The position numbers and the translations under genes are program-made. From a virus: a stretch of DNA of 49,775 nt. Positions 1 through 49,775 of the stretch are shown here, one piece after another. Where the stretch lies: IMG/VR virus record IMGVR_UViG_3300032006_000013, positions 1 through 49,775 of that record; one strand, 5' to 3'. Positions within the stretch are counted from its first letter, which is position 1; every line of letters begins with the position of its first letter. The notes under the pieces were generated by a model. That model ran no database searches. It worked only from the letters and a program-made list of their open reading frames with translations, and was not told the DNA's origin.

Positions 1-132
1 GGCCACAAGTTTTGGACTTGGAAACTCAACGTAGGGGGTGGCGTCACCGCTAGGCTGATCTACACACCCATCTTCTGCATCAGTTTTTCTAGTCGTATTG
101 GTTCGACACTCAAAAGAAAACGCGACAGGTTT

Positions 133-414
133 GTGAGAACGACACGTCGCATTGCCATGATGCTGAACCCTTTCCCTGTCTACTACATCGTCGATTCTAC
201 TGACTGCGACCATTACCGTGTGACATCAGCTGGTCGTGCGTCTTGTGGTTGGCAATACCTCAAGTTCAGGGACGATGAGTTTGCACAGGCCGAAGGACCA
301 ACGTCGGTGTATCGTGTTAGTCGTAAGGTCGCAGAGGACTTCAGATGTTCGGAGCGTGACTACGGAGCCGAAGCATACGAGCGCGGCAACCCGTACAGTA
401 TCCGCTACGACTGA
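133..414 (+). CDS. hypothetical early protein (93 aa)
   Basis: Small acidic/aromatic protein that I do not recognise. The open frame begins with GTG at 133, preceded only by a weak AGG. In-frame ATGs at 157 and 160 are equally possible, so the start is uncertain. It has no membrane segment or known motif; two cysteines are scattered. It is the first gene of the early small-gene cluster and its TGA lies two bases before the first copy of the ATCCCTTTAGGGAT hairpin. The 132 bases upstream show no convincing gene or RNA. Confidence 0.55.
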   Translation: MRTTRRIAMMLNPFPVYYIVDSTDCDHYRVTSAGRASCGWQYLKFRDDEFAQAEGPTSVYRVSRKVAEDFRCSERDYGAEAYERGNPYSIRYD

Positions 415-416
415 TC

Positions 417-444
417 GACATATCCCTTTAGGGATATTTATGTC
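417..444 (+). repeat. intercistronic hairpin repeat, copy 1
   Basis: Core ATCCCTTTAGGGAT at 422-435 forms a 5-7 bp stem with a TTTA loop, flanked by GACAT and ATGTC outer arms. It starts two bases after a stop codon and is followed by a CAAAA-TTTACTGAAAGGA leader. The same 14-base core occurs at 1625, 2503 and 5849, always in the same orientation. It may be a processing site, mRNA stabiliser or weak terminator. Confidence 0.75.
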
Positions 445-474
445 ACTTCAAAAATTTACTGAAAGGAGTACAGC

Positions 475-1131
475 ATGGCTAATGTACTAATCGGGTGTGA
501 GACTAGCGGTACAGTGCGCGACGCTTTCTTGAAGCGCGGTCACAATGCGTGGTCTTGTGACATACTGCCAGCCGACACACCAACTAACCGACACATACAA
601 GACGACGTGCGAAGCGTCTTGAAGATGGGACTCTGGGATTTCCTAGCTGTGATGCACCCACCATGCACACGGCTTTGCAATTCTGGTGTGAGGTGGCTCG
701 ACAATCCACCGAAGGGAAAGACCAAGGAAGATATGTGGCGAGAACTCGATGAGGGGGCGTCATTGTTCAGTGACGTTCTCAATGCCGACGTCAAGTACCG
801 ATGCGTTGAGAACCCGATCATGCATAAACACGCCAAGAAACGCATACGAAACTTCAAGCCACACAGCCAGAACGTACAACCTTGGCACTTCGCAGAAAGC
901 GAGGACAGTTTCGACAATCAAAAGAAAGCCACGTTGCTGTGGCTTTCCGACAACCTACCATTGCTCAAGCGTACTGGCAGTGTCGACGGTACAACGGCAC
1001 GACAAGACGTTCACAACGCCTCGCCTGGTGAGGACCGCTGGAAGATACGCAGTAAGTTTTTCCCCGGCATGGCAAAAGCAATGGCAAACCAGTGGGGTGC
1101 AGTCCTTGAGGCTGACCCTCAATTAACATGA
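475..1131 (+). CDS. minimal cytosine-C5 methyltransferase-like protein
   Basis: 218 aa, smaller than typical C5 DNA methyltransferases (usually 300 or more). Visible motifs resemble that fold: an N-terminal GCETSGTVRDAF block in place of motif I (about residues 7-18), an acidic CDI after the second strand (about 28-30), the PPC catalytic loop at 62-64 within HPPCTRLCNSG, and a VENP motif VI equivalent near residue 110. No separate target-recognition domain is obvious. Phage relatives of this architecture are common but poorly characterised. It may modify phage DNA against restriction or may be a non-catalytic or base-modifying derivative. Start ATG at 475 has GAAAGGAG at good spacing. It lies between the first hairpin repeat and a run of small genes and, with the ArdC-like protein downstream, suggests an antirestriction role (inference). 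Confidence 0.65.
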   Translation: MANVLIGCETSGTVRDAFLKRGHNAWSCDILPADTPTNRHIQDDVRSVLKMGLWDFLAVMHPPCTRLCNSGVRWLDNPPKGKTKEDMWRELDEGASLFSDVLNADVKYRCVENPIMHKHAKKRIRNFKPHSQNVQPWHFAESEDSFDNQKKATLLWLSDNLPLLKRTGSVDGTTARQDVHNASPGEDRWKIRSKFFPGMAKAMANQWGAVLEADPQLT

Positions 1132-1144
1132 AAGGAGAACGACA

Positions 1145-1339
1145 ATGAGTGAAGTAGAGAACAAAGTGGACAACATAATCGATATGTTCAACGAAGAGCA
1201 GAAGTCTTTTATCGTTTCTATGATTAGACATACCTTACTTACGGAAGAAGGTATTGATCCAGACGTAATCGGCTTCAGCATGGAAGCTTACTACCAGATG
1301 GATTGTCCAAAATGCAACGAGGAGAACGACGATGCCTAA
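1145..1339 (+). CDS. small acidic protein with CxxC (64 aa)
   Basis: Unrecognised acidic protein with one CPKC pair near the C-terminus. ATG at 1145 follows GAAAGGAGAACGACA. The C-terminal ENDDA arises because the Shine-Dalgarno and start of the next gene are embedded in its last codons (GAGGAGAACGACG-ATG), giving an 8-nt overlap (ATGCCTAA). It is the first of seven such junctions. Confidence 0.7.
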   Translation: MSEVENKVDNIIDMFNEEQKSFIVSMIRHTLLTEEGIDPDVIGFSMEAYYQMDCPKCNEENDDA

Positions 1340-1634
1340 ATCATACAACATCACTAAAAGTTTTAGTGATGTCACAGTCACCGTCGAAAACTTGGGTGAA
1401 TGGTGGATCGAAGACGGTTTTTTAAGTGGTCAATTCGTAGAAGATTACTGGCTCTGCGACTGCAAAAAACCGCAGTTACACGAAAGAGCAGACAGAAAAC
1501 ACTGTTCGGACTGCGACACCAGTTTTGACGAAGTCACTGACATGACACTTCAAGACTTCATCGCGCTGGCAGTTCCACCAGGCATGTTAGAAATCTCAAT
1601 AAAAGTTAAGTCGGAACACGATAAATCCCTTTAG
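1332..1634 (+). CDS. hypothetical zinc-ribbon-like protein (100 aa)
   Basis: Unrecognised protein with CDC and CSDC pairs about 20 residues apart in the middle, suggesting a small zinc knuckle. The start overlaps the previous gene by 8 nt. The last residues, KSL, and the TAG stop are encoded inside the second copy of the hairpin repeat, so translation terminates in the hairpin loop. Function unknown. Confidence 0.7.
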   Translation: MPKSYNITKSFSDVTVTVENLGEWWIEDGFLSGQFVEDYWLCDCKKPQLHERADRKHCSDCDTSFDEVTDMTLQDFIALAVPPGMLEISIKVKSEHDKSL

Positions 1635-1646
1635 GGATATTTGTCG
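1619..1646 (+). repeat. intercistronic hairpin repeat, copy 2
   Basis: Core ATCCCTTTAGGGAT at 1625-1638 with outer CGA/TCG arms. The TAG stop of the upstream gene sits in loop and stem. It is followed by TTCAAAATTTACTGAAAGGA, nearly identical to the sequence after copy 1, so hairpin and leader recur as one cassette. Confidence 0.75.
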
Positions 1647-1675
1647 GTTCAAAATTTACTGAAAGGAAACGCCAC

Positions 1676-1945
1676 ATGAAAACACGAAGTCTTTGTTCGC
1701 CACGAAGTGGCAAGCCAGTCGCCAATCAATGGGTCATAACGACCCAGAATGGTGAGATGTTCAAGTCATACAAGACAATGATCGCCATCCGTAGTTGGGA
1801 TGGTCAGGTCATGCTCGACCATGACTGGGACTACAGTGCAACGACACTCAAGTACCTCAAGATTTTCTTGGACGTGTCGTTAAGTAAGTCGGAGATACAA
1901 AAGCGTATCGACGACGGCATCTTTCAAATCGGAAACCTCAACTAG
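1676..1945 (+). CDS. hypothetical early protein (89 aa)
   Basis: Unrecognised soluble protein with no membrane segment. ATG at 1676 is preceded by GAAAGGAAACGCCAC, one of the recurring extended leaders (Shine-Dalgarno followed by ACACCA-like bases). It sits in the early cluster between hairpin copies 2 and 3, and the next gene starts 12 nt after its stop with the same leader. Confidence 0.65.
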   Translation: MKTRSLCSPRSGKPVANQWVITTQNGEMFKSYKTMIAIRSWDGQVMLDHDWDYSATTLKYLKIFLDVSLSKSEIQKRIDDGIFQIGNLN

Positions 1946-1957
1946 AAAGGAAACACC

Positions 1958-2185
1958 ATGCCTTACATAAACGGCCTGTTTGCTACACAGGCACAACGAC
2001 TTGCCCTCAAGCAAACGTTTAAATTCATCCAGAAGAATGACGACGCCCCTTACCACTTTGCGAAGCCAAGTTATCGAGAGTTCCTTGGCTCCGTACAGGG
2101 AATGATCGGGGATCGTTCATGTTTGATGGTTCCATTTTACAACACATGGCTGGGGATCGAGCCTGACGGTTACACCCACAGCTAG
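1958..2185 (+). CDS. hypothetical early protein (75 aa)
   Basis: Unrecognised small basic protein, rich in aromatic residues toward the C-terminus. It is preceded by the leader GAAAGGAAACACCATG, identical to that of the next gene. No catalytic motif or membrane helix is seen. Its reality is supported by leader, spacing and co-directional packing. Confidence 0.65.
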   Translation: MPYINGLFATQAQRLALKQTFKFIQKNDDAPYHFAKPSYREFLGSVQGMIGDRSCLMVPFYNTWLGIEPDGYTHS

Positions 2186-2197
2186 AAAGGAAACACC

Positions 2198-2512
2198 ATG
2201 ACTAAGCAATACAAGACCGCCACGATACAGGTGGAGAGAATACAATACTACCACTTGGACATTGTTGTCCCTGCAAACCTAGACAGGGAAGACTTAATCG
2301 AGTGGCTGGAAAGCGAGAATGATGTCTTTGAAACCATGGTCGACTACGATCCAGGCTTTGAGGAGTTTGCCAATCACGACGCCGACGTTGACAGTGTGTC
2401 ATTCACACTCAGCAAGAACACACTCAACATACGTCCCGATTATTGGGTCAACGAAGAGGGTTTCTGGATCGAACCGCATGACGAACTAAAGAAACTCAAG
2501 ACATCCCTTTAG
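2198..2512 (+). CDS. hypothetical acidic early protein (104 aa)
   Basis: Unrecognised acidic protein. It begins MTKQYKTATIQVERIQYYHLDI, which looks like beta-strand pairs, and ends in KTSL, where the last codons and the TAG stop lie inside hairpin copy 3. The leader is GAAAGGAAACACC. An acidic surface is typical of phage inhibitors or DNA mimics, but this is only a compositional hint. Confidence 0.65.
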   Translation: MTKQYKTATIQVERIQYYHLDIVVPANLDREDLIEWLESENDVFETMVDYDPGFEEFANHDADVDSVSFTLSKNTLNIRPDYWVNEEGFWIEPHDELKKLKTSL

Positions 2513-2524
2513 GGATATTTAGTC
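2500..2524 (+). repeat. intercistronic hairpin repeat, copy 3
   Basis: Core ATCCCTTTAGGGAT at 2503-2516 with GAC/GTC outer arms. The upstream stop codon lies inside it. It is followed by CAAAAACCAGAAAGGAAACACC leading to the ArdC-like gene. Confidence 0.75.
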
Positions 2525-2551
2525 ATCAAAAACCAGAAAGGAAACACCACT

Positions 2552-3418
2552 ATGTCAAATAAAGATCAAGCTAAAATCACTGCCCAAATCATTGACGGTT
2601 TGGAAAATCTCAAAGGCGACTGGAAAAAGTCATGGGTCACAGCCGGTTCACCCGTGAACCCTGATGGCCGACTGTACCAAGGCATCAACATCCTAGTCTT
2701 GTTGTTTGCAACGGCACGTCACGGTTTCAGTTCCAACGAGTGGGGTACATACCAATCGTGGAAACGTCGCGGTGGCCAAGTGCAGGGTGGTCAGAAGTCG
2801 CCAGCTACAATCGTTGCTGTCGTACCGACGACCATCACTGAGGAAAACGATGACGGTGAGGAAGAAACTCGTTCGTTCAATCGAATGAAGACTTACTCTG
2901 TGTTCAACATCGACCAAGTCGACGGTGTAGACAAACGTCACGTCACGAAACTCAATGACAATGACCTCGTTGATGTTTGCGAAACTTACATTGCAAACAC
3001 TGGGGCAGTCATCAAGACAAGCACGTCGGCTCAACCAGCGTTCTATCCACTGCGTGACAAAATCACCATGCCAACGGTCAAGAACTTCCGTAACACACCA
3101 GCGTACTACTCGACGCTGTTACACGAGTTGACACACTGGACTGGCCACAAGTCACGGCTCAATCGAAACATGTCAACTGACATGAGGTCAGATGAGTATG
3201 CTTTCGAAGAGCTAATCGCAGAACTAGGTGCGGCTTTTCTATGTGCCGAGCTTGGCGTGGTCGAAGACGAGATGCGTCAAGATCACATCGAGTACATAGG
3301 GTCGTGGCTCAAACTGCTTCGCAAGGACAACAAGGCCATCTTCGAGGCGGCTCGACTTGCCAACAAGGCAAAGCAATATCTGGACGAACAACAACAAGAA
3401 GAAAGGAAAGTAGCATGA
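2552..3418 (+). CDS. ArdC-like antirestriction protein
   Basis: 288 aa, typical of ArdC-like phage and plasmid proteins. The N-terminal half (about 1-130) matches the ssDNA-binding ArdC N domain, with the LYQGINILVLLFA block and SNEWGTYQSWKRRGGQVQGGQKS. The C-terminal half is a zincin peptidase-like domain with LLHELTHWTGH: His191, Glu192 and His195 form HExxH, and an acidic helix after YAFEEL supplies the probable third ligand. ArdC proteins protect incoming DNA from host type I restriction; a peptidase activity is predicted from the motif. The gene sits in the early cluster just after hairpin copy 3 and overlaps the next gene by ATGA, implying coupled translation. Confidence 0.88.
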   Translation: MSNKDQAKITAQIIDGLENLKGDWKKSWVTAGSPVNPDGRLYQGINILVLLFATARHGFSSNEWGTYQSWKRRGGQVQGGQKSPATIVAVVPTTITEENDDGEEETRSFNRMKTYSVFNIDQVDGVDKRHVTKLNDNDLVDVCETYIANTGAVIKTSTSAQPAFYPLRDKITMPTVKNFRNTPAYYSTLLHELTHWTGHKSRLNRNMSTDMRSDEYAFEELIAELGAAFLCAELGVVEDEMRQDHIEYIGSWLKLLRKDNKAIFEAARLANKAKQYLDEQQQEERKVA

Positions 3419-3834
3419 GTAACAAATATTATTTGACCAAAGATACTTGCGACACTTTTGAGGAAATGTCGCTCTACGAACTTGGCAGACAACTGCTTAC
3501 CTATGACGGTGCAGAAATACAAATAGATGTTGAGTTTACCTTGCTCCACAGAAAGCCTATTGGCGGTGGAAATTTTGGGGACTGGGACGAAGTTCACGAT
3601 GGACACTGCCATTTCCAGAACGAGGCTCTTGATAGTTTTCAAGATCAGGAAGCTTATCAGGCTGTGAGAGAAGAGGCGAAAGATATTCTCATAGAACATT
3701 TCGCATTGGAATTTATTGCAGAGGGCAGCTGTGAAGGGTGGCTGAACATTCCTGACAGTGTCAGAGCCTTCGACGAAGAGGGCTACAAAGAAGAACTAAA
3801 ACTTTGGGGAAAGGAGAACGCAGATGAAAAGTAG
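3415..3834 (+). CDS. hypothetical early protein with EEGYxEEL tail (139 aa)
   Basis: Acidic protein that I do not recognise. The start chosen is the ATG overlapping the ArdC stop (ATGA) after GAAAGGAAAGTAGC; a longer in-frame extension would run far into the ArdC-like gene. The C-terminal segment IPDSVRAFDEEGYKEEL resembles the end of the gene at 5125-5421, indicating a shared module or duplication. Function unknown. Confidence 0.7.
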   Translation: MSNKYYLTKDTCDTFEEMSLYELGRQLLTYDGAEIQIDVEFTLLHRKPIGGGNFGDWDEVHDGHCHFQNEALDSFQDQEAYQAVREEAKDILIEHFALEFIAEGSCEGWLNIPDSVRAFDEEGYKEELKLWGKENADEK

Positions 3835-3835
3835 C

Positions 3836-4000
3836 ATGAGCAAGCCAACAAAGAAAGACGTGATGGACGCCATTCAATACTTCTGGGAGATGGGGTACAT
3901 CGAGGAACTGACTGGTGACAAACGACATTTCTTAACGATCTTACTGAAGTGCTGTGCAGACAAATACAACATCGAACTAGTGGAGGACAACGATGAGTAG
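3836..4000 (+). CDS. small protein (54 aa), early cluster
   Basis: Encodes MSKPTKKDVM...VEDNDE. ATG at 3836 follows AAGGAGAACGCAGATGAAAAGTAGC and lies one base after the preceding stop. The last eight bases (ATGAGTAG) overlap the next start, and the tail DNDE reflects the embedded ribosome-binding site. Unrecognised; helical and mixed charge. Confidence 0.6.
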   Translation: MSKPTKKDVMDAIQYFWEMGYIEELTGDKRHFLTILLKCCADKYNIELVEDNDE

Positions 4001-4223
4001 GACTTGGTTAGTTAAAGACCTTGAGTCTGGTGATGTGTCCAACTGGACACTCACTAACATTCTGCACGAAATCAATCGAGATCGTTCAGATGAATGGACA
4101 CCATATGACGCATCCGACTGGCGAGAAGGATGGGATCAATGGTGCGAGGGTTACACACACACAATATGGCTCACCCGAGGTGGGTGGGCATCTGCATCAG
4201 AAAGGGAGAACGACGATGAGTAG
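3993..4223 (+). CDS. Trp-rich small acidic protein (76 aa)
   Basis: Unrecognised, with eight or nine tryptophans in 76 residues, notably DASDWREGWDQW, and the C-terminal tail ERENDDE. Both ends are 8-nt ATGAGTAG overlaps with its neighbours. Unusually aromatic and acidic, compatible with a protein-binding inhibitor, but no function can be assigned. Confidence 0.65.
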   Translation: MSRTWLVKDLESGDVSNWTLTNILHEINRDRSDEWTPYDASDWREGWDQWCEGYTHTIWLTRGGWASASERENDDE

Positions 4224-4422
4224 AATAAATATCAAACTGCATTTAGATGCCGGAAATTTTGAAGGAGTGTACGTCAACTCGAAGGACTTTAGAAAGCTCG
4301 ACATCGAGGCCATAGAAACGTGGGGGGGCGAGGAAGACTTCAATGTGCCAACGAATTATGTGAGGTATTTAATCACCGCGGAAGAAATCGAAAGATACGA
4401 CGAGGAGAACGACGATGAGTGA
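4216..4422 (+). CDS. hypothetical early protein (68 aa)
   Basis: The ATG at 4216 (MSRINIKLHLDAG) is chosen over an upstream in-frame extension because it matches the conserved GGGAGAACGACG-ATGAGT junction. Acidic, tail YDEENDDE. Unrecognised. Overlaps both neighbours by 8 nt. Confidence 0.65.
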   Translation: MSRINIKLHLDAGNFEGVYVNSKDFRKLDIEAIETWGGEEDFNVPTNYVRYLITAEEIERYDEENDDE

Positions 4423-4705
4423 CGAAAGAAAATGGATCGTAGTCTGGACATCTGAAGTAACACTTTATAAGGAAAGCGAACGCATCGCAGTGTTCGCGTT
4501 TCCCCCAACCAAAGAGATTATCAACAATCTGCCGCATGATTTACGCGAAGGATATGACGATCATTGGCAGGTGTTTGAAGATTTCAAAGAAGCGGAACAG
4601 TTCTACGAAAACAAGTGGAACGAAGACGACACGTACACTGCTTCCCTTACTCGCATTTTAAAATCGTCTGACTACAACGGAGAACTGGAGAACAGCGATG
4701 AGTAA
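4415..4705 (+). CDS. hypothetical early protein (96 aa)
   Basis: Unrecognised acidic protein beginning MSDERKWIVVWTSEVTLY (a likely beta-strand) and ending ELENSDE. Joined to both neighbours by 8-nt ATGAGTRR overlaps with Shine-Dalgarno sequences inside the upstream codons. Probably cytosolic. Confidence 0.65.
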   Translation: MSDERKWIVVWTSEVTLYKESERIAVFAFPPTKEIINNLPHDLREGYDDHWQVFEDFKEAEQFYENKWNEDDTYTASLTRILKSSDYNGELENSDE

Positions 4706-5132
4706 TCGATTAACTTTTAAAGGGCCAGACCTTGAAAGGTTGCTGGTCTGGGCGCGGAACAACGACGCAGTGCATCCTTACACCCATAAGCCTGTGGAAG
4801 ACAAAGAATACCCTGGGGATGAACAGGGGCTGTGGCTGGTCAAGGACGACGGAATTTACCTGATGTCGGCCTCTAACAGTGACGGCAAGGGTTTGAAAAA
4901 GGCTGATGGCAAACCTGTTGTCACCTATGCCTGCGGTTATGATCCCAAGTATGAGGATGACATCTGGGAGAAAACTTACGCTGTATCTCACGACGACTTT
5001 GCGGAGTTTATTCCGCTAGGTCAGCTTTTAGAGGAATGGACTGACCAACTTGAGTTGCGATACCTAGCTGTCACCCTCGAAGAGGAAGCACTGGAAGTTG
5101 CTTGGATGTTTAAGGAGAAAAACGATGAGTAA
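4698..5132 (+). CDS. hypothetical early protein (144 aa)
   Basis: Unrecognised acidic protein; GYDPKYEDDIWEKTYAVSHDDFAEFIPLGQLLEEW is the most structured-looking stretch. Tail FKEKNDE encodes the ribosome-binding site of the following gene (AAGGAGAAAAACG), with the usual 8-nt overlap at both ends. Part of the same polycistron as its neighbours. Confidence 0.65.
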   Translation: MSNRLTFKGPDLERLLVWARNNDAVHPYTHKPVEDKEYPGDEQGLWLVKDDGIYLMSASNSDGKGLKKADGKPVVTYACGYDPKYEDDIWEKTYAVSHDDFAEFIPLGQLLEEWTDQLELRYLAVTLEEEALEVAWMFKEKNDE

Positions 5133-5421
5133 AATAGAAAATAACTATCAAGCTTTGGTTGGTGCTTTGAAACTTGCCATCGACGCACCCAGTGATGAAC
5201 ACCAACTAAGAGCGGTAGCACTTGCCGAAGAATTTGCCGCCACACTTAGCGAGTTCGAAGTCGAACGAGCCAAGAGAGAAATAGAAAAGGAGAATGACGA
5301 TAACTTCTACTGGAGCTACAGCATAGACACGGGAACATGGGATCACATACCTGACTACTGGCAAGCCTACACAGAGGAAGGTTACGAAGAAGAACTGCAA
5401 TTCATAAAGGAGAATGAATAG
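5125..5421 (+). CDS. hypothetical early protein with EEGYxEEL tail (98 aa)
   Basis: ATG at 5125 chosen by the conserved junction (overlap ATGAGTAA). N-terminal half is helical (YQALVGALKLAIDAPSDEHQLRAVALAEEFAATL). C-terminal IPDYWQAYTEEGYEEEL matches the end of the protein at 3415-3834. Contains an internal ENDD, perhaps a scar of a former junction where two small genes fused. It is the last gene before a promoter-like sequence. Confidence 0.65.
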   Translation: MSKIENNYQALVGALKLAIDAPSDEHQLRAVALAEEFAATLSEFEVERAKREIEKENDDNFYWSYSIDTGTWDHIPDYWQAYTEEGYEEELQFIKENE

Positions 5422-5422
5422 T

Positions 5423-5452
5423 TTGACAACCGACTAGCAACTCTGCTAAACT
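5423..5452 (+). promoter_or_regulatory. sigma70-like promoter
   Basis: TTGACA at 5423-5428 and TAAACT at 5447-5452 with an 18-nt spacer, in the gap after the early cluster; TG before the -10 gives an extended -10 (TGCTAAACT). The same -10 sequence recurs at 10603 and 17949 with 17-nt spacers. Drives the genes at 5485 and 5705 and probably the structured leader. Confidence 0.55.
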
Positions 5453-5484
5453 TTCAAAACCACATTTCGTAAGGGAGATTAGTA

Positions 5485-5688
5485 ATGTACTGTGGCTTTA
5501 TAACATTAGTCTTCTTCGGGATCGTTATCCCATCAGCACAGCTAGAGCAGTGCCAGTCGAGTTCAGCTAAATGTTACAGGCATGTAAATTCAATGCTTGC
5601 AAAGCTTCCTGATACGTGGATTGAGAGCGGGATGGTGACAGCGTACAACCAACGCTGTTACCTAATCCCAAAACCCAAGCCAGCTTGA
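5485..5688 (+). CDS. small protein with signal-like N-terminus (67 aa)
   Basis: The N-terminus MYCGFITLVFFGIVIPSAQLEQC is hydrophobic and resembles a signal peptide or membrane anchor, followed by a short cysteine-containing region (four further or nearby Cys). RBS GTAAGGGAG precedes the ATG. May be exported or inner-membrane. Located between the promoter at 5423 and another tiny membrane protein; could act in superinfection exclusion, which is only a guess. Confidence 0.6.
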   Translation: MYCGFITLVFFGIVIPSAQLEQCQSSSAKCYRHVNSMLAKLPDTWIESGMVTAYNQRCYLIPKPKPA

Positions 5689-5704
5689 GAGAAGGAAACA
5701 CCGC

Positions 5705-5845
5705 ATGGAAAAGCTTACACAACTCGAAGAAGAGTTCAGTAGAAAGTTCCCCAAACTGTACGCAACGCTTGAAGGAACAAGCTTTGTGCTTTTAATCTGC
5801 ACAATTTTCAGTGCGTACATTGTGTGGGGGCCAAGCTACTACTAA
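5705..5845 (+). CDS. single-span membrane protein (46 aa)
   Basis: Encodes MEKLTQLEEEFSRKF, then a hydrophobic span FVLLICTIFSAYIVW near the C-terminus. The leader GAAGGAAACACCGC is of the recurrent extended type. Its TAA immediately abuts hairpin copy 4 and the structured region upstream of the CobS-like gene. Unrecognised. Confidence 0.6.
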   Translation: MEKLTQLEEEFSRKFPKLYATLEGTSFVLLICTIFSAYIVWGPSYY

Positions 5846-5978
5846 GACATCCCTTTAGGGATAATTATGTCTGGCAAAATTTGTTCCTTTCATTGCCAGA
5901 AAAAAACAGCATCAGTTTTTTTTTCTTTTTGGTGCTGATGCTGTGGGGAAGGTGTCACACCACCTTCCCTTTTTTTTT
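5846..5978 (+). promoter_or_regulatory. structured leader with terminator before the CobS-like gene
   Basis: Four tandem stem-loops: the repeat hairpin (5846-5871, copy 4); CTGGCAA 5871-5877 with TTGCCAG 5893-5899; CAGCATCAG 5907-5915 with CTGATGCTG 5935-5943, whose loop holds a long T tract; and GGGAAGGTG 5946-5954 with CACCTTCCC 5961-5969 followed by nine T, a textbook intrinsic terminator. The next start codon is at 6000, leaving no room for a promoter downstream, so expression of the CobS/CobT operon probably depends on read-through. Confidence 0.75.
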
Positions 5979-5999
5979 ATCAACATAAGGAGACACCGC

Positions 6000-7904
6000 A
6001 TGTCAAAATCACTGCCAATTCCAGAAGAAGACATTATAACCACATGGTTCAATGTTGTGTGCGACAAAGAGTACCTTGATCGTAAGCATACAGACGTCGT
6101 AGAAGAAGCACGTCTCGACGCGGTAATTCATGTGCTTAAAGAAGAGAACGGCACATACAACGACAAGCGCACAATCTTGCGACAACTATGCAAGCGCATC
6201 ATGGATCAAAGGAACTTTAGAAGTCACGAACATTACAAAGACATGGTTTTGTTCATCAAAAGCTCAATTCACAATTCCAAGCTCTTCGTTATAAAACCAG
6301 CGAAACATGTCAACAAAATCTCAATTCGCAACTATACGTGGGGTGAGCTTGTTGATGCGCTGCCCAACGTCACCTTGATAAATCTTCTTGCTGGCCCAGT
6401 AAGGTTCGAGGGTCATCCAATGGACATGACAAAATCAGACATGGTTGACAGCCTAAGAAGTTTTTTCGAAGCGTTGGGTAAAGAGAATGTACGAACGCCC
6501 GACCCAGAAAGCAAGACAGGCGTCATTGTAGGTCTTAATGCAGATGAGGGTCACTTTCCTGCATACACTGATTGTCACTATGAGATCGTAACCACAAGAG
6601 ATCGACGAGAAGTTTCTGTTCCATCCCGAAACAAACGTGTACAAGAAGCTTATGACCAACTGTTCGATGACAAAATCACAATCAAGAAAGAACTCTCGGC
6701 TGGGCTGAACGCTCTTTACAAGGAAGCAACGGGGCGAGACGAAACGATAGAAACGAGCTTGGGAAATTACGAAGCCAAGATCGCCTCGTTAGAAACGACC
6801 ATTGCTTCCCGTGAACAAGACCAGCAAGAAAAGGACAAAGAGATTGACCGGCTCCGACAGGCACTGTCTGCGCCTACTGTGTCAACGCCAAGGCAAGTCG
6901 ACAACGACGCGGAACCCATGACGTTCACTACTCAGCCAGCATGGGAACTGTTCTTGCCAGAAGAGGAGCGCAAGAAACGTTACGATGATCCTGATCACAA
7001 GTTTCCAGGTGACGGCATCTTCGAACTGCGTATCCCATGTATCGACTGGGGTGATGCGGTTCATCCCGACGTGCCAGAGATCGACGAGAAGTTTCTGTTC
7101 CATCCCGACACACTTGCCCCTGCGCTGTACGGCATGACGTACAACAAGCCAACGATGGTGTATGGCCATACTGGTACAGGCAAGTCATCCTTCGTCAATC
7201 AGATCGGTGCGCGTACCAAGTTCCCGACGTACCGCCTCAACCTCGACAGCGAGATCACACGACTGGACCTGATCGGACGTGACACACTGATCGAACAGGA
7301 CGGCATCACTGTGTCGAAGTTCGTCGACGGTATACTGCCAAGGGTGATGGGCAAGGCGTGTATCATTCAGTGTGATGAGGTGGACTTCGCACGGCCCGAC
7401 GTGCTGTATGCTTTACAGCCAGTGCTGGAAGAGGGCGGTACACTGCGTGTCACAGAGGACGGCGGTAGAATGGTACACCGACACGAATGGTGTAACATTT
7501 TTGCAACAGCTAATACTCGTGGTCAAGGCGATGAGTACGGCATGTACCAAGGTGCAAGGGTGCAGAGCCAAGCGTTCCTCGACAGGTTTCAAATGTGGAT
7601 CGAAATGCCATACCTGACATTCCATCAAGAGGCACAGCTTATCAGAGAGAAAGTACCTGGCGTCAGCCCCATCACAGTCGACGCACTCGTTCGTATTGCC
7701 AACAATATACGGGAAGCTTTCATGGACGGGCGCATCCTGACCACGGTGTCGCCTCGTGGTTTGTGTACTGCCGCACACTTCATGCAAGTGACAGGCGAGA
7801 CAGGTACACAGTGTAAGACCGCACTCAAGTATGCAGTCGTCAACAAGGCAAGTGATGTCGACGTCATGCAGATCAATGAGTTTGTTGAAAGCCATATCAA
7901 ATGA
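6000..7904 (+). CDS. cobS-like: CobS-like AAA+ ATPase (MoxR family)
   Basis: 634 aa from the ATG at 6000 (AAGGAGACACCGC leader); the upstream in-frame GTG at 5943 would start inside the terminator. Residues about 1-240 form an unrecognised N-terminal extension, about 250-290 a coiled coil (ASLETTIASREQDQQEKDKEIDRL), and about 350-634 a CobS-type AAA+ domain: Walker A GHTGTGKS at 389-396, Walker B CIIQCDE at about 454-460, sensor ATANTRG, and the SPRG segment near the C-terminus. CobS is the ATPase of cobaltochelatase, but no CobN is visible and phage CobS/MoxR proteins usually work with vWA partners, here the CobT-like gene downstream. About twice the length of bacterial CobS. Contains one half of a 33-bp exact internal repeat. 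Confidence 0.88.
   Translation: MSKSLPIPEEDIITTWFNVVCDKEYLDRKHTDVVEEARLDAVIHVLKEENGTYNDKRTILRQLCKRIMDQRNFRSHEHYKDMVLFIKSSIHNSKLFVIKPAKHVNKISIRNYTWGELVDALPNVTLINLLAGPVRFEGHPMDMTKSDMVDSLRSFFEALGKENVRTPDPESKTGVIVGLNADEGHFPAYTDCHYEIVTTRDRREVSVPSRNKRVQEAYDQLFDDKITIKKELSAGLNALYKEATGRDETIETSLGNYEAKIASLETTIASREQDQQEKDKEIDRLRQALSAPTVSTPRQVDNDAEPMTFTTQPAWELFLPEEERKKRYDDPDHKFPGDGIFELRIPCIDWGDAVHPDVPEIDEKFLFHPDTLAPALYGMTYNKPTMVYGHTGTGKSSFVNQIGARTKFPTYRLNLDSEITRLDLIGRDTLIEQDGITVSKFVDGILPRVMGKACIIQCDEVDFARPDVLYALQPVLEEGGTLRVTEDGGRMVHRHEWCNIFATANTRGQGDEYGMYQGARVQSQAFLDRFQMWIEMPYLTFHQEAQLIREKVPGVSPITVDALVRIANNIREAFMDGRILTTVSPRGLCTAAHFMQVTGETGTQCKTALKYAVVNKASDVDVMQINEFVESHIK
6597..6629 (+). repeat. 33-bp exact direct repeat, copy A
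   Basis: Identical to 7076-7108, 479 bp away in the same gene. Because 479 is not a multiple of three, this copy is read in a different frame (RDRREVSVPSR) from copy B. Flanks do not match. Confidence 0.85.
7076..7108 (+). repeat. 33-bp exact direct repeat, copy B
   Basis: Same DNA as 6597-6629 but translated as EIDEKFLFHPD at the N-terminal border of the AAA+ domain. This frame looks like the ancestral one because it belongs to the conserved CobS part (inference). Confidence 0.85.
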
Positions 7905-8158
7905 GCAAGTGGCAATACGTACATTTCCATCTGAAGGACGAACTGCCGCAGATAGGAAGCGGTCATCGCTGGGCGTGGGTGCGCGTCGAGTACAAGTGGA
8001 CCTACGTGTGGGACGAAACATCCAAGTGCCAGCGTAAGTTGCGGACAGCAAAGTTCATGGAATTGAAGACTGACTATCAGCCAAAGGAGAAAAAGAAATG
8101 TCGAAGTTCTCAAAGGATAAATTCGAAAGAGCCATCACTACAGGAGCAAAGGTCTTAG
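7901..8158 (+). CDS. hypothetical basic protein between CobS- and CobT-like genes (85 aa)
   Basis: Starts with ATGA overlapping the CobS-like stop. Residues 1-65 are aromatic and basic (SKWQYVHFHLKDEL, HRWAWVRVEYKWTYVW) and look like a real beta-rich protein. The last ~20 residues are encoded in a 61-nt overlap with the CobT-like gene and probably reflect an extended tail. Unrecognised; its position suggests an adaptor of the ATPase/vWA pair. Confidence 0.6.
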   Translation: MSKWQYVHFHLKDELPQIGSGHRWAWVRVEYKWTYVWDETSKCQRKLRTAKFMELKTDYQPKEKKKCRSSQRINSKEPSLQEQRS

Positions 8159-9921
8159 GCGGCGACCTCGACGTTGATGTCGTGTTCATAGGTAACAGGG
8201 CATTTACCAACGGCTCGACCATCACAATCCCCTCACTGCCAGAGGATGTAGAGTTGACGCTTGATCAAGTCAACATCGCTCGTGGTTACTATCATCACGA
8301 GGCGGCACACATTCGCTATACAGACTTCGACGTGTACTCAAAGACTGTCGGCCTTTTGCGTGAGAGCGGTGAGGAACAGAAAGCGGAGATGTGCAACGTC
8401 GTAGAAGACTGCTTCATCGAGCGAGAGTGGATGAAAGAGTTTGCTGGCAGTCATAAGATGCTGTCAATCATACACCGTACTATCGACCAGAACTCATACA
8501 GTGCGTTCCTCGACAAGGATCAAGACAAGTTCGAGTGGTGGGACATAGGTCTGTGTGCCATCCAGTGGCGTGACGGCCAGGAAAAAGGCTACGACCCCAT
8601 GTTCCGAGACAGGTGCCTCGACATGCTTACACCAGAACAACGACACAAGCTTGAGGGATGGTACGATCTTGTGCGCAGCGTGACATGTACTGCCGACTGC
8701 ATGAAGGTTGCACAACAAATCGTTGACGAGATGTTCGAGCATGATCACAGCGACACGATGTCTGAGCTTAAGTCGATTGAAGAGCGCATGGATAACTGGG
8801 ATAACCTCACACAAGAGGAGAAAGACAAGCTGGTAGAGGACAGCATGAAAGCTGGAGACAAGGCCGAAGCTGACCAGAAGACGGGCAACGGAAAGGTGTA
8901 TGTTCCAAGTCTCGACCTTGCCAAGGTGTTGCAGGGTGATGATGGCGGTAGCGGTAAGAAGCCACAACAAGAGATGACCTACCGTCCGTTCACGACACAG
9001 TACGACAAAATCTATGACCGCAACAACTGGGAAGAAGATCACTGGCATATTGCCGAGAAAGTATTCGGAGACAAGGCCGACACTGAATATCAAAAAGTTA
9101 TGAAAAGTCACAACTCTACCGTAAGCGTTATGCAAAGAAAGATACAACGAGCATTTGGAGCGCACGATCTAAGAGGCTGGGAAGGTGGCCATGAGACAGG
9201 CAGACTGGATGCACGTATGCTCACTCAAGCATATCAGGGCAACAGCAACGTACATCGCATTCGTACAGCGTCACAGGAAGTGTCGACGTCGGTACAGATA
9301 GTGATCGACGGCAGTAGTTCTATGAACTATGCAAATCTACAAATGTGTATACTTGCCAGCGCCGCTGTTTGCAAAACCTTGGAAGCCATTGGCGGTGAGT
9401 GCGAGATCATCTTTATGCCAGGGGGGGATGCTAACATATATCCTGAGCCATTGAAGATGGCAGTAAGGAAAGCAAGTGAAGATGGTAATACACGCTTCAC
9501 CAGAGGGACGCCTATCACCAACATATGTATAAAGGGTTTTGAGGATAGGCTGTCCCGTTGTCGCAGTGCGCTAGGCAATATTGTAAATGGCACTTGTGGA
9601 ACGACGCCTCTGCACGAGGTCATACATCAAAGCTACCGACGCCTGCTGCCACGTAACACCAACAGGAAAATTCAGTTGCTGGTTACTGATGGCGGTCCCG
9701 ACAACAACCTTCTATGCAGTGAAGCGATTAACCATGTGAGGTCAAAAGACATTGAGGTAGTAGGGATCGGGATCGGTGCCGATTACATCGGTGAATGGTG
9801 TGACCGCAACGTCGTGGTTCGTAACATCGACGACTTCGGTACTGCCGTCATGGATGACTTCGCAAGAATGTTATTAGGTGAAAGGTTCAATGCTAAGAAT
9901 GAAAGGAGAAAAATAGCATGA
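8098..9921 (+). CDS. cobT-like: CobT-like protein with HExxH motif and vWA domain
   Basis: 607 aa, ATG at 8098 after AAAGGAGAAAAAGAA. The N-terminal part has YYHHEAAH (HExxH at 67-71) followed about 30 residues later by VVEDCFIERE, a metallopeptidase-like arrangement seen in CobT-related vWA proteins. A charged acidic linker (about 215-300) leads to a C-terminal von Willebrand A domain with MIDAS residues Asp404, Ser406 and Ser408 in DGSSSM, a threonine in GTTP, and Asp531 in VTDGGPD. CobT partners CobS in cobaltochelatase, but general MoxR/vWA pairs act as metal-dependent chaperones or remodelling machines. Paired genes here imply a two-component machine; the target is unknown. Stop overlaps the next start (ATGA). 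Confidence 0.85.
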   Translation: MSKFSKDKFERAITTGAKVLGGDLDVDVVFIGNRAFTNGSTITIPSLPEDVELTLDQVNIARGYYHHEAAHIRYTDFDVYSKTVGLLRESGEEQKAEMCNVVEDCFIEREWMKEFAGSHKMLSIIHRTIDQNSYSAFLDKDQDKFEWWDIGLCAIQWRDGQEKGYDPMFRDRCLDMLTPEQRHKLEGWYDLVRSVTCTADCMKVAQQIVDEMFEHDHSDTMSELKSIEERMDNWDNLTQEEKDKLVEDSMKAGDKAEADQKTGNGKVYVPSLDLAKVLQGDDGGSGKKPQQEMTYRPFTTQYDKIYDRNNWEEDHWHIAEKVFGDKADTEYQKVMKSHNSTVSVMQRKIQRAFGAHDLRGWEGGHETGRLDARMLTQAYQGNSNVHRIRTASQEVSTSVQIVIDGSSSMNYANLQMCILASAAVCKTLEAIGGECEIIFMPGGDANIYPEPLKMAVRKASEDGNTRFTRGTPITNICIKGFEDRLSRCRSALGNIVNGTCGTTPLHEVIHQSYRRLLPRNTNRKIQLLVTDGGPDNNLLCSEAINHVRSKDIEVVGIGIGADYIGEWCDRNVVVRNIDDFGTAVMDDFARMLLGERFNAKNERRKIA

Positions 9922-10097
9922 CAAAACGGAAACACCACGCAGAGCTTCTATCGAAGATAGAGGAACGGCTTGCACCTGATCGGAGCTACAACGCACGAAA
10001 GGTAATGTTCAAGCCCCCGAAGAACCGCATTACTAATGCTGACAGAGTATTAGAACTTGAGGATTTACCATCATTAAAGGAGACACCGTATGAGTAG
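9918..10097 (+). CDS. small basic protein (59 aa)
   Basis: Encodes MTKRKHHAELLSKIEERLAPDRSYN..., basic and helical at the N-terminus. Start overlaps the CobT-like stop by ATGA after GAAAGGAGAAAAATAGC. Its end overlaps the next start by 8 nt (ATGAGTAG) and carries AAAGGAGACACCGT as the next gene's ribosome-binding site. Unrecognised; translationally linked to the CobS/CobT operon. Confidence 0.65.
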   Translation: MTKRKHHAELLSKIEERLAPDRSYNARKVMFKPPKNRITNADRVLELEDLPSLKETPYE

Positions 10098-10380
10098 CGA
10101 TTTTTTCATCCCCGATATTATTGAGCCAATACCTGGGACATGTTGGATATGCGGAGAGCCAGAGGAGAAAGGCCATCGTGTTTGTAAAGACTGTAACAAC
10201 ATGACGTGCGACAGGTGTGGTTTACCTCTCGTTGCTGGTACAGCAATTGAGCCAGAGATGTGCTGTCCTCTACATGGAGTTAGGGAAGACGGTACGCAAG
10301 AGACATTTTCCGACGGGGCCAAACAAATCCACATGGAGTGTCTTACGGAAAGGGAGAAGCATTACTATGACAGGGCTTGA
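10090..10380 (+). CDS. zinc-finger protein (96 aa)
   Basis: Several zinc-binding pairs: CWIC, CKDC, CDRC and CCPLH, then HMEC, consistent with two or more zinc ribbons. Probably nucleic-acid or protein binding. Start in an ATGAGT junction; ends overlapping the next gene. No closer assignment possible. Confidence 0.7.
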   Translation: MSSDFFIPDIIEPIPGTCWICGEPEEKGHRVCKDCNNMTCDRCGLPLVAGTAIEPEMCCPLHGVREDGTQETFSDGAKQIHMECLTEREKHYYDRA

Positions 10381-10585
10381 GGCAAAGATGGAGATACAGG
10401 ACGGCGGTGCCATCATTGTCATCATGGGCGACGGCACTCTAGGTGGTGCCGCCATCGATATTAAATCAGGGAAGGAAGGGGGGTTGTTAGCATATGGAAT
10501 TGCTATAGCAATGAAGGACAAAAATTGGCGGGAAGGTATGGTAGAGTTTGCTAAAAAAGATAAGAGACTGCAAACTCGTTTGTAA
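10367..10585 (+). CDS. glycine-rich small hydrophobic protein (72 aa)
   Basis: ATG at 10367 with AAAGGGAGAAGC, overlapping the zinc-finger gene by 14 nt; a longer in-frame extension lacks a ribosome-binding site. Sequence MTGLEAKMEIQDGGAIIVIMGDG followed by small hydrophobic residues (GGLLAYGIAIAM) could be a weak membrane hairpin. Unrecognised; last gene of the CobS/CobT-like operon. Confidence 0.6.
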   Translation: MTGLEAKMEIQDGGAIIVIMGDGTLGGAAIDIKSGKEGGLLAYGIAIAMKDKNWREGMVEFAKKDKRLQTRL

Positions 10586-10619
10586 CTTACTTGCACTTTG
10601 GCTAAACTTATATTATCTT
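10580..10619 (+). promoter_or_regulatory. promoter upstream of the LuxR-type regulator
   Basis: Two overlapping options: TTGTAA 10580-10585 with TAAACT 10603-10608 (17 nt), and TTGCAC 10591-10596 with TATCTT 10614-10619 (17 nt). The GGCTAAACTT motif matches the -10 regions at 5447 and 17949. Confidence 0.5.
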
Positions 10620-10668
10620 GAGGCTGTCACTATTTTCTGTGACATCTTACCACACAGGGGACACCACA

Positions 10669-11139
10669 ATGACAAACAATGATCGCATTCATGCGCTGGA
10701 GCTAGAGGTAGCTTCACTGAAAGGCCAAGTAGAAATGCTTGCCAAATTATTTGAGCAGCGGCCCAGCGGCGTACCTGCGGGTGCGTCGGCAACCGTGCAT
10801 GACACGTCTTGGATTTACAAACTAACCAAAAAACAGCACGCAGTCATGCAGATGGTAACGGCTGGTGCCAGCAACAAAGAGATAAGCCAGCGGTTGCGGT
10901 GCAGTGAGAGTACAGTGAAGGGTCATATCAGGGGAACTCAAGCCCACATCAAGAAGAAGACTAATCTAGGTGTGAGTGACAGAACAACGACGTCGGAAAT
11001 GTTTAAGGAAGCTTTAGCTAACTTAGATGTTAAGGATGCAGATGACTATCATGTGCATACGAACTTGAATCCCGATTGGCACGAAAACTGGAGCGAGGAC
11101 GATTATAAGATCAACGATGATCTTTACACAAACAACTGA
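10669..11139 (+). CDS. LuxR/GerE-type HTH transcriptional regulator
   Basis: 156 aa from ATG 10669, preceded by AGGGGACACCACA; the upstream in-frame extension crosses the promoter. N-terminus is a short coiled coil (HALELEVASLKGQVEMLAKLFEQ). Residues about 48-105 form a GerE-type HTH: LTKKQHAVMQMVTAGASNKEISQRL with recognition helix SESTVKGHI. C-terminus is acidic. There is no response-regulator receiver domain. Position directly before the integrase suggests control of lysogeny or of integrase expression (inference). Confidence 0.8.
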   Translation: MTNNDRIHALELEVASLKGQVEMLAKLFEQRPSGVPAGASATVHDTSWIYKLTKKQHAVMQMVTAGASNKEISQRLRCSESTVKGHIRGTQAHIKKKTNLGVSDRTTTSEMFKEALANLDVKDADDYHVHTNLNPDWHENWSEDDYKINDDLYTNN

Positions 11140-11162
11140 TACACCAAAAGGAAACACCACAC

Positions 11163-12320
11163 ATGATTAATCTAAGGAAGAGAGGCGGTAAGCTCTACCT
11201 GTGGGGAGAGCATTTAGGCGTCAAGGTCCAGCGAACGACGAAGACTGACTGTCCTGTCACCGCAGAAAAAATTCGACAGGAAGAAGTACATAGGATTGAA
11301 CAGGCAAACCCGACGCTTGCGGAAGCCTATCATATTCAACAGGAGATAAAGGAGCGGAAGAAGAAACATGAGAGTTTTTCAGAACCCGTCGTGTATGAGG
11401 TCGGAGACTGGCGCAACTTTCAAAACTGGAAAATTCGAGACGCTGTGAAGGTATATGTTGACAGCCCAAATACAAGTGACAATTCGAGAAACGCGCTGCA
11501 GGATTGTATAAGCGGTGTTATGAACAACAGCTTACCGCGCAAGGTATCCGACATGGAGTCGCTGATCACATACTGGCAGACCAAAAACGATAAGCCGTTA
11601 AGCAATAATTCTATCAGAGTTTATTTGGGGAGAGTTCGTAGCTGTCTGAACTACGTCGAGAAGTGGAGCCGTGAGTATAAGCCAGAAGCTCACTATCGCG
11701 TGCCAATGGTAGACGTGCCGTTAAAAGAGCAGTCACGGGAAGACGTCTATCTGTCTCCCGACGAAGCGGAAAGGTTCTTGGACGTCGTCGAAGAAAGATG
11801 GCCAGCCAAGCATCCGATATACGTTCTGCTTGCTTATACAGGTGTTCGTCCTGTCGAGCTTGCTCGATTGCGGTGGGATGACGTGTATCTGAGGAACCGT
11901 GTCGAAGACAGTCTGATTGTTGTGAAGCACAAGAAGGGTAAGAAGGGTGGCGAGGTCTGGCGTAAACGTAACGTGCCAATGCACCCGAAGGTGTATACAC
12001 TGTTAAACTCTCTTACCGACAGGCAAGGCGCTGTAGTAAAACGATACGGGGGTCACTACTCGACGAGTACGCCAAAGGGAAGGGCTAAAAGTCCGGCTTT
12101 TTGTTTTTACCCGTTCAATAAAGCTAGGAAGTTAGCGCAACTGCCAGATCACATTACTTGCTATGCGCTGAGACATACCTTTGCCAGTTGGTTGAGGAAA
12201 AAGAACGTTCCGCTTGATGCGATAGCCGTGATCTTGGGGCATAGGGATATACAGACAACGATGAGATATGCTCATTTGAGCAATGACGATAAGGCGGCTT
12301 ACGTCCAGTCGTTAGTGTAA
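11163..12320 (+). CDS. int: tyrosine site-specific recombinase (integrase)
   Basis: 385 aa. N-terminal arm-binding and SAM-like region (about 1-190), then catalytic domain with Arg229 (TGVRPVEL), Arg337 (YALRHTF, where Tyr334 replaces the first His of HxxR, a known variation), His360 (LGH) and nucleophile Tyr369 (TTMRYAHL). Integrates phage DNA at an attB site, and with it the genome could be temperate. Leader AAAAGGAAACACCACAC. The following 267-bp gap is AT-rich with inverted and direct repeats and is the natural place to look for attP; the core site cannot be identified from this window. Confidence 0.93.
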   Translation: MINLRKRGGKLYLWGEHLGVKVQRTTKTDCPVTAEKIRQEEVHRIEQANPTLAEAYHIQQEIKERKKKHESFSEPVVYEVGDWRNFQNWKIRDAVKVYVDSPNTSDNSRNALQDCISGVMNNSLPRKVSDMESLITYWQTKNDKPLSNNSIRVYLGRVRSCLNYVEKWSREYKPEAHYRVPMVDVPLKEQSREDVYLSPDEAERFLDVVEERWPAKHPIYVLLAYTGVRPVELARLRWDDVYLRNRVEDSLIVVKHKKGKKGGEVWRKRNVPMHPKVYTLLNSLTDRQGAVVKRYGGHYSTSTPKGRAKSPAFCFYPFNKARKLAQLPDHITCYALRHTFASWLRKKNVPLDAIAVILGHRDIQTTMRYAHLSNDDKAAYVQSLV

Positions 12321-12373
12321 ACCAGCATGTATATGCTATGTGAGAAAGGAGAGAGCCAACCAGGTTGTGTCAT

Positions 12374-12403
12374 TTTGTCATGTCACTTTGTGACAATGAC
12401 AAA
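12374..12403. repeat. near-perfect inverted repeat
   Basis: Arms TTTGTCAT-GTCAC and GTGACAATGACAAA around a TTT loop, one bulged base. Lies just after int, so it may be an arm/excisionase site or an operator. There is no T tract, so it is not an intrinsic terminator. Confidence 0.6.
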
Positions 12404-12479
12404 AATTAGACATTGCCATGTGAATTTGAGTAAAGATTTCAGATAGTTATTTTTCAATGATTATAAAGATTAATGTACC

Positions 12480-12510
12480 GTTTAGCAACGTTCGTGACAA
12501 TTTAGCAACG
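12480..12510. promoter_or_regulatory. paired TTTAGCAACG repeats, 20-bp spacing
   Basis: TTTAGCAACG at 12481-12490 and 12501-12510, on the same helical face. The same motif occurs as a 10-bp tandem at 15449-15468. Probable operator for a phage regulator. Confidence 0.6.
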
Positions 12511-12587
12511 CAGTAAAAATTTAAAAATATTGTTAATTTAACTTTATCGTAGGACGATGGCTGTCTTGCGGTGGAAAGGAGTTAAGG

Positions 12588-13376
12588 ATGCCAAATAATA
12601 ATAGCGACCGTAACATGGATTACGTCATTGGCAATTTGCCAAACATCTTATCAGAGATCGACAGGTGTATGGAAGAACGGTACGTCATCCCCAAGAACGT
12701 GTACCCTTGGCGTACTGTCTACTGGACTGACAACAATTATTCATCCCCAACGTGCGTGTACGAAGACGGGATTGTGCCGACGCTAATTCGTACATACCGT
12801 ACTATGTGGCTGGCGAACGAGGCTCACAACATTCTGATCGAGCGCCGTTATCAGATGGCAATGCCGTGGGTTCAACTATCCCCCGTGACGCCGTGGGCTG
12901 TGATGAGTGCCGCCATAGCCGTCGGTACTCACGAGGCGGTGCTGAAGAATGACAAGGGTGCATTGTGGAGGCAAAGGGGTTTGCTCGGCCCAAATCTGGG
13001 CATCGTTGGAAACTTTCCAGGTGCGAGTGAACGCACCATGCGCCAGCAATTAGAAGACAACACGAGCGGCGACGACAGGCTGTATGAAAAAGTACGCATG
13101 ATTGAGGGTGACGAGCAGAGCCAGTGGCAGTATTACCTGAGTGCCAAAGGTCGACACTCCTTTGTACGGCTCGTGATGCTCAAGCGTGCGCTCTGGGTTG
13201 CGAGGGCTTGGAAGGATCGCACGTCTACGGCAGACGCGCTTCGGGTACAATGGGAAGATCGATTCGATCATCCGTGGGGAATCATTGAAGCTGTGCTTGA
13301 CAATCACGATTGGCCAGAAACAGCTCACATGCACCCCGACTACCGCGAGGAGAACAGACTCGAATTAGTGCAGTAA
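12588..13376 (+). CDS. hypothetical protein (262 aa)
   Basis: I do not recognise it. Trp/Tyr/Arg-rich, with motifs such as NVYPWRTVYWTDNNYSSPTC and MPWVQLSPVTPWAVMSAAIAVGTHEAVLKND; the latter could be a buried helix, not clearly a membrane span. ATG at 12588 with GTGGAAAGGAGTTAAGG. Follows the operator-like repeats and precedes another repeat cluster, so it is probably separately regulated. Could be a lysogeny-associated gene by position; no function is assigned. Confidence 0.75.
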   Translation: MPNNNSDRNMDYVIGNLPNILSEIDRCMEERYVIPKNVYPWRTVYWTDNNYSSPTCVYEDGIVPTLIRTYRTMWLANEAHNILIERRYQMAMPWVQLSPVTPWAVMSAAIAVGTHEAVLKNDKGALWRQRGLLGPNLGIVGNFPGASERTMRQQLEDNTSGDDRLYEKVRMIEGDEQSQWQYYLSAKGRHSFVRLVMLKRALWVARAWKDRTSTADALRVQWEDRFDHPWGIIEAVLDNHDWPETAHMHPDYREENRLELVQ

Positions 13377-13383
13377 TCGGGGA

Positions 13384-13446
13384 GTTGCAAAATTTGCAAC
13401 GCCCTTGCAAAATCTGCAATTCACAAATACTAGCAGTCTTGCTAGT
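13384..13446. promoter_or_regulatory. operator-like repeats and hairpin
   Basis: GTTGCAAAATTTGCAAC (13384-13400) is a palindrome with 8-bp arms. TTGCAAAATCTGCAA repeats 20 bp further on, at 13405. ACTAGCA/TGCTAGT (13429-13446) then forms a 7-bp stem. Lies before the gene at 13465; probable regulator-binding region. Confidence 0.55.
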
Positions 13447-13464
13447 GTTTGGTTCTGAAAGGGG

Positions 13465-13686
13465 GTGATAGAAATTTATGAAGACATCTATAATAGAGTA
13501 AGTGACGACGTCATTGCGGAAACCCAAGACTATACCTTCCGAATGGCACTGAGAGCAGAGATCAGGTTGATGGATAAGTTGATCGATAAATTAAATCTAC
13601 CGCCTGGACCAAAAAGAGAGATAGCCGAAGACTACCTCTTGACAAGAAAAGAAGAAAAGCAAAGAGAGCTAAAGTCGTTAGACTGA
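13465..13686 (+). CDS. small charged helical protein (73 aa)
   Basis: GTG start within GAAAGGGGGTGATAG; spacing from the purine run is short, so the start is not secure. Sequence is almost entirely helical and charged, ending EDYLLTRKEEKQRELKSLD. Unrecognised. Followed by an unused leader-like sequence and a strong terminator. Confidence 0.55.
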   Translation: MIEIYEDIYNRVSDDVIAETQDYTFRMALRAEIRLMDKLIDKLNLPPGPKREIAEDYLLTRKEEKQRELKSLD

Positions 13687-13802
13687 AGCTCTCTCCCATC
13701 CCTCGGAAACACCACATTTCGTAAAGGATATTTTTTTCTTTAACCCCCCAGCACAGAAAGTGCAAGGGGGTTTTTTTAAATCTTGAGTTATCATATTTTT
13801 GC
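13687..13802. other. intergenic region between convergent operons
   Basis: Holds a GGAAACACCACATTTCGTAAAGG stretch in two overlapping parts: the extended leader motif (13705-13716) and an ACATTTCGTAA-GG element also found at 5463, but no gene follows. The terminator at 13744-13777 comes next. Confidence 0.55.
13744..13777 (+). terminator. intrinsic terminator of the plus-strand region
   Basis: Outer stem CCCCC/GGGGG, inner stem GCAC/GTGC, then seven T at 13771-13777. Ends plus-strand transcription before the convergent HNH gene. Confidence 0.85.
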
Positions 13803-14297
13803 TCAAGACAACTTCGTTGTCGGGAGTTGCGTGTCACTTAAATGCCTTGTGACAGCCTGACACCACTCAAAAATTTCGTCGAGCGTCATATCAGATTTAA
13901 TTGAGTTTGCGCGTGCGGTGACGAGCCAGACGTTGTCAGCCGTATATCCGCGCTCGTTGTCGATACGGTCACAAGAAGCGGCGTATCGCTTTTCAATTAG
14001 ATCATCGCTGGAGCCAAGGGTCATATCGAACCCCGTGAGCGCACACTTTCCATTTTGATCTTCATACATGCGAAACACATCAGCTTCTGTAATATCGCAG
14101 TCGAACTTTCGTTTGCGTGCTGATTTATTCATATCGTGAACCATGTGTCGAACACGGGTCTTCGGGAGCTTGTTGTAGGCACGATACCGCTTGCGGAAAC
14201 ACACGTTGCATTCGTTGCAGCGCCATCTTTTACTTGTCCAGCGGAAATTCTCGACGGCCTTTTCTTGGTTGCAGGTTTTGCAGATTTTAGTCGGCAC
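13803..14297 (-). CDS. HNH endonuclease (zinc-finger type)
   Basis: About 164 aa; start is GTG at 14297 or TTG at 14300, both overlapping the previous gene. N-terminal zinc knuckle pairs CKTC and CNEC...C, then the C-terminal HNH/endonuclease-VII-like core: CALTGFDM, CDRIDNERGYTADNVWLV, with Asp/Asn residues typical of the ββα-metal fold. May be a free-standing homing nuclease or act in packaging or DNA degradation. It is the last gene of the minus-strand replication-side operon and lies next to a strong terminator. Confidence 0.8.
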   Translation of the reverse strand: MPTKICKTCNQEKAVENFRWTSKRWRCNECNVCFRKRYRAYNKLPKTRVRHMVHDMNKSARKRKFDCDITEADVFRMYEDQNGKCALTGFDMTLGSSDDLIEKRYAASCDRIDNERGYTADNVWLVTARANSIKSDMTLDEIFEWCQAVTRHLSDTQLPTTKLS

Positions 14298-14589
14298 CAA
14301 ATTTCATCCACACTGCCGCCGCTATAAACGAGAGGACGGCAAGTGTGGTGGCCTTCAGCATCGTCTGAAACACCGTGCGTTTACAGGACCGCCAGTCGTT
14401 GATGAGGGTTCGCAGGTCGTGAATGTCTTGACCAGCATCCTCATCAGACAATCCGATTTGACGAAGGGCTTCCTTCGCGCCCTTCTCAGCCGCACGGTTC
14501 AAGAGAACTTGAAGTCTTAGCTCATCTGGTTCGTTTTCCATTCCGACATACTGTCGGGCAATGCCTCGCACGTCGTCCCAGAACAGCAT
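14287..14589 (-). CDS. tail-anchored membrane protein (100 aa)
   Basis: Helical acidic body, then a single C-terminal hydrophobic span (TTLAVLSFIAAAVWMKF, about 80-97). Resembles small phage proteins with a terminal membrane helix found in gene-transfer-agent-like and temperate phage genomes. It could be holin-like, but the recognisable lysis set lies at 22 kb. Overlaps the HNH gene start. Confidence 0.65.
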   Translation of the reverse strand: MLFWDDVRGIARQYVGMENEPDELRLQVLLNRAAEKGAKEALRQIGLSDEDAGQDIHDLRTLINDWRSCKRTVFQTMLKATTLAVLSFIAAAVWMKFGAD

Positions 14590-14652
14590 TCATCGATGTT
14601 CTTTCGGCATATCACACATGCCAAATGACCATGCAAATAATGCGTCGGAGCG

Positions 14653-15108
14653 TTAGGCGTCTGACAAAAAGGACATCTGATTATCGTCGTCAGGGATTTG
14701 ATCCAGCTCTAAGGTTTGAATGTAGCCGTGCCAACGATAAACTATTTCCAGCATGTCGGTAAAGTCATGCAGTCGCATTGATACAACTGCGTCGGGAAGT
14801 TTTTCCTGGGACTTTCTATTGATCACCACGACAGCGTCGGGACATTGCTTTCTTTCTTTTGATCGCTCCGCTTGTTCCAAAGCGGTTCGGGGGTTGTGCT
14901 TCTCGGTGCGCTTCAGTTCTGGGTAGACCAACGGAAGTCCGTTTAGGTCGGCTCCACCTATTCCGTTGCCGCCCCCTGACAGAGGGGCGCGGCTAACTCT
15001 TTCATTACCATCAAACAATTTATCGTTGAACCACTGCGCGACTTCGCGCTCGAACGCATCCCCCTTTCTCTTAAGGGATTTGCCAGATAGGCGTTTAGTA
15101 CCAGTCAT
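14653..15108 (-). CDS. PD-(D/E)XK nuclease, Holliday-junction-resolvase-like
   Basis: 151 aa. N-terminal KGDAFEREVAQWF helix supplies a conserved Glu. Then RVSRAPLSGGG...GGADLNGLPLVYPELKRTEKHN gives the D...ExK active site (ADL, ELK), followed by a helix with ALEQAERS. Architecture matches small phage resolvase-like PD-(D/E)XK enzymes, acting on branched DNA or recombination intermediates. Start overlaps the stop of the upstream regulator gene by 14 nt. Groups with primase-helicase genes on the minus strand. Confidence 0.75.
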   Translation of the reverse strand: MTGTKRLSGKSLKRKGDAFEREVAQWFNDKLFDGNERVSRAPLSGGGNGIGGADLNGLPLVYPELKRTEKHNPRTALEQAERSKERKQCPDAVVVINRKSQEKLPDAVVSMRLHDFTDMLEIVYRWHGYIQTLELDQIPDDDNQMSFLSDA

Positions 15109-15406
15109 ACGGGGTGTCGTCTGCTTGTGCTTCTTTACATGGTGTGCAGATATATTGGTTGCGAGGTCGTTTCTTTTTTGATCCGCACATCATACAAGCT
15201 CGGTTCCAAAACCCGTTGTTTTTTGCCGTCGACGCTTGATACTTCGCCGCGCTGTATACCGCTATGTTCTCCCGATTTAAGATGCGCTTGAGTGTATCGA
15301 CGCAACAGCCGACGTGCGATGCCATCTGTTTTAATGTTAGGTTTTGTGCTTTAAACTCTCGTCGCAACCAATCAACGTCTGCCTTAACCACAGGATGTGC
15401 TGGCAT
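15095..15406 (-). CDS. HTH and zinc-finger DNA-binding protein
   Basis: 103 aa from ATG at 15406 (GGAG upstream); earlier in-frame ATGs are without ribosome-binding sites and run into the operator. Residues about 20-45 (LTLKQMASHVGCCVDTLKRIL) form an HTH of the type that recognises operators or target sites. C-terminus has CMMC...CTPC zinc knuckle. It may bind the TTTAGCAAC sites immediately upstream of its own gene and act as an autoregulator, or deliver the downstream nuclease to DNA (inference). Confidence 0.7.
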   Translation of the reverse strand: MPAHPVVKADVDWLRREFKAQNLTLKQMASHVGCCVDTLKRILNRENIAVYSAAKYQASTAKNNGFWNRACMMCGSKKKRPRNQYICTPCKEAQADDTPYDWY

Positions 15407-15432
15407 ATACATCTCCACATACAAGATATAGT

Positions 15433-15478
15433 GTGACATATATATCACGTTTAGCAACGTTTAGCAACATTACTAAAC
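15433..15478. promoter_or_regulatory. operator cluster: GTGA palindrome and tandem GTTTAGCAAC
   Basis: GTGACATATATATCAC (15433-15448, near-palindrome) is followed by GTTTAGCAAC at 15449-15458 and 15459-15468 and an inverted ACTAAAC at 15472-15478. Lies in the promoter region of the minus-strand gene at 15406. Ten-bp phasing implies cooperative binding. Confidence 0.65.
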
Positions 15479-15514
15479 TTTTTCCTTGACAGACCCTTTT
15501 TTTCTGGCATCTTA

Positions 15515-15615
15515 TTAATTAAATTAAATTGAATTGCTTTGGGTTAAGTCGCTTTGGTGCTTCGCACCGCGCTTAAAAGCAACTAAGTTAAACTTAATTA
15601 ATTTAATTTAATTAA
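15515..15615. repeat. 101-bp nested inverted repeat (cruciform)
   Basis: Outer perfect 16-bp arms TTAATTAAATTAAATT (15515-15530) and its complement (15600-15615), middle TTAAG-CGC/GCG-CTTAA, central GGTGC-TTC-GCACC (15556-15568). No T tract, so not a simple terminator. Confidence 0.8.
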
Positions 15616-15667
15616 AGCTGAAGAAGATTTGACATTTACTTCTTTACGACACTCCTTTGTTGATATT

Positions 15668-15700
15668 AAACCCCCTTGTTCCACGCAGGGGGGTTTTTTT
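15668..15700. terminator. bidirectional intrinsic terminator
   Basis: AAACCCCC (15668-15675) and GGGGGTTT (15689-15696), seven T on the plus strand (15694-15700), three T on the minus strand. It directly follows the primase-helicase stop and is likely the terminator of that minus-strand operon. Confidence 0.7.
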
Positions 15701-15701
15701 A

Positions 15702-17669
15702 TCAGCTAACCTTCAGCCAATTTTTGATTGTTCGCACTCCGACGTTATGGAAGTCAGCCAGGTACTCCAGGCTGTGGCCATTCTCCAACTGCCACTTGAT
15801 GCGATGACGAATTGGGCGCGTCGAGATAGTTACCGGCTGACCGTCTGCGTCTTCAGCAAAGCCAATGTAAGTAGTCTTGTGTGCGTCAGTCATGCGTCGG
15901 ACCTTGCCATACGACACCCTTATTGCAGTCTTGATCCGTAGGACACCTTTACTACCTTCAGCTAATGCTTTCATCTCCTGTATTCTTTGGTAGCCATTTG
16001 CGTCTACCACACCGCGCACCTCTTCTGCCCTCTGCATACCGTCTTGGCTGTCAGGGAATATCTGTGTTACCCGCATCTGTGTTTCTAACACTGTCAACTG
16101 GTTTGTCGATCCAGCCTCTGCTCCTTGGTTCATGCCGCTGCCCTGTACTTGTGGTTTGTTCGCGTGATGCACACCCACTACAGAGTAACCTTCGTTACGC
16201 AGATACAGCATTACATTGTTGACACGCGACCAGTCTTGCTGACGATTTTCATCAAAGCCACTGAAAGCCGTTCTGATTGTGTCTATGACAATGACGTCTG
16301 CTCGATGAGTTTTCGCATTTTCGATGAGTTCCTGTAGACCTTCGTCCGAGCGCAGATCAATCATCGTTGAGTTCTTGTGCGAAGGCGTATAGACGCCGAA
16401 GCCCTCGTCATCTTCTGGTTCGTTGAACGCTGTATAAAAGTTATTAAGTCTGTCGGCGATTTCAACAAGACCGTTTTCGAAATCGAGGTAAAGCACTCTG
16501 CCTTTTCTCATGCACTCATATGATGCGAAATCGTTGCCAGTAGCGAGGCCATACAATAAGTGGCCAAGGAACAGTGATTTGCCGTGGCCAGAGAAGCCAT
16601 AGCACTGCATGATGCTAGGGTGAGATATAGCAGGGTACATTAGATACGGTTCGTCGCCAGCGTCTTCGATAATCTTTGAGGCTTGATCTCGTGTGATCAG
16701 AGGCTGGGATTGTCGCGGAACGGGAGCAACTTCTTTTCTGTCAGCTACATGCAGAAAGTTTCCATCCTTGTCATATGCCCACGGCTTGTTTGTTCTGTCC
16801 ATTTCTATGACAGACTGAACTACCGTCTCTATCTCATCATCGGGCAGGGCTTCTAGCATATACTTTTCACAGAAAGAAACAGCTTCGCCATACAGTTCCG
16901 ACGGGGTTGTGCCATTGTTGAGTAGCTGGCCAACGTATCTCGTCAGTGTATGGTTGCGCGATCCTTCTCGCACCACCCCACCGTCAGCTATTATGTCATC
17001 CTCGACAGACGACGGCACATATACATCTTCGCCAACATCTGTCAGGTCGGGGAGTTGTCCGACGATCAAGTCTTGCAGTACGTCTTCATTCAAATTTTTT
17101 ACGTCGGTGAGAAACGTCCTATTATTCCACTTGTACTTGGCTTCATCCAGTTCATCGTAAGGAACGTTCCATGTGTAGTTGCCATCCTTGTGACGTGATG
17201 GCGGCAACACGGCAATGCCCTTGTCGCCGCGAAAATCTAGGCCAAGAACTTTAGGCCAGGTAACGTCATTCGCTTTCGTGTGACCGCCAACTTTATTTTT
17301 ATATTCAGCATCGCCATGATGCGACCAATAAAAATGCTGACCCTTACGAGTGTTCACGCTCACATTGGATGTAAGACCAAGTCGTCTGGCTTCGTTCACA
17401 GCTTCTTCACTGTCGCAGTCAACAACAACTACACCGCTCAAAGCGCCAGTGACTAGACAGATGTCGAAGTCTTTTAGCACATGGCCGTTTTCGCTTACTG
17501 CTCCGTTGTCGCACCAGTCATTGATCTCTTCTTCGGTAGGCTGTCGGGTTTGGTATTGCTTCCATTTTACCCAAGGATGTTTCGCACCGTGCTTGATAGG
17601 AACTACTGACCACCCCCATTCAATGACATACTCATAGAGAGCTTGTCTTATCCTCTCCCTGTGTTCCAT
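15702..17669 (-). CDS. bifunctional primase-polymerase/helicase
   Basis: 655 aa. N-terminal primase-polymerase domain (about 1-210, PrimPol/D5-N-associated type) with VVVDCDS metal ligands, GQHFYW and LDFRGDKGIAVLPPS; then a primase C-terminal-like linker. A RepA/DnaB-type ATPase domain has Walker A GFSGHGKS at 358-365 and Walker B ADVIVIDT. The C-terminus has an HTH (LEYLADFHNVGVRTIKNWL). It would prime and unwind phage DNA, and, as no separate DNA polymerase is present in the window, host polymerase may extend. Start ATG at 17669, 38 nt inside the upstream HTH gene. Confidence 0.9.
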   Translation of the reverse strand: MEHRERIRQALYEYVIEWGWSVVPIKHGAKHPWVKWKQYQTRQPTEEEINDWCDNGAVSENGHVLKDFDICLVTGALSGVVVVDCDSEEAVNEARRLGLTSNVSVNTRKGQHFYWSHHGDAEYKNKVGGHTKANDVTWPKVLGLDFRGDKGIAVLPPSRHKDGNYTWNVPYDELDEAKYKWNNRTFLTDVKNLNEDVLQDLIVGQLPDLTDVGEDVYVPSSVEDDIIADGGVVREGSRNHTLTRYVGQLLNNGTTPSELYGEAVSFCEKYMLEALPDDEIETVVQSVIEMDRTNKPWAYDKDGNFLHVADRKEVAPVPRQSQPLITRDQASKIIEDAGDEPYLMYPAISHPSIMQCYGFSGHGKSLFLGHLLYGLATGNDFASYECMRKGRVLYLDFENGLVEIADRLNNFYTAFNEPEDDEGFGVYTPSHKNSTMIDLRSDEGLQELIENAKTHRADVIVIDTIRTAFSGFDENRQQDWSRVNNVMLYLRNEGYSVVGVHHANKPQVQGSGMNQGAEAGSTNQLTVLETQMRVTQIFPDSQDGMQRAEEVRGVVDANGYQRIQEMKALAEGSKGVLRIKTAIRVSYGKVRRMTDAHKTTYIGFAEDADGQPVTISTRPIRHRIKWQLENGHSLEYLADFHNVGVRTIKNWLKVS

Positions 17670-17868
17670 CGATTACTCCAGTGTTGATATAGTCGTTTAT
17701 GTCTATGTCGAATTGTGTGATCAGCTTCTCTATCACCTTTACAGATGGAACACGTTCGCCCCGCAGCCACCTGTAGACACTTGTGAAATGCACATTTATT
17801 TGCTGTGCGACAGCCTCTGGCTTGCCGCAGTCAGCGATCATTTGCTGGTAATTAATTTTTTTCTCCAT
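17632..17868 (-). CDS. Cro/CI-type HTH repressor-like protein
   Basis: About 78 aa from ATG at 17868; a TTG at 17898 would add ten residues. HTH sequence MIADCGKPEAVAQQINVHFTSVYRWLRGERVPSVKVIEKLITQF matches Cro/CI-like folds (helices 1-5, recognition helix about HFTSVYRWLRGE). Short Cro-sized. Divergent from the recombination operon across a 129-bp region with a promoter at 17926, so it probably controls both directions. Could be the phage repressor or a Cro-like antirepressor. Confidence 0.75.
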   Translation of the reverse strand: MEKKINYQQMIADCGKPEAVAQQINVHFTSVYRWLRGERVPSVKVIEKLITQFDIDINDYINTGVIDGTQGEDKTSSL

Positions 17869-17925
17869 CGATTTGTGGTGTCCCAAAAGTTTTTTCAAGA
17901 CATAACATCTTTTTATCCATAAGGC

Positions 17926-17954
17926 TAGACAAAGTTGTGTAAAGATGCTAAACC
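17926..17954 (+). promoter_or_regulatory. promoter for the recombination operon
   Basis: TAGACA 17926-17931 and TAAACC 17949-17954, 17-nt spacer, extended TG. Same TGCTAAAC element as other plus-strand promoters. Lies in the divergent intergenic region beside the Cro-like gene. Confidence 0.5.
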
Positions 17955-17997
17955 AGTTGTTGAACCGTCATGGCGACATTTTAAAAAGGAGAAAACC

Positions 17998-18393
17998 ATG
18001 AGTGTCTGGGACACTGGCATCACGCCAGAAGATCACAAACTCCTCGAAAAAGCCAAGGAACTTCTTGCTGTCGAGGGAAAAATCAAAGAACTAAAAGAAA
18101 AGGCAGGTAATATAAAAGAAGATATTACCGACATCATTCCCCAAGAAATCGGTGACGTGGAACGAATGATAGGCCCAAAAAAAGTTGTGGTAAGTCGTCC
18201 ATCTAGGAACGACTGGAACCACGAAATGCTCTTACAGATTTTTGGAGAGCATGACCCTCTACCCGACTACGTGACTAAGAAGCTTCAAATCAATAAGAGA
18301 GACTTTGAAGCGTTGCCAGAGGACACGCAAAAAACGCTGTTCCCTGCGCTTACACGTAAGCCTGGTCCTATGCAAGTAAGAGTGGAGGAGTAA
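17998..18393 (+). CDS. hypothetical recombination-operon protein (131 aa)
   Basis: ATG 17998 with AAAAAGGAGAAAACC; a longer in-frame extension starts inside the divergent promoter region. A Lys/Glu-rich coiled coil at about 15-45 (AKELLAVEGKIKELKEKAGNIKEDI), then a folded C-terminal part ending in KPGPMQVRVEE. Unrecognised. Ends directly before the Sak4-like gene, whose ribosome-binding site (GTGGAGGAG) is in its last codons. Perhaps a partner of the ATPase or SSB (inference). Confidence 0.65.
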   Translation: MSVWDTGITPEDHKLLEKAKELLAVEGKIKELKEKAGNIKEDITDIIPQEIGDVERMIGPKKVVVSRPSRNDWNHEMLLQIFGEHDPLPDYVTKKLQINKRDFEALPEDTQKTLFPALTRKPGPMQVRVEE

Positions 18394-19251
18394 ATGCAGC
18401 CACCTACCATAAAAAAAACTTCTGGCAGTGAGGTCAAAACTGCGTTGAAGACACTTCTTTATGCTGATGCTGGCTGGGGTAAGACGACGCAAGCCGTCTT
18501 CATGGAGAAGAAGTACGGCAAGACCTTGATACTTTCGGGCGAGGCTGGACTTAATTCGATTTCGAACCACGACATGGATTACGTTACATTTTCAAGCTAC
18601 AAGGATGAACCGAAACCAAACACATCAAGACTCCACGATCTCCAAGACTGGATACTGTCGGACGATTTCCAAAAGATTGATTACAAGTGTATCGTTTTAG
18701 ACAGCCTCACCGAAGCGAGTTCTCTGATCCGAGATGAGGTTCGCAAAGAGCATGGGAACAAACCAAACCCTGTGATGTGGGGCGACATAAAAAATGCAAC
18801 TCTTGGATTAGTTAAACAAATTCGAGACTTGCCTCTCCATGTCTTGGTCACAGCTTTGCGACAGACAAACAATGACGAAAACGGTGCTACTCACTACGGT
18901 CCAGCTTGTGGCGGTGTGAGTACACAGAATGAAGTCATGGGAGTTTTTGACTTTGTATTCGGTGGAACAAAAAAACCTGTAACAGCGACAGACCCTGCGA
19001 CTGGCAACTCTCATTTAATGAGTGTTCATCATGTGATGGCTGGTGAACAGGACGGCTGGAAAGCAAAAGCACGGGAACCACTAACCGTTGGCAAGCGTCG
19101 ACGACGCATCCGACCAGAAACACGCACTGGCAACATTACAGCTTTGTTCGATGACCTAGAAATGTCGGACGAGCAATGGCAACAAAAAGTAGACGCAATC
19201 CAAAAACAAAGAGAACAACACGCGAAACAAACAGAAGGAGCTAAACAATGA
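18394..19251 (+). CDS. Sak4-like RecA-fold recombinase ATPase
   Basis: 285 aa. Walker A ADAGWGKT at 24-31, Walker B YKCIVLDS at about 100, and the AAA_24/Sak4-type order LILSGEAGL, TEAS, then ALRQTNNDENG and GP.CGG. Sak4 proteins are RecA-like single-strand annealing recombinases of phages, usually next to an SSB and an exonuclease, as here. The C-terminus is basic and Gln-rich. ATGA overlap with the SSB-like gene indicates coupled translation. Confidence 0.82.
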   Translation: MQPPTIKKTSGSEVKTALKTLLYADAGWGKTTQAVFMEKKYGKTLILSGEAGLNSISNHDMDYVTFSSYKDEPKPNTSRLHDLQDWILSDDFQKIDYKCIVLDSLTEASSLIRDEVRKEHGNKPNPVMWGDIKNATLGLVKQIRDLPLHVLVTALRQTNNDENGATHYGPACGGVSTQNEVMGVFDFVFGGTKKPVTATDPATGNSHLMSVHHVMAGEQDGWKAKAREPLTVGKRRRRIRPETRTGNITALFDDLEMSDEQWQQKVDAIQKQREQHAKQTEGAKQ

Positions 19252-19856
19252 GTTTCGATTTTACAAAATTAGACTTAAGTGGAGTTGAGGATGTTAGACA
19301 ATCAGGAATAAAAGTCGAGCCAGGTGTCTACAATTCAACGGTCACTGCCGCAGAAATAAGGGATGACGCGCATGGCTGTAAGCGGCTCTACCTTGAGTGG
19401 ACGGTGAATGAAACTGGGGGCAGGGCGAGAGAAAGTTTTGTCTTGTTCCGACCACAAGGGTTGGATGATTATTACGATGACTTTGTAAAAGAAGGAATGC
19501 AGAAACTTAAGTCGATTTGTAAAAATGGTGGCTTATCTAATCCTGACAAGCCAGGTGATGTTGCAAACCTCAAGGGTTTGCAGATGTCTGTGACTTACGA
19601 AATCCCAAAAAAGAAAGACCCTAAACGAGGCAACGAAAAGTTTTACACTTGGCTGAATGACCAGGGAAAAGAGGTAGACAACGCATGTGAACCAAAAAGA
19701 TTCGGGGCATATGGTCCGCTGAAGAATGGGGTTGATAAACAACCAGTGATCATTATTGAACAGGATCATATGGACAATGGTTCTGGCGCACCGATACCGC
19801 CTACCTTGAACGATAATTTAGACGGCTTGGTTCCTGATGAGCCACCGCCATTTTAA
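19248..19856 (+). CDS. ssDNA-binding-like protein (DUF669-like)
   Basis: 202 aa. Begins MSFDFTKLDLSGVEDVRQSGIKVEPGVYNSTVTAAEI, with beta-rich core including RLYLEWTV, ESFVLFRP and LKGLQMSVTYEI, consistent with an OB-fold, and an acidic disordered tail ending VPDEPPPF, like SSB C-terminal tails that recruit partners. Placed between Sak4 and Cas4-like genes; SSB role by context. Overlaps both neighbours. Confidence 0.72.
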   Translation: MSFDFTKLDLSGVEDVRQSGIKVEPGVYNSTVTAAEIRDDAHGCKRLYLEWTVNETGGRARESFVLFRPQGLDDYYDDFVKEGMQKLKSICKNGGLSNPDKPGDVANLKGLQMSVTYEIPKKKDPKRGNEKFYTWLNDQGKEVDNACEPKRFGAYGPLKNGVDKQPVIIIEQDHMDNGSGAPIPPTLNDNLDGLVPDEPPPF

Positions 19857-20686
19857 TGACTGACGTTGTCGCAGAAGCCATCGACGATATTAAAGTAAAA
19901 AGAGGTGGCGTTAGACAATACATAGGAGCATCGGGGATAGGCAATGCTTGCAATGCCTACCTCGCGTTCTGTTTAAGAGGGTATCCTGACAACGACGTAG
20001 CCCCACAATTAAGTAGGATTTTTCGTGAGGGCAACAGGATTGAAGACCAGATAGTTAGTGATCTGCGTAAGGCAGGGTTCACGGTGTACGATGTTGATCC
20101 GCATACAAAGAGACAATGGAAATACACCGACTACGGAACACACGTCATTGGTCATGCTGACGGGCAGATAGAATTAGACGAAAGGTTCGAAGGTTGCAGA
20201 CGAGGCGAAGTCGCATTGCTCGAACTCAAATCCATGAACGATGCAAGTCACAGAAAGTTTCAAAGTAAGGGGGTTCGGATTTCACACCCATCTTACTACG
20301 GTCAAGTCCAGCTAATGATGGGCTTGTCTGAAATCACCAAGAGTTTGTTTGTCTGTTACAACAAAAACAACAGCAAGTATGCGTCGGAACTTGTTCCTTT
20401 CGATAGCACTTTTTACGCCAGTCAACATGCGCGAATACAAATCGCCATGACAAACGAGGCCAGAAAAATAGCGGCCGACGAAACCGATTGGAGATGCAAG
20501 GGAAGGGGCAGTACCTGCTTCAAGTTCGACGTGTGCTGGGGCGATAAAAAACCAAATATATTTTGTTCATCTTGTAAACATGCAGAGGCTAATGAAAGCG
20601 ACATCTGGTACTGCACGTACCATGACCGCACTGCACGCGAAGTGTGTTCTGATTACGAGGTTTACCATCCGAAGTCAAAGACATGA
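19856..20686 (+). CDS. Cas4/PD-(D/E)XK-type exonuclease
   Basis: 276 aa. N-terminal GASGIGNACNAYLAF with a cysteine, then GHADGQIEL giving the catalytic Asp and VALLELKSMND giving ExK, and HPSYYGQVQLMMGL after the core. C-terminal cysteines in CFKFDVC and FCSSC...WYC could bind an iron-sulphur or zinc cluster as in Cas4/AddB nucleases. It would process ends for the Sak4 recombinase. ATG overlaps the SSB-like stop (TAATG). Confidence 0.82.
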   Translation: MTDVVAEAIDDIKVKRGGVRQYIGASGIGNACNAYLAFCLRGYPDNDVAPQLSRIFREGNRIEDQIVSDLRKAGFTVYDVDPHTKRQWKYTDYGTHVIGHADGQIELDERFEGCRRGEVALLELKSMNDASHRKFQSKGVRISHPSYYGQVQLMMGLSEITKSLFVCYNKNNSKYASELVPFDSTFYASQHARIQIAMTNEARKIAADETDWRCKGRGSTCFKFDVCWGDKKPNIFCSSCKHAEANESDIWYCTYHDRTAREVCSDYEVYHPKSKT

Positions 20687-20910
20687 GTGTGCGTCGAGAC
20701 ATAGAAGCATGGGGGCCGTTGGGTAAACCACCTGACGTCGTCATTAGGTGTGGCAGAGGACGTGTATGGAGCAAGTGGATAGCTCTTTCAAAAGAAGCAA
20801 GGACGGTACGCGGAAGCTTATCGGAAAAGAAAAAGAAGTCAGACGAAATCAGTCAAAGAAAACAAGAAATAATTAAGATGGCTGAAGGGGAAATGAAGGG
20901 AAAACAATGA
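20683..20910 (+). CDS. basic coiled protein (75 aa)
   Basis: Unrecognised. Contains WGPLGKPPDVVIRCGRGRVW, then a highly charged Lys/Glu helix to the C-terminus. Overlaps the exonuclease stop (ATGA) and the next start (ATGA). Possibly a nucleic-acid-binding accessory, by charge only. Confidence 0.65.
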   Translation: MSVRRDIEAWGPLGKPPDVVIRCGRGRVWSKWIALSKEARTVRGSLSEKKKKSDEISQRKQEIIKMAEGEMKGKQ

Positions 20911-21290
20911 GTTTGCCAGACAAAAATCCGAAGACAGCGTTTGGCATGAAGAAGACGCGCATGGGCTTGGTGCCGACAGAAGCAATTCGACACACTGCAA
21001 AAGCTATGACGAATGGTGCTGACAAATACGGTGCCTATAACTGGCGAAAAGAAAACATAAGCATGTCTGTATATTACGATGCTTGTTTGAGACACCTGAC
21101 CGCTTGGTGGGATGGAGAGGAAAAAGATAAAGACAGCGGCTGTTCACACTTAGGCCATGCGATGGCCTGTATTGCAATCATTCTCGATGGGAAACACCAC
21201 AAGGTCATTAAAGACGATAGACCACAGGAAGGATTAAAAAATGACAAGGCTCAAGACGGGCGACCACGTTCGCTCGATGGATGGTATTAA
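20907..21290 (+). CDS. DUF5664-like dATP/dGTP diphosphohydrolase-type protein
   Basis: 127 aa. Family signature FGMKKTRMGLVPTEAIRHTAKAM...GADKYGAYNWRKENISMSVYYDACLRHLTAWWDGEE...DSGCSHLGHAMACIAIILD, including the helical Glu/His/Asp metal-site pattern of all-alpha NTP pyrophosphatase-like proteins. Family members are annotated as dATP/dGTP diphosphohydrolase N-terminal domains; activity here is inferred. Would adjust nucleotide pools during replication. ATGA overlap upstream, 50-nt overlap downstream. Confidence 0.8.
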   Translation: MSLPDKNPKTAFGMKKTRMGLVPTEAIRHTAKAMTNGADKYGAYNWRKENISMSVYYDACLRHLTAWWDGEEKDKDSGCSHLGHAMACIAIILDGKHHKVIKDDRPQEGLKNDKAQDGRPRSLDGWY

Positions 21291-21429
21291 GGAAGGGTAC
21301 ATCAGCGCGACGAACGGCACACATGCCGACGTTGTCTGGATAGATGGCACTGTATCCGACGAACCTATTCTTTTCGGCTATCTCGAAAAGATCAAACCAG
21401 GGTTGACGAGCTTTGCTAAAGGCATCTGA
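21241..21429 (+). CDS. SH3/KOW-like small protein (62 aa)
   Basis: MTRLKTGDHVRSMDGIKEGYI...TNGTHADVVWIDGTVSDEPILFGYLEKIK is a small beta-barrel pattern like KOW/SH3 domains. Good RBS (AGGAAGGATTAAAAA). Overlaps the DUF5664 gene by 50 nt. Function unknown. Confidence 0.65.
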   Translation: MTRLKTGDHVRSMDGIKEGYISATNGTHADVVWIDGTVSDEPILFGYLEKIKPGLTSFAKGI

Positions 21430-21706
21430 GGACGGCGACATCAAAGCCAAGTGGTGGGACTGGCACAAGCTGAACCCCCACATATATAAAGAGTTTGAAC
21501 ACTTGACATTTGAGCTAATAAAAAAGGGCGTCAAGAAATCGTCGGCTTGGCTGGTGATAAATCAGATGCGATGGAATTATGCAATACAGACAAAGGGAGA
21601 TAAATTTAAAATCTCTAACGATTATATTGCTTACTATACTCGCCTGTTTAAGCACTATCATCCAGAGCATGAAAATTTTTTTACGACCAAGCCATTGAAG
21701 AGGTAA
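21413..21706 (+). CDS. conserved phage protein (DWHKxNPHIY type, 97 aa)
   Basis: TTG start with only a weak purine tract; overlaps the previous gene by 17 nt. The pattern WWDWHKLNPHIYKEFEHLTFELIKKGVKKSSAWLVINQMRW...FKISNDYIAYYTRLFKHYHPEHENFF is a recurrent phage protein of unknown function, often among replication/recombination genes. Confidence 0.7.
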   Translation: MLKASEDGDIKAKWWDWHKLNPHIYKEFEHLTFELIKKGVKKSSAWLVINQMRWNYAIQTKGDKFKISNDYIAYYTRLFKHYHPEHENFFTTKPLKR

Positions 21707-21709
21707 ACA

Positions 21710-21847
21710 ATGAATAAAAAGTCACAAGAATTAGATGATAATTTCATCGAAGTTTATGCTTGGATGCTTAAAGAATGTCGCAAAAGAGGCGATGATTGGC
21801 TAACGGGCTGGGTTTTGACTTGTATGTACCTTAATCAAAAACGGTAA
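21710..21847 (+). CDS. small protein (45 aa)
   Basis: MNKKSQELDDNFIEVYAWMLKECRKRGDDWLTGWVLTCMYLNQKR. Start is three bases after the previous stop. Ends one base before the convergent holin-like gene, with no visible terminator between them. Unrecognised, helical. Confidence 0.55.
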   Translation: MNKKSQELDDNFIEVYAWMLKECRKRGDDWLTGWVLTCMYLNQKR

Positions 21848-22333
21848 TCATCTACGATTAGCAGGGCGTGATCCGAACCAGAAGGTGATCGCCAGCGAGG
21901 TCATAAACACAACCTCTTCTGCTAACATCTTAGTCGTAGTCCAGTCTCCGAACTCGTAAGCTTTCCAGTATATGTATCCTGACATTGCCATGAGTAGTAG
22001 TGTCACCGTCGGACGTACTAAGCGGAGTATGGCACTACACCATCGAGGTGTCTCGCCATAGCTGGCATCATGGTCGTAGGCGGCTGTGCGAATTGATGCG
22101 TCGGCAGTCATTTGAGCGATCATGTACTCGCTCTCCATCTCTGCCTGTTTCATGTTCGCTTGTTCTTTGACGAGAGCTAGTTCGTGAGCGTTTTGTGCCA
22201 AGAGGGTTTTGTTTTTTTCTTTTGCTTCCAGCCAGCCAAAGGTTTTTCCGACGACTGTCCCGATGAGGCCAATCCCACCGCCCCCTAATGCGCTTCCGAA
22301 AAGCCCTGATACAACTGTTCCAAGTATTTCCAT
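21848..22333 (-). CDS. 3-TM holin-like protein
   Basis: 161 aa. Hydrophobic glycine-rich N-terminus (VVSGLFGSALGGGGIGLIGTVVG), a long helical region, then two more spans (VTLLLMAMSGYIYW and FMTSLAITFWFGSR). Arrangement and size fit 3TM holins, including those of gene transfer agents. It would permit endolysin access. Next to the M15 peptidase and a tiny membrane protein. Confidence 0.75.
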   Translation of the reverse strand: MEILGTVVSGLFGSALGGGGIGLIGTVVGKTFGWLEAKEKNKTLLAQNAHELALVKEQANMKQAEMESEYMIAQMTADASIRTAAYDHDASYGETPRWCSAILRLVRPTVTLLLMAMSGYIYWKAYEFGDWTTTKMLAEEVVFMTSLAITFWFGSRPANRR

Positions 22334-22336
22334 GTC

Positions 22337-22732
22337 TTACCACCTAGCCCTACGGGGTCTATTGTCTACGTGAACAAACGTGCGATAGTTTATTCCGATC
22401 CCGTTAAAGCCAGCTTCAACCGCCGCTTCAATGATACGGTCTTTGTCCATAGTGATAGCCACGTCGAACGCACGAGTTGGCATACTTTCTGTAGACCTGT
22501 GTGTCGATAGAGGAGCGCCACCAACATGTGCATTATGCAACGGACAGCGTGCCGAGCTGTTAATCCGCATTGGCAATCCGAGCAAGTCACGCATCACCTC
22601 CAATTTTTCTATCGCTTCTGGTTGTATCCATCGTGCTTTGTTTCCTCCTACACCGCATATACGTTTACATTTGCACTCAAGTTCACGCCACTTAAAATGG
22701 GGAGAGGCGAACTCCCTCTTTAATACAATCAC
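22337..22732 (-). CDS. M15-family peptidase endolysin
   Basis: 131 aa. Zinc-peptidase motifs: NSSARCPLHNAHVGG, STHRSTESMPTRAFDV (His and Asp ligands; the segment between them looks a few residues longer than usual) and the C-terminal HVDNR. M15 enzymes cleave D-Ala-containing peptide bridges of peptidoglycan. GTG start at 22732 overlaps the stop of the upstream gene (GTGA), so the three lysis genes are coupled. Confidence 0.85.
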   Translation of the reverse strand: MIVLKREFASPHFKWRELECKCKRICGVGGNKARWIQPEAIEKLEVMRDLLGLPMRINSSARCPLHNAHVGGAPLSTHRSTESMPTRAFDVAITMDKDRIIEAAVEAGFNGIGINYRTFVHVDNRPRRARW

Positions 22733-22899
22733 TTATTCTTGTCTCTCAAGCTGTTGACTAGCTGAAACAATGTCTCAATCTTTTTGACACATTCCTGTAG
22801 CATCACATGATTGCGAATAAGCGCGAAGATTATGCCGCTGAGTATTGCAAAACCCCCGAAAAAAATCGTTATGTAATCTCCTATTCCTATACCTTCCAT
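22729..22899 (-). CDS. single-TM lysis-associated protein (56 aa)
   Basis: MEGIGIGDYITIFFGGFAILSGIIFALIRNHVMLQECVKKIETLFQLVNSLRDKNK: N-terminal membrane span, C-terminal helix with coiled-coil periodicity, spanin- or antiholin-like by position. RBS GAGGAAC; overlaps the endolysin start. Confidence 0.65.
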   Translation of the reverse strand: MEGIGIGDYITIFFGGFAILSGIIFALIRNHVMLQECVKKIETLFQLVNSLRDKNK

Positions 22900-22913
22900 A
22901 GTTCCTCTACCCT

Positions 22914-22920
22914 GTCGTCC
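22914..22920 (-). promoter_or_regulatory. late-region motif GGACGAC (short copy)
   Basis: Reads TAAGGACGAC on the minus strand, directly after the 3111-aa gene stop and 15 nt before the lysis start; one G shorter than the five exact AGGGACGAC copies. Confidence 0.4.
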
Positions 22921-25900
22921 TTACAGTTTAGATTTTAGGCTATTGCCTACGGATGATTTTAGTCCTTTCTTCTTTTTGGACTTTGGTTCGCCAGCTAAAA
23001 AGTCGACAGCCCACTCTCGCCCACTACGGACGCCGCCAAGAACTGGCACACGCTGAGAAATTTCTCTAGCGGCTGGTCTGCTTATTGATCCTTCTGTCGG
23101 ATTAAGGCCTTGGAACATTGTCGCGCCAGCTTGAAGCGTTCCGAATGATGGGCCAAGAGCAAGCCCCATGATGCGGTTTACGCCATAAGAACCTTTTTCA
23201 TCTTGCATCCCAGCTTGATACAGCAAGTCCGCTACGAGTCCAAAGCCCCCCATATGGACGAGTGATTGTATGAACCAACCCAAAAATTTATCTCGATTTC
23301 CATGCACTCTGACGTCGTAGCCCATTTCTTCGACTAACTTGTTAAATGACCGTTCGCGTAGAGCCGCACTCCTTTCATCGTCGCCACCGCGCATTTGAAG
23401 AATGTCTTTGGCTGCCAACGCTAAAGAGCCAGAGGGTACACCAATCAAGATCATATTGAGTAAGGGTTTGATGTCGCCATCGTGTGCGGTTCGTCCACTG
23501 CCAGGAGTGTTACGCGGATCAAAGTATCTATATGCTTCTTTGAATGTGTGAGCCGCTAAACGCTGGAACATAAGAGGGTAACTCTTAAGTTGGAAAAGCA
23601 CCGCACCCCAAGGCGAATTATTGTCTTGGCTCCATAGAGGGAGGTCTGTTTTTGACGGCGTGAATATGCTTTCATTCGCAAAACGATGTAACGCTGTACG
23701 CAATCTTGCGTCGTCATACAGTAGAGCTACATCTTCAAATGACTTGTCATTGTGTGCGTATTCGCCTAACCCAAACTGCTCAAGCTTTCTTTTTGCTCGA
23801 CGGTACTTCGCTGATTGCGATACTTGACCTGGTTTGTAATGTTTCTGCGCTATTTTTTGTGTAGCTTTCAACATCTCGTAACCTGTGGCCGTTGCCACTT
23901 CGCGGTTGAGGTTTGTCCAAGGCGTCAACAAAGTGGCATTGAAAAATGCGTTGCTGAGTTTGCTGCCTGATCCACCGTAAAGCATCGCCATTCTCTGATG
24001 AGCAAGGTTTTCCATAGACGCACCAATGCTTCGAAGCGCGGCTCTGTATTCTGCACCGTCTTCTCCACTAGCGAAGTTACGCATTGCATTGTAACTGTCT
24101 CGAATACCCGCGCCTCTCAAGAAGGGGAGAGAGATGTCGGTGATACTGGTTAATGTTGTCCAGCCGAGCAGTGTTACCGAACTAAATGTTCGCAAAAACT
24201 TACTGGCGTTCCTGTGGCTATTGTAATAAACGCTGTCCGACGTAGGTCTTCCCATTAATGTAGACATGTATGTGTCGGCAAACTTGATCGGGTCTTGATC
24301 GCCAAAACTGCGTCGATCAAGTGAGCCAAATTTTTTGTTTTCAAATAATCCGTTTGCAATAGCGTCGACGCGCTTTTTGTAAGCGCGACTGCCATTTGGA
24401 CGCAGCCTGTTTAGGTACGCAGCCACAGAAACTGGACCTTGCCCTTTTGCAATGAGGGCTTCAGCGACTTCGATGGCTTGCACGGCTTCATCTGTACGCA
24501 TAGCACGCATCTCTGGGATACGGATTGTTCGCGGTTCGACGCCGTATCCAAATTCTTTTTGTGCCAATCGTGTACTGGTAACTATTTTGTCTGTCGATAA
24601 AAGTTTGATGGCGTCTCGCGCACCGTTCTGTCTGACCTGTAGATAATCGTAGAAGCCGTGATTATTTGTGCCGAACTTCTCTTGCATCTCTAGGCGTCGA
24701 GTGGTTCCCTCGAAGTATTTGGATGTGATACTTTGCAAGTCATCTGCCAGATAACCTTTCTTCTCCATAAAGTTTAGGATGTCTCCGTAGAGAAGTTTGC
24801 CGTTTGCATCTGTGTCGGTCAGACGTATCAAGCGCATGTATTCAGCATCCGACTTACCGCCCGATCTAGCATACTTGGAGCCTTGGTGAGGCAAGTAAAC
24901 ACCATCCTCATCAATAAGCGTATTTGCCATATGGTCAGCTATATCTTCTAGCGACCTTAAATCTCTGGTGTCTTCTGGATCACCGCGCAGTCGCTGCTCC
25001 CTTGTCAAGTAACCAGTGAGAGCCTTTTTAAACTCCTCAAAGTTGGCTTGAATTTTTTCAGTGTTCCAAATTTGAGGGAAATAATTATTAGGTATTTCAC
25101 CAATCCGTATCCCAGCTTCCCTCATTGACTGCAACTCCTGGTCAAACCGAGTTCGCAAGGCAGTAGCGAGATTGCGTTCTTCCTCATTGAGGTTTGCAAA
25201 GTTGTCTTGGCTTTGTCGACGTAGGGCTTTAACTACTTTTTTGTAGCTTTCTGGCTGTATGCCATCGCCCCAAAACTTTGTGTTTCGCCCCCATCTTTTG
25301 ACTGCCCCTGTTGCACTGTCTTCGCCAGCGGTCTTATACATTAGTTGAAAGATAGGCATGACCTTACGCGCAAACTCTGACATTTGACGTTCGTGGTATC
25401 CTGTACCGTCAATCGGTTTGGCCCAGTCACCAAGGTAGTGCATCCCGTGGTAGCGAAGTTTGCGTGCGTTGTCCTGTAAGAAGCGCAATGGATTGTACTT
25501 AGAAAGCGCACGCCAGTCAGCATCGTTGAATTGCTGTAGCTTCGCCATCTTTTTCATTACATCAATGATTTCGCTCTCTGCACCTAGATCATCAATGTCT
25601 GTGTAGAACTGCGCTTGATTGGCTGGCGTTGCATCTGGATCATCTATGATTGTGCTAACTGCTTTGCCAAGAGGCTTGGTTGTTCGCGGTGCCTTGAAGT
25701 GATAGTCGCTGTCTGGATTGAACTCTTCTGCGTCGGGAGACTTAACGTTGCTTCGATCAAACATCACAAGAGCTTCGTATTCTGTCATCTCTCTGTTGTC
25801 GCCAATCCTGTTGTATTCAATGAAACGCAGACTGTCGAAGCCAAGCTCTTTTACAATATTGTTAAAGTCTACCTTGCCGACGTTCACACTTTCTCCATCG

Positions 25901-28900
25901 GGTGTTAATGATATTGCAGCTAAAGTATGAAACCTTTCTGCATCAATACTTCCTGTTCTTTCTATTTCACCGTTCACAAAATCTCTAAGGCTCAAACCGC
26001 TCCTTTCTTGTAGGTCAAAGTTGTCGATGAAGTCTAAAACAGCATTCATGTCGGGATCATATTGACCTAATTTAATCCCAGCACGAAGATCAAATGGATT
26101 ACGCGCTCGTATCCGTACCTCTACAGTTCCAGGTTCTGGAACAACTCCTACTTCTGCTAACTCCCTTTCGGTTTCTGCGATCTGGTCTTGAACCTGTTCT
26201 AAAAGCGTCTCGTCTTTATCTGCAACAGCCCGAAACATTGCTATAGGACCGCTTTCTACTTCATTCGGACTAGCTTTCGCCTCAATCAGGTCGGTTTCCC
26301 TGCTCCTCAATTCTATTAAACGATCAATAGCAATCAAAGCATCTTGTTCTGCGACGAAATCAAGGTCAGCGTTTCGGACCATCGCTTGCATCGCTCCCGC
26401 AGTTGGACGGTTGGCATACATTGCATCGGTAACTTCGGGACTTTGCGAAATATAGATGCCTGGGCCGAGCCGAGATTGTGGTCCCGAATATTCCCAAATA
26501 AAATCTCGGTTATCGAACACCCTTCGGTTTGGTGTGCTGTGGAAATAAGGTACAGATTTGCCCATGCTTTCGCCTAGACCACCCTCAACAAAATTTAGTT
26601 CCTTCGCTAATCTGGCTTCGCTGACTGGCGTTTCAATGTTTTTAAACATGTCACCATAAAGTGTTAGGCGAGAGGCATAGTCTTTGATTGCCTTGTTGCC
26701 CATCATACCGTTAGAAAGATATGCTACTTCCTCTATACGTTCTTTAATGACGTCATTCAGAGGAGAGTAGCTGGCATTGTTGAACGGACGTTCGCCTTTG
26801 TTTCCTTCTATTACATCTACCAAGTAGGCTTGGAACCATTTTTGAGCCAAGCCACTTTCATTATCATAATCAAGGTCAGTTCCATTTTCTGCCTCAATAC
26901 GCTTTCTAACAGGATCATCAGGAAATCTATCGTATTCCGTAAGGACCGAATCAATGTCATCGCCATCAAGCGGACGTGCTTTGAAGTCAAGTTCGATTAG
27001 GCCTTCTACAGTCTCCCGTGGTGTAAGCATTCGTTGTTTACCGTTGCCTGTGAGGGATCGGCCCAATGCTCGAAGCTTTGTTCGTAGTGGGTTGAAGCCG
27101 CCAGAATTTATTTCTAGGTTTCTATCAGCTTCAACGATGTCATCAGCTATCAGCATCAGGCGGTGCATAAGTCCTCTGGCCACACGTTGTGTGTCGGGAT
27201 CGCGGTGTGTTATTCGACGCACAACTTCTCGTATTGGTTCTGGTGCGTGCGTCGGAACACCGTCGTTGTCCATTGCGCCCCGTGTTTGCAAATCTTCAGC
27301 TTCAAGAAATTCTGTTATGCGCGGTGCGTCGAACGAGATTATTGGTTTTGCTTTTGGATCGTTTCTGGCAAAAGCCTCGTAAGCGATTTGATTGGCCCGA
27401 ACTTTATCACCCTTGTCTAATGCCGCCGTTAAATTTTCAGACAGTTGAGCGTCACTCATTCGGATAACATCGACTGGTACTGGGACTTCTTTTACTTGCG
27501 CTCCAGCACGTATGCGTCGGATAAGTTCAGCACCTATCGCTTCTTCTCTAGCCTCATCAGGCTTTGTTCGTAATTCTTTATCCAACTCCCTGTTAGAAGC
27601 TGTCTTTGTTTTTTTGTCTTTAGGTGTATTTGTTGACGCTGGTTTGTTTTTGTTAGGTTCATTTGCTTTTGATTTCGCTCTTCTGCGACGACGTTTTTTT
27701 GGTTTGGATGCTGTTTCTTGTTTTTCCGCACGAGTTCTGGCACTGGCTTTTAAGTCTTCCCACGGCATCTTATATGTCAAGCGAGTGTCGGCCACGTATA
27801 GATAGTCAAGAGCGTTGTCGATGAGATTAAATGTTTCTGTGAAGAAATCGTCGTCGCTCATGTCAGCGAACGCTTGTATCTCCTCGTCTGTAACACCAGT
27901 CTTTTTTACGCCAACGGCAGCCCACATTTTGCGAGATTGTTTTTGTAAGATACCTGTAAGCTTCCTCTGCTCACGCACGTCTTCAGAAATAGCGAACAGC
28001 ATTGCCGCATTTTTACCAAACGGCTTTCCAGTATCAGGATTAATTTTCCCTACAAAACTTATCTCCCCAAGAAATTTAGCTATTGGCTCCATCACGCTGA
28101 TGAGTGAAGGTCGATTAACACCATCTGGTGTATTACCCATTTCGGCAAGTTCTTGTTCGAACTTGGCTTTATTCTCTCTGATGTTTTCCTGTAAGATTTT
28201 TTGCTGTATAGCCCATTCACTTTTTGGGACGTATTCTTTTTTGCTTGATGCGGTATCAGTCAATACCTTTTCACTTGGCCGTAAATGGCCGCCCTCAAGA
28301 ACTTCATAGGCATCGTTGATCGCTTCGTCGATAATCTCAAAAGCTTCGACTAAATCATTCGCGCTCTCTATGTTTGAAAGTCCACCTTTTGTGTGCTGTC
28401 GGCTTTCTATCTTGTCAAGGAAAGCAAGAACGCTGTCCTTGTCGAGGTGCGCGTCCATTGCCACGCCAAAAGTAGTTTCTGCATCATCGTCTGTCAGGGT
28501 AACTGCGCGTCGAAGAGCAGTTGTCATTTGTCGTATGCTGGTAAGAGAAGGACCATACGTCTGTATGCCGTCGGCGTCTTCTTGCAGGTCATTCAAACTG
28601 TCTTCTATATCTATGCGTTGCATAGTGAAGGCATCACGCATTTGAACTAAGCTTTCGCCAGCGCGTGTCTCTGGTTCTACCACACGAGACAGATAGCTTT
28701 GTGCATTGTCGTCATACAGTTTATCAAAGTAAGGTACTAGGGATTTATCGAGGCGTTGCTTCTTGCCAGGGATGATATACTCAAGAAAGTTCTGAAGCAG
28801 TTTACCCAGCTTCTGCATCATCGTTCCCTGGAATGGCAGCTTACCTTCTAAGTATGCTTGGAAGTTTGCCGCCATAAATTCTTCGGGGTTAAAGTTTGAT

Positions 28901-31900
28901 AGGGTTTTATCAGTTCCTATCATCTGACCTTCTTTATTAAATTGACGGCCTAAAGCATCTTGATCACGCAAAGCAAAGGGAGACATGCTTTGCAGTTTCT
29001 CTATGTCAAGTGTGCCGTCTGGTGCATAGTAGGCGCGTAGCTCTTTAAGCATTGCCGCCTTGTCGGATGGCGTTAGTACGTTTCTGTATCCCCAGTGGAA
29101 TAGCTCGTGTGCCAGTATAGAGTAATCTGGCAGGCCACCGTCGGTTTCACGAATGGTGATGGTTCCTGTTCTAGGAATAAAGGATGCAGATGTATCATCA
29201 GTGCCATCTCTTTTTACAATGTTCGGAGCCATGCCATTGTTGGCGTTTGTTATTCGACGCAGTACGTCTCTCATCAGGATCGTGCTGTCTGTTTCAGCGT
29301 CGCCAAAAATACTCTTTAGCTGTTGCCATGCCTCTCGACGTTTTTGTTGTGGGTACTTGTAGTCAGGCGTTTCGTTGTAAAGTGTTTCAAGCTGTTCGAT
29401 GCGAGAGTTGAAGTTGCTTAGATTGTCATCGAACTCTTGCTGTTCAATTTTGGTTATATTACGGATTTTTTCTGCAAGCTCATCATCACTAGCTTCTTGC
29501 AGTTCGGGTTTATTTTTCGCTGGTTGTGGCTGGGGCGTTTCGACTGCTTCTACTGGAGCTTCAGCATCAAACGGAACAAAGTCTTTTGTTGCTTCTGATT
29601 TTCTGAGATTTACGTTAGGAGAGAAGTGGCCAAGTTCCCAACCTTCTTGGTTCTTGCCCATGAGTTCTTCGAAGGTGCTTTGGTTTGCACCCATGCGACG
29701 GTTGTCAAATTTCTGATAGCCTTTACCACCGCCAATCTTTTTTCTAATTCCATAAACGCGGCCCTCTGGTATTGGGGGTAAACCCTCTCTCGACGCAGAG
29801 GAAACGGGAGCTTCAGCATCTGCTGCCGAAGGAGCGTCGGCTTTGCCGTCGATGCGTTGCTTGCGTCGAGTGATGATGCCTGCAACATCTTTAGGTTCTA
29901 TTTGTCCAGTCGTAACTAACTGGCCAAGGGACTGATAAAAACTGTCCCTGCTCTCGATATTGATAAGGTTCTCAACGGGGTCGTTTGCGTCTTTCTTTCT
30001 TTGGCGTTTGCCGACTTGTAATATTGAATACTTCTTTGAGGTTAAATCATATTCAACAATGTCGCCTCTTTTATAGTTCTTGCCGTCTGGTGTTCGTCCT
30101 CTCTGCGTAGCCACCTGTTCGACACGAGTTGACTTGTAGAGTTCAGTCTTGTCTTTGTCTTTACCTTTAAGTAAATCATTGGCGGCTTTGTTGCTTTCAG
30201 CGAGTGCTTTTAATTGTTGTGGCAGTTTGAGATCACGCCTAGTCACAGGACGCTGTTTTCTGCCAAGGCCAGCAATACGTTCTCCTTCTGGATTAGCGAA
30301 GAACGTGTCTTCACGAGATAGAAATGACTGCACGTTTCTTCGTGTTTCATCTGTTTCAATAAGACGTTCTAATTCTAGTTCTGCAAGGGTATCGATCCTG
30401 TGTCGAAAAAACCCTTTGCTTTGGTCATTGAGTTGCGTGTCATTTTGCATACGCTCAACCATGCGTGTGAGGTCGCCCAAGAATTGCTGTTTGGTTTCTT
30501 CTGATAAACCAGACATGTCCATGTCGCTGATAACGCCTTTGACAATTTGGTTTTTAATTCGGGCCGCTTCTCTAGCAGGGTTTAGAGTTCCATCTCGCGG
30601 AGCTTGAAACTCTTCCGATGCACCTAGACCATACTTGTCTACAAGCTGTCTAACTCTTTGTGGGTCTATTACGACGAACTCAAGGTCAGCAAACAAGTCT
30701 ACTAATTGTTCGTCATCTAGCTCGGATATAGTTTTTGCAGTGATACCATTTTCTTCAAGGATACTTAGGGCTGTATTAGCGTTCATCTCCACAGATGCGC
30801 GTTGCTGTGCTGGGGTAGTGGTGTCTACTTCTGGTGCTTCCGCTTCTACAGGAGCTTCCTCTGTGGCGACTTCTTCTGCCTCTGCTTTTGTTGCCTCTAC
30901 CTCGCTTTCGACTTCCTCTGATCTAATCTCTGCTTCGGCTTTATCCGTAACAGCGTCGTCAAGTTTTTCACCATCTTTGTTTCGGATAGCATCAAGAAGG
31001 GTTCTGTTTTCGATGATTAGTTTAGAACGCTGGTCCTGTAGCTGTGTGACTTGTTTTGGATCAGTTGCTTTGGCTATCTTTTCATCTAGTGCGGCTATCT
31101 GCTCTTGCTGAGAGATGATCGAACGATAGATAGCTGCCTTGCGTACACGTATGCGTGCGTCAAAGTAAGCTTCTTTCTTTGTCTTGTCTTTTAAAATTTG
31201 TTTTTTGTCTAGCCTGTCGTCGATGCGACCAAGATCATTTTCTGCGATTATTGCTTGTGCTTGCGCTTCTTCCTCTTGTGCCGCTTGCTCTAAAGCTACA
31301 CTGTCGAGGTCTTCAGCTTCTACAGGTGCTTCAGCTTCTGGAGCAGAAGGGGCTTCGACGTCTGCGTCGGTTGCTGTGTCTACAGGTTTTGGCTGTAGCT
31401 GTGCGTCGGTTAGATCATTAGCTTCCGCTAGGTTTTTTAGTTGGTCATCGATGTCGCTTACATCAGCATTGGGATCGTCTGTCAGCCTAGCGGCTTTTTC
31501 CGCATTAAGTTTGGCTACGGCGTCAGTTACTTGACGTCCTTTCCTGGCACCTACCGCACCACCAATACCGCCGATTACACCGCCAAGCGCACCGCCAGCC
31601 ACACCACCTAAAAGTGCTTCTTGAACAACTCTGTCATAATCAAACTCGCCCTCTTGCGCTCCAGACAATATATCTCCTGTTTGTCTAGGAAAACTTTGTA
31701 CAGCCGATACAGTAGCCTCGACAGGAGCCGCGCTTACAGAACCAGCCCCAACCCCTTTGGCAACTGACGTTGAAAGTTTCTGGCCAGCTTGTGCGGCGGC
31801 TTTACCAATCTTTAAACCAGAGAGGCCAGGGATAACGTTTTCTACAGAAAGAACTAGGGCAGGGATTGTATCTTCAAGCCCTTCTAGTATTCCTCGCCCC

Positions 31901-32256
31901 CCTTCTTGCCAGAACGCAGGGTATTGATCGAAAACTTTTTGGATGTTTCCCATCTTCTTTCTTATTTCTGGTGTGGCTTTTTTGATTGCCTTGTAGCCAG
32001 CATCGCCCCCTAGTTCGGCGGCAAGGTTTAGATCGCGCCAGTTGCGTTCCCAGAAAAACTCTTGGAGCATATCCTCGTCATTGTCGAAGTATTGTCCTTG
32101 AGACGCCATGACATCACGTACATCCTGTAGAAATTGTGGATGCGAGAGGACAGTAGATGGATTGAAGTTTGTTAGATAATCAGCAGCTTCTTGCTGCGCT
32201 TTATATTGTTCTTTTGCTTGATTTGAAAGCTTTTGGTAATAGGGACTTAATGCCAC
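22921..32256 (-). CDS. giant polyvalent ejection protein with metallopeptidase and ART-like domains
   Basis: 3111 aa, GTG start at 32256 (CTGGAGAACCGAC). N-terminal ~240 residues are Gly/Ala-rich and possibly membrane-active; then charged linkers with repeated EAPVEA. At 1050-1054 HELFH lies in SILAHELFHWG, with FNPEEFMAANF as probable third-ligand region, giving a zinc metallopeptidase. About 1895-2185 is an ADP-ribosyltransferase-like domain: His1906 (YFHST), Tyr1935 (GPGIYIS), Glu2161 (EALVMFD), IRARNPFDLRA and SNVKSPDAE. The C-terminal ~450 residues resemble large polyvalent-protein regions. Probably packaged and ejected into the host. Other regions are unassigned; a transglycosylase was not recognised. 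Confidence 0.85.
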   Translation of the reverse strand: MALSPYYQKLSNQAKEQYKAQQEAADYLTNFNPSTVLSHPQFLQDVRDVMASQGQYFDNDEDMLQEFFWERNWRDLNLAAELGGDAGYKAIKKATPEIRKKMGNIQKVFDQYPAFWQEGGRGILEGLEDTIPALVLSVENVIPGLSGLKIGKAAAQAGQKLSTSVAKGVGAGSVSAAPVEATVSAVQSFPRQTGDILSGAQEGEFDYDRVVQEALLGGVAGGALGGVIGGIGGAVGARKGRQVTDAVAKLNAEKAARLTDDPNADVSDIDDQLKNLAEANDLTDAQLQPKPVDTATDADVEAPSAPEAEAPVEAEDLDSVALEQAAQEEEAQAQAIIAENDLGRIDDRLDKKQILKDKTKKEAYFDARIRVRKAAIYRSIISQQEQIAALDEKIAKATDPKQVTQLQDQRSKLIIENRTLLDAIRNKDGEKLDDAVTDKAEAEIRSEEVESEVEATKAEAEEVATEEAPVEAEAPEVDTTTPAQQRASVEMNANTALSILEENGITAKTISELDDEQLVDLFADLEFVVIDPQRVRQLVDKYGLGASEEFQAPRDGTLNPAREAARIKNQIVKGVISDMDMSGLSEETKQQFLGDLTRMVERMQNDTQLNDQSKGFFRHRIDTLAELELERLIETDETRRNVQSFLSREDTFFANPEGERIAGLGRKQRPVTRRDLKLPQQLKALAESNKAANDLLKGKDKDKTELYKSTRVEQVATQRGRTPDGKNYKRGDIVEYDLTSKKYSILQVGKRQRKKDANDPVENLINIESRDSFYQSLGQLVTTGQIEPKDVAGIITRRKQRIDGKADAPSAADAEAPVSSASREGLPPIPEGRVYGIRKKIGGGKGYQKFDNRRMGANQSTFEELMGKNQEGWELGHFSPNVNLRKSEATKDFVPFDAEAPVEAVETPQPQPAKNKPELQEASDDELAEKIRNITKIEQQEFDDNLSNFNSRIEQLETLYNETPDYKYPQQKRREAWQQLKSIFGDAETDSTILMRDVLRRITNANNGMAPNIVKRDGTDDTSASFIPRTGTITIRETDGGLPDYSILAHELFHWGYRNVLTPSDKAAMLKELRAYYAPDGTLDIEKLQSMSPFALRDQDALGRQFNKEGQMIGTDKTLSNFNPEEFMAANFQAYLEGKLPFQGTMMQKLGKLLQNFLEYIIPGKKQRLDKSLVPYFDKLYDDNAQSYLSRVVEPETRAGESLVQMRDAFTMQRIDIEDSLNDLQEDADGIQTYGPSLTSIRQMTTALRRAVTLTDDDAETTFGVAMDAHLDKDSVLAFLDKIESRQHTKGGLSNIESANDLVEAFEIIDEAINDAYEVLEGGHLRPSEKVLTDTASSKKEYVPKSEWAIQQKILQENIRENKAKFEQELAEMGNTPDGVNRPSLISVMEPIAKFLGEISFVGKINPDTGKPFGKNAAMLFAISEDVREQRKLTGILQKQSRKMWAAVGVKKTGVTDEEIQAFADMSDDDFFTETFNLIDNALDYLYVADTRLTYKMPWEDLKASARTRAEKQETASKPKKRRRRRAKSKANEPNKNKPASTNTPKDKKTKTASNRELDKELRTKPDEAREEAIGAELIRRIRAGAQVKEVPVPVDVIRMSDAQLSENLTAALDKGDKVRANQIAYEAFARNDPKAKPIISFDAPRITEFLEAEDLQTRGAMDNDGVPTHAPEPIREVVRRITHRDPDTQRVARGLMHRLMLIADDIVEADRNLEINSGGFNPLRTKLRALGRSLTGNGKQRMLTPRETVEGLIELDFKARPLDGDDIDSVLTEYDRFPDDPVRKRIEAENGTDLDYDNESGLAQKWFQAYLVDVIEGNKGERPFNNASYSPLNDVIKERIEEVAYLSNGMMGNKAIKDYASRLTLYGDMFKNIETPVSEARLAKELNFVEGGLGESMGKSVPYFHSTPNRRVFDNRDFIWEYSGPQSRLGPGIYISQSPEVTDAMYANRPTAGAMQAMVRNADLDFVAEQDALIAIDRLIELRSRETDLIEAKASPNEVESGPIAMFRAVADKDETLLEQVQDQIAETERELAEVGVVPEPGTVEVRIRARNPFDLRAGIKLGQYDPDMNAVLDFIDNFDLQERSGLSLRDFVNGEIERTGSIDAERFHTLAAISLTPDGESVNVGKVDFNNIVKELGFDSLRFIEYNRIGDNREMTEYEALVMFDRSNVKSPDAEEFNPDSDYHFKAPRTTKPLGKAVSTIIDDPDATPANQAQFYTDIDDLGAESEIIDVMKKMAKLQQFNDADWRALSKYNPLRFLQDNARKLRYHGMHYLGDWAKPIDGTGYHERQMSEFARKVMPIFQLMYKTAGEDSATGAVKRWGRNTKFWGDGIQPESYKKVVKALRRQSQDNFANLNEEERNLATALRTRFDQELQSMREAGIRIGEIPNNYFPQIWNTEKIQANFEEFKKALTGYLTREQRLRGDPEDTRDLRSLEDIADHMANTLIDEDGVYLPHQGSKYARSGGKSDAEYMRLIRLTDTDANGKLLYGDILNFMEKKGYLADDLQSITSKYFEGTTRRLEMQEKFGTNNHGFYDYLQVRQNGARDAIKLLSTDKIVTSTRLAQKEFGYGVEPRTIRIPEMRAMRTDEAVQAIEVAEALIAKGQGPVSVAAYLNRLRPNGSRAYKKRVDAIANGLFENKKFGSLDRRSFGDQDPIKFADTYMSTLMGRPTSDSVYYNSHRNASKFLRTFSSVTLLGWTTLTSITDISLPFLRGAGIRDSYNAMRNFASGEDGAEYRAALRSIGASMENLAHQRMAMLYGGSGSKLSNAFFNATLLTPWTNLNREVATATGYEMLKATQKIAQKHYKPGQVSQSAKYRRAKRKLEQFGLGEYAHNDKSFEDVALLYDDARLRTALHRFANESIFTPSKTDLPLWSQDNNSPWGAVLFQLKSYPLMFQRLAAHTFKEAYRYFDPRNTPGSGRTAHDGDIKPLLNMILIGVPSGSLALAAKDILQMRGGDDERSAALRERSFNKLVEEMGYDVRVHGNRDKFLGWFIQSLVHMGGFGLVADLLYQAGMQDEKGSYGVNRIMGLALGPSFGTLQAGATMFQGLNPTEGSISRPAAREISQRVPVLGGVRSGREWAVDFLAGEPKSKKKKGLKSSVGNSLKSKL

Positions 32257-32261
32257 GTCGG

Positions 32262-32299
32262 TTCTCCAGTTTCACAACGATTAAATCGTTGTCGCTGGA
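32262..32299 (-). promoter_or_regulatory. stem-loop overlapping the RBS of the giant gene
   Basis: ACAACGAT/ATCGTTGT (8 bp, 3-nt loop) at 32274-32292 inside an outer 5-bp TCCAG/CTGGA pair. The outer arm overlaps the Shine-Dalgarno GGAG of the 3111-aa gene, so translation may be restrained. Confidence 0.6.
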
Positions 32300-32311
32300 A
32301 ACAGAGATTGT

Positions 32312-32320
32312 GTCGTCCCT
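32312..32320 (-). promoter_or_regulatory. AGGGACGAC late motif
   Basis: Exact copy between the 829-aa and 3111-aa genes, 56 nt before the latter start. Confidence 0.45.
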
Positions 32321-32321
32321 A

Positions 32322-34811
32322 TTATTGGCGGTTTACATTTGTTCCTGGTGCTAAACCAGGTGTTGATCCGCTTCGATAAAAGCTTCTGGCACCAGGGTTT
32401 TTACTGTTGGTGGGGAAAGCGTCTTGTGGCAGCACAAAGAAGTCGTTGAAGATTATGTCTTGATCTTTTTTAAGTTTAATTCGTAATGCAACTCGGTTTG
32501 GTTCTTTATACATACGGTTTAGCTCGTCTTCCATTGCGGTCAACGTATCAAACGTACCAGCCTCTACATCTCCAAATATAACAGTCCCAGCCCCGATTGA
32601 TGACTTCATATCTCTAACACGTTTGAGCAAATCAGCTATATATTGATTTCTTTCTTGTATAAATTCCGTAGGGTCATTTGTTCCCAACATTCGGCCAGCT
32701 TCTTTGCTATAATATGGGGCAGAAGAAATTACCTCTAATGATGGTCTAAGGTCAGCGAAATCTGTTTCTAAAGATTTCATCTTCGCGGCAATTTCTTTTT
32801 GTGTTGCAATCGGGGCTGTTCTGTCAGCGATTTTCTTCGCAATGAAACCTGCCCGTGAACTTTGAAGTTTTTTATTGTCTGGTCGATTTAATTCATTATA
32901 AGCTTTTTCTAAAAGAAGAGGCTGATCACGCAAGAACGTGTTTTTGTCACGTCCAGCCATTTGCCAAGCAAACTCATATATCAAGGTGAGATCAGAGCCG
33001 TGCATTATATCTTTTCCTGAGAGGAAACCTTCGACGCCAGCCGACGCCGTGAGCGCGTCTGTGTCGTCTTCATCAACGTCAAACTTATTTGCGGCCCATC
33101 CTTGTATTTGTTTTGTACTGGCCTTGGCAAGATTTTCGACCAATGTTGTGTACTGTTGATCAGCGGATTTCTGTATTTGTATCTTTAAACCTTTTTGGAG
33201 TGTCACTACTCCAGCGTCTAAGTTTATTTGTAATCTGCTTACAAGTTGGTTAAAGATTTTTTGTCTTGTTGATCCTTGAATGCCATTGGGGATTGCCCGT
33301 TCTAATGTGTCAAGAGCATAGGCGTCTTTCCCTTCGTTTCCGAGAGCTACTATTCTTTTAAATAGGTCTGACTTTTCTATGTTATTAACAGTTTCTTGTA
33401 TGCGTGCTGGCTCTTTAACTTTTGCCTCATCCATACCTTTTATTCGCCAAGCGAGGGCATCAAACGAATCACCAACTTTGAATAAATTATAATATTGTTG
33501 GATTTCCTTGATGGCGTTTTCACGTATGTTGGCATCAGTGCTTGACAGTCGGTTCATAAAACCTTGATCCGACGTAAATTTTTCAGTGATCTTTGCTATT
33601 TGCACTCTGTCGTTTTCGGCTTGCTGACCCTTTGCTTCGTTGATGACTTTGTTTATCAGCCCAATATTATTCATTGGGATGCCTAGTCTATTTGCAACGT
33701 CTTGAGGTGAGTAGTTTTTTGTTGGTCCTATTATTGCTGCAAGTTCTTTTACCAATTTCGCTTCCGAACTTTTGATATTAACAGGCGACATCAACTTGTT
33801 ATAGATATGTTGAAGCGCGGCTTCCTTTGCATGTGGGTTCATCATTACATCTAGGCCTTTTTCTATCTCTGCTCTGAGGCCTAGTTCACTAAGGTTTTTA
33901 CCTTGTTTGACAATATACGTTCTGAGATTTGCAAGAAATTCTGGATTGTTCGTTCGTAAATCGTTGACAGCTTTCGTAGCTATGATGGGGGTACGCGCTG
34001 TCTGCTCGTTTTTAAGCGAGGCATTGAGCAAAGCAAATTCGTTTGGTTGGAGTGTTATTCCATTTAGGGTCGCTTGTTGTGAAACAAAATCCATCGCTTT
34101 TTTTATAGACTGTTCATCGCCCATGTTAATTAGTTGTTGGACTGTTTCATTTTTCTGCATGTTTTTAGCAAATGTTTCTACTTTCTTGTCACGCTCTGTG
34201 CGGTCACGCCGTTTTCTTTTTGCCACTGCCAACTGGAGAATTTCCGCATTGGCTTGCAGGCCTAAACTGGCGGCGGCTTCTGCCGCATCACCAGCGTCGA
34301 TGCCTTGCATCATCTCTGAAATTCTTGTAGCCATTTCACCTTTTAAGCTTATAACCTTTGCGTCGAACGTCGGCCTGTAGTTCCGCATGATTGCTTGAGC
34401 CGTTTGCGCTCCTGGCGAACTTGGGTCAGGAAACATAGACACTACATCTTTTTCCAAACTTTCGAATGTGCTGTTTGCAGTTATCTTGTTGTCTATCATT
34501 TTCGAAACGCTGTTCAACGCATCTATATGCGAAGTCATCCTTTCGTTTTCGAGTTTCCACTCGTTGTATTTTCTGTCCTTCTCTCTTCGGTCTGCATAAG
34601 AACGTAGAGCCGCTGTCGATGGCAGTTGCTGTTTTAGGTAACTGCTTCCACCAGAGAGTGTGTCTATCACATTTTGATGATCCCCGATTGGAGCATCTGG
34701 GAATAGTTGCCGCCACTCCCTGTAGAACTGTAGGTTCTTCATGCGTTTAGTCTGGTATGCCTCATCAGACTTTTGCATACCCTCTGTAAATTTATGGAAA
34801 CCAAAAATCAT
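32322..34811 (-). CDS. internal virion (ejection) protein, 829 aa
   Basis: Large helical, charged protein with no recognised enzyme motif (N-terminus MIFGFHKFTEGMQKSDEAYQTKRMKNLQFYREW). Composition and position between a smaller internal virion protein and the giant protein match podovirus gp14-gp15-gp16 style ejection sets. Probably carried in the capsid and ejected. ATG at 34811. Confidence 0.7.
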   Translation of the reverse strand: MIFGFHKFTEGMQKSDEAYQTKRMKNLQFYREWRQLFPDAPIGDHQNVIDTLSGGSSYLKQQLPSTAALRSYADRREKDRKYNEWKLENERMTSHIDALNSVSKMIDNKITANSTFESLEKDVVSMFPDPSSPGAQTAQAIMRNYRPTFDAKVISLKGEMATRISEMMQGIDAGDAAEAAASLGLQANAEILQLAVAKRKRRDRTERDKKVETFAKNMQKNETVQQLINMGDEQSIKKAMDFVSQQATLNGITLQPNEFALLNASLKNEQTARTPIIATKAVNDLRTNNPEFLANLRTYIVKQGKNLSELGLRAEIEKGLDVMMNPHAKEAALQHIYNKLMSPVNIKSSEAKLVKELAAIIGPTKNYSPQDVANRLGIPMNNIGLINKVINEAKGQQAENDRVQIAKITEKFTSDQGFMNRLSSTDANIRENAIKEIQQYYNLFKVGDSFDALAWRIKGMDEAKVKEPARIQETVNNIEKSDLFKRIVALGNEGKDAYALDTLERAIPNGIQGSTRQKIFNQLVSRLQINLDAGVVTLQKGLKIQIQKSADQQYTTLVENLAKASTKQIQGWAANKFDVDEDDTDALTASAGVEGFLSGKDIMHGSDLTLIYEFAWQMAGRDKNTFLRDQPLLLEKAYNELNRPDNKKLQSSRAGFIAKKIADRTAPIATQKEIAAKMKSLETDFADLRPSLEVISSAPYYSKEAGRMLGTNDPTEFIQERNQYIADLLKRVRDMKSSIGAGTVIFGDVEAGTFDTLTAMEDELNRMYKEPNRVALRIKLKKDQDIIFNDFFVLPQDAFPTNSKNPGARSFYRSGSTPGLAPGTNVNRQ

Positions 34812-34820
34812 TTGAGTACC

Positions 34821-36149
34821 TTACAAGACGCGGTTCGGGTCAATATAAAATCCTCCCTGATCCCATGTGCCAGCACTGGTGCTTCCACCAAACATGGGAT
34901 CAGGGCCAAGAGAACTGTAATCGATTGGATTTGATGATGGGGTCGGGGCAAATAAATCACCAAGCTTCATATCACCAAGACCTGTTTCTTTGAAAAGTTT
35001 GTCAGCCGATTGCCCAGCCGCGCCAAAAGCACCGCCAGCCTGTTCTGCTAATGTTTTCATCAGTGCTTGCGAGGTTTGTGCGGCGGCTGGGGCAGACTTT
35101 AATACACCTGCTGGACCCTGCACACGATAGCTGAATGGGGCTGTCGCAAGTGCTTGACCAGTGTCAAGCGTCGTTGTTGCAAGTGCCTGCTCCTGTCCAA
35201 GCGTTCGAAGTGCGGCTTGATAATCGGCCAAGTCAGTGTTCTGGTTGAGTGCGTCAATGTTTTGCAACATGCCCATTGCGCCTGCCATGTTGGTTCTTTC
35301 ACCTGCCTGAGCTTGTTGTGATAAGTTTTGTCCAGTGACTGCCGACTGCATAGCCTGTCTGAAGGCAAGGTCTTGCATTGATCGGTCAAAGTTGAGGCCA
35401 GCTATGTCTGCCCCCTGTGCGGCTATGTTACCGCGTTGTAAGCCAGTATCCAAGCCTTGCAGTCCCTGCATCTGACGCATTGCCATGTTGATCGCGTTGA
35501 GTGTGTTTCTTGCTTCGGCTTCGTCCATCGCGTCTGCCATCTGACGAGCCGCTACTGTGCGCTGTCCTGTAACCCCACCGCCTAGCTTGCGCTGGCTGTC
35601 GGTTAGGATTTTACTCATTGCCTGATCAAGGTTGCGCTTCGACATTGTGTCGAGGTTCATTTTATACATGTTGGCAAGTTCAGCGACCGCAGTATCGTAC
35701 TTATTTGGTGAAAAGGCTGTATTGATTGCGGCTCTGCTTCCAACATTTCCAGCCGTTGTCGGAAACAAAGTATCAGCAAGCGTCATTTGAGAAAGAAGCT
35801 CTGCATCCTGTCGGCGTTTTTGTACTGCGCTTTCCTGTAGGATGTCGCGCCGTGTGTCGATCTCGCCTTGATCTCGTTCAGCGGAAAGCAGATTTGCAAG
35901 ATCGTCAATATATGCTGGATCGTACTGACCGCGCCCCCCGTAGGCAGTAAGCAGATCAGCAATGACGTCTTGAAGTGCGTCAGCACCTTCGTCGTAAATT
36001 CCTTCTTGACGATCCATGCTCTCGATCTGACGGTTCTGAAGCTGTTCAGCCATTCGCAGCTGTTTTTTTGCACGGCTGTTCGCTTGAAAACCTGATATTA
36101 GGTTGGCTCCGAGGCCAGCTACCCCAAGGAGAGTTGAAAAAGCTACCAT
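34821..36149 (-). CDS. internal virion protein, 442 aa
   Basis: N-terminal hydrophobic helix (FSTLLGVAGLGANLISGF) followed by long Gln/Ala/Asp-rich helices and a flexible, Gly/Pro-rich C-terminus. Typical gp14-like internal virion protein, possibly forming part of the ejection channel. RBS GGAG-CTAACAG precedes ATG at 36149. No catalytic motif seen. Confidence 0.7.
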   Translation of the reverse strand: MVAFSTLLGVAGLGANLISGFQANSRAKKQLRMAEQLQNRQIESMDRQEGIYDEGADALQDVIADLLTAYGGRGQYDPAYIDDLANLLSAERDQGEIDTRRDILQESAVQKRRQDAELLSQMTLADTLFPTTAGNVGSRAAINTAFSPNKYDTAVAELANMYKMNLDTMSKRNLDQAMSKILTDSQRKLGGGVTGQRTVAARQMADAMDEAEARNTLNAINMAMRQMQGLQGLDTGLQRGNIAAQGADIAGLNFDRSMQDLAFRQAMQSAVTGQNLSQQAQAGERTNMAGAMGMLQNIDALNQNTDLADYQAALRTLGQEQALATTTLDTGQALATAPFSYRVQGPAGVLKSAPAAAQTSQALMKTLAEQAGGAFGAAGQSADKLFKETGLGDMKLGDLFAPTPSSNPIDYSSLGPDPMFGGSTSAGTWDQGGFYIDPNRVL

Positions 36150-36159
36150 CTGTTAGCTC

Positions 36160-37581
36160 CTATAGTCTTATGGTCGTGCCAAACCCACCAGCGAAGCGTG
36201 GATTAAGTGCTTGCGAAAATGCGGTAGGCATAGGCCACTGCGTGGGCAGATATTCTAACGCACCTGTAAATGGGTTAATACGAGTTGGTCGGAAATTCTG
36301 CATGAATGTGTTGCCGAATGTCTGTGGCTGTGTGTTGACCACAGGTGAAGCTGTACTTGCAGGGATGTCTACAGCTATGTCTGGCGTAGCAACCTCGTTA
36401 CTGACAGGAGTGTCGGGGAGAGCAGTTACCTCTGGACCCGGCCCCATGCCAGGGGTGGTGACGCCTAGATCAGCATTTCTAGCGTTTTCTGCTGCAAGGA
36501 TTGCCGCTTCATATTGCTGCTGCATTTTGATGTTGTTGAGGTCGGTTGCAGTATCGCCTGATGGCAATAAGCCATATTGTGTGAGCTTGTCACTGATAAA
36601 TGTTTCCGCTTCGCCCGTGCCAAAACGACCTGTGTAACCGATACCTCTTATAGCATCGCGGGCAGCGGTTTGATCTGTTCCAGCGCGGCCAACGTTGCTT
36701 GCGTTAGATGCTGACCACGGAGTTAATGGATCATCATCAAAATCTGAATACGATGCTTTGTATGCAGTCACTGTGCTTGGATCAAAGGAACCTGTGTAGC
36801 CAGATTGCGCCAAGTCGAAGCGAGGCGTAAGCTGTGACGAAAGTTCGTCAGTCGACATTCCAGCCGTATTGCCAAGTAAGTCGTATGCGAAGTCGCCGCT
36901 TCCAATTATGTCTCCCCGCAGGTCAGTTTGTGTTTGGTTAAGAAGGTTTGCTCCGCTTAACATATCTCGCCGTTCAGTAGAACGCTCACTTGCCCCGCCG
37001 CCATGAACGTTGTCGTCGTAAGACGACAAACCCTGTAAGCGGCCAAAACGGCCTTCAAAGCCAGCGTCTTTTATGTCTTGTTGCAGTTGGTTGGTTGCTC
37101 GTTTTTCTGATTGACCGAAAATGTTGAAGTGATCGCGTGCGCTGATGCCGCCAAGTGTACCCTCGTCGAGGGCTTGAGCGACGTCAGGGTTGTTAGTGCG
37201 ATAAAAATCTTCGTCGAACATTCCTGTGTACGCACCTAAATCTTGGGTCTGCTGTTCACCGACGTTTCCAGCGCGACCTTCGATTTTGCCGTATTGTTGA
37301 TAATGTTCGAATGGATCAAGATAGTTTTCGTCGTCAGGAGAGCCTCTGCCGTAGCCAGCTTTAGCTACGTCTTGGAACTGATCAAGGTAAAAGTCAGCGT
37401 CGAAGTCATCTCGGTTCGCAAATTCCAATGCACCTGTCATTGGGTTGATGGTGCCGCTACCGCCACGGGCTTTTAGGAGCGCGGCTTCTTGAGGGTTGAT
37501 GTGTGCCAGCAAGGTATCGCCAAAGCGTCCGTGCTTTGCCATCTGCTTTCCTGATCCAAACATTTTACTACCGAACGTCAT
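36160..37581 (-). CDS. virion protein with GRFGDT N-terminus, 473 aa
   Basis: N-terminus KHGRFGDTLLAHINPQEAALL...GGSGTINPMTGALEF shares a module with the neighbouring 336-aa protein. Next come two FDADFYL...PDVA...HYQQYGKIEGR-type repeats (about 75-170), known from calcium-type adhesins and large bacterial repeat proteins, then repeated G(F/Y)xGRFG units. Probably a structural or ejected protein between fibre and internal virion genes; exact role unknown. Confidence 0.6.
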   Translation of the reverse strand: MTFGSKMFGSGKQMAKHGRFGDTLLAHINPQEAALLKARGGSGTINPMTGALEFANRDDFDADFYLDQFQDVAKAGYGRGSPDDENYLDPFEHYQQYGKIEGRAGNVGEQQTQDLGAYTGMFDEDFYRTNNPDVAQALDEGTLGGISARDHFNIFGQSEKRATNQLQQDIKDAGFEGRFGRLQGLSSYDDNVHGGGASERSTERRDMLSGANLLNQTQTDLRGDIIGSGDFAYDLLGNTAGMSTDELSSQLTPRFDLAQSGYTGSFDPSTVTAYKASYSDFDDDPLTPWSASNASNVGRAGTDQTAARDAIRGIGYTGRFGTGEAETFISDKLTQYGLLPSGDTATDLNNIKMQQQYEAAILAAENARNADLGVTTPGMGPGPEVTALPDTPVSNEVATPDIAVDIPASTASPVVNTQPQTFGNTFMQNFRPTRINPFTGALEYLPTQWPMPTAFSQALNPRFAGGFGTTIRL

Positions 37582-37586
37582 GTCTC

Positions 37587-38597
37587 TTAAACTCCTCCAT
37601 AACCTGATCCATCACCACCGAGGGCTGTACTGCCAATAGCGTCTGTCACGCCTTGGTCGCCGTCAAAACCAAACAACTCAAAACCTGTTAAATCCTTAAT
37701 CATGTGTTTAAATGTTTTCGTCCAGCCGCCAACGCCTGTCATTCCAGCAAGTTGTCCAAATCCTCTGGTCACGTCTCTAGCGGCATCTTGCCATGCCATA
37801 GGACCGCTATACTCTTTCGTATCGGGATAATCACCGATTTCACCCATGTCCAAGCTGGTTGAACCGTAGATTTGACTCAAAGCCTGTCTGCCGTAATCAT
37901 GTGCAAGGGTAACTGGCTGACCGTCGATGGTATCCCATGAGAAAATGTTACTGGATTGTCTTCCTTTTTTGCCGTCGGGGTCTGGCATTTCGAGGCCAAG
38001 TTCGTTAAAGGCAATCATAAGATCGCCCTGATCAAATCCGCTTATTTTTCTCAAAAATCTACGCATGTCACGGGCTTGCATACCAGGGTCGTCGTCAGTG
38101 GCACCGCTTTTGGACAAAGCGTTTCTAATTCCAAGGTCCCAATACAACGCATCAAGTTCTGCGTTTGCTTTGTCGCCAAATGGATCGCTTTTGTTGTCTG
38201 AACCGTAGTACATAGGTATATACATACCTTCTTTGTCGTCATAGACCTCACGAGTTCCCATCAGTATTTTTGCGACTGCTAATGCTTGTTTAGACGCCTT
38301 GCCGTTTTTCTCGCTGTCAAGATTTTTCATTCCTGTTTCTTGATTTTTTATCAGGTTTTGAAATGCGTCCGCTACCGTAGGTTTATTGAGTTCTTGTTTT
38401 TCTTCTTCTGCGTTGAACAGGTTTATGCCTCTGCCGCCTAGAGTGCCTTTATAAAACTCAAGCAGCCCAGTGCGAGGATTTATCGTGCCGCTTCCACCGG
38501 CTTTTTTTAGAAGGTCTGCTTCAGATCGGGATAAGTGTGCTACCAGCGTGTCGCCAAACCTACCATGCTTCTGTACTTTTTGAGCAAAACTATACAT
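37587..38597 (-). CDS. virion protein with GRFGDT N-terminus, 336 aa
   Basis: N-terminal KHGRFGDTLVAHLSRSEADLLKKAGGSGTINPRTGLLEF is paralogous to the 473-aa neighbour. The rest is unrelated, with a Gly/Asp-rich C-terminus GGDGSGYGGV. Unrecognised; likely virion-associated by position. Start abuts the fibre stop. Confidence 0.6.
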   Translation of the reverse strand: MYSFAQKVQKHGRFGDTLVAHLSRSEADLLKKAGGSGTINPRTGLLEFYKGTLGGRGINLFNAEEEKQELNKPTVADAFQNLIKNQETGMKNLDSEKNGKASKQALAVAKILMGTREVYDDKEGMYIPMYYGSDNKSDPFGDKANAELDALYWDLGIRNALSKSGATDDDPGMQARDMRRFLRKISGFDQGDLMIAFNELGLEMPDPDGKKGRQSSNIFSWDTIDGQPVTLAHDYGRQALSQIYGSTSLDMGEIGDYPDTKEYSGPMAWQDAARDVTRGFGQLAGMTGVGGWTKTFKHMIKDLTGFELFGFDGDQGVTDAIGSTALGGDGSGYGGV

Positions 38598-40159
38598 TAA
38601 GATGCGACCTTCGTTACTGCTAAGACAATTTCAATATCGGCGGCACTTGTGACATTGCTTACTTCAAAGCCTATTGTCTTGGAAGCGTTAGCCGTCTGTG
38701 CGTCTACGGTGATACTGTTTGCTAGGTTTTGCTCTACTGGCGTGGATGATGCTCCCACGGCTGTAAAGCCAGGGACGTTTACACCGTCAACTTGAAGTAT
38801 AACGTCACATGTGCCACTGGATGTTCTTACACTTATTTTGTCGATGCGAATAATCTCTCCATAAATGCGTTTTATGACAAAAGTGGTGGTAGCTGTTGTC
38901 GTTCCAGTTTCCACAAAGTGCATACTGTCAAGAGCCATGACCGTCGGAATTTGGCTTGCGGCAAGTCTCCCCGTCGCGTCGAGAGCCGCCACACCACTAG
39001 CGGCCCCGACGGACGTAAGCGGAACGTAGGCACTGAGGTCTACGTTCCGAAACTCTAATGCAGTTCCTGACGAATTTATGTGTAGAGATTTTAGTGCGTC
39101 GGTTGTCGTAAAAGACGGGATTGTGGTTGCCGTCGAAAACGGAAGCCAGTTTACACCGTCATGGAATTTTGGTTCGTCTGGTGATTGAGCAGTATCAATC
39201 CAAAAGTTACCAGCTACAGCGTCGACACCCGTCGGAGCCGTTGCGCTTACAAATGTTTTGCCGCGGTTCGCAGTCAAGGCGGCGAGGCCGTTGATGCGGT
39301 CTTGTGGAATTTGGCCAGCCGATATTGCGATCTTAGAGTAGGGGATGAAGCCAGTGGTCGTGTCGGTGAAATCGTCGGTCATCATCAAACCTGTTACAGT
39401 TTTAGATGCAACGTTTTCGACAGTTAAAATTGTTACTTCATCGCCAGCGGGTAACGCAGAGGTAAATGTTACCGTGCCTGTGGCTGGGTCGTTGGTGTAG
39501 TCGTTACTGCCACCTGGCGTTTGGAAGAGGCCGTTTCTAAAGACCATGATGCGTTCGCTTTCCGTATGGGGAAACGCGAACACTGCCTGGTTTGCCGTAG
39601 CAGTTGAGCTTGTGCGGCGAAAGTTAGATATGGAAGGTGCGCGTATACGAACGATGTGTACGATCTGCCCAGCATTGGGAACTCCAGATGAGAGTGTTAC
39701 CGTGTTGTTAGCCGCATCCATTGTGTACGAAGACGGCACCTGTAGTACCCCAGACAAAAACACGAACAAATCATCTGTAGTGTCAAAAATATAATTAAAG
39801 ACAGTTTGTCCCTGCGTCGCAGTAAACGACTGCGCTCCAGAGAATAGCGGTCCTTCTATCGTCCCTAAGTCGGCTCCAGGCGCACCTTTTATGTCAGAAG
39901 CTGGAACTATCGTCGTCCACCCTGTGGTCGTATCTGTGTATGTTCCTACGCGGTATTGCAGGTTGGAAGATGTATCCAATCGCATTTCGAGAGGCGCGAT
40001 TAATTTGCCTGTGCTGTCAAATAAAACACCCATCAACTCGCCTAATGTGAAGTCGCCTTTTTCACCAGCAACAAGGTAGCGGATAAGCGAGTTGAACTCG
40101 TCGTCGATATTACCTGTGCTTCTGTAGTTTCCTGGGTGTAACTGCTGGATGCGTGCCAT
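38597..40159 (-). CDS. tail fibre-like protein
   Basis: 520 aa. N-terminal conserved attachment-like region (ARIQQLHPGNYRSTGNIDDEF), then two repeats of a phage fibre module (FTATQGQTVFNY...DDLFVFLSGVLQVPSSYTMD; AVFAFPHTESERIMVFRNGLFQTPGGSNDYT), a GFIPYSKIAISAGQIPQDRI collagen-like or shaft region, and a beta-rich C-terminal domain. Consistent with a short tail fibre binding the host receptor or forming the base of a branched fibre. Follows the nozzle gene as in T7-like genomes. Confidence 0.78.
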   Translation of the reverse strand: MARIQQLHPGNYRSTGNIDDEFNSLIRYLVAGEKGDFTLGELMGVLFDSTGKLIAPLEMRLDTSSNLQYRVGTYTDTTTGWTTIVPASDIKGAPGADLGTIEGPLFSGAQSFTATQGQTVFNYIFDTTDDLFVFLSGVLQVPSSYTMDAANNTVTLSSGVPNAGQIVHIVRIRAPSISNFRRTSSTATANQAVFAFPHTESERIMVFRNGLFQTPGGSNDYTNDPATGTVTFTSALPAGDEVTILTVENVASKTVTGLMMTDDFTDTTTGFIPYSKIAISAGQIPQDRINGLAALTANRGKTFVSATAPTGVDAVAGNFWIDTAQSPDEPKFHDGVNWLPFSTATTIPSFTTTDALKSLHINSSGTALEFRNVDLSAYVPLTSVGAASGVAALDATGRLAASQIPTVMALDSMHFVETGTTTATTTFVIKRIYGEIIRIDKISVRTSSGTCDVILQVDGVNVPGFTAVGASSTPVEQNLANSITVDAQTANASKTIGFEVSNVTSAADIEIVLAVTKVAS

Positions 40160-40168
40160 GTGTGTTTC

Positions 40169-41698
40169 CTATTTCTGCGGTGTTTTCAGTTCAATCGCAA
40201 AGCCTAATAATTCCAAATCTCCCATATCCGTACTCTCAAATTTTAACTGGATACCTCGGTATCGCAGTTGAAACGGAATACGAAATTGAACATCAAGTGC
40301 ATCAGACGGGAAACTGACGGGATTGTCGTCCCTTCTTTCAACTTGGATTTCTTCAACAAGAACCTCGTTGCCTTCCTCATCGTGGGCAGTGATGCGAAGT
40401 GTTCCTGTGCCAGCAGCTTGCACCACAAGTGCGCGTGCTTCCTTTAGTTCGTCTATCTGGCCGTGCCAGAGGATGGGGGTTTCAACAACCATTGCTGGGC
40501 GTATGAAATCGTCGGTGAGATCGTCTAGTGGTGACAGTTCGAAAAGCTCGTCTAGTCGATCATACATGGTCAAGGTTGTGCCGAATGTCATACTGCCAGC
40601 CAGAAACGCTCCGCATCTGGCAGACCCAATATCGGAAGTTGACCATGACAAAGCGTCATAGCCGCGTCGAAACTCTGCAACCAGAGCTTTGTGTAGACCG
40701 TCTGCCATTGGGAAGAAGATATGCAGACGGCCTAAGTCTTGATCGTAGGTAGAACTTACGAAACGAGGTCCAATACATTTGCGTAAAAGGTCTTTGTAGA
40801 CTTCTTCGATCTCAAAAGAGAGCGTGAGTGTATCTATTGTGATGCCATTGTCGTTACTGCGGATTAAACTATGTACGCCATGCCGTGAGCAGAAGATGAT
40901 GTCTGACCCAACTTGTGCGATTGAGTTGTGGGAGATCGCACCTAATTGTACGTTTGCCCGTGTGTCGATCTCGAAGTTGGCAATGTCAGGGTCAACTTTG
41001 TAAATTATAGCTTGGTCATTGGTAAAGATTGCAAGTCGGTTTGTTTCAAATCGCGCTAGTCCAGTTATCTCATCGGCAGTGCCAATGATGTTTGCTAGGT
41101 CGAGAAAGTCTGCACGGGTACTTGTTGTAGTTGCAGTTTCTTCGGCTGGGAATATTTGCTCATCTCCATCGTTGTTAAACAGCCGTGAGATTTCTATCTC
41201 AGTCGGTTTGTTTGGGATGCCAGCAACATACATGCGGTTCTGAATGGCTACCCCAAAGCCAGGTGCAACAGAGGCTGTGTTTGGCATAAAAGAAAATCCA
41301 TCGGTCATAATCATGCCGTGGCCAGGTGACATAAACATGAGTTTGCCAGCAAACATTGCAGATGTGACGGGAGCATCTTTCGTGAAAGCGTCTGTGTAGC
41401 TGGCAGAGCGTTCTGTGTGTAGGTTTATCGCTTTGCCGGTTTGTACCGCGTATGCCAAGCCAGTTCTGTTAAAAAAGTTCTGGTGAATTATCTCGCCCTC
41501 TTCGATACGCTTGCGAACCTTCAGTCCTGTGTCACGTACCAGAGTTCCTGTCCATTTCGAGTGGGCGTTGTTTAGGGTAAACAAGGGCTGTTTTTTACCA
41601 TCATCCATCCCGATAACAGGACGTGACCGATCAAGGCCAGTGAAAGCGTAATACCCCGATAAGCGTGAGGATATTAGGGAAGGGGATTTGGTACGCAT
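40169..41698 (-). CDS. tail nozzle (gp12-like tubular protein B)
   Basis: 509 aa. Beta-rich with a propeller-like core: NRMYVAGIPNKPTEIEISRLFN, NRLAIFTNDQAIIYKV, SDIIFCSRHGVHSLI and GRLHIFFPM. This pattern is typical of phage nozzle/tail tubular B proteins. Located directly after the gp11-like adaptor, forming the distal tail tube with it. ATG follows the adaptor stop by one base. Confidence 0.78.
   Translation of the reverse strand: MRTKSPSLISSRLSGYYAFTGLDRSRPVIGMDDGKKQPLFTLNNAHSKWTGTLVRDTGLKVRKRIEEGEIIHQNFFNRTGLAYAVQTGKAINLHTERSASYTDAFTKDAPVTSAMFAGKLMFMSPGHGMIMTDGFSFMPNTASVAPGFGVAIQNRMYVAGIPNKPTEIEISRLFNNDGDEQIFPAEETATTTSTRADFLDLANIIGTADEITGLARFETNRLAIFTNDQAIIYKVDPDIANFEIDTRANVQLGAISHNSIAQVGSDIIFCSRHGVHSLIRSNDNGITIDTLTLSFEIEEVYKDLLRKCIGPRFVSSTYDQDLGRLHIFFPMADGLHKALVAEFRRGYDALSWSTSDIGSARCGAFLAGSMTFGTTLTMYDRLDELFELSPLDDLTDDFIRPAMVVETPILWHGQIDELKEARALVVQAAGTGTLRITAHDEEGNEVLVEEIQVERRDDNPVSFPSDALDVQFRIPFQLRYRGIQLKFESTDMGDLELLGFAIELKTPQK
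40325..40333 (-). promoter_or_regulatory. AGGGACGAC late motif (intragenic)
   Basis: Exact copy inside the nozzle gene, 166 nt before the fibre start. Confidence 0.35.
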
Positions 41699-41699
41699 G

Positions 41700-42209
41700 T
41701 TAGATCGCTAACTTGCTTTCGGCTCCATTCACCGTTCGCATAGGATCAGAGTTTTCCGTAGGTACGAACTCATGTCGCACCGTGCCTTTGTACTTACGCG
41801 AGTACAAGATGCTGTTTAAGTGTTTGACAAACTCCATACGGGAGTTTGGGTACTTTTCTGATACTTGTTGTTCGGCATAAAGAGCAAGAAGACCGCGAAC
41901 CATGACGGCGTCCTCAATAGGCCGTGCGTCAGTTTGCGAGGTATAGTATTCTATCGTGACGCCATCATAGTATGGGTGCGAGTTGATCATCTCGACCACC
42001 TCATTTGCAAACTCAATCATCATAAGAACGACATCGCCTGTTACGCGACGTGATGAGAAGTCACCATATCGACGTAGGGCGAGGGCGACTAAGTTTTCAA
42101 GTGGAGCGTTTGGGCTTCCTTGGAAAACATGGGGAGCAAGACGTGTGTCTTTAGGCGGCTCCCGTGTGCCAATCGTAAGATGATCTGTTTTGCTGACTTT
42201 TGTTGTCAT
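41700..42209 (-). CDS. head-tail adaptor (gp11-like)
   Basis: 169 aa, helical with a middle ALRRYGDFSSRRVTGDVVLMMIEFANEVVEMINSH segment typical of T7-like tail tubular A/adaptor proteins that bind portal and nozzle. Directly upstream of the nozzle gene. Assignment rests on size, order and this segment. Confidence 0.68.
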   Translation of the reverse strand: MTTKVSKTDHLTIGTREPPKDTRLAPHVFQGSPNAPLENLVALALRRYGDFSSRRVTGDVVLMMIEFANEVVEMINSHPYYDGVTIEYYTSQTDARPIEDAVMVRGLLALYAEQQVSEKYPNSRMEFVKHLNSILYSRKYKGTVRHEFVPTENSDPMRTVNGAESKLAI

Positions 42210-42532
42210 TCTACCTCAACTAACTTTCCTTGAATTACAAAGACGTGTTTCATCACACGTTCTTGGTACTCTGGTGGTATGACAAACATCATGTGACCAC
42301 CCTGTGTTCTAACTCCTCGTATTGTTGTCACAGCGTCGAGGATTATGTCGTATCTTTGTTCGCCAGCTTCAGTGGAGATTAAAGTAAGACCTTTGTCGGT
42401 TTTGGTTTTGGGTTGTGATGCTTTGACTTTTTTTGCTTGCTTCTTCTGTGCTTGTAGCTCTACGTCGGTTTCGTCTTGTTGTGTCTGTGGCGGCGCGGAT
42501 TGCGCTGATCGCATACCTTGATAAACTTTCAT
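42206..42532 (-). CDS. basic hypothetical protein, 108 aa
   Basis: N-terminal third is Lys/Gln-rich and likely disordered (QAQKKQAKKVKASQPKTKTDKG). The C-terminal part (GEQRYDIILDAVTTIRGVR...HMMFVIPPEYQERVM) is a small beta/alpha unit. Overlaps the adaptor start. Possibly a minor head protein. No domain known to me. Confidence 0.65.
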   Translation of the reverse strand: MKVYQGMRSAQSAPPQTQQDETDVELQAQKKQAKKVKASQPKTKTDKGLTLISTEAGEQRYDIILDAVTTIRGVRTQGGHMMFVIPPEYQERVMKHVFVIQGKLVEVE

Positions 42533-42573
42533 GTGATGTTCTCCGTGTTTGCATACTTGTTTGTATGAACGTT

Positions 42574-42918
42574 TTAGTGGTCTGTCGTCCCTTCGTTCTC
42601 CGTAATAACTTTCTCAATACGCAGGTACTCTATGCGTTTGTTAGGAACAAAACGCCATGTGGTTCCTTTCCCGTTTTGGATTTGGAATGTGGTTTTGAAA
42701 ATGCCTATTTTGATGATGGTTGCGCGTTGACCGTCGATGTAGACCGTGCATCCTTCTTCTATGGCTGTGTCTGCGCGGAACGTCAGCCCCTTTACCAATG
42801 CGTCCATTGCGTCCTTTAGCCAAAGGCCAATGCCGATTGAGACAGTTAGTGCAAGTAGGGGAGCAATCAGTTCTACAAAATCAATAGATAGCTGGTTGAC
42901 GTTTGCAAGCTCTATCAT
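42574..42918 (-). CDS. MscS-like beta-domain membrane protein (114 aa)
   Basis: One or two N-terminal hydrophobic spans (about 17-35), then GLTFRADTAIEEGCTVYIDGQRATIIKIGIFKTTFQIQNGKGTTWRFVPNKRIEYLRIE, which matches the beta domain of MscS-type small mechanosensitive channels (GD.V.IDG..G.V..I), including the typical PN-(S/K)xx end. It lacks the remaining transmembrane and C-terminal parts. Lies between adaptor and capsid genes. Role unknown; could be a membrane pore or inhibitor of host channels. Confidence 0.6.
   Translation of the reverse strand: MIELANVNQLSIDFVELIAPLLALTVSIGIGLWLKDAMDALVKGLTFRADTAIEEGCTVYIDGQRATIIKIGIFKTTFQIQNGKGTTWRFVPNKRIEYLRIEKVITENEGTTDH
42584..42592 (-). promoter_or_regulatory. 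AGGGACGAC late motif
   Basis: Exact copy overlapping the last codons of the MscS-like gene, 52 nt before the next start. Confidence 0.45.
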
Positions 42919-43260
42919 TCAAAGTTTATCCCCTTTGACTTGAGGTAAAACCGCACCAGCTTTGCCGTAAGCGACAATACACAGGTGCAAGCCTTGTAAA
43001 CTCTGGAGTGCGGTCCAGCTATCAGTCAGGGGATTGGCCATTATGATGACCAGTTGCTCTCGATGATTGATGCCTCTGAAGACAACGACTTCTTTAAACT
43101 TCTCTTTCATAGATGCTATGGCAGAGGCTATCGGCATACACTGCCCCATCTGAAGTCCCGGTCCTTTTGACTCGGAGTGTGCGTCAGATACCAAAATGTA
43201 TAAAAATAAGAGAAAGGATGCCGCTCCTAATAGATAGCCTGCGTAAGGGTTATTCCACAC
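42919..43260 (-). CDS. membrane-anchored protein, 113 aa
   Basis: N-terminal span YAGYLLGAASFLLFLYILV, then a soluble domain with ASMKEKFKEVVVFRGINHREQLVIIMANPLTDSWTALQ. GTG start at 43260 after an AGAAGAAGAAG tract. The sequence resembles small exported phage proteins whose soluble part follows a signal anchor. Unrecognised otherwise; adjacent to the MscS-like gene, suggesting a paired membrane module. Confidence 0.65.
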   Translation of the reverse strand: MWNNPYAGYLLGAASFLLFLYILVSDAHSESKGPGLQMGQCMPIASAIASMKEKFKEVVVFRGINHREQLVIIMANPLTDSWTALQSLQGLHLCIVAYGKAGAVLPQVKGDKL

Positions 43261-43261
43261 A

Positions 43262-43327
43262 CTACTTCTTCTTCTTGCTTTTTTTCTTTCCGTACATTTC
43301 CGCTAACCTTACAAAAAGAATACCCAT
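43262..43327 (-). CDS. Lys-rich 21-aa peptide
   Basis: MGILFVRLAEMYGKKKSKKKK, with AAGGA nine nt before ATG 43327. Lies between the capsid terminator and the membrane gene. Very basic; small, but its ribosome-binding site is good. Confidence 0.5.
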   Translation of the reverse strand: MGILFVRLAEMYGKKKSKKKK

Positions 43328-43338
43328 GATAAATTCCT

Positions 43339-43374
43339 TAAAAAAAGAATGGGGGGCTGGGAAGGAAGCCCCCC
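43339..43374 (-). terminator. intrinsic terminator after the major capsid gene
   Basis: GGGGGGCT/AGCCCCCC hairpin (43351-43374) followed on the minus strand by seven T. Likely limits downstream transcription relative to capsid. Confidence 0.85.
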
Positions 43375-43381
43375 AAACTTG

Positions 43382-44560
43382 TTAGGCAGTGGTTTCCCAT
43401 CCCTTAATGTAGGTATGGACCTTGTCTTGCGTTAATTCTAGGCCGCAATCCGTTAAATATTCATGGATCACGCCGTCCACGCCGTTGCCTTGCCTGTCAC
43501 GCAACAAACTTGTGTCGCGTCCATCTAGGTAACGGTACTTGACATGTGGCATGTCGATGATGACCATTGCGCTGTCCATGTTCGGAACTTGTCGGAACTG
43601 TGGATGCAAGTGAACCATCAAATCACCAGCCATCGTTGAGTACCGTGTGACGTTCACGCCATAGGTGCCATCGACGACTGTAGGCTGCCATCTTGCTTTG
43701 CCGAAGCGTTGCAAGTGTGCGGCTACTTTAGCGCCAACAAATGCTAATTTTTGCTGGGAGCCAAAGGCAAAGATGGTGTTGATGAGCATTGAGTCGAACT
43801 CATCTTCAGTCATCTGACCGCTTGTTGACCATGTTGCACCATCAACGACGTTTGTTATGCTGGATAAGATACCCCCAGTGTAACGACGTTCGTTGTAAGC
43901 ACCGCTGTTTTCGATATGCTTCTTACCAAAAAACATGGCTCTTTCGATCTCTTGCATATGAAGCTTGAGAGCTTTCGTAGCAAATTCATCTTCCGCGTCA
44001 CCCGTTCGACGATAGGTAGCCTTTAGGGTATTTGTCACGGCAAATGGAGTTCTAAATATTTCCGTGAAATTCGACACGACGCTCGGATCGAAACTTATGG
44101 CGGTAGACACGTCATCACCGTCGGCGGCGGCAAAGCCACTCACAAACAGATCATCGTTGTCTAAGATGGTTAGACCAGTTGAACCCAAGTTTCTAGCCAC
44201 AGCGAGAGTAGTACCAGACGCATCGGCTGTGACGCGCATGATTTCCCCAGTACGTGCGTTGGCCAACAATGTACCAGCGGTTAAGAACCCAACTTCAATA
44301 TCAGCGTCAATGACGACTGATGTTGCTGTTGCGTTGTAGCCTCCAGCGTTGTTGATCTTCACAACCCGTTCTGGGATCGAATCTCTAAAGTGGTTGAATT
44401 GAGGGTCATCTGTAGCCTCACCCGACGTCATGGCGAGTAAAGCATTAAATGGCGCGGAGCCATTTGGTTCGAGAAGTGTAAACAATTCTCGGTAATTGGT
44501 TGGTCGGAAGTCAGTTGAAAACTCACCTGATCCGCGCAACCCTTGTACTCCAGTAGGCAT
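43382..44560 (-). CDS. major capsid protein (SU10/DUF5309-like)
   Basis: 392 aa from ATG at 44560 (AAAGGAGG, ideal spacing); ten extra upstream residues are unlikely. Matches the SU10/DUF5309 family: GVQGLRGSGEF..., RELFTLLEPNGSAPFNALL, SVVIDADIEVGF, an ERAMFFGKK helix (the E-loop or spine-helix region) and TRYSTMAGDLMVHLHPQF. Forms the HK97-fold icosahedral head. Follows the scaffold by two genes and ends with its own terminator. Confidence 0.85.
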   Translation of the reverse strand: MPTGVQGLRGSGEFSTDFRPTNYRELFTLLEPNGSAPFNALLAMTSGEATDDPQFNHFRDSIPERVVKINNAGGYNATATSVVIDADIEVGFLTAGTLLANARTGEIMRVTADASGTTLAVARNLGSTGLTILDNDDLFVSGFAAADGDDVSTAISFDPSVVSNFTEIFRTPFAVTNTLKATYRRTGDAEDEFATKALKLHMQEIERAMFFGKKHIENSGAYNERRYTGGILSSITNVVDGATWSTSGQMTEDEFDSMLINTIFAFGSQQKLAFVGAKVAAHLQRFGKARWQPTVVDGTYGVNVTRYSTMAGDLMVHLHPQFRQVPNMDSAMVIIDMPHVKYRYLDGRDTSLLRDRQGNGVDGVIHEYLTDCGLELTQDKVHTYIKGWETTA

Positions 44561-44730
44561 AGTAGCCTCCTTTTTAAAAAAAAGTTGCAAAAAAACGCAT
44601 CAAACGAAAAACGGCAGAGCTTCGTTCTCGACTTCAGCTTGTTTCTGCGACGTGTATCTAGCGGCTATTGCGGCTTACGTAGCTTCCACAACTGCATTAT
44701 TGATTGTGTGGGTAGGGACGTCGTCCCTTT
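44561..44730 (-). other. noncoding leader upstream of the capsid gene
   Basis: 170 bases with no gene. Contains the GGGACGTCGTCCC hairpin and late motif at 44716-44728, then poly-purine and poly-T tracts (44571-44595) before the ribosome-binding site. Possible late promoter or regulatory leader. Confidence 0.55.
44720..44728 (-). promoter_or_regulatory. AGGGACGAC late motif in hairpin
   Basis: Exact copy in the capsid leader; here it forms GGGACG-T-CGTCCC symmetry. Confidence 0.45.
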
Positions 44731-44967
44731 TTAAAATAAATTAAATGCCCGTCTTATGACGTAGCCTCTGACGACAGATATGAAAAAATAGCCAAGGGTA
44801 ATATACCCTGCCTGTAAGGGGTCGGGGTGAAGCCCGAATATAGGCAATGCAAAATAGGTAAACAGGTATGATATTAGAAGGCCGACAATCGAGTTGGTGT
44901 TCGCCTCTAAAAAAGACATCCGACGTGTTTGCGGTTTAAGCGGTTTAATTGGATTTATTACAGCCAT
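44731..44967 (-). CDS. DUF7220-like two-TM membrane protein (78 aa)
   Basis: MSFLEANTNSIVGLLISYLFTYFALPIFGLHPDPLQAGYITLGYFFISVVRGYVIRRAF, with two spans and the RRMSFLEA and SVVRGYVIRR ends. This pattern recurs in small marine-phage membrane proteins (DUF7220-like). Function unknown. Confidence 0.72.
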   Translation of the reverse strand: MAVINPIKPLKPQTRRMSFLEANTNSIVGLLISYLFTYFALPIFGLHPDPLQAGYITLGYFFISVVRGYVIRRAFNLF

Positions 44968-44969
44968 CG

Positions 44970-45539
44970 CTACTTTTTCTTGGAGCCTGGGCCAGTGATT
45001 GCAGAGCCTTCCCCTGCTGGGCGTCCCTGTAAATAGTCCAAGATCGTAAGTACGACTGCCGTTCCTGGGGATACTCTGGCAACGTTTGTGAGAGTTTTTG
45101 CAAATTTAGAAGGGGGAATGGCATCTTTAATTGTTTTTTTGGACTGCTCAATAATCTGGTTTCGTATTTTTTTGTCACTATCATTTAAATGGTTAGGATT
45201 GATCTTCTGCATACGTTGCAAATCATAACTAGCCTGTTCTGCTTTAATCTTTTTTATCCTGTTGGCTGACTTTGCACGCCGTTCCGCAAATCTTTGTTCG
45301 TAGCTTGGTAAGTCTTTAAGGGGAACCCTGTTTCTTACTTTTTGCCGTCGTCTTCCCCCTGCCCCCTTGCTTGACATACTTTCTCTGATTGCGCTTGTTA
45401 CGGCATACCCTGCAATACCTGTGGCAAGACCTAGACCTGCATAATGATTTTTAACAAGAGGCGGTTGTTGCTCTCTCATTGTTGATTTCTTTTTCTTTAA
45501 CCGAGGCCTCGATTTAGGAATTGGGGGTTTTTTCGGCAT
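44970..45539 (-). CDS. basic hypothetical head-region protein (189 aa)
   Basis: Lys/Arg-rich N-terminus (PKKPPIPKSRPRLKKKKS), one possible hydrophobic segment AGLGLATGIAGYAVTSAI, and a C-terminal hydrophobic SPGTAVVLTILDYL. Likely a minor virion or DNA-binding head protein by charge and position between scaffold and capsid; unrecognised. Confidence 0.65.
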   Translation of the reverse strand: MPKKPPIPKSRPRLKKKKSTMREQQPPLVKNHYAGLGLATGIAGYAVTSAIRESMSSKGAGGRRRQKVRNRVPLKDLPSYEQRFAERRAKSANRIKKIKAEQASYDLQRMQKINPNHLNDSDKKIRNQIIEQSKKTIKDAIPPSKFAKTLTNVARVSPGTAVVLTILDYLQGRPAGEGSAITGPGSKKK

Positions 45540-45541
45540 CT

Positions 45542-46576
45542 TTATCCCATTCCAGCTTGTCTGCTGAACGCCTTGTCAGCCAATCGGTTTAAGGTTTCAT
45601 CGACAGGAGATGCTGGGGCAGCGGCTTCTCCCTCGGCTGGGGTAGCGGCCACCGTACCTTGATACGCCTGCCGTCGCTGGTTAATCTCTTTTAGGCGTTC
45701 AAATTCTGGCTGGTTTTTCAAGGCGGCAAAGTCAGCCATAACATTATTGAGAAGGTCTGCATCAGTAAACTCTCTCATGTCATAGCCACGCTCTGCAATG
45801 AAACCTTGGAATGGCCCATCATCAGCTTCGCTTAGATTGTACCGCTGGCCAGCTTCCACGATGTTGTTCTGAACAGTCCGTTGCAGTGCTTCCTCTCTTT
45901 GCTGGGAAGCTCTTTGGTTATTTGCCACTGCGTTTTGTGCAGTGTTTTGAGATTGCTGCAGCACGCCGTTAAGCATTTGACCTATCTGGCCAATCTGATT
46001 TTGAATAGATGCAATGTTCTTTTGCTGTTCACGATAGCCAGGGGGGAGTGCGACATCGTTCTCTGCTTCCCACGAAGCAAAGGGGTCGTCTGTTCCTATG
46101 TTCGATTGTCCAGGGGCTGTGTCTTGACCTGGCCTCATGCTTTGCTGACCATCACCGCCAAGCTGTGTGTTCTTGGATAAGCCGTTCTTCATTAAGGACA
46201 TCATGTCCGACATCACTGTCGGCATGTCCTTTCCTGTAGTCTGAGCTAGTTGCTCGGCTATACTGATCAGGGGCTTTGCCTGTGCGTACTTGTAGTTGAC
46301 GTCAGGGTATCTGCTTGCCATGCCTTCAAGCTGGGATTTTGTAAACTCGCGTTCACCATCGCCAACTTTAAGCTTGATCATGGTAAATGGTTCTTGATTC
46401 GCATTGTCGGCTTCAGTTTGCGGAGCCGCGTCAGTCATCGCCATTTCTGTTGGTGTTTCCGCTGGGGGCGGTGCGGCGGCATCTACAGCCGCTTGCTGAA
46501 CTTCTGGTTGTTGCGGTGCAGGGCCAAGCTGGTTGCTTGCAATGCGGTTAATGGGATCGTTGGGGTCTAGTGCCAT
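45542..46576 (-). CDS. capsid scaffold-like protein (344 aa)
   Basis: Ala/Gln/Pro/Glu-rich N-terminus, helical core, and very Gln/Asn-rich middle (QNQIGQIGQMLNGVLQQSQNTAQNAVANNQ) typical of scaffold proteins. A small folded element (FTMIKLKVGDGEREFTKSQLEGMA) resembles a beta-hairpin seen in scaffold/protease-like regions. Two genes upstream of capsid; would guide capsid assembly. Confidence 0.75.
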   Translation of the reverse strand: MALDPNDPINRIASNQLGPAPQQPEVQQAAVDAAAPPPAETPTEMAMTDAAPQTEADNANQEPFTMIKLKVGDGEREFTKSQLEGMASRYPDVNYKYAQAKPLISIAEQLAQTTGKDMPTVMSDMMSLMKNGLSKNTQLGGDGQQSMRPGQDTAPGQSNIGTDDPFASWEAENDVALPPGYREQQKNIASIQNQIGQIGQMLNGVLQQSQNTAQNAVANNQRASQQREEALQRTVQNNIVEAGQRYNLSEADDGPFQGFIAERGYDMREFTDADLLNNVMADFAALKNQPEFERLKEINQRRQAYQGTVAATPAEGEAAAPASPVDETLNRLADKAFSRQAGMG

Positions 46577-46602
46577 TTTAATTTCCTCTCAGCCGTAGCG
46601 GA

Positions 46603-46923
46603 TTAGGGGTTATGAAGTTTTTGGTGTAAGGATAATGGATCATCAATCGGGTTAGGGTCGTCCCTATTTTCCCACGATTGTAATTGCGCTTCGCCAAGAA
46701 GCTTGGCCTCCATATTTGGAATAATATTAAGAAGGTTCTCGGCCGCTTGCAGACAACCAGCATAGAAGGACGCCTCTTCGGACGTCATCTTTGGGTTCTT
46801 TGCTGTGGTAAGAGCGAGAGTGACGATCTCCTCTCGCATGATTTCCTCAAGAATTTTCCAGCCCTGCGACTTGGAAAGTGTTCTTAGTTGCCGAAGTTTA
46901 CGTTCGGCTTGGGTAATACTCAC
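46603..46923 (-). CDS. hypothetical helical protein (106 aa)
   Basis: GTG start at 46923 overlapping the upstream stop (GTGA). Helical, acidic, with EREEIVTLALTTAK-like repeats and a GCLQAAENLLNIIPNMEAKLL helix pair. Unrecognised; just before the scaffold. The last codons include the AGGGACGAC motif. Confidence 0.65.
   Translation of the reverse strand: MSITQAERKLRQLRTLSKSQGWKILEEIMREEIVTLALTTAKNPKMTSEEASFYAGCLQAAENLLNIIPNMEAKLLGEAQLQSWENRDDPNPIDDPLSLHQKLHNP
46657..46665 (-). promoter_or_regulatory. AGGGACGAC late motif
   Basis: Exact copy in the end of the 106-aa gene, 81 nt before the scaffold start. Confidence 0.45.
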
Positions 46924-47072
46924 GATGCTTTGATGCGACCTTTAGTTTTCTTTGGGGATTTGTTGCCGATTTCAGCTACAGTCGCGCCCTCCATAATCAT
47001 AGGATTGCGCTTCATATTGCTGTTGGAAAGCATCTTTTCGTAAGCTTTGGCGGCTTGTGGCTTATTTTCCAT
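46920..47072 (-). CDS. small basic protein (50 aa)
   Basis: MENKPQAAKAYEKMLSNSNMKRNPMIMEGATVAEIGNKSPKKTKGRIKAS. ATG 47072 with AAGAAAGGCG upstream; stop overlaps the next GTG. Too short for a call by motif. Basic; possible nucleic-acid-binding head accessory. Confidence 0.6.
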   Translation of the reverse strand: MENKPQAAKAYEKMLSNSNMKRNPMIMEGATVAEIGNKSPKKTKGRIKAS

Positions 47073-47074
47073 AC

Positions 47075-47332
47075 TTATTCGCCTTTCTTAAGTTCGTCTT
47101 CGATTTTTTTGGCGGCGGCAATTTCAGCTTCCTGATGCTTGACGCAGACGGCTTCATCGTCGTCGTCAGGGTAATCGTCTACAAGCTTGCCGCTCTTGAC
47201 AGAGTAGCGGTTTGCCAAACGCGACATTCCGCTTTTTATCTCGAAACTGGCGGTTGCGTCGGGTTCGGAGCCATCAACAAAATCGGCTATGAAAGAGCTG
47301 CCGTCATCGAGAAAGTATATTTTTTCAGTCAT
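47075..47332 (-). CDS. hypothetical acidic protein (85 aa)
   Basis: MTEKIYFLDDGSSFIADFVDGSEPDATASFEIKSGMSRLANRYSV... acidic with a DDYPDDDDEA run and a C-terminal Glu/Lys-rich helix. Unrecognised; between adhesin-like and scaffold genes. Confidence 0.6.
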   Translation of the reverse strand: MTEKIYFLDDGSSFIADFVDGSEPDATASFEIKSGMSRLANRYSVKSGKLVDDYPDDDDEAVCVKHQEAEIAAAKKIEDELKKGE

Positions 47333-47338
47333 TTTTGG

Positions 47339-48760
47339 TTATCCTTGTCGTATGTGTTCGTTATAGGCACTGTTGTCGGAGGAGCCGTCTCCGTATTTAA
47401 AAAGCCTGTAGTCATCGACAGCGGCCATTGCGGGGTAGTTTGTGGTGTTTGAACCGTGCCACATGGGAAGATAGCGATATTCGTTTCCATTCGACTCAAG
47501 CACTTGATTTATTCCCCCCACCCGGACGCCGGTGTATAAAAAAGCCCCGGTAGGGTTAGATGCGTAGCCGTTGCCAGGATACCAGTGTATGAAGCCGTCA
47601 TCTCTGAACGGCAAAACGTGCATACCGAAGGAAGTGTTGGTGTCGCTCAGAGATATTGAAGGTCCAACCGCCGTTTCTCCCATGCCAGTGAAATGACGAA
47701 GCGAACCAGACCAATAGTAGTAATACGGAGCCATAAAGCAGTAGTTCCTCCCGTCACGGGATGAGACAATCCTCTGACCGTATTGCTGAGCCTGATCCCT
47801 CCCGTAAGAGGTTGTGTTGGTGAGAGTAACCGCATGTGTGGTATTGATAGTCGCGCCTGGATCAGTCGCGGGCTGGTCCCAGTAATAACATCGAAAACCG
47901 CTGCTGTGATTGTGCTGAACGTAAGCGTGTATTTGGCCGTCGTCGCGTAGAATTAGTTTGTGATTTTGCTCACTTTCAAGATCGGTTGTTCCCCAGCTTG
48001 GGTGCTGCACGGTGTAAGTGAAGTCAAGCGTTGCGTTTGCCAGAGCTGCGGCGGGAGAAGGGTATGTATCAAAATCCCAGTTTGTAAATTTATTTATGTC
48101 AAAGCTGCCAGACCCGTTGTTGAGCTTGACACAGATGAACTCTTTTCGTGTGTTGTTGTAAGCGGCCATGCCGGAGCCTTGGCTCATGCTTACGCCAGAT
48201 ATACCTACGTCCTTCGTTCCTTCAAACGGGAGGTCTTCCCGGCATGATTTGTTTACGTGTCGCGCAAAAACATAGCCGTCTTCATAGCCGTACATGATGG
48301 CGCGATTAGCGTGATCGGAGGGGAAAAACATTCTCGCGTTGCGAAGTTTGTTATCTGAAGCGTAACTAGGGTGTCTTGAAGTTGTAGCCGATCCATCGGA
48401 GTAAAAATAACCAGCCGCGCTTCCATTCATTGCGTTAAACGCGAACATCGAGGCGTAAGTTGTCCCGCCAGAGCTAGGGTAACTGTTTGAACTCCCCCAT
48501 CCGCTGTATCCCATTGTGTTCTCGGTCGTGAAAGTTCCACTGTGGTACTGCACGACATTACTTGCGGTCACGTAGTTTCGGGTCGTGTAATTGTTGTACG
48601 CTGGGATAATCATGTTAAAATTTTCGTCGTAGAACACGTAATGATCGCCGCTGGATGTTTTGCTCCACATGACGTAGCAGGCCCGTCTTTGCGCCCTGCC
48701 AGCAAAACCTTTTCGGAGTTTGGTTCCCCCCGCGCTTCCAGATGATGGAATGAATGCCAT
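47339..48760 (-). CDS. putative adhesin/spike protein, 473 aa
   Basis: Gly/Ser/Tyr/Asn-rich with repeated short beta-strands (SRDGRNYCFMAPYYYYWSGS, NTTNYPAMAAVDDYRLF); a blade-like or beta-helical fold is likely. Its middle and C-terminal parts are paralogous to the gene truncated at the window edge. No catalytic motif. Probably a receptor-binding or decoration protein; name chosen from composition and family-like repetition, so tentative. Confidence 0.6.
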   Translation of the reverse strand: MAFIPSSGSAGGTKLRKGFAGRAQRRACYVMWSKTSSGDHYVFYDENFNMIIPAYNNYTTRNYVTASNVVQYHSGTFTTENTMGYSGWGSSNSYPSSGGTTYASMFAFNAMNGSAAGYFYSDGSATTSRHPSYASDNKLRNARMFFPSDHANRAIMYGYEDGYVFARHVNKSCREDLPFEGTKDVGISGVSMSQGSGMAAYNNTRKEFICVKLNNGSGSFDINKFTNWDFDTYPSPAAALANATLDFTYTVQHPSWGTTDLESEQNHKLILRDDGQIHAYVQHNHSSGFRCYYWDQPATDPGATINTTHAVTLTNTTSYGRDQAQQYGQRIVSSRDGRNYCFMAPYYYYWSGSLRHFTGMGETAVGPSISLSDTNTSFGMHVLPFRDDGFIHWYPGNGYASNPTGAFLYTGVRVGGINQVLESNGNEYRYLPMWHGSNTTNYPAMAAVDDYRLFKYGDGSSDNSAYNEHIRQG

Positions 48761-48773
48761 TAGCTAACTCCTG

Positions 48774-49775
48774 TTATTTTAGATCGCGGTATGAGTGAAG
48801 CCAGTAGTCTTGAACGGGAGACATGGCTGGGTAGTTCGTTGTGTTAGGGCCAGGGAACATGGGCATATACTGTTGTGCATTGGACTGCTCGTACATTCCG
48901 TCTGCGTCTTTGTGCATAAATTTTTCGAGGAATGCGCCTGACCAGTTGCCTGCGTAGACATTTTGGCTTTGCCACGTTGCAAAGCCAGTATCCTTGTACG
49001 GAATTACTTGATATGCGTAGCTCGTATTTGAGATTGAAGAGTAAGTTCGGTTTTTGTTGATGCTTTCCTTGCACACGTAATGAACGGCTGAACCGCAGTG
49101 GTAATAATAATACGGACATACAAACGCGATTGACCTTCTGTCACCGCTCTCGATCATCTGAAGACCATATTGATCTCCCGAATCCATCCCGTAACTTGTC
49201 GTAAGTGTCACATCGGTTACATGAGTAGCTTGCGTTGTGCTTCCTTTTCCTCCCGTGGTCATGTCTGTGCCGTCCGTAGGAACGGTAAAAGTGTAAAGCT
49301 TTAGGTTGTTGGATGGGTCCATGATACATATGAATGCTGTCCCGTCATCGCACAGGCATATCTTGGGGTTTTGAAAGCTTTCATTGCTTGATGATGAGGG
49401 GTTGGTGCTAAGCGTCAACTCAAAATATGTCGCAGTTGTCGCATTCGTGAAAGCATCATGGGGCGAGGGGTAAGCGTCGAAATCGACCCCTTTGTAGTGC
49501 CAGACGTCCCAGGTATATGCGCCTGTATTGTAGTGAAGTCCGATGTATTCCTTTCGGGACTTGTTGTAGCTTCCAGTTCCTCTCATAGCCGTGGTAGGCG
49601 ATGTACTGCCAGAGTTCACGGCTGGAAGCTGAAAGTTTTTTGTGCCGGGTGCTTCTGGAAACCACTTTGAGAAATCATTTCGATTGAAGCACTTGATGTA
49701 GCCAGTGTCGTGAACATAGATTTTTCCAGCGTCCGTGTGGTCACTGTTTATTATGCGATTATTCAGATAGTGTTT
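48774..49775 (-). CDS. putative adhesin/spike paralogue, 5' truncated by the window
   Basis: At least 333 residues, open in frame to the window edge: reverse-strand bases 49775-49620 translate without a stop and align with the middle of the 473-aa neighbour (NKLRNAR-like start, DTGYIKCFNRNDFSKWFPEAPGTKNF). A GTG at 49619 exists but is internal to this alignment, so it is not the start. The C-terminal NTTNYPAMSPVQDY is shared. Missing N-terminus lies outside. Confidence 0.75.
   Translation of the reverse strand, partial: KHYLNNRIINSDHTDAGKIYVHDTGYIKCFNRNDFSKWFPEAPGTKNFQLPAVNSGSTSPTTAMRGTGSYNKSRKEYIGLHYNTGAYTWDVWHYKGVDFDAYPSPHDAFTNATTATYFELTLSTNPSSSSNESFQNPKICLCDDGTAFICIMDPSNNLKLYTFTVPTDGTDMTTGGKGSTTQATHVTDVTLTTSYGMDSGDQYGLQMIESGDRRSIAFVCPYYYYHCGSAVHYVCKESINKNRTYSSISNTSYAYQVIPYKDTGFATWQSQNVYAGNWSGAFLEKFMHKDADGMYEQSNAQQYMPMFPGPNTTNYPAMSPVQDYWLHSYRDLK

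What the first reader, a model, noticed from the sequence alone, without database searches (positions are those of the whole stretch)
22921..32256. 3111-aa ejected protein combining zinc metallopeptidase and ADP-ribosyltransferase-like domains
One virion protein carries HELFHWG (His1050, Glu1051, His1054) and, 850 residues later, an ART-like H-Y-E triad (His1906, Tyr1935, Glu2161) with RNPFDLRA and SNVKSPDAE. This suggests enzymes injected with DNA to modify host proteins at entry. Motifs are seen; activity and targets are inferred.
Basis: partly seen in the sequence, partly recalled or inferred. Interest (0 to 1): 0.7.

Follow-up and report, generated by a model that had tools for sequence, protein, structure and literature searches.

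The report
Giant phage ejection protein, two enzymes
A marine short-tailed phage encodes a 3,111-residue protein, probably shot into the bacterium with its DNA, that carries a zinc-protease domain and an ADP-ribose-transferring domain; it is a well-supported new member of a known class (polyvalent proteins), not a new kind of system.

Summary
The minus-strand ORF (22921-32256, GTG start with a good ribosome site) has HELFHW at 1050-1055, H1906, Y1935 and E2161, exactly as numbered. At least 36 homologues, mostly single ORFs of 3.0-3.5 kaa, exist in IMG/VR; the named relative is Roseobacter phage CRP-810, where the gene is split in three. The ART H and Y are conserved in 41/43. AlphaFold models match gluzincins (Z 9.1) and ARTs (cyanophage A4 pre-ejectosome protein, Z 10.9; ART-PolyVal proteins). 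34 of 43 homologous ART domains match Pfam ART-PolyVal. The C-terminal 860 residues belong to podovirus virion proteins related to T7 gp16. So: a T7-gp16-like ejection protein with a zincin and an ART inserted, a 'polyvalent protein' as described by Iyer et al. 2017 (PMC5512222). E2161 is at the right place but not strictly conserved (E/D 26/43, T 11/43). A second zincin, with intact motif in CRP-810, is decayed here. Most likely working: the zincin processes the protein, the ART modifies host proteins. Presence in the virion, activity and targets are inferred.

The parts
22921..32256 (-). 3111-aa giant internal virion/ejection protein gene (GTG start, GGAG at 32264-32267)
   Evidence: homologues
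31507..32256 (-). residues 1-250: conserved N-terminal domain, homologous to CRP-810 gp36 ('internal virion protein D')
31552..31614 (-). residues 215-235 LLGGVAGGALGGVIGGIGGAV: most hydrophobic, glycine-zipper-like segment, candidate membrane segment
   Evidence: hydropathy 1.64, highest of the protein; glycines conserved
28672..29334 (-). residues 975-1195: gluzincin-type metallopeptidase domain
29092..29109 (-). HELFHW (1050-1055), zinc-binding and catalytic motif; H, E, H, W invariant 37/37
28879..28881 (-). E1126 of PEEFMA, predicted third zinc ligand, invariant 37/37
26797..27045 (-). residues 1738-1820: remnant of a second zincin (HExxH and [EQ]EWF intact in CRP-810 and nine other homologues, lost here)
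25681..26580 (-). residues 1893-2192: ADP-ribosyltransferase domain, ART-PolyVal type, with a helical insert at about 1947-2039
26539..26541 (-). H1906, ART strand-1 histidine (41/43)
26452..26454 (-). Y1935, ART strand-2 tyrosine (41/43)
25774..25776 (-). E2161, predicted third ART residue (E 19, D 7, T 11, other 6 of 43)
22972..25551 (-). residues 2236-3095: best-conserved, T7-gp16-like C-terminal virion domain
32322..34811 (-). 829-aa late gene immediately upstream, in the position of T7 gene 15 (position and size only)
34821..36149 (-). 442-aa late gene in the position of T7 gene 14 (position and size only)

Best explanation
It is the largest internal (ejection) protein of a CRP-810-type marine short-tailed phage: a T7-gp16-like scaffold (N-terminal membrane-insertion part, conserved C-terminal core) with a gluzincin metallopeptidase and an ART-PolyVal ADP-ribosyltransferase between them. 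It is probably packed in the capsid above the portal and threaded into the cell before or with the DNA, helping to build the transient channel. The zincin most likely cuts the polypeptide, during maturation or after entry, freeing the ART part; the ART then transfers ADP-ribose from NAD+ to host proteins early in infection, as T4 Alt does. Shown here: sequence, domain homology, conservation and predicted folds. Inferred: virion location, ejection, catalysis, self-cleavage and targets.
For: Motifs exact. Homologous family of single-ORF 3.0-3.5 kaa proteins. Zincin catalytic and ligand residues 37/37, and in the zincin 14 synonymous against 1 non-synonymous change versus the closest relative. 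Zincin model matches LF catalytic domain Z 9.1, PPEPs and ArdC. ART: 34/43 members match Pfam ART-PolyVal, best E 8e-12; model pLDDT 88; match to 9k3a_B residues 1418-1600, Z 10.9 over 173 residues, and PARP14 core Z 6.3; several BFVD hits named ART-PolyVal, best named E 3.6e-6. 9k3a_B is the 1717-aa cyanophage A-4L protein of a pre-ejectosome structure; it carries YHGT, GTYF and GDTTLVI, the same H-Y-acidic pattern. C-terminus matches phrog_684, phrog_6958 and phrog_342; T7 gp16 itself is phrog_342. Gene order with two large genes upstream matches T7 14-15-16. Published model: Iyer et al. 2017.
Against: No virion proteomics. The window protein itself hits no Pfam or PHROG model as a full chain. 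Direct comparison of the C-terminal profile with T7 gp16 is weak (score 6.7 against a best of 5.6 in 200 shuffles; hhalign probability 10%), so that link rests on phrog_342. Foldseek PDB E-values are weak for both models (best 0.008 and 0.05). The third ART residue is not acidic in 17/43. Self-cleavage has no direct evidence; N4 vRNAP, with a similar zincin, is packaged uncut (PMC5512222).
Confidence: 0.78

Rival explanations
1. The zincin is itself a host-directed effector (cleaving a host defence or cell-envelope protein) rather than a self-processing enzyme.
For: Closest solved folds are substrate-specific proteases such as LF and PPEPs, and the antirestriction protein ArdC; Iyer et al. allow this role.
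Against: The site is invariant in every homologue (37/37) while the ART site is lost in one clade; a constant core function such as processing fits this better than an arms-race role. A shared fold shows no substrate.
Confidence: 0.3
2. The ART is vestigial or structural in part of the family, including perhaps here, and acts only as packing or spacer mass of the ejection protein.
For: Third residue varies (E, D, T, Q, K, M, R); H and Y lost in L036/L029/L076; ART segment shows 1 synonymous and 5 non-synonymous differences to its closest relative, too few to read.
Against: H and Y kept in 41/43 and H, Y and E kept in the window and its closest relatives; the YHG-type histidine motif intact in 62 of 63 further loci found through the zincin; H-Y-T/I/L mono-ARTs are known among PARPs (own knowledge).
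Confidence: 0.15
3. The protein is not ejected but acts inside the producing cell late in infection, as an assembly or lysis factor.
For: No proteomics; late-gene position alone does not show packaging.
Against: C-terminus belongs to PHROG virion structural families incl. that of T7 gp16; nearest solved ART-like domain is in a pre-ejectosome.
Confidence: 0.1
4. The ART modifies DNA, RNA or a small molecule rather than protein.
For: ART superfamily members are known to do each (own knowledge; PMC5512222 lists nucleic acids and nucleotides as substrates).
Against: The HYD2/ART-PolyVal clade is placed with protein-modifying ARTs by Iyer et al.; prediction only.
Confidence: 0.2

Closest known systems
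Polyvalent proteins of phages and conjugative elements (Iyer et al. 2017, PMC5512222), prototype for the ART: Roseovarius Plymouth podovirus 1 vRNAP CBX87992.1
   Same: Zincin MPTase and ART-PolyVal domains joined in one giant phage protein of over 3 kaa, in a late-gene position
   Different: No RNA polymerase module; scaffold is T7-gp16-like instead of N4 vRNAP; ART carries a helical insert and is too diverged for Pfam to score
Roseobacter phage CRP-810 gp36-gp35-gp34 (PMC11288001)
   Same: Same domains in the same order, C-term 37% identity, MCP 61% identity
   Different: Gene split into three overlapping ORFs; a second HExxH (HEIGH 1457) intact; third ART position K; annotated hypothetical apart from gp36
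Anabaena cyanophage A-4L ORF27, PDB 9k3a chain B (pre-ejectosome)
   Same: Ejection-complex protein with an ART-like domain, H-Y-acidic pattern
   Different: No HExxH; no sequence-level match beyond short motifs
T7 internal virion protein gp16 (phrog_342)
   Same: Third and largest of three tandem late genes; C-terminal domain related through phrog_342
   Different: T7 gp16 has an N-terminal transglycosylase and neither zincin nor ART
T4 Alt
   Same: ART injected with the DNA, the functional model (PMC5512222)
   Different: Different ART family, not part of a polyvalent protein (PMC5512222)

Membership tests
Polyvalent proteins | Two or more domains of unrelated biochemical activity in one phage or plasmid polypeptide | tested here: met
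   zincin and ART domains
Polyvalent proteins | Delivered into the host with the DNA | not testable with these tools
   inferred from homology to virion proteins
ART-PolyVal (PF18760) | Match to the Pfam model above its cut-off (31.2 bits) | tested here: inconclusive
   window domain: no hit; homologous domain in 34 of 43 relatives matches at E up to 0.01, best 8e-12; CRP-810 24 bits, under the cut-off
ART-PolyVal (PF18760) | H in strand 1, Y in strand 2, acidic residue in strand 5 | tested here: met
   H1906, Y1935, E2161 are residues 14, 43 and 269 of the modelled segment and lie in strands 12-16, 42-45 and 264-273; third position acidic in 26/43 homologues
ART fold | Predicted structure resembles ART domains | tested here: met
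   9k3a_B Z 10.9; PARP14 core Z 6.3, a middling value; ART-PolyVal proteins
Zincin MPTase (gluzincin) | HExxH plus a downstream glutamate ligand | tested here: met
   H1050, E1051, H1054, E1126 invariant 37/37
Zincin MPTase (gluzincin) | Zincin fold | tested here: met
   pLDDT 76 model; LF catalytic domain Z 9.1 over 148 residues, PPEPs, ArdC, IrrE
T7 gp16-like internal virion proteins (phrog_342) | Sequence match to the family | tested here: inconclusive
   10 of 27 C-terminal homologues match, best E 1e-20, the window's own does not; direct T7 gp16 comparison weak
T7 gp16-like internal virion proteins (phrog_342) | N-terminal lytic transglycosylase | tested here: not met
   no such Pfam or PHROG hit in the family, while T7 gp16 itself gives transglycosylase hits
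N4-like vRNAP | RNA polymerase module | tested here: not met
   no RNAP domain hit in 15 full-length members, though RPP1 vRNAP is detected by the same library

The most novel reading that the evidence does not exclude
T7-gp16-type ejection proteins, not only N4-type virion RNA polymerases, are a general vehicle for delivering enzymes: in a large uncharacterised marine phage family the obligatory zincin works as a release protease that frees an ART from the DNA-conducting channel after it has crossed the membrane, a built-in cargo-release step.
Probability: 0.3. Interest if true: 0.6.

Novelty: new member of a known kind. Interest (0 to 1): 0.36.

Why it matters
It assigns a domain architecture to the largest gene of the widespread CRP-810-type marine phages, where gp35 and gp34 are annotated as hypothetical, and gives residue-exact mutants to test (E1051, E1126, H1906, Y1935, E2161). 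The contrast between an invariant protease site and a variable, sometimes lost, transferase site separates a core from an accessory function. With the cyanophage A4 pre-ejectosome structure, which contains an ART-like domain, it makes early host ADP-ribosylation by podoviruses testable outside T4.

Tried and rejected
Full-protein searches of Pfam and PHROGs gave nothing; domain alignments were needed. Phage near-DNA search: no match. PDB sequence searches with the zincin, ART, N- and C-terminal profiles gave only chance or coiled-coil hits. hhalign of the ART profile against A-4L and RPP1 single sequences was not significant, so those links rest on fold comparison and on Pfam respectively. In the ART VIA list most rows match only the helical insert 55-147 and were disregarded. 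dN/dS in the ART segment is uninformative: one synonymous change; divergence is uneven along the gene. HExxH intact in 80/80 zincin-found loci is partly ascertainment, since search patterns overlap the motif; the 37/37 figure comes from loci found through the C-terminus. Considered and rejected: chance HExxH (0.02 expected), assembly fusion (separate contigs agree), N4 vRNAP (no RNAP module).

Full report
What is there. The minus-strand ORF 22921-32256 encodes 3111 residues from a GTG with GGAG seven bases upstream. The window is a linear IMG/VR record of 49,775 bases. Another IMG/VR contig has an identical gene and a MAG contig a 92-98% identical one.

Relatives. In the GenBank phage collection the only clear relative is Roseobacter phage CRP-810: gp34 matches residues 2249-3090 at 37% and gp35 carries the zincin and the ART; the major capsid protein is 61% identical. 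Weak matches reach Vibrio 'particle protein', Pelagibacter HTVC103P and KPP25 structural proteins. In IMG/VR the C-terminal alignment finds 165 relatives, 80 fetched; 36 ORFs are of 3000 residues or more, 26 of them non-redundant. Among the relatives are L008 and L009, the window's own clade; L008 is 61% identical over the C-terminal tree columns.

Zincin. In 37 sequences H1050, E1051, H1054, W1055, G1081, P1124, E1126 and A1129 are invariant. HExxH plus a glutamate in a following helix is the pattern of the MPTases described for polyvalent proteins (PMC5512222). The model (pLDDT 76) has its best matches in zincins: minigluzincins, LF, IrrE, and by VIA-align the LF catalytic domain at Z 9.1, rmsd 3.6, 148 residues, then PPEPs and ArdC. 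Fold similarity to a toxin says nothing about target.

ART. H1906 and Y1935 are kept in 41/43, D2141 in 41/43, the third position is E 19, D 7, T 11, Q 2, K 2, M 1, R 1. Pfam ART-PolyVal matches 34 of 43 members and CRP-810 at E 7e-5, below the curated cut-off. The model has pLDDT 88 with a helical insert. The best solved match is 9k3a chain B, residues 1418-1600, Z 10.9, rmsd 3.7 over 173 residues, confirmed by sequence to be the 1717-aa A-4L protein; that stretch reads SLYHGT, GSGTYF, GVDALTDGDTTLVINP, and by eye its D in GDTTLVI stands at the place of E2161. PARP14's catalytic core follows at Z 6.3 over 95 residues. In BFVD, sixteen matches reach E 0.001 and several are named ART-PolyVal.

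A second, decayed zincin. CRP-810 gp35 has another HExxH (HEIGH, 1457). Ten of 29 homologues have it, all ten with EEWF or QEWF some way downstream; the window reads ETVEG and QKWF. On the C-terminal tree it occurs on both sides of the midpoint root, so repeated loss is the simpler reading, though the root is not established and two carriers sit on long branches. The two ART-lost rows form one clade.

Scaffold. The C-terminal 860 residues are the best-conserved part. PHROG scans hit phrog_684 and phrog_6958 (virion structural) in 26 of 27 and phrog_342 in 10 of 27; T7 gp16 is phrog_342. Direct comparison with T7 gp16 is weak. The N-terminal 250 residues match the CRP-810 gene annotated internal virion protein D and hold a glycine-rich hydrophobic segment. 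Two large late genes precede it, as 14 and 15 precede 16 in T7, by position only.

Mechanism. Iyer et al. propose that MPTases process polyvalent proteins and that their ARTs, like T4 Alt, modify host proteins at entry. The pattern found here, protease site invariant and transferase site variable and sometimes lost, fits a core processing role and an accessory effector role. This is inference.

Verdict. New here are the family, the third zinc ligand, the decayed second zincin, the gp16-like scaffold and the link to a solved pre-ejectosome.

Noticed in passing
L003:12889-22529 (CRP-810 gp36/gp35/gp34) and L061:2613-12469: The gene is one ORF in most relatives but three overlapping ORFs in CRP-810 and in L061: real split, frameshifting or sequencing error.
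   Followed up: partly
L087 and L088 (PBNR01000023.1, 60,643 bp): A MAG contig filed under Gammaproteobacteria begins and ends inside this gene, so it is probably a circularly closed phage genome of about 60 kb; the 49.8-kb window is then incomplete.
   Followed up: partly
window 2552-3418 (+): ArdC-like antirestriction protein with MPTase-PolyVal domain (Pfam E 7.5e-44): a second polyvalent-type zincin in the same genome.
   Followed up: partly
window 5943-9921 (+): CobS-like AAA ATPase and CobT-like VWA protein pair, as in CRP-810; role in phages unknown.
   Followed up: no
window 11163-12320 (+): Phage integrase (Pfam E 6e-23), so the phage may be temperate.
   Followed up: no
window 22921-32256 against L087/L088: Synonymous divergence varies from 0.005 to 0.27 along the gene, a sign of recombination between close relatives.
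   Followed up: partly
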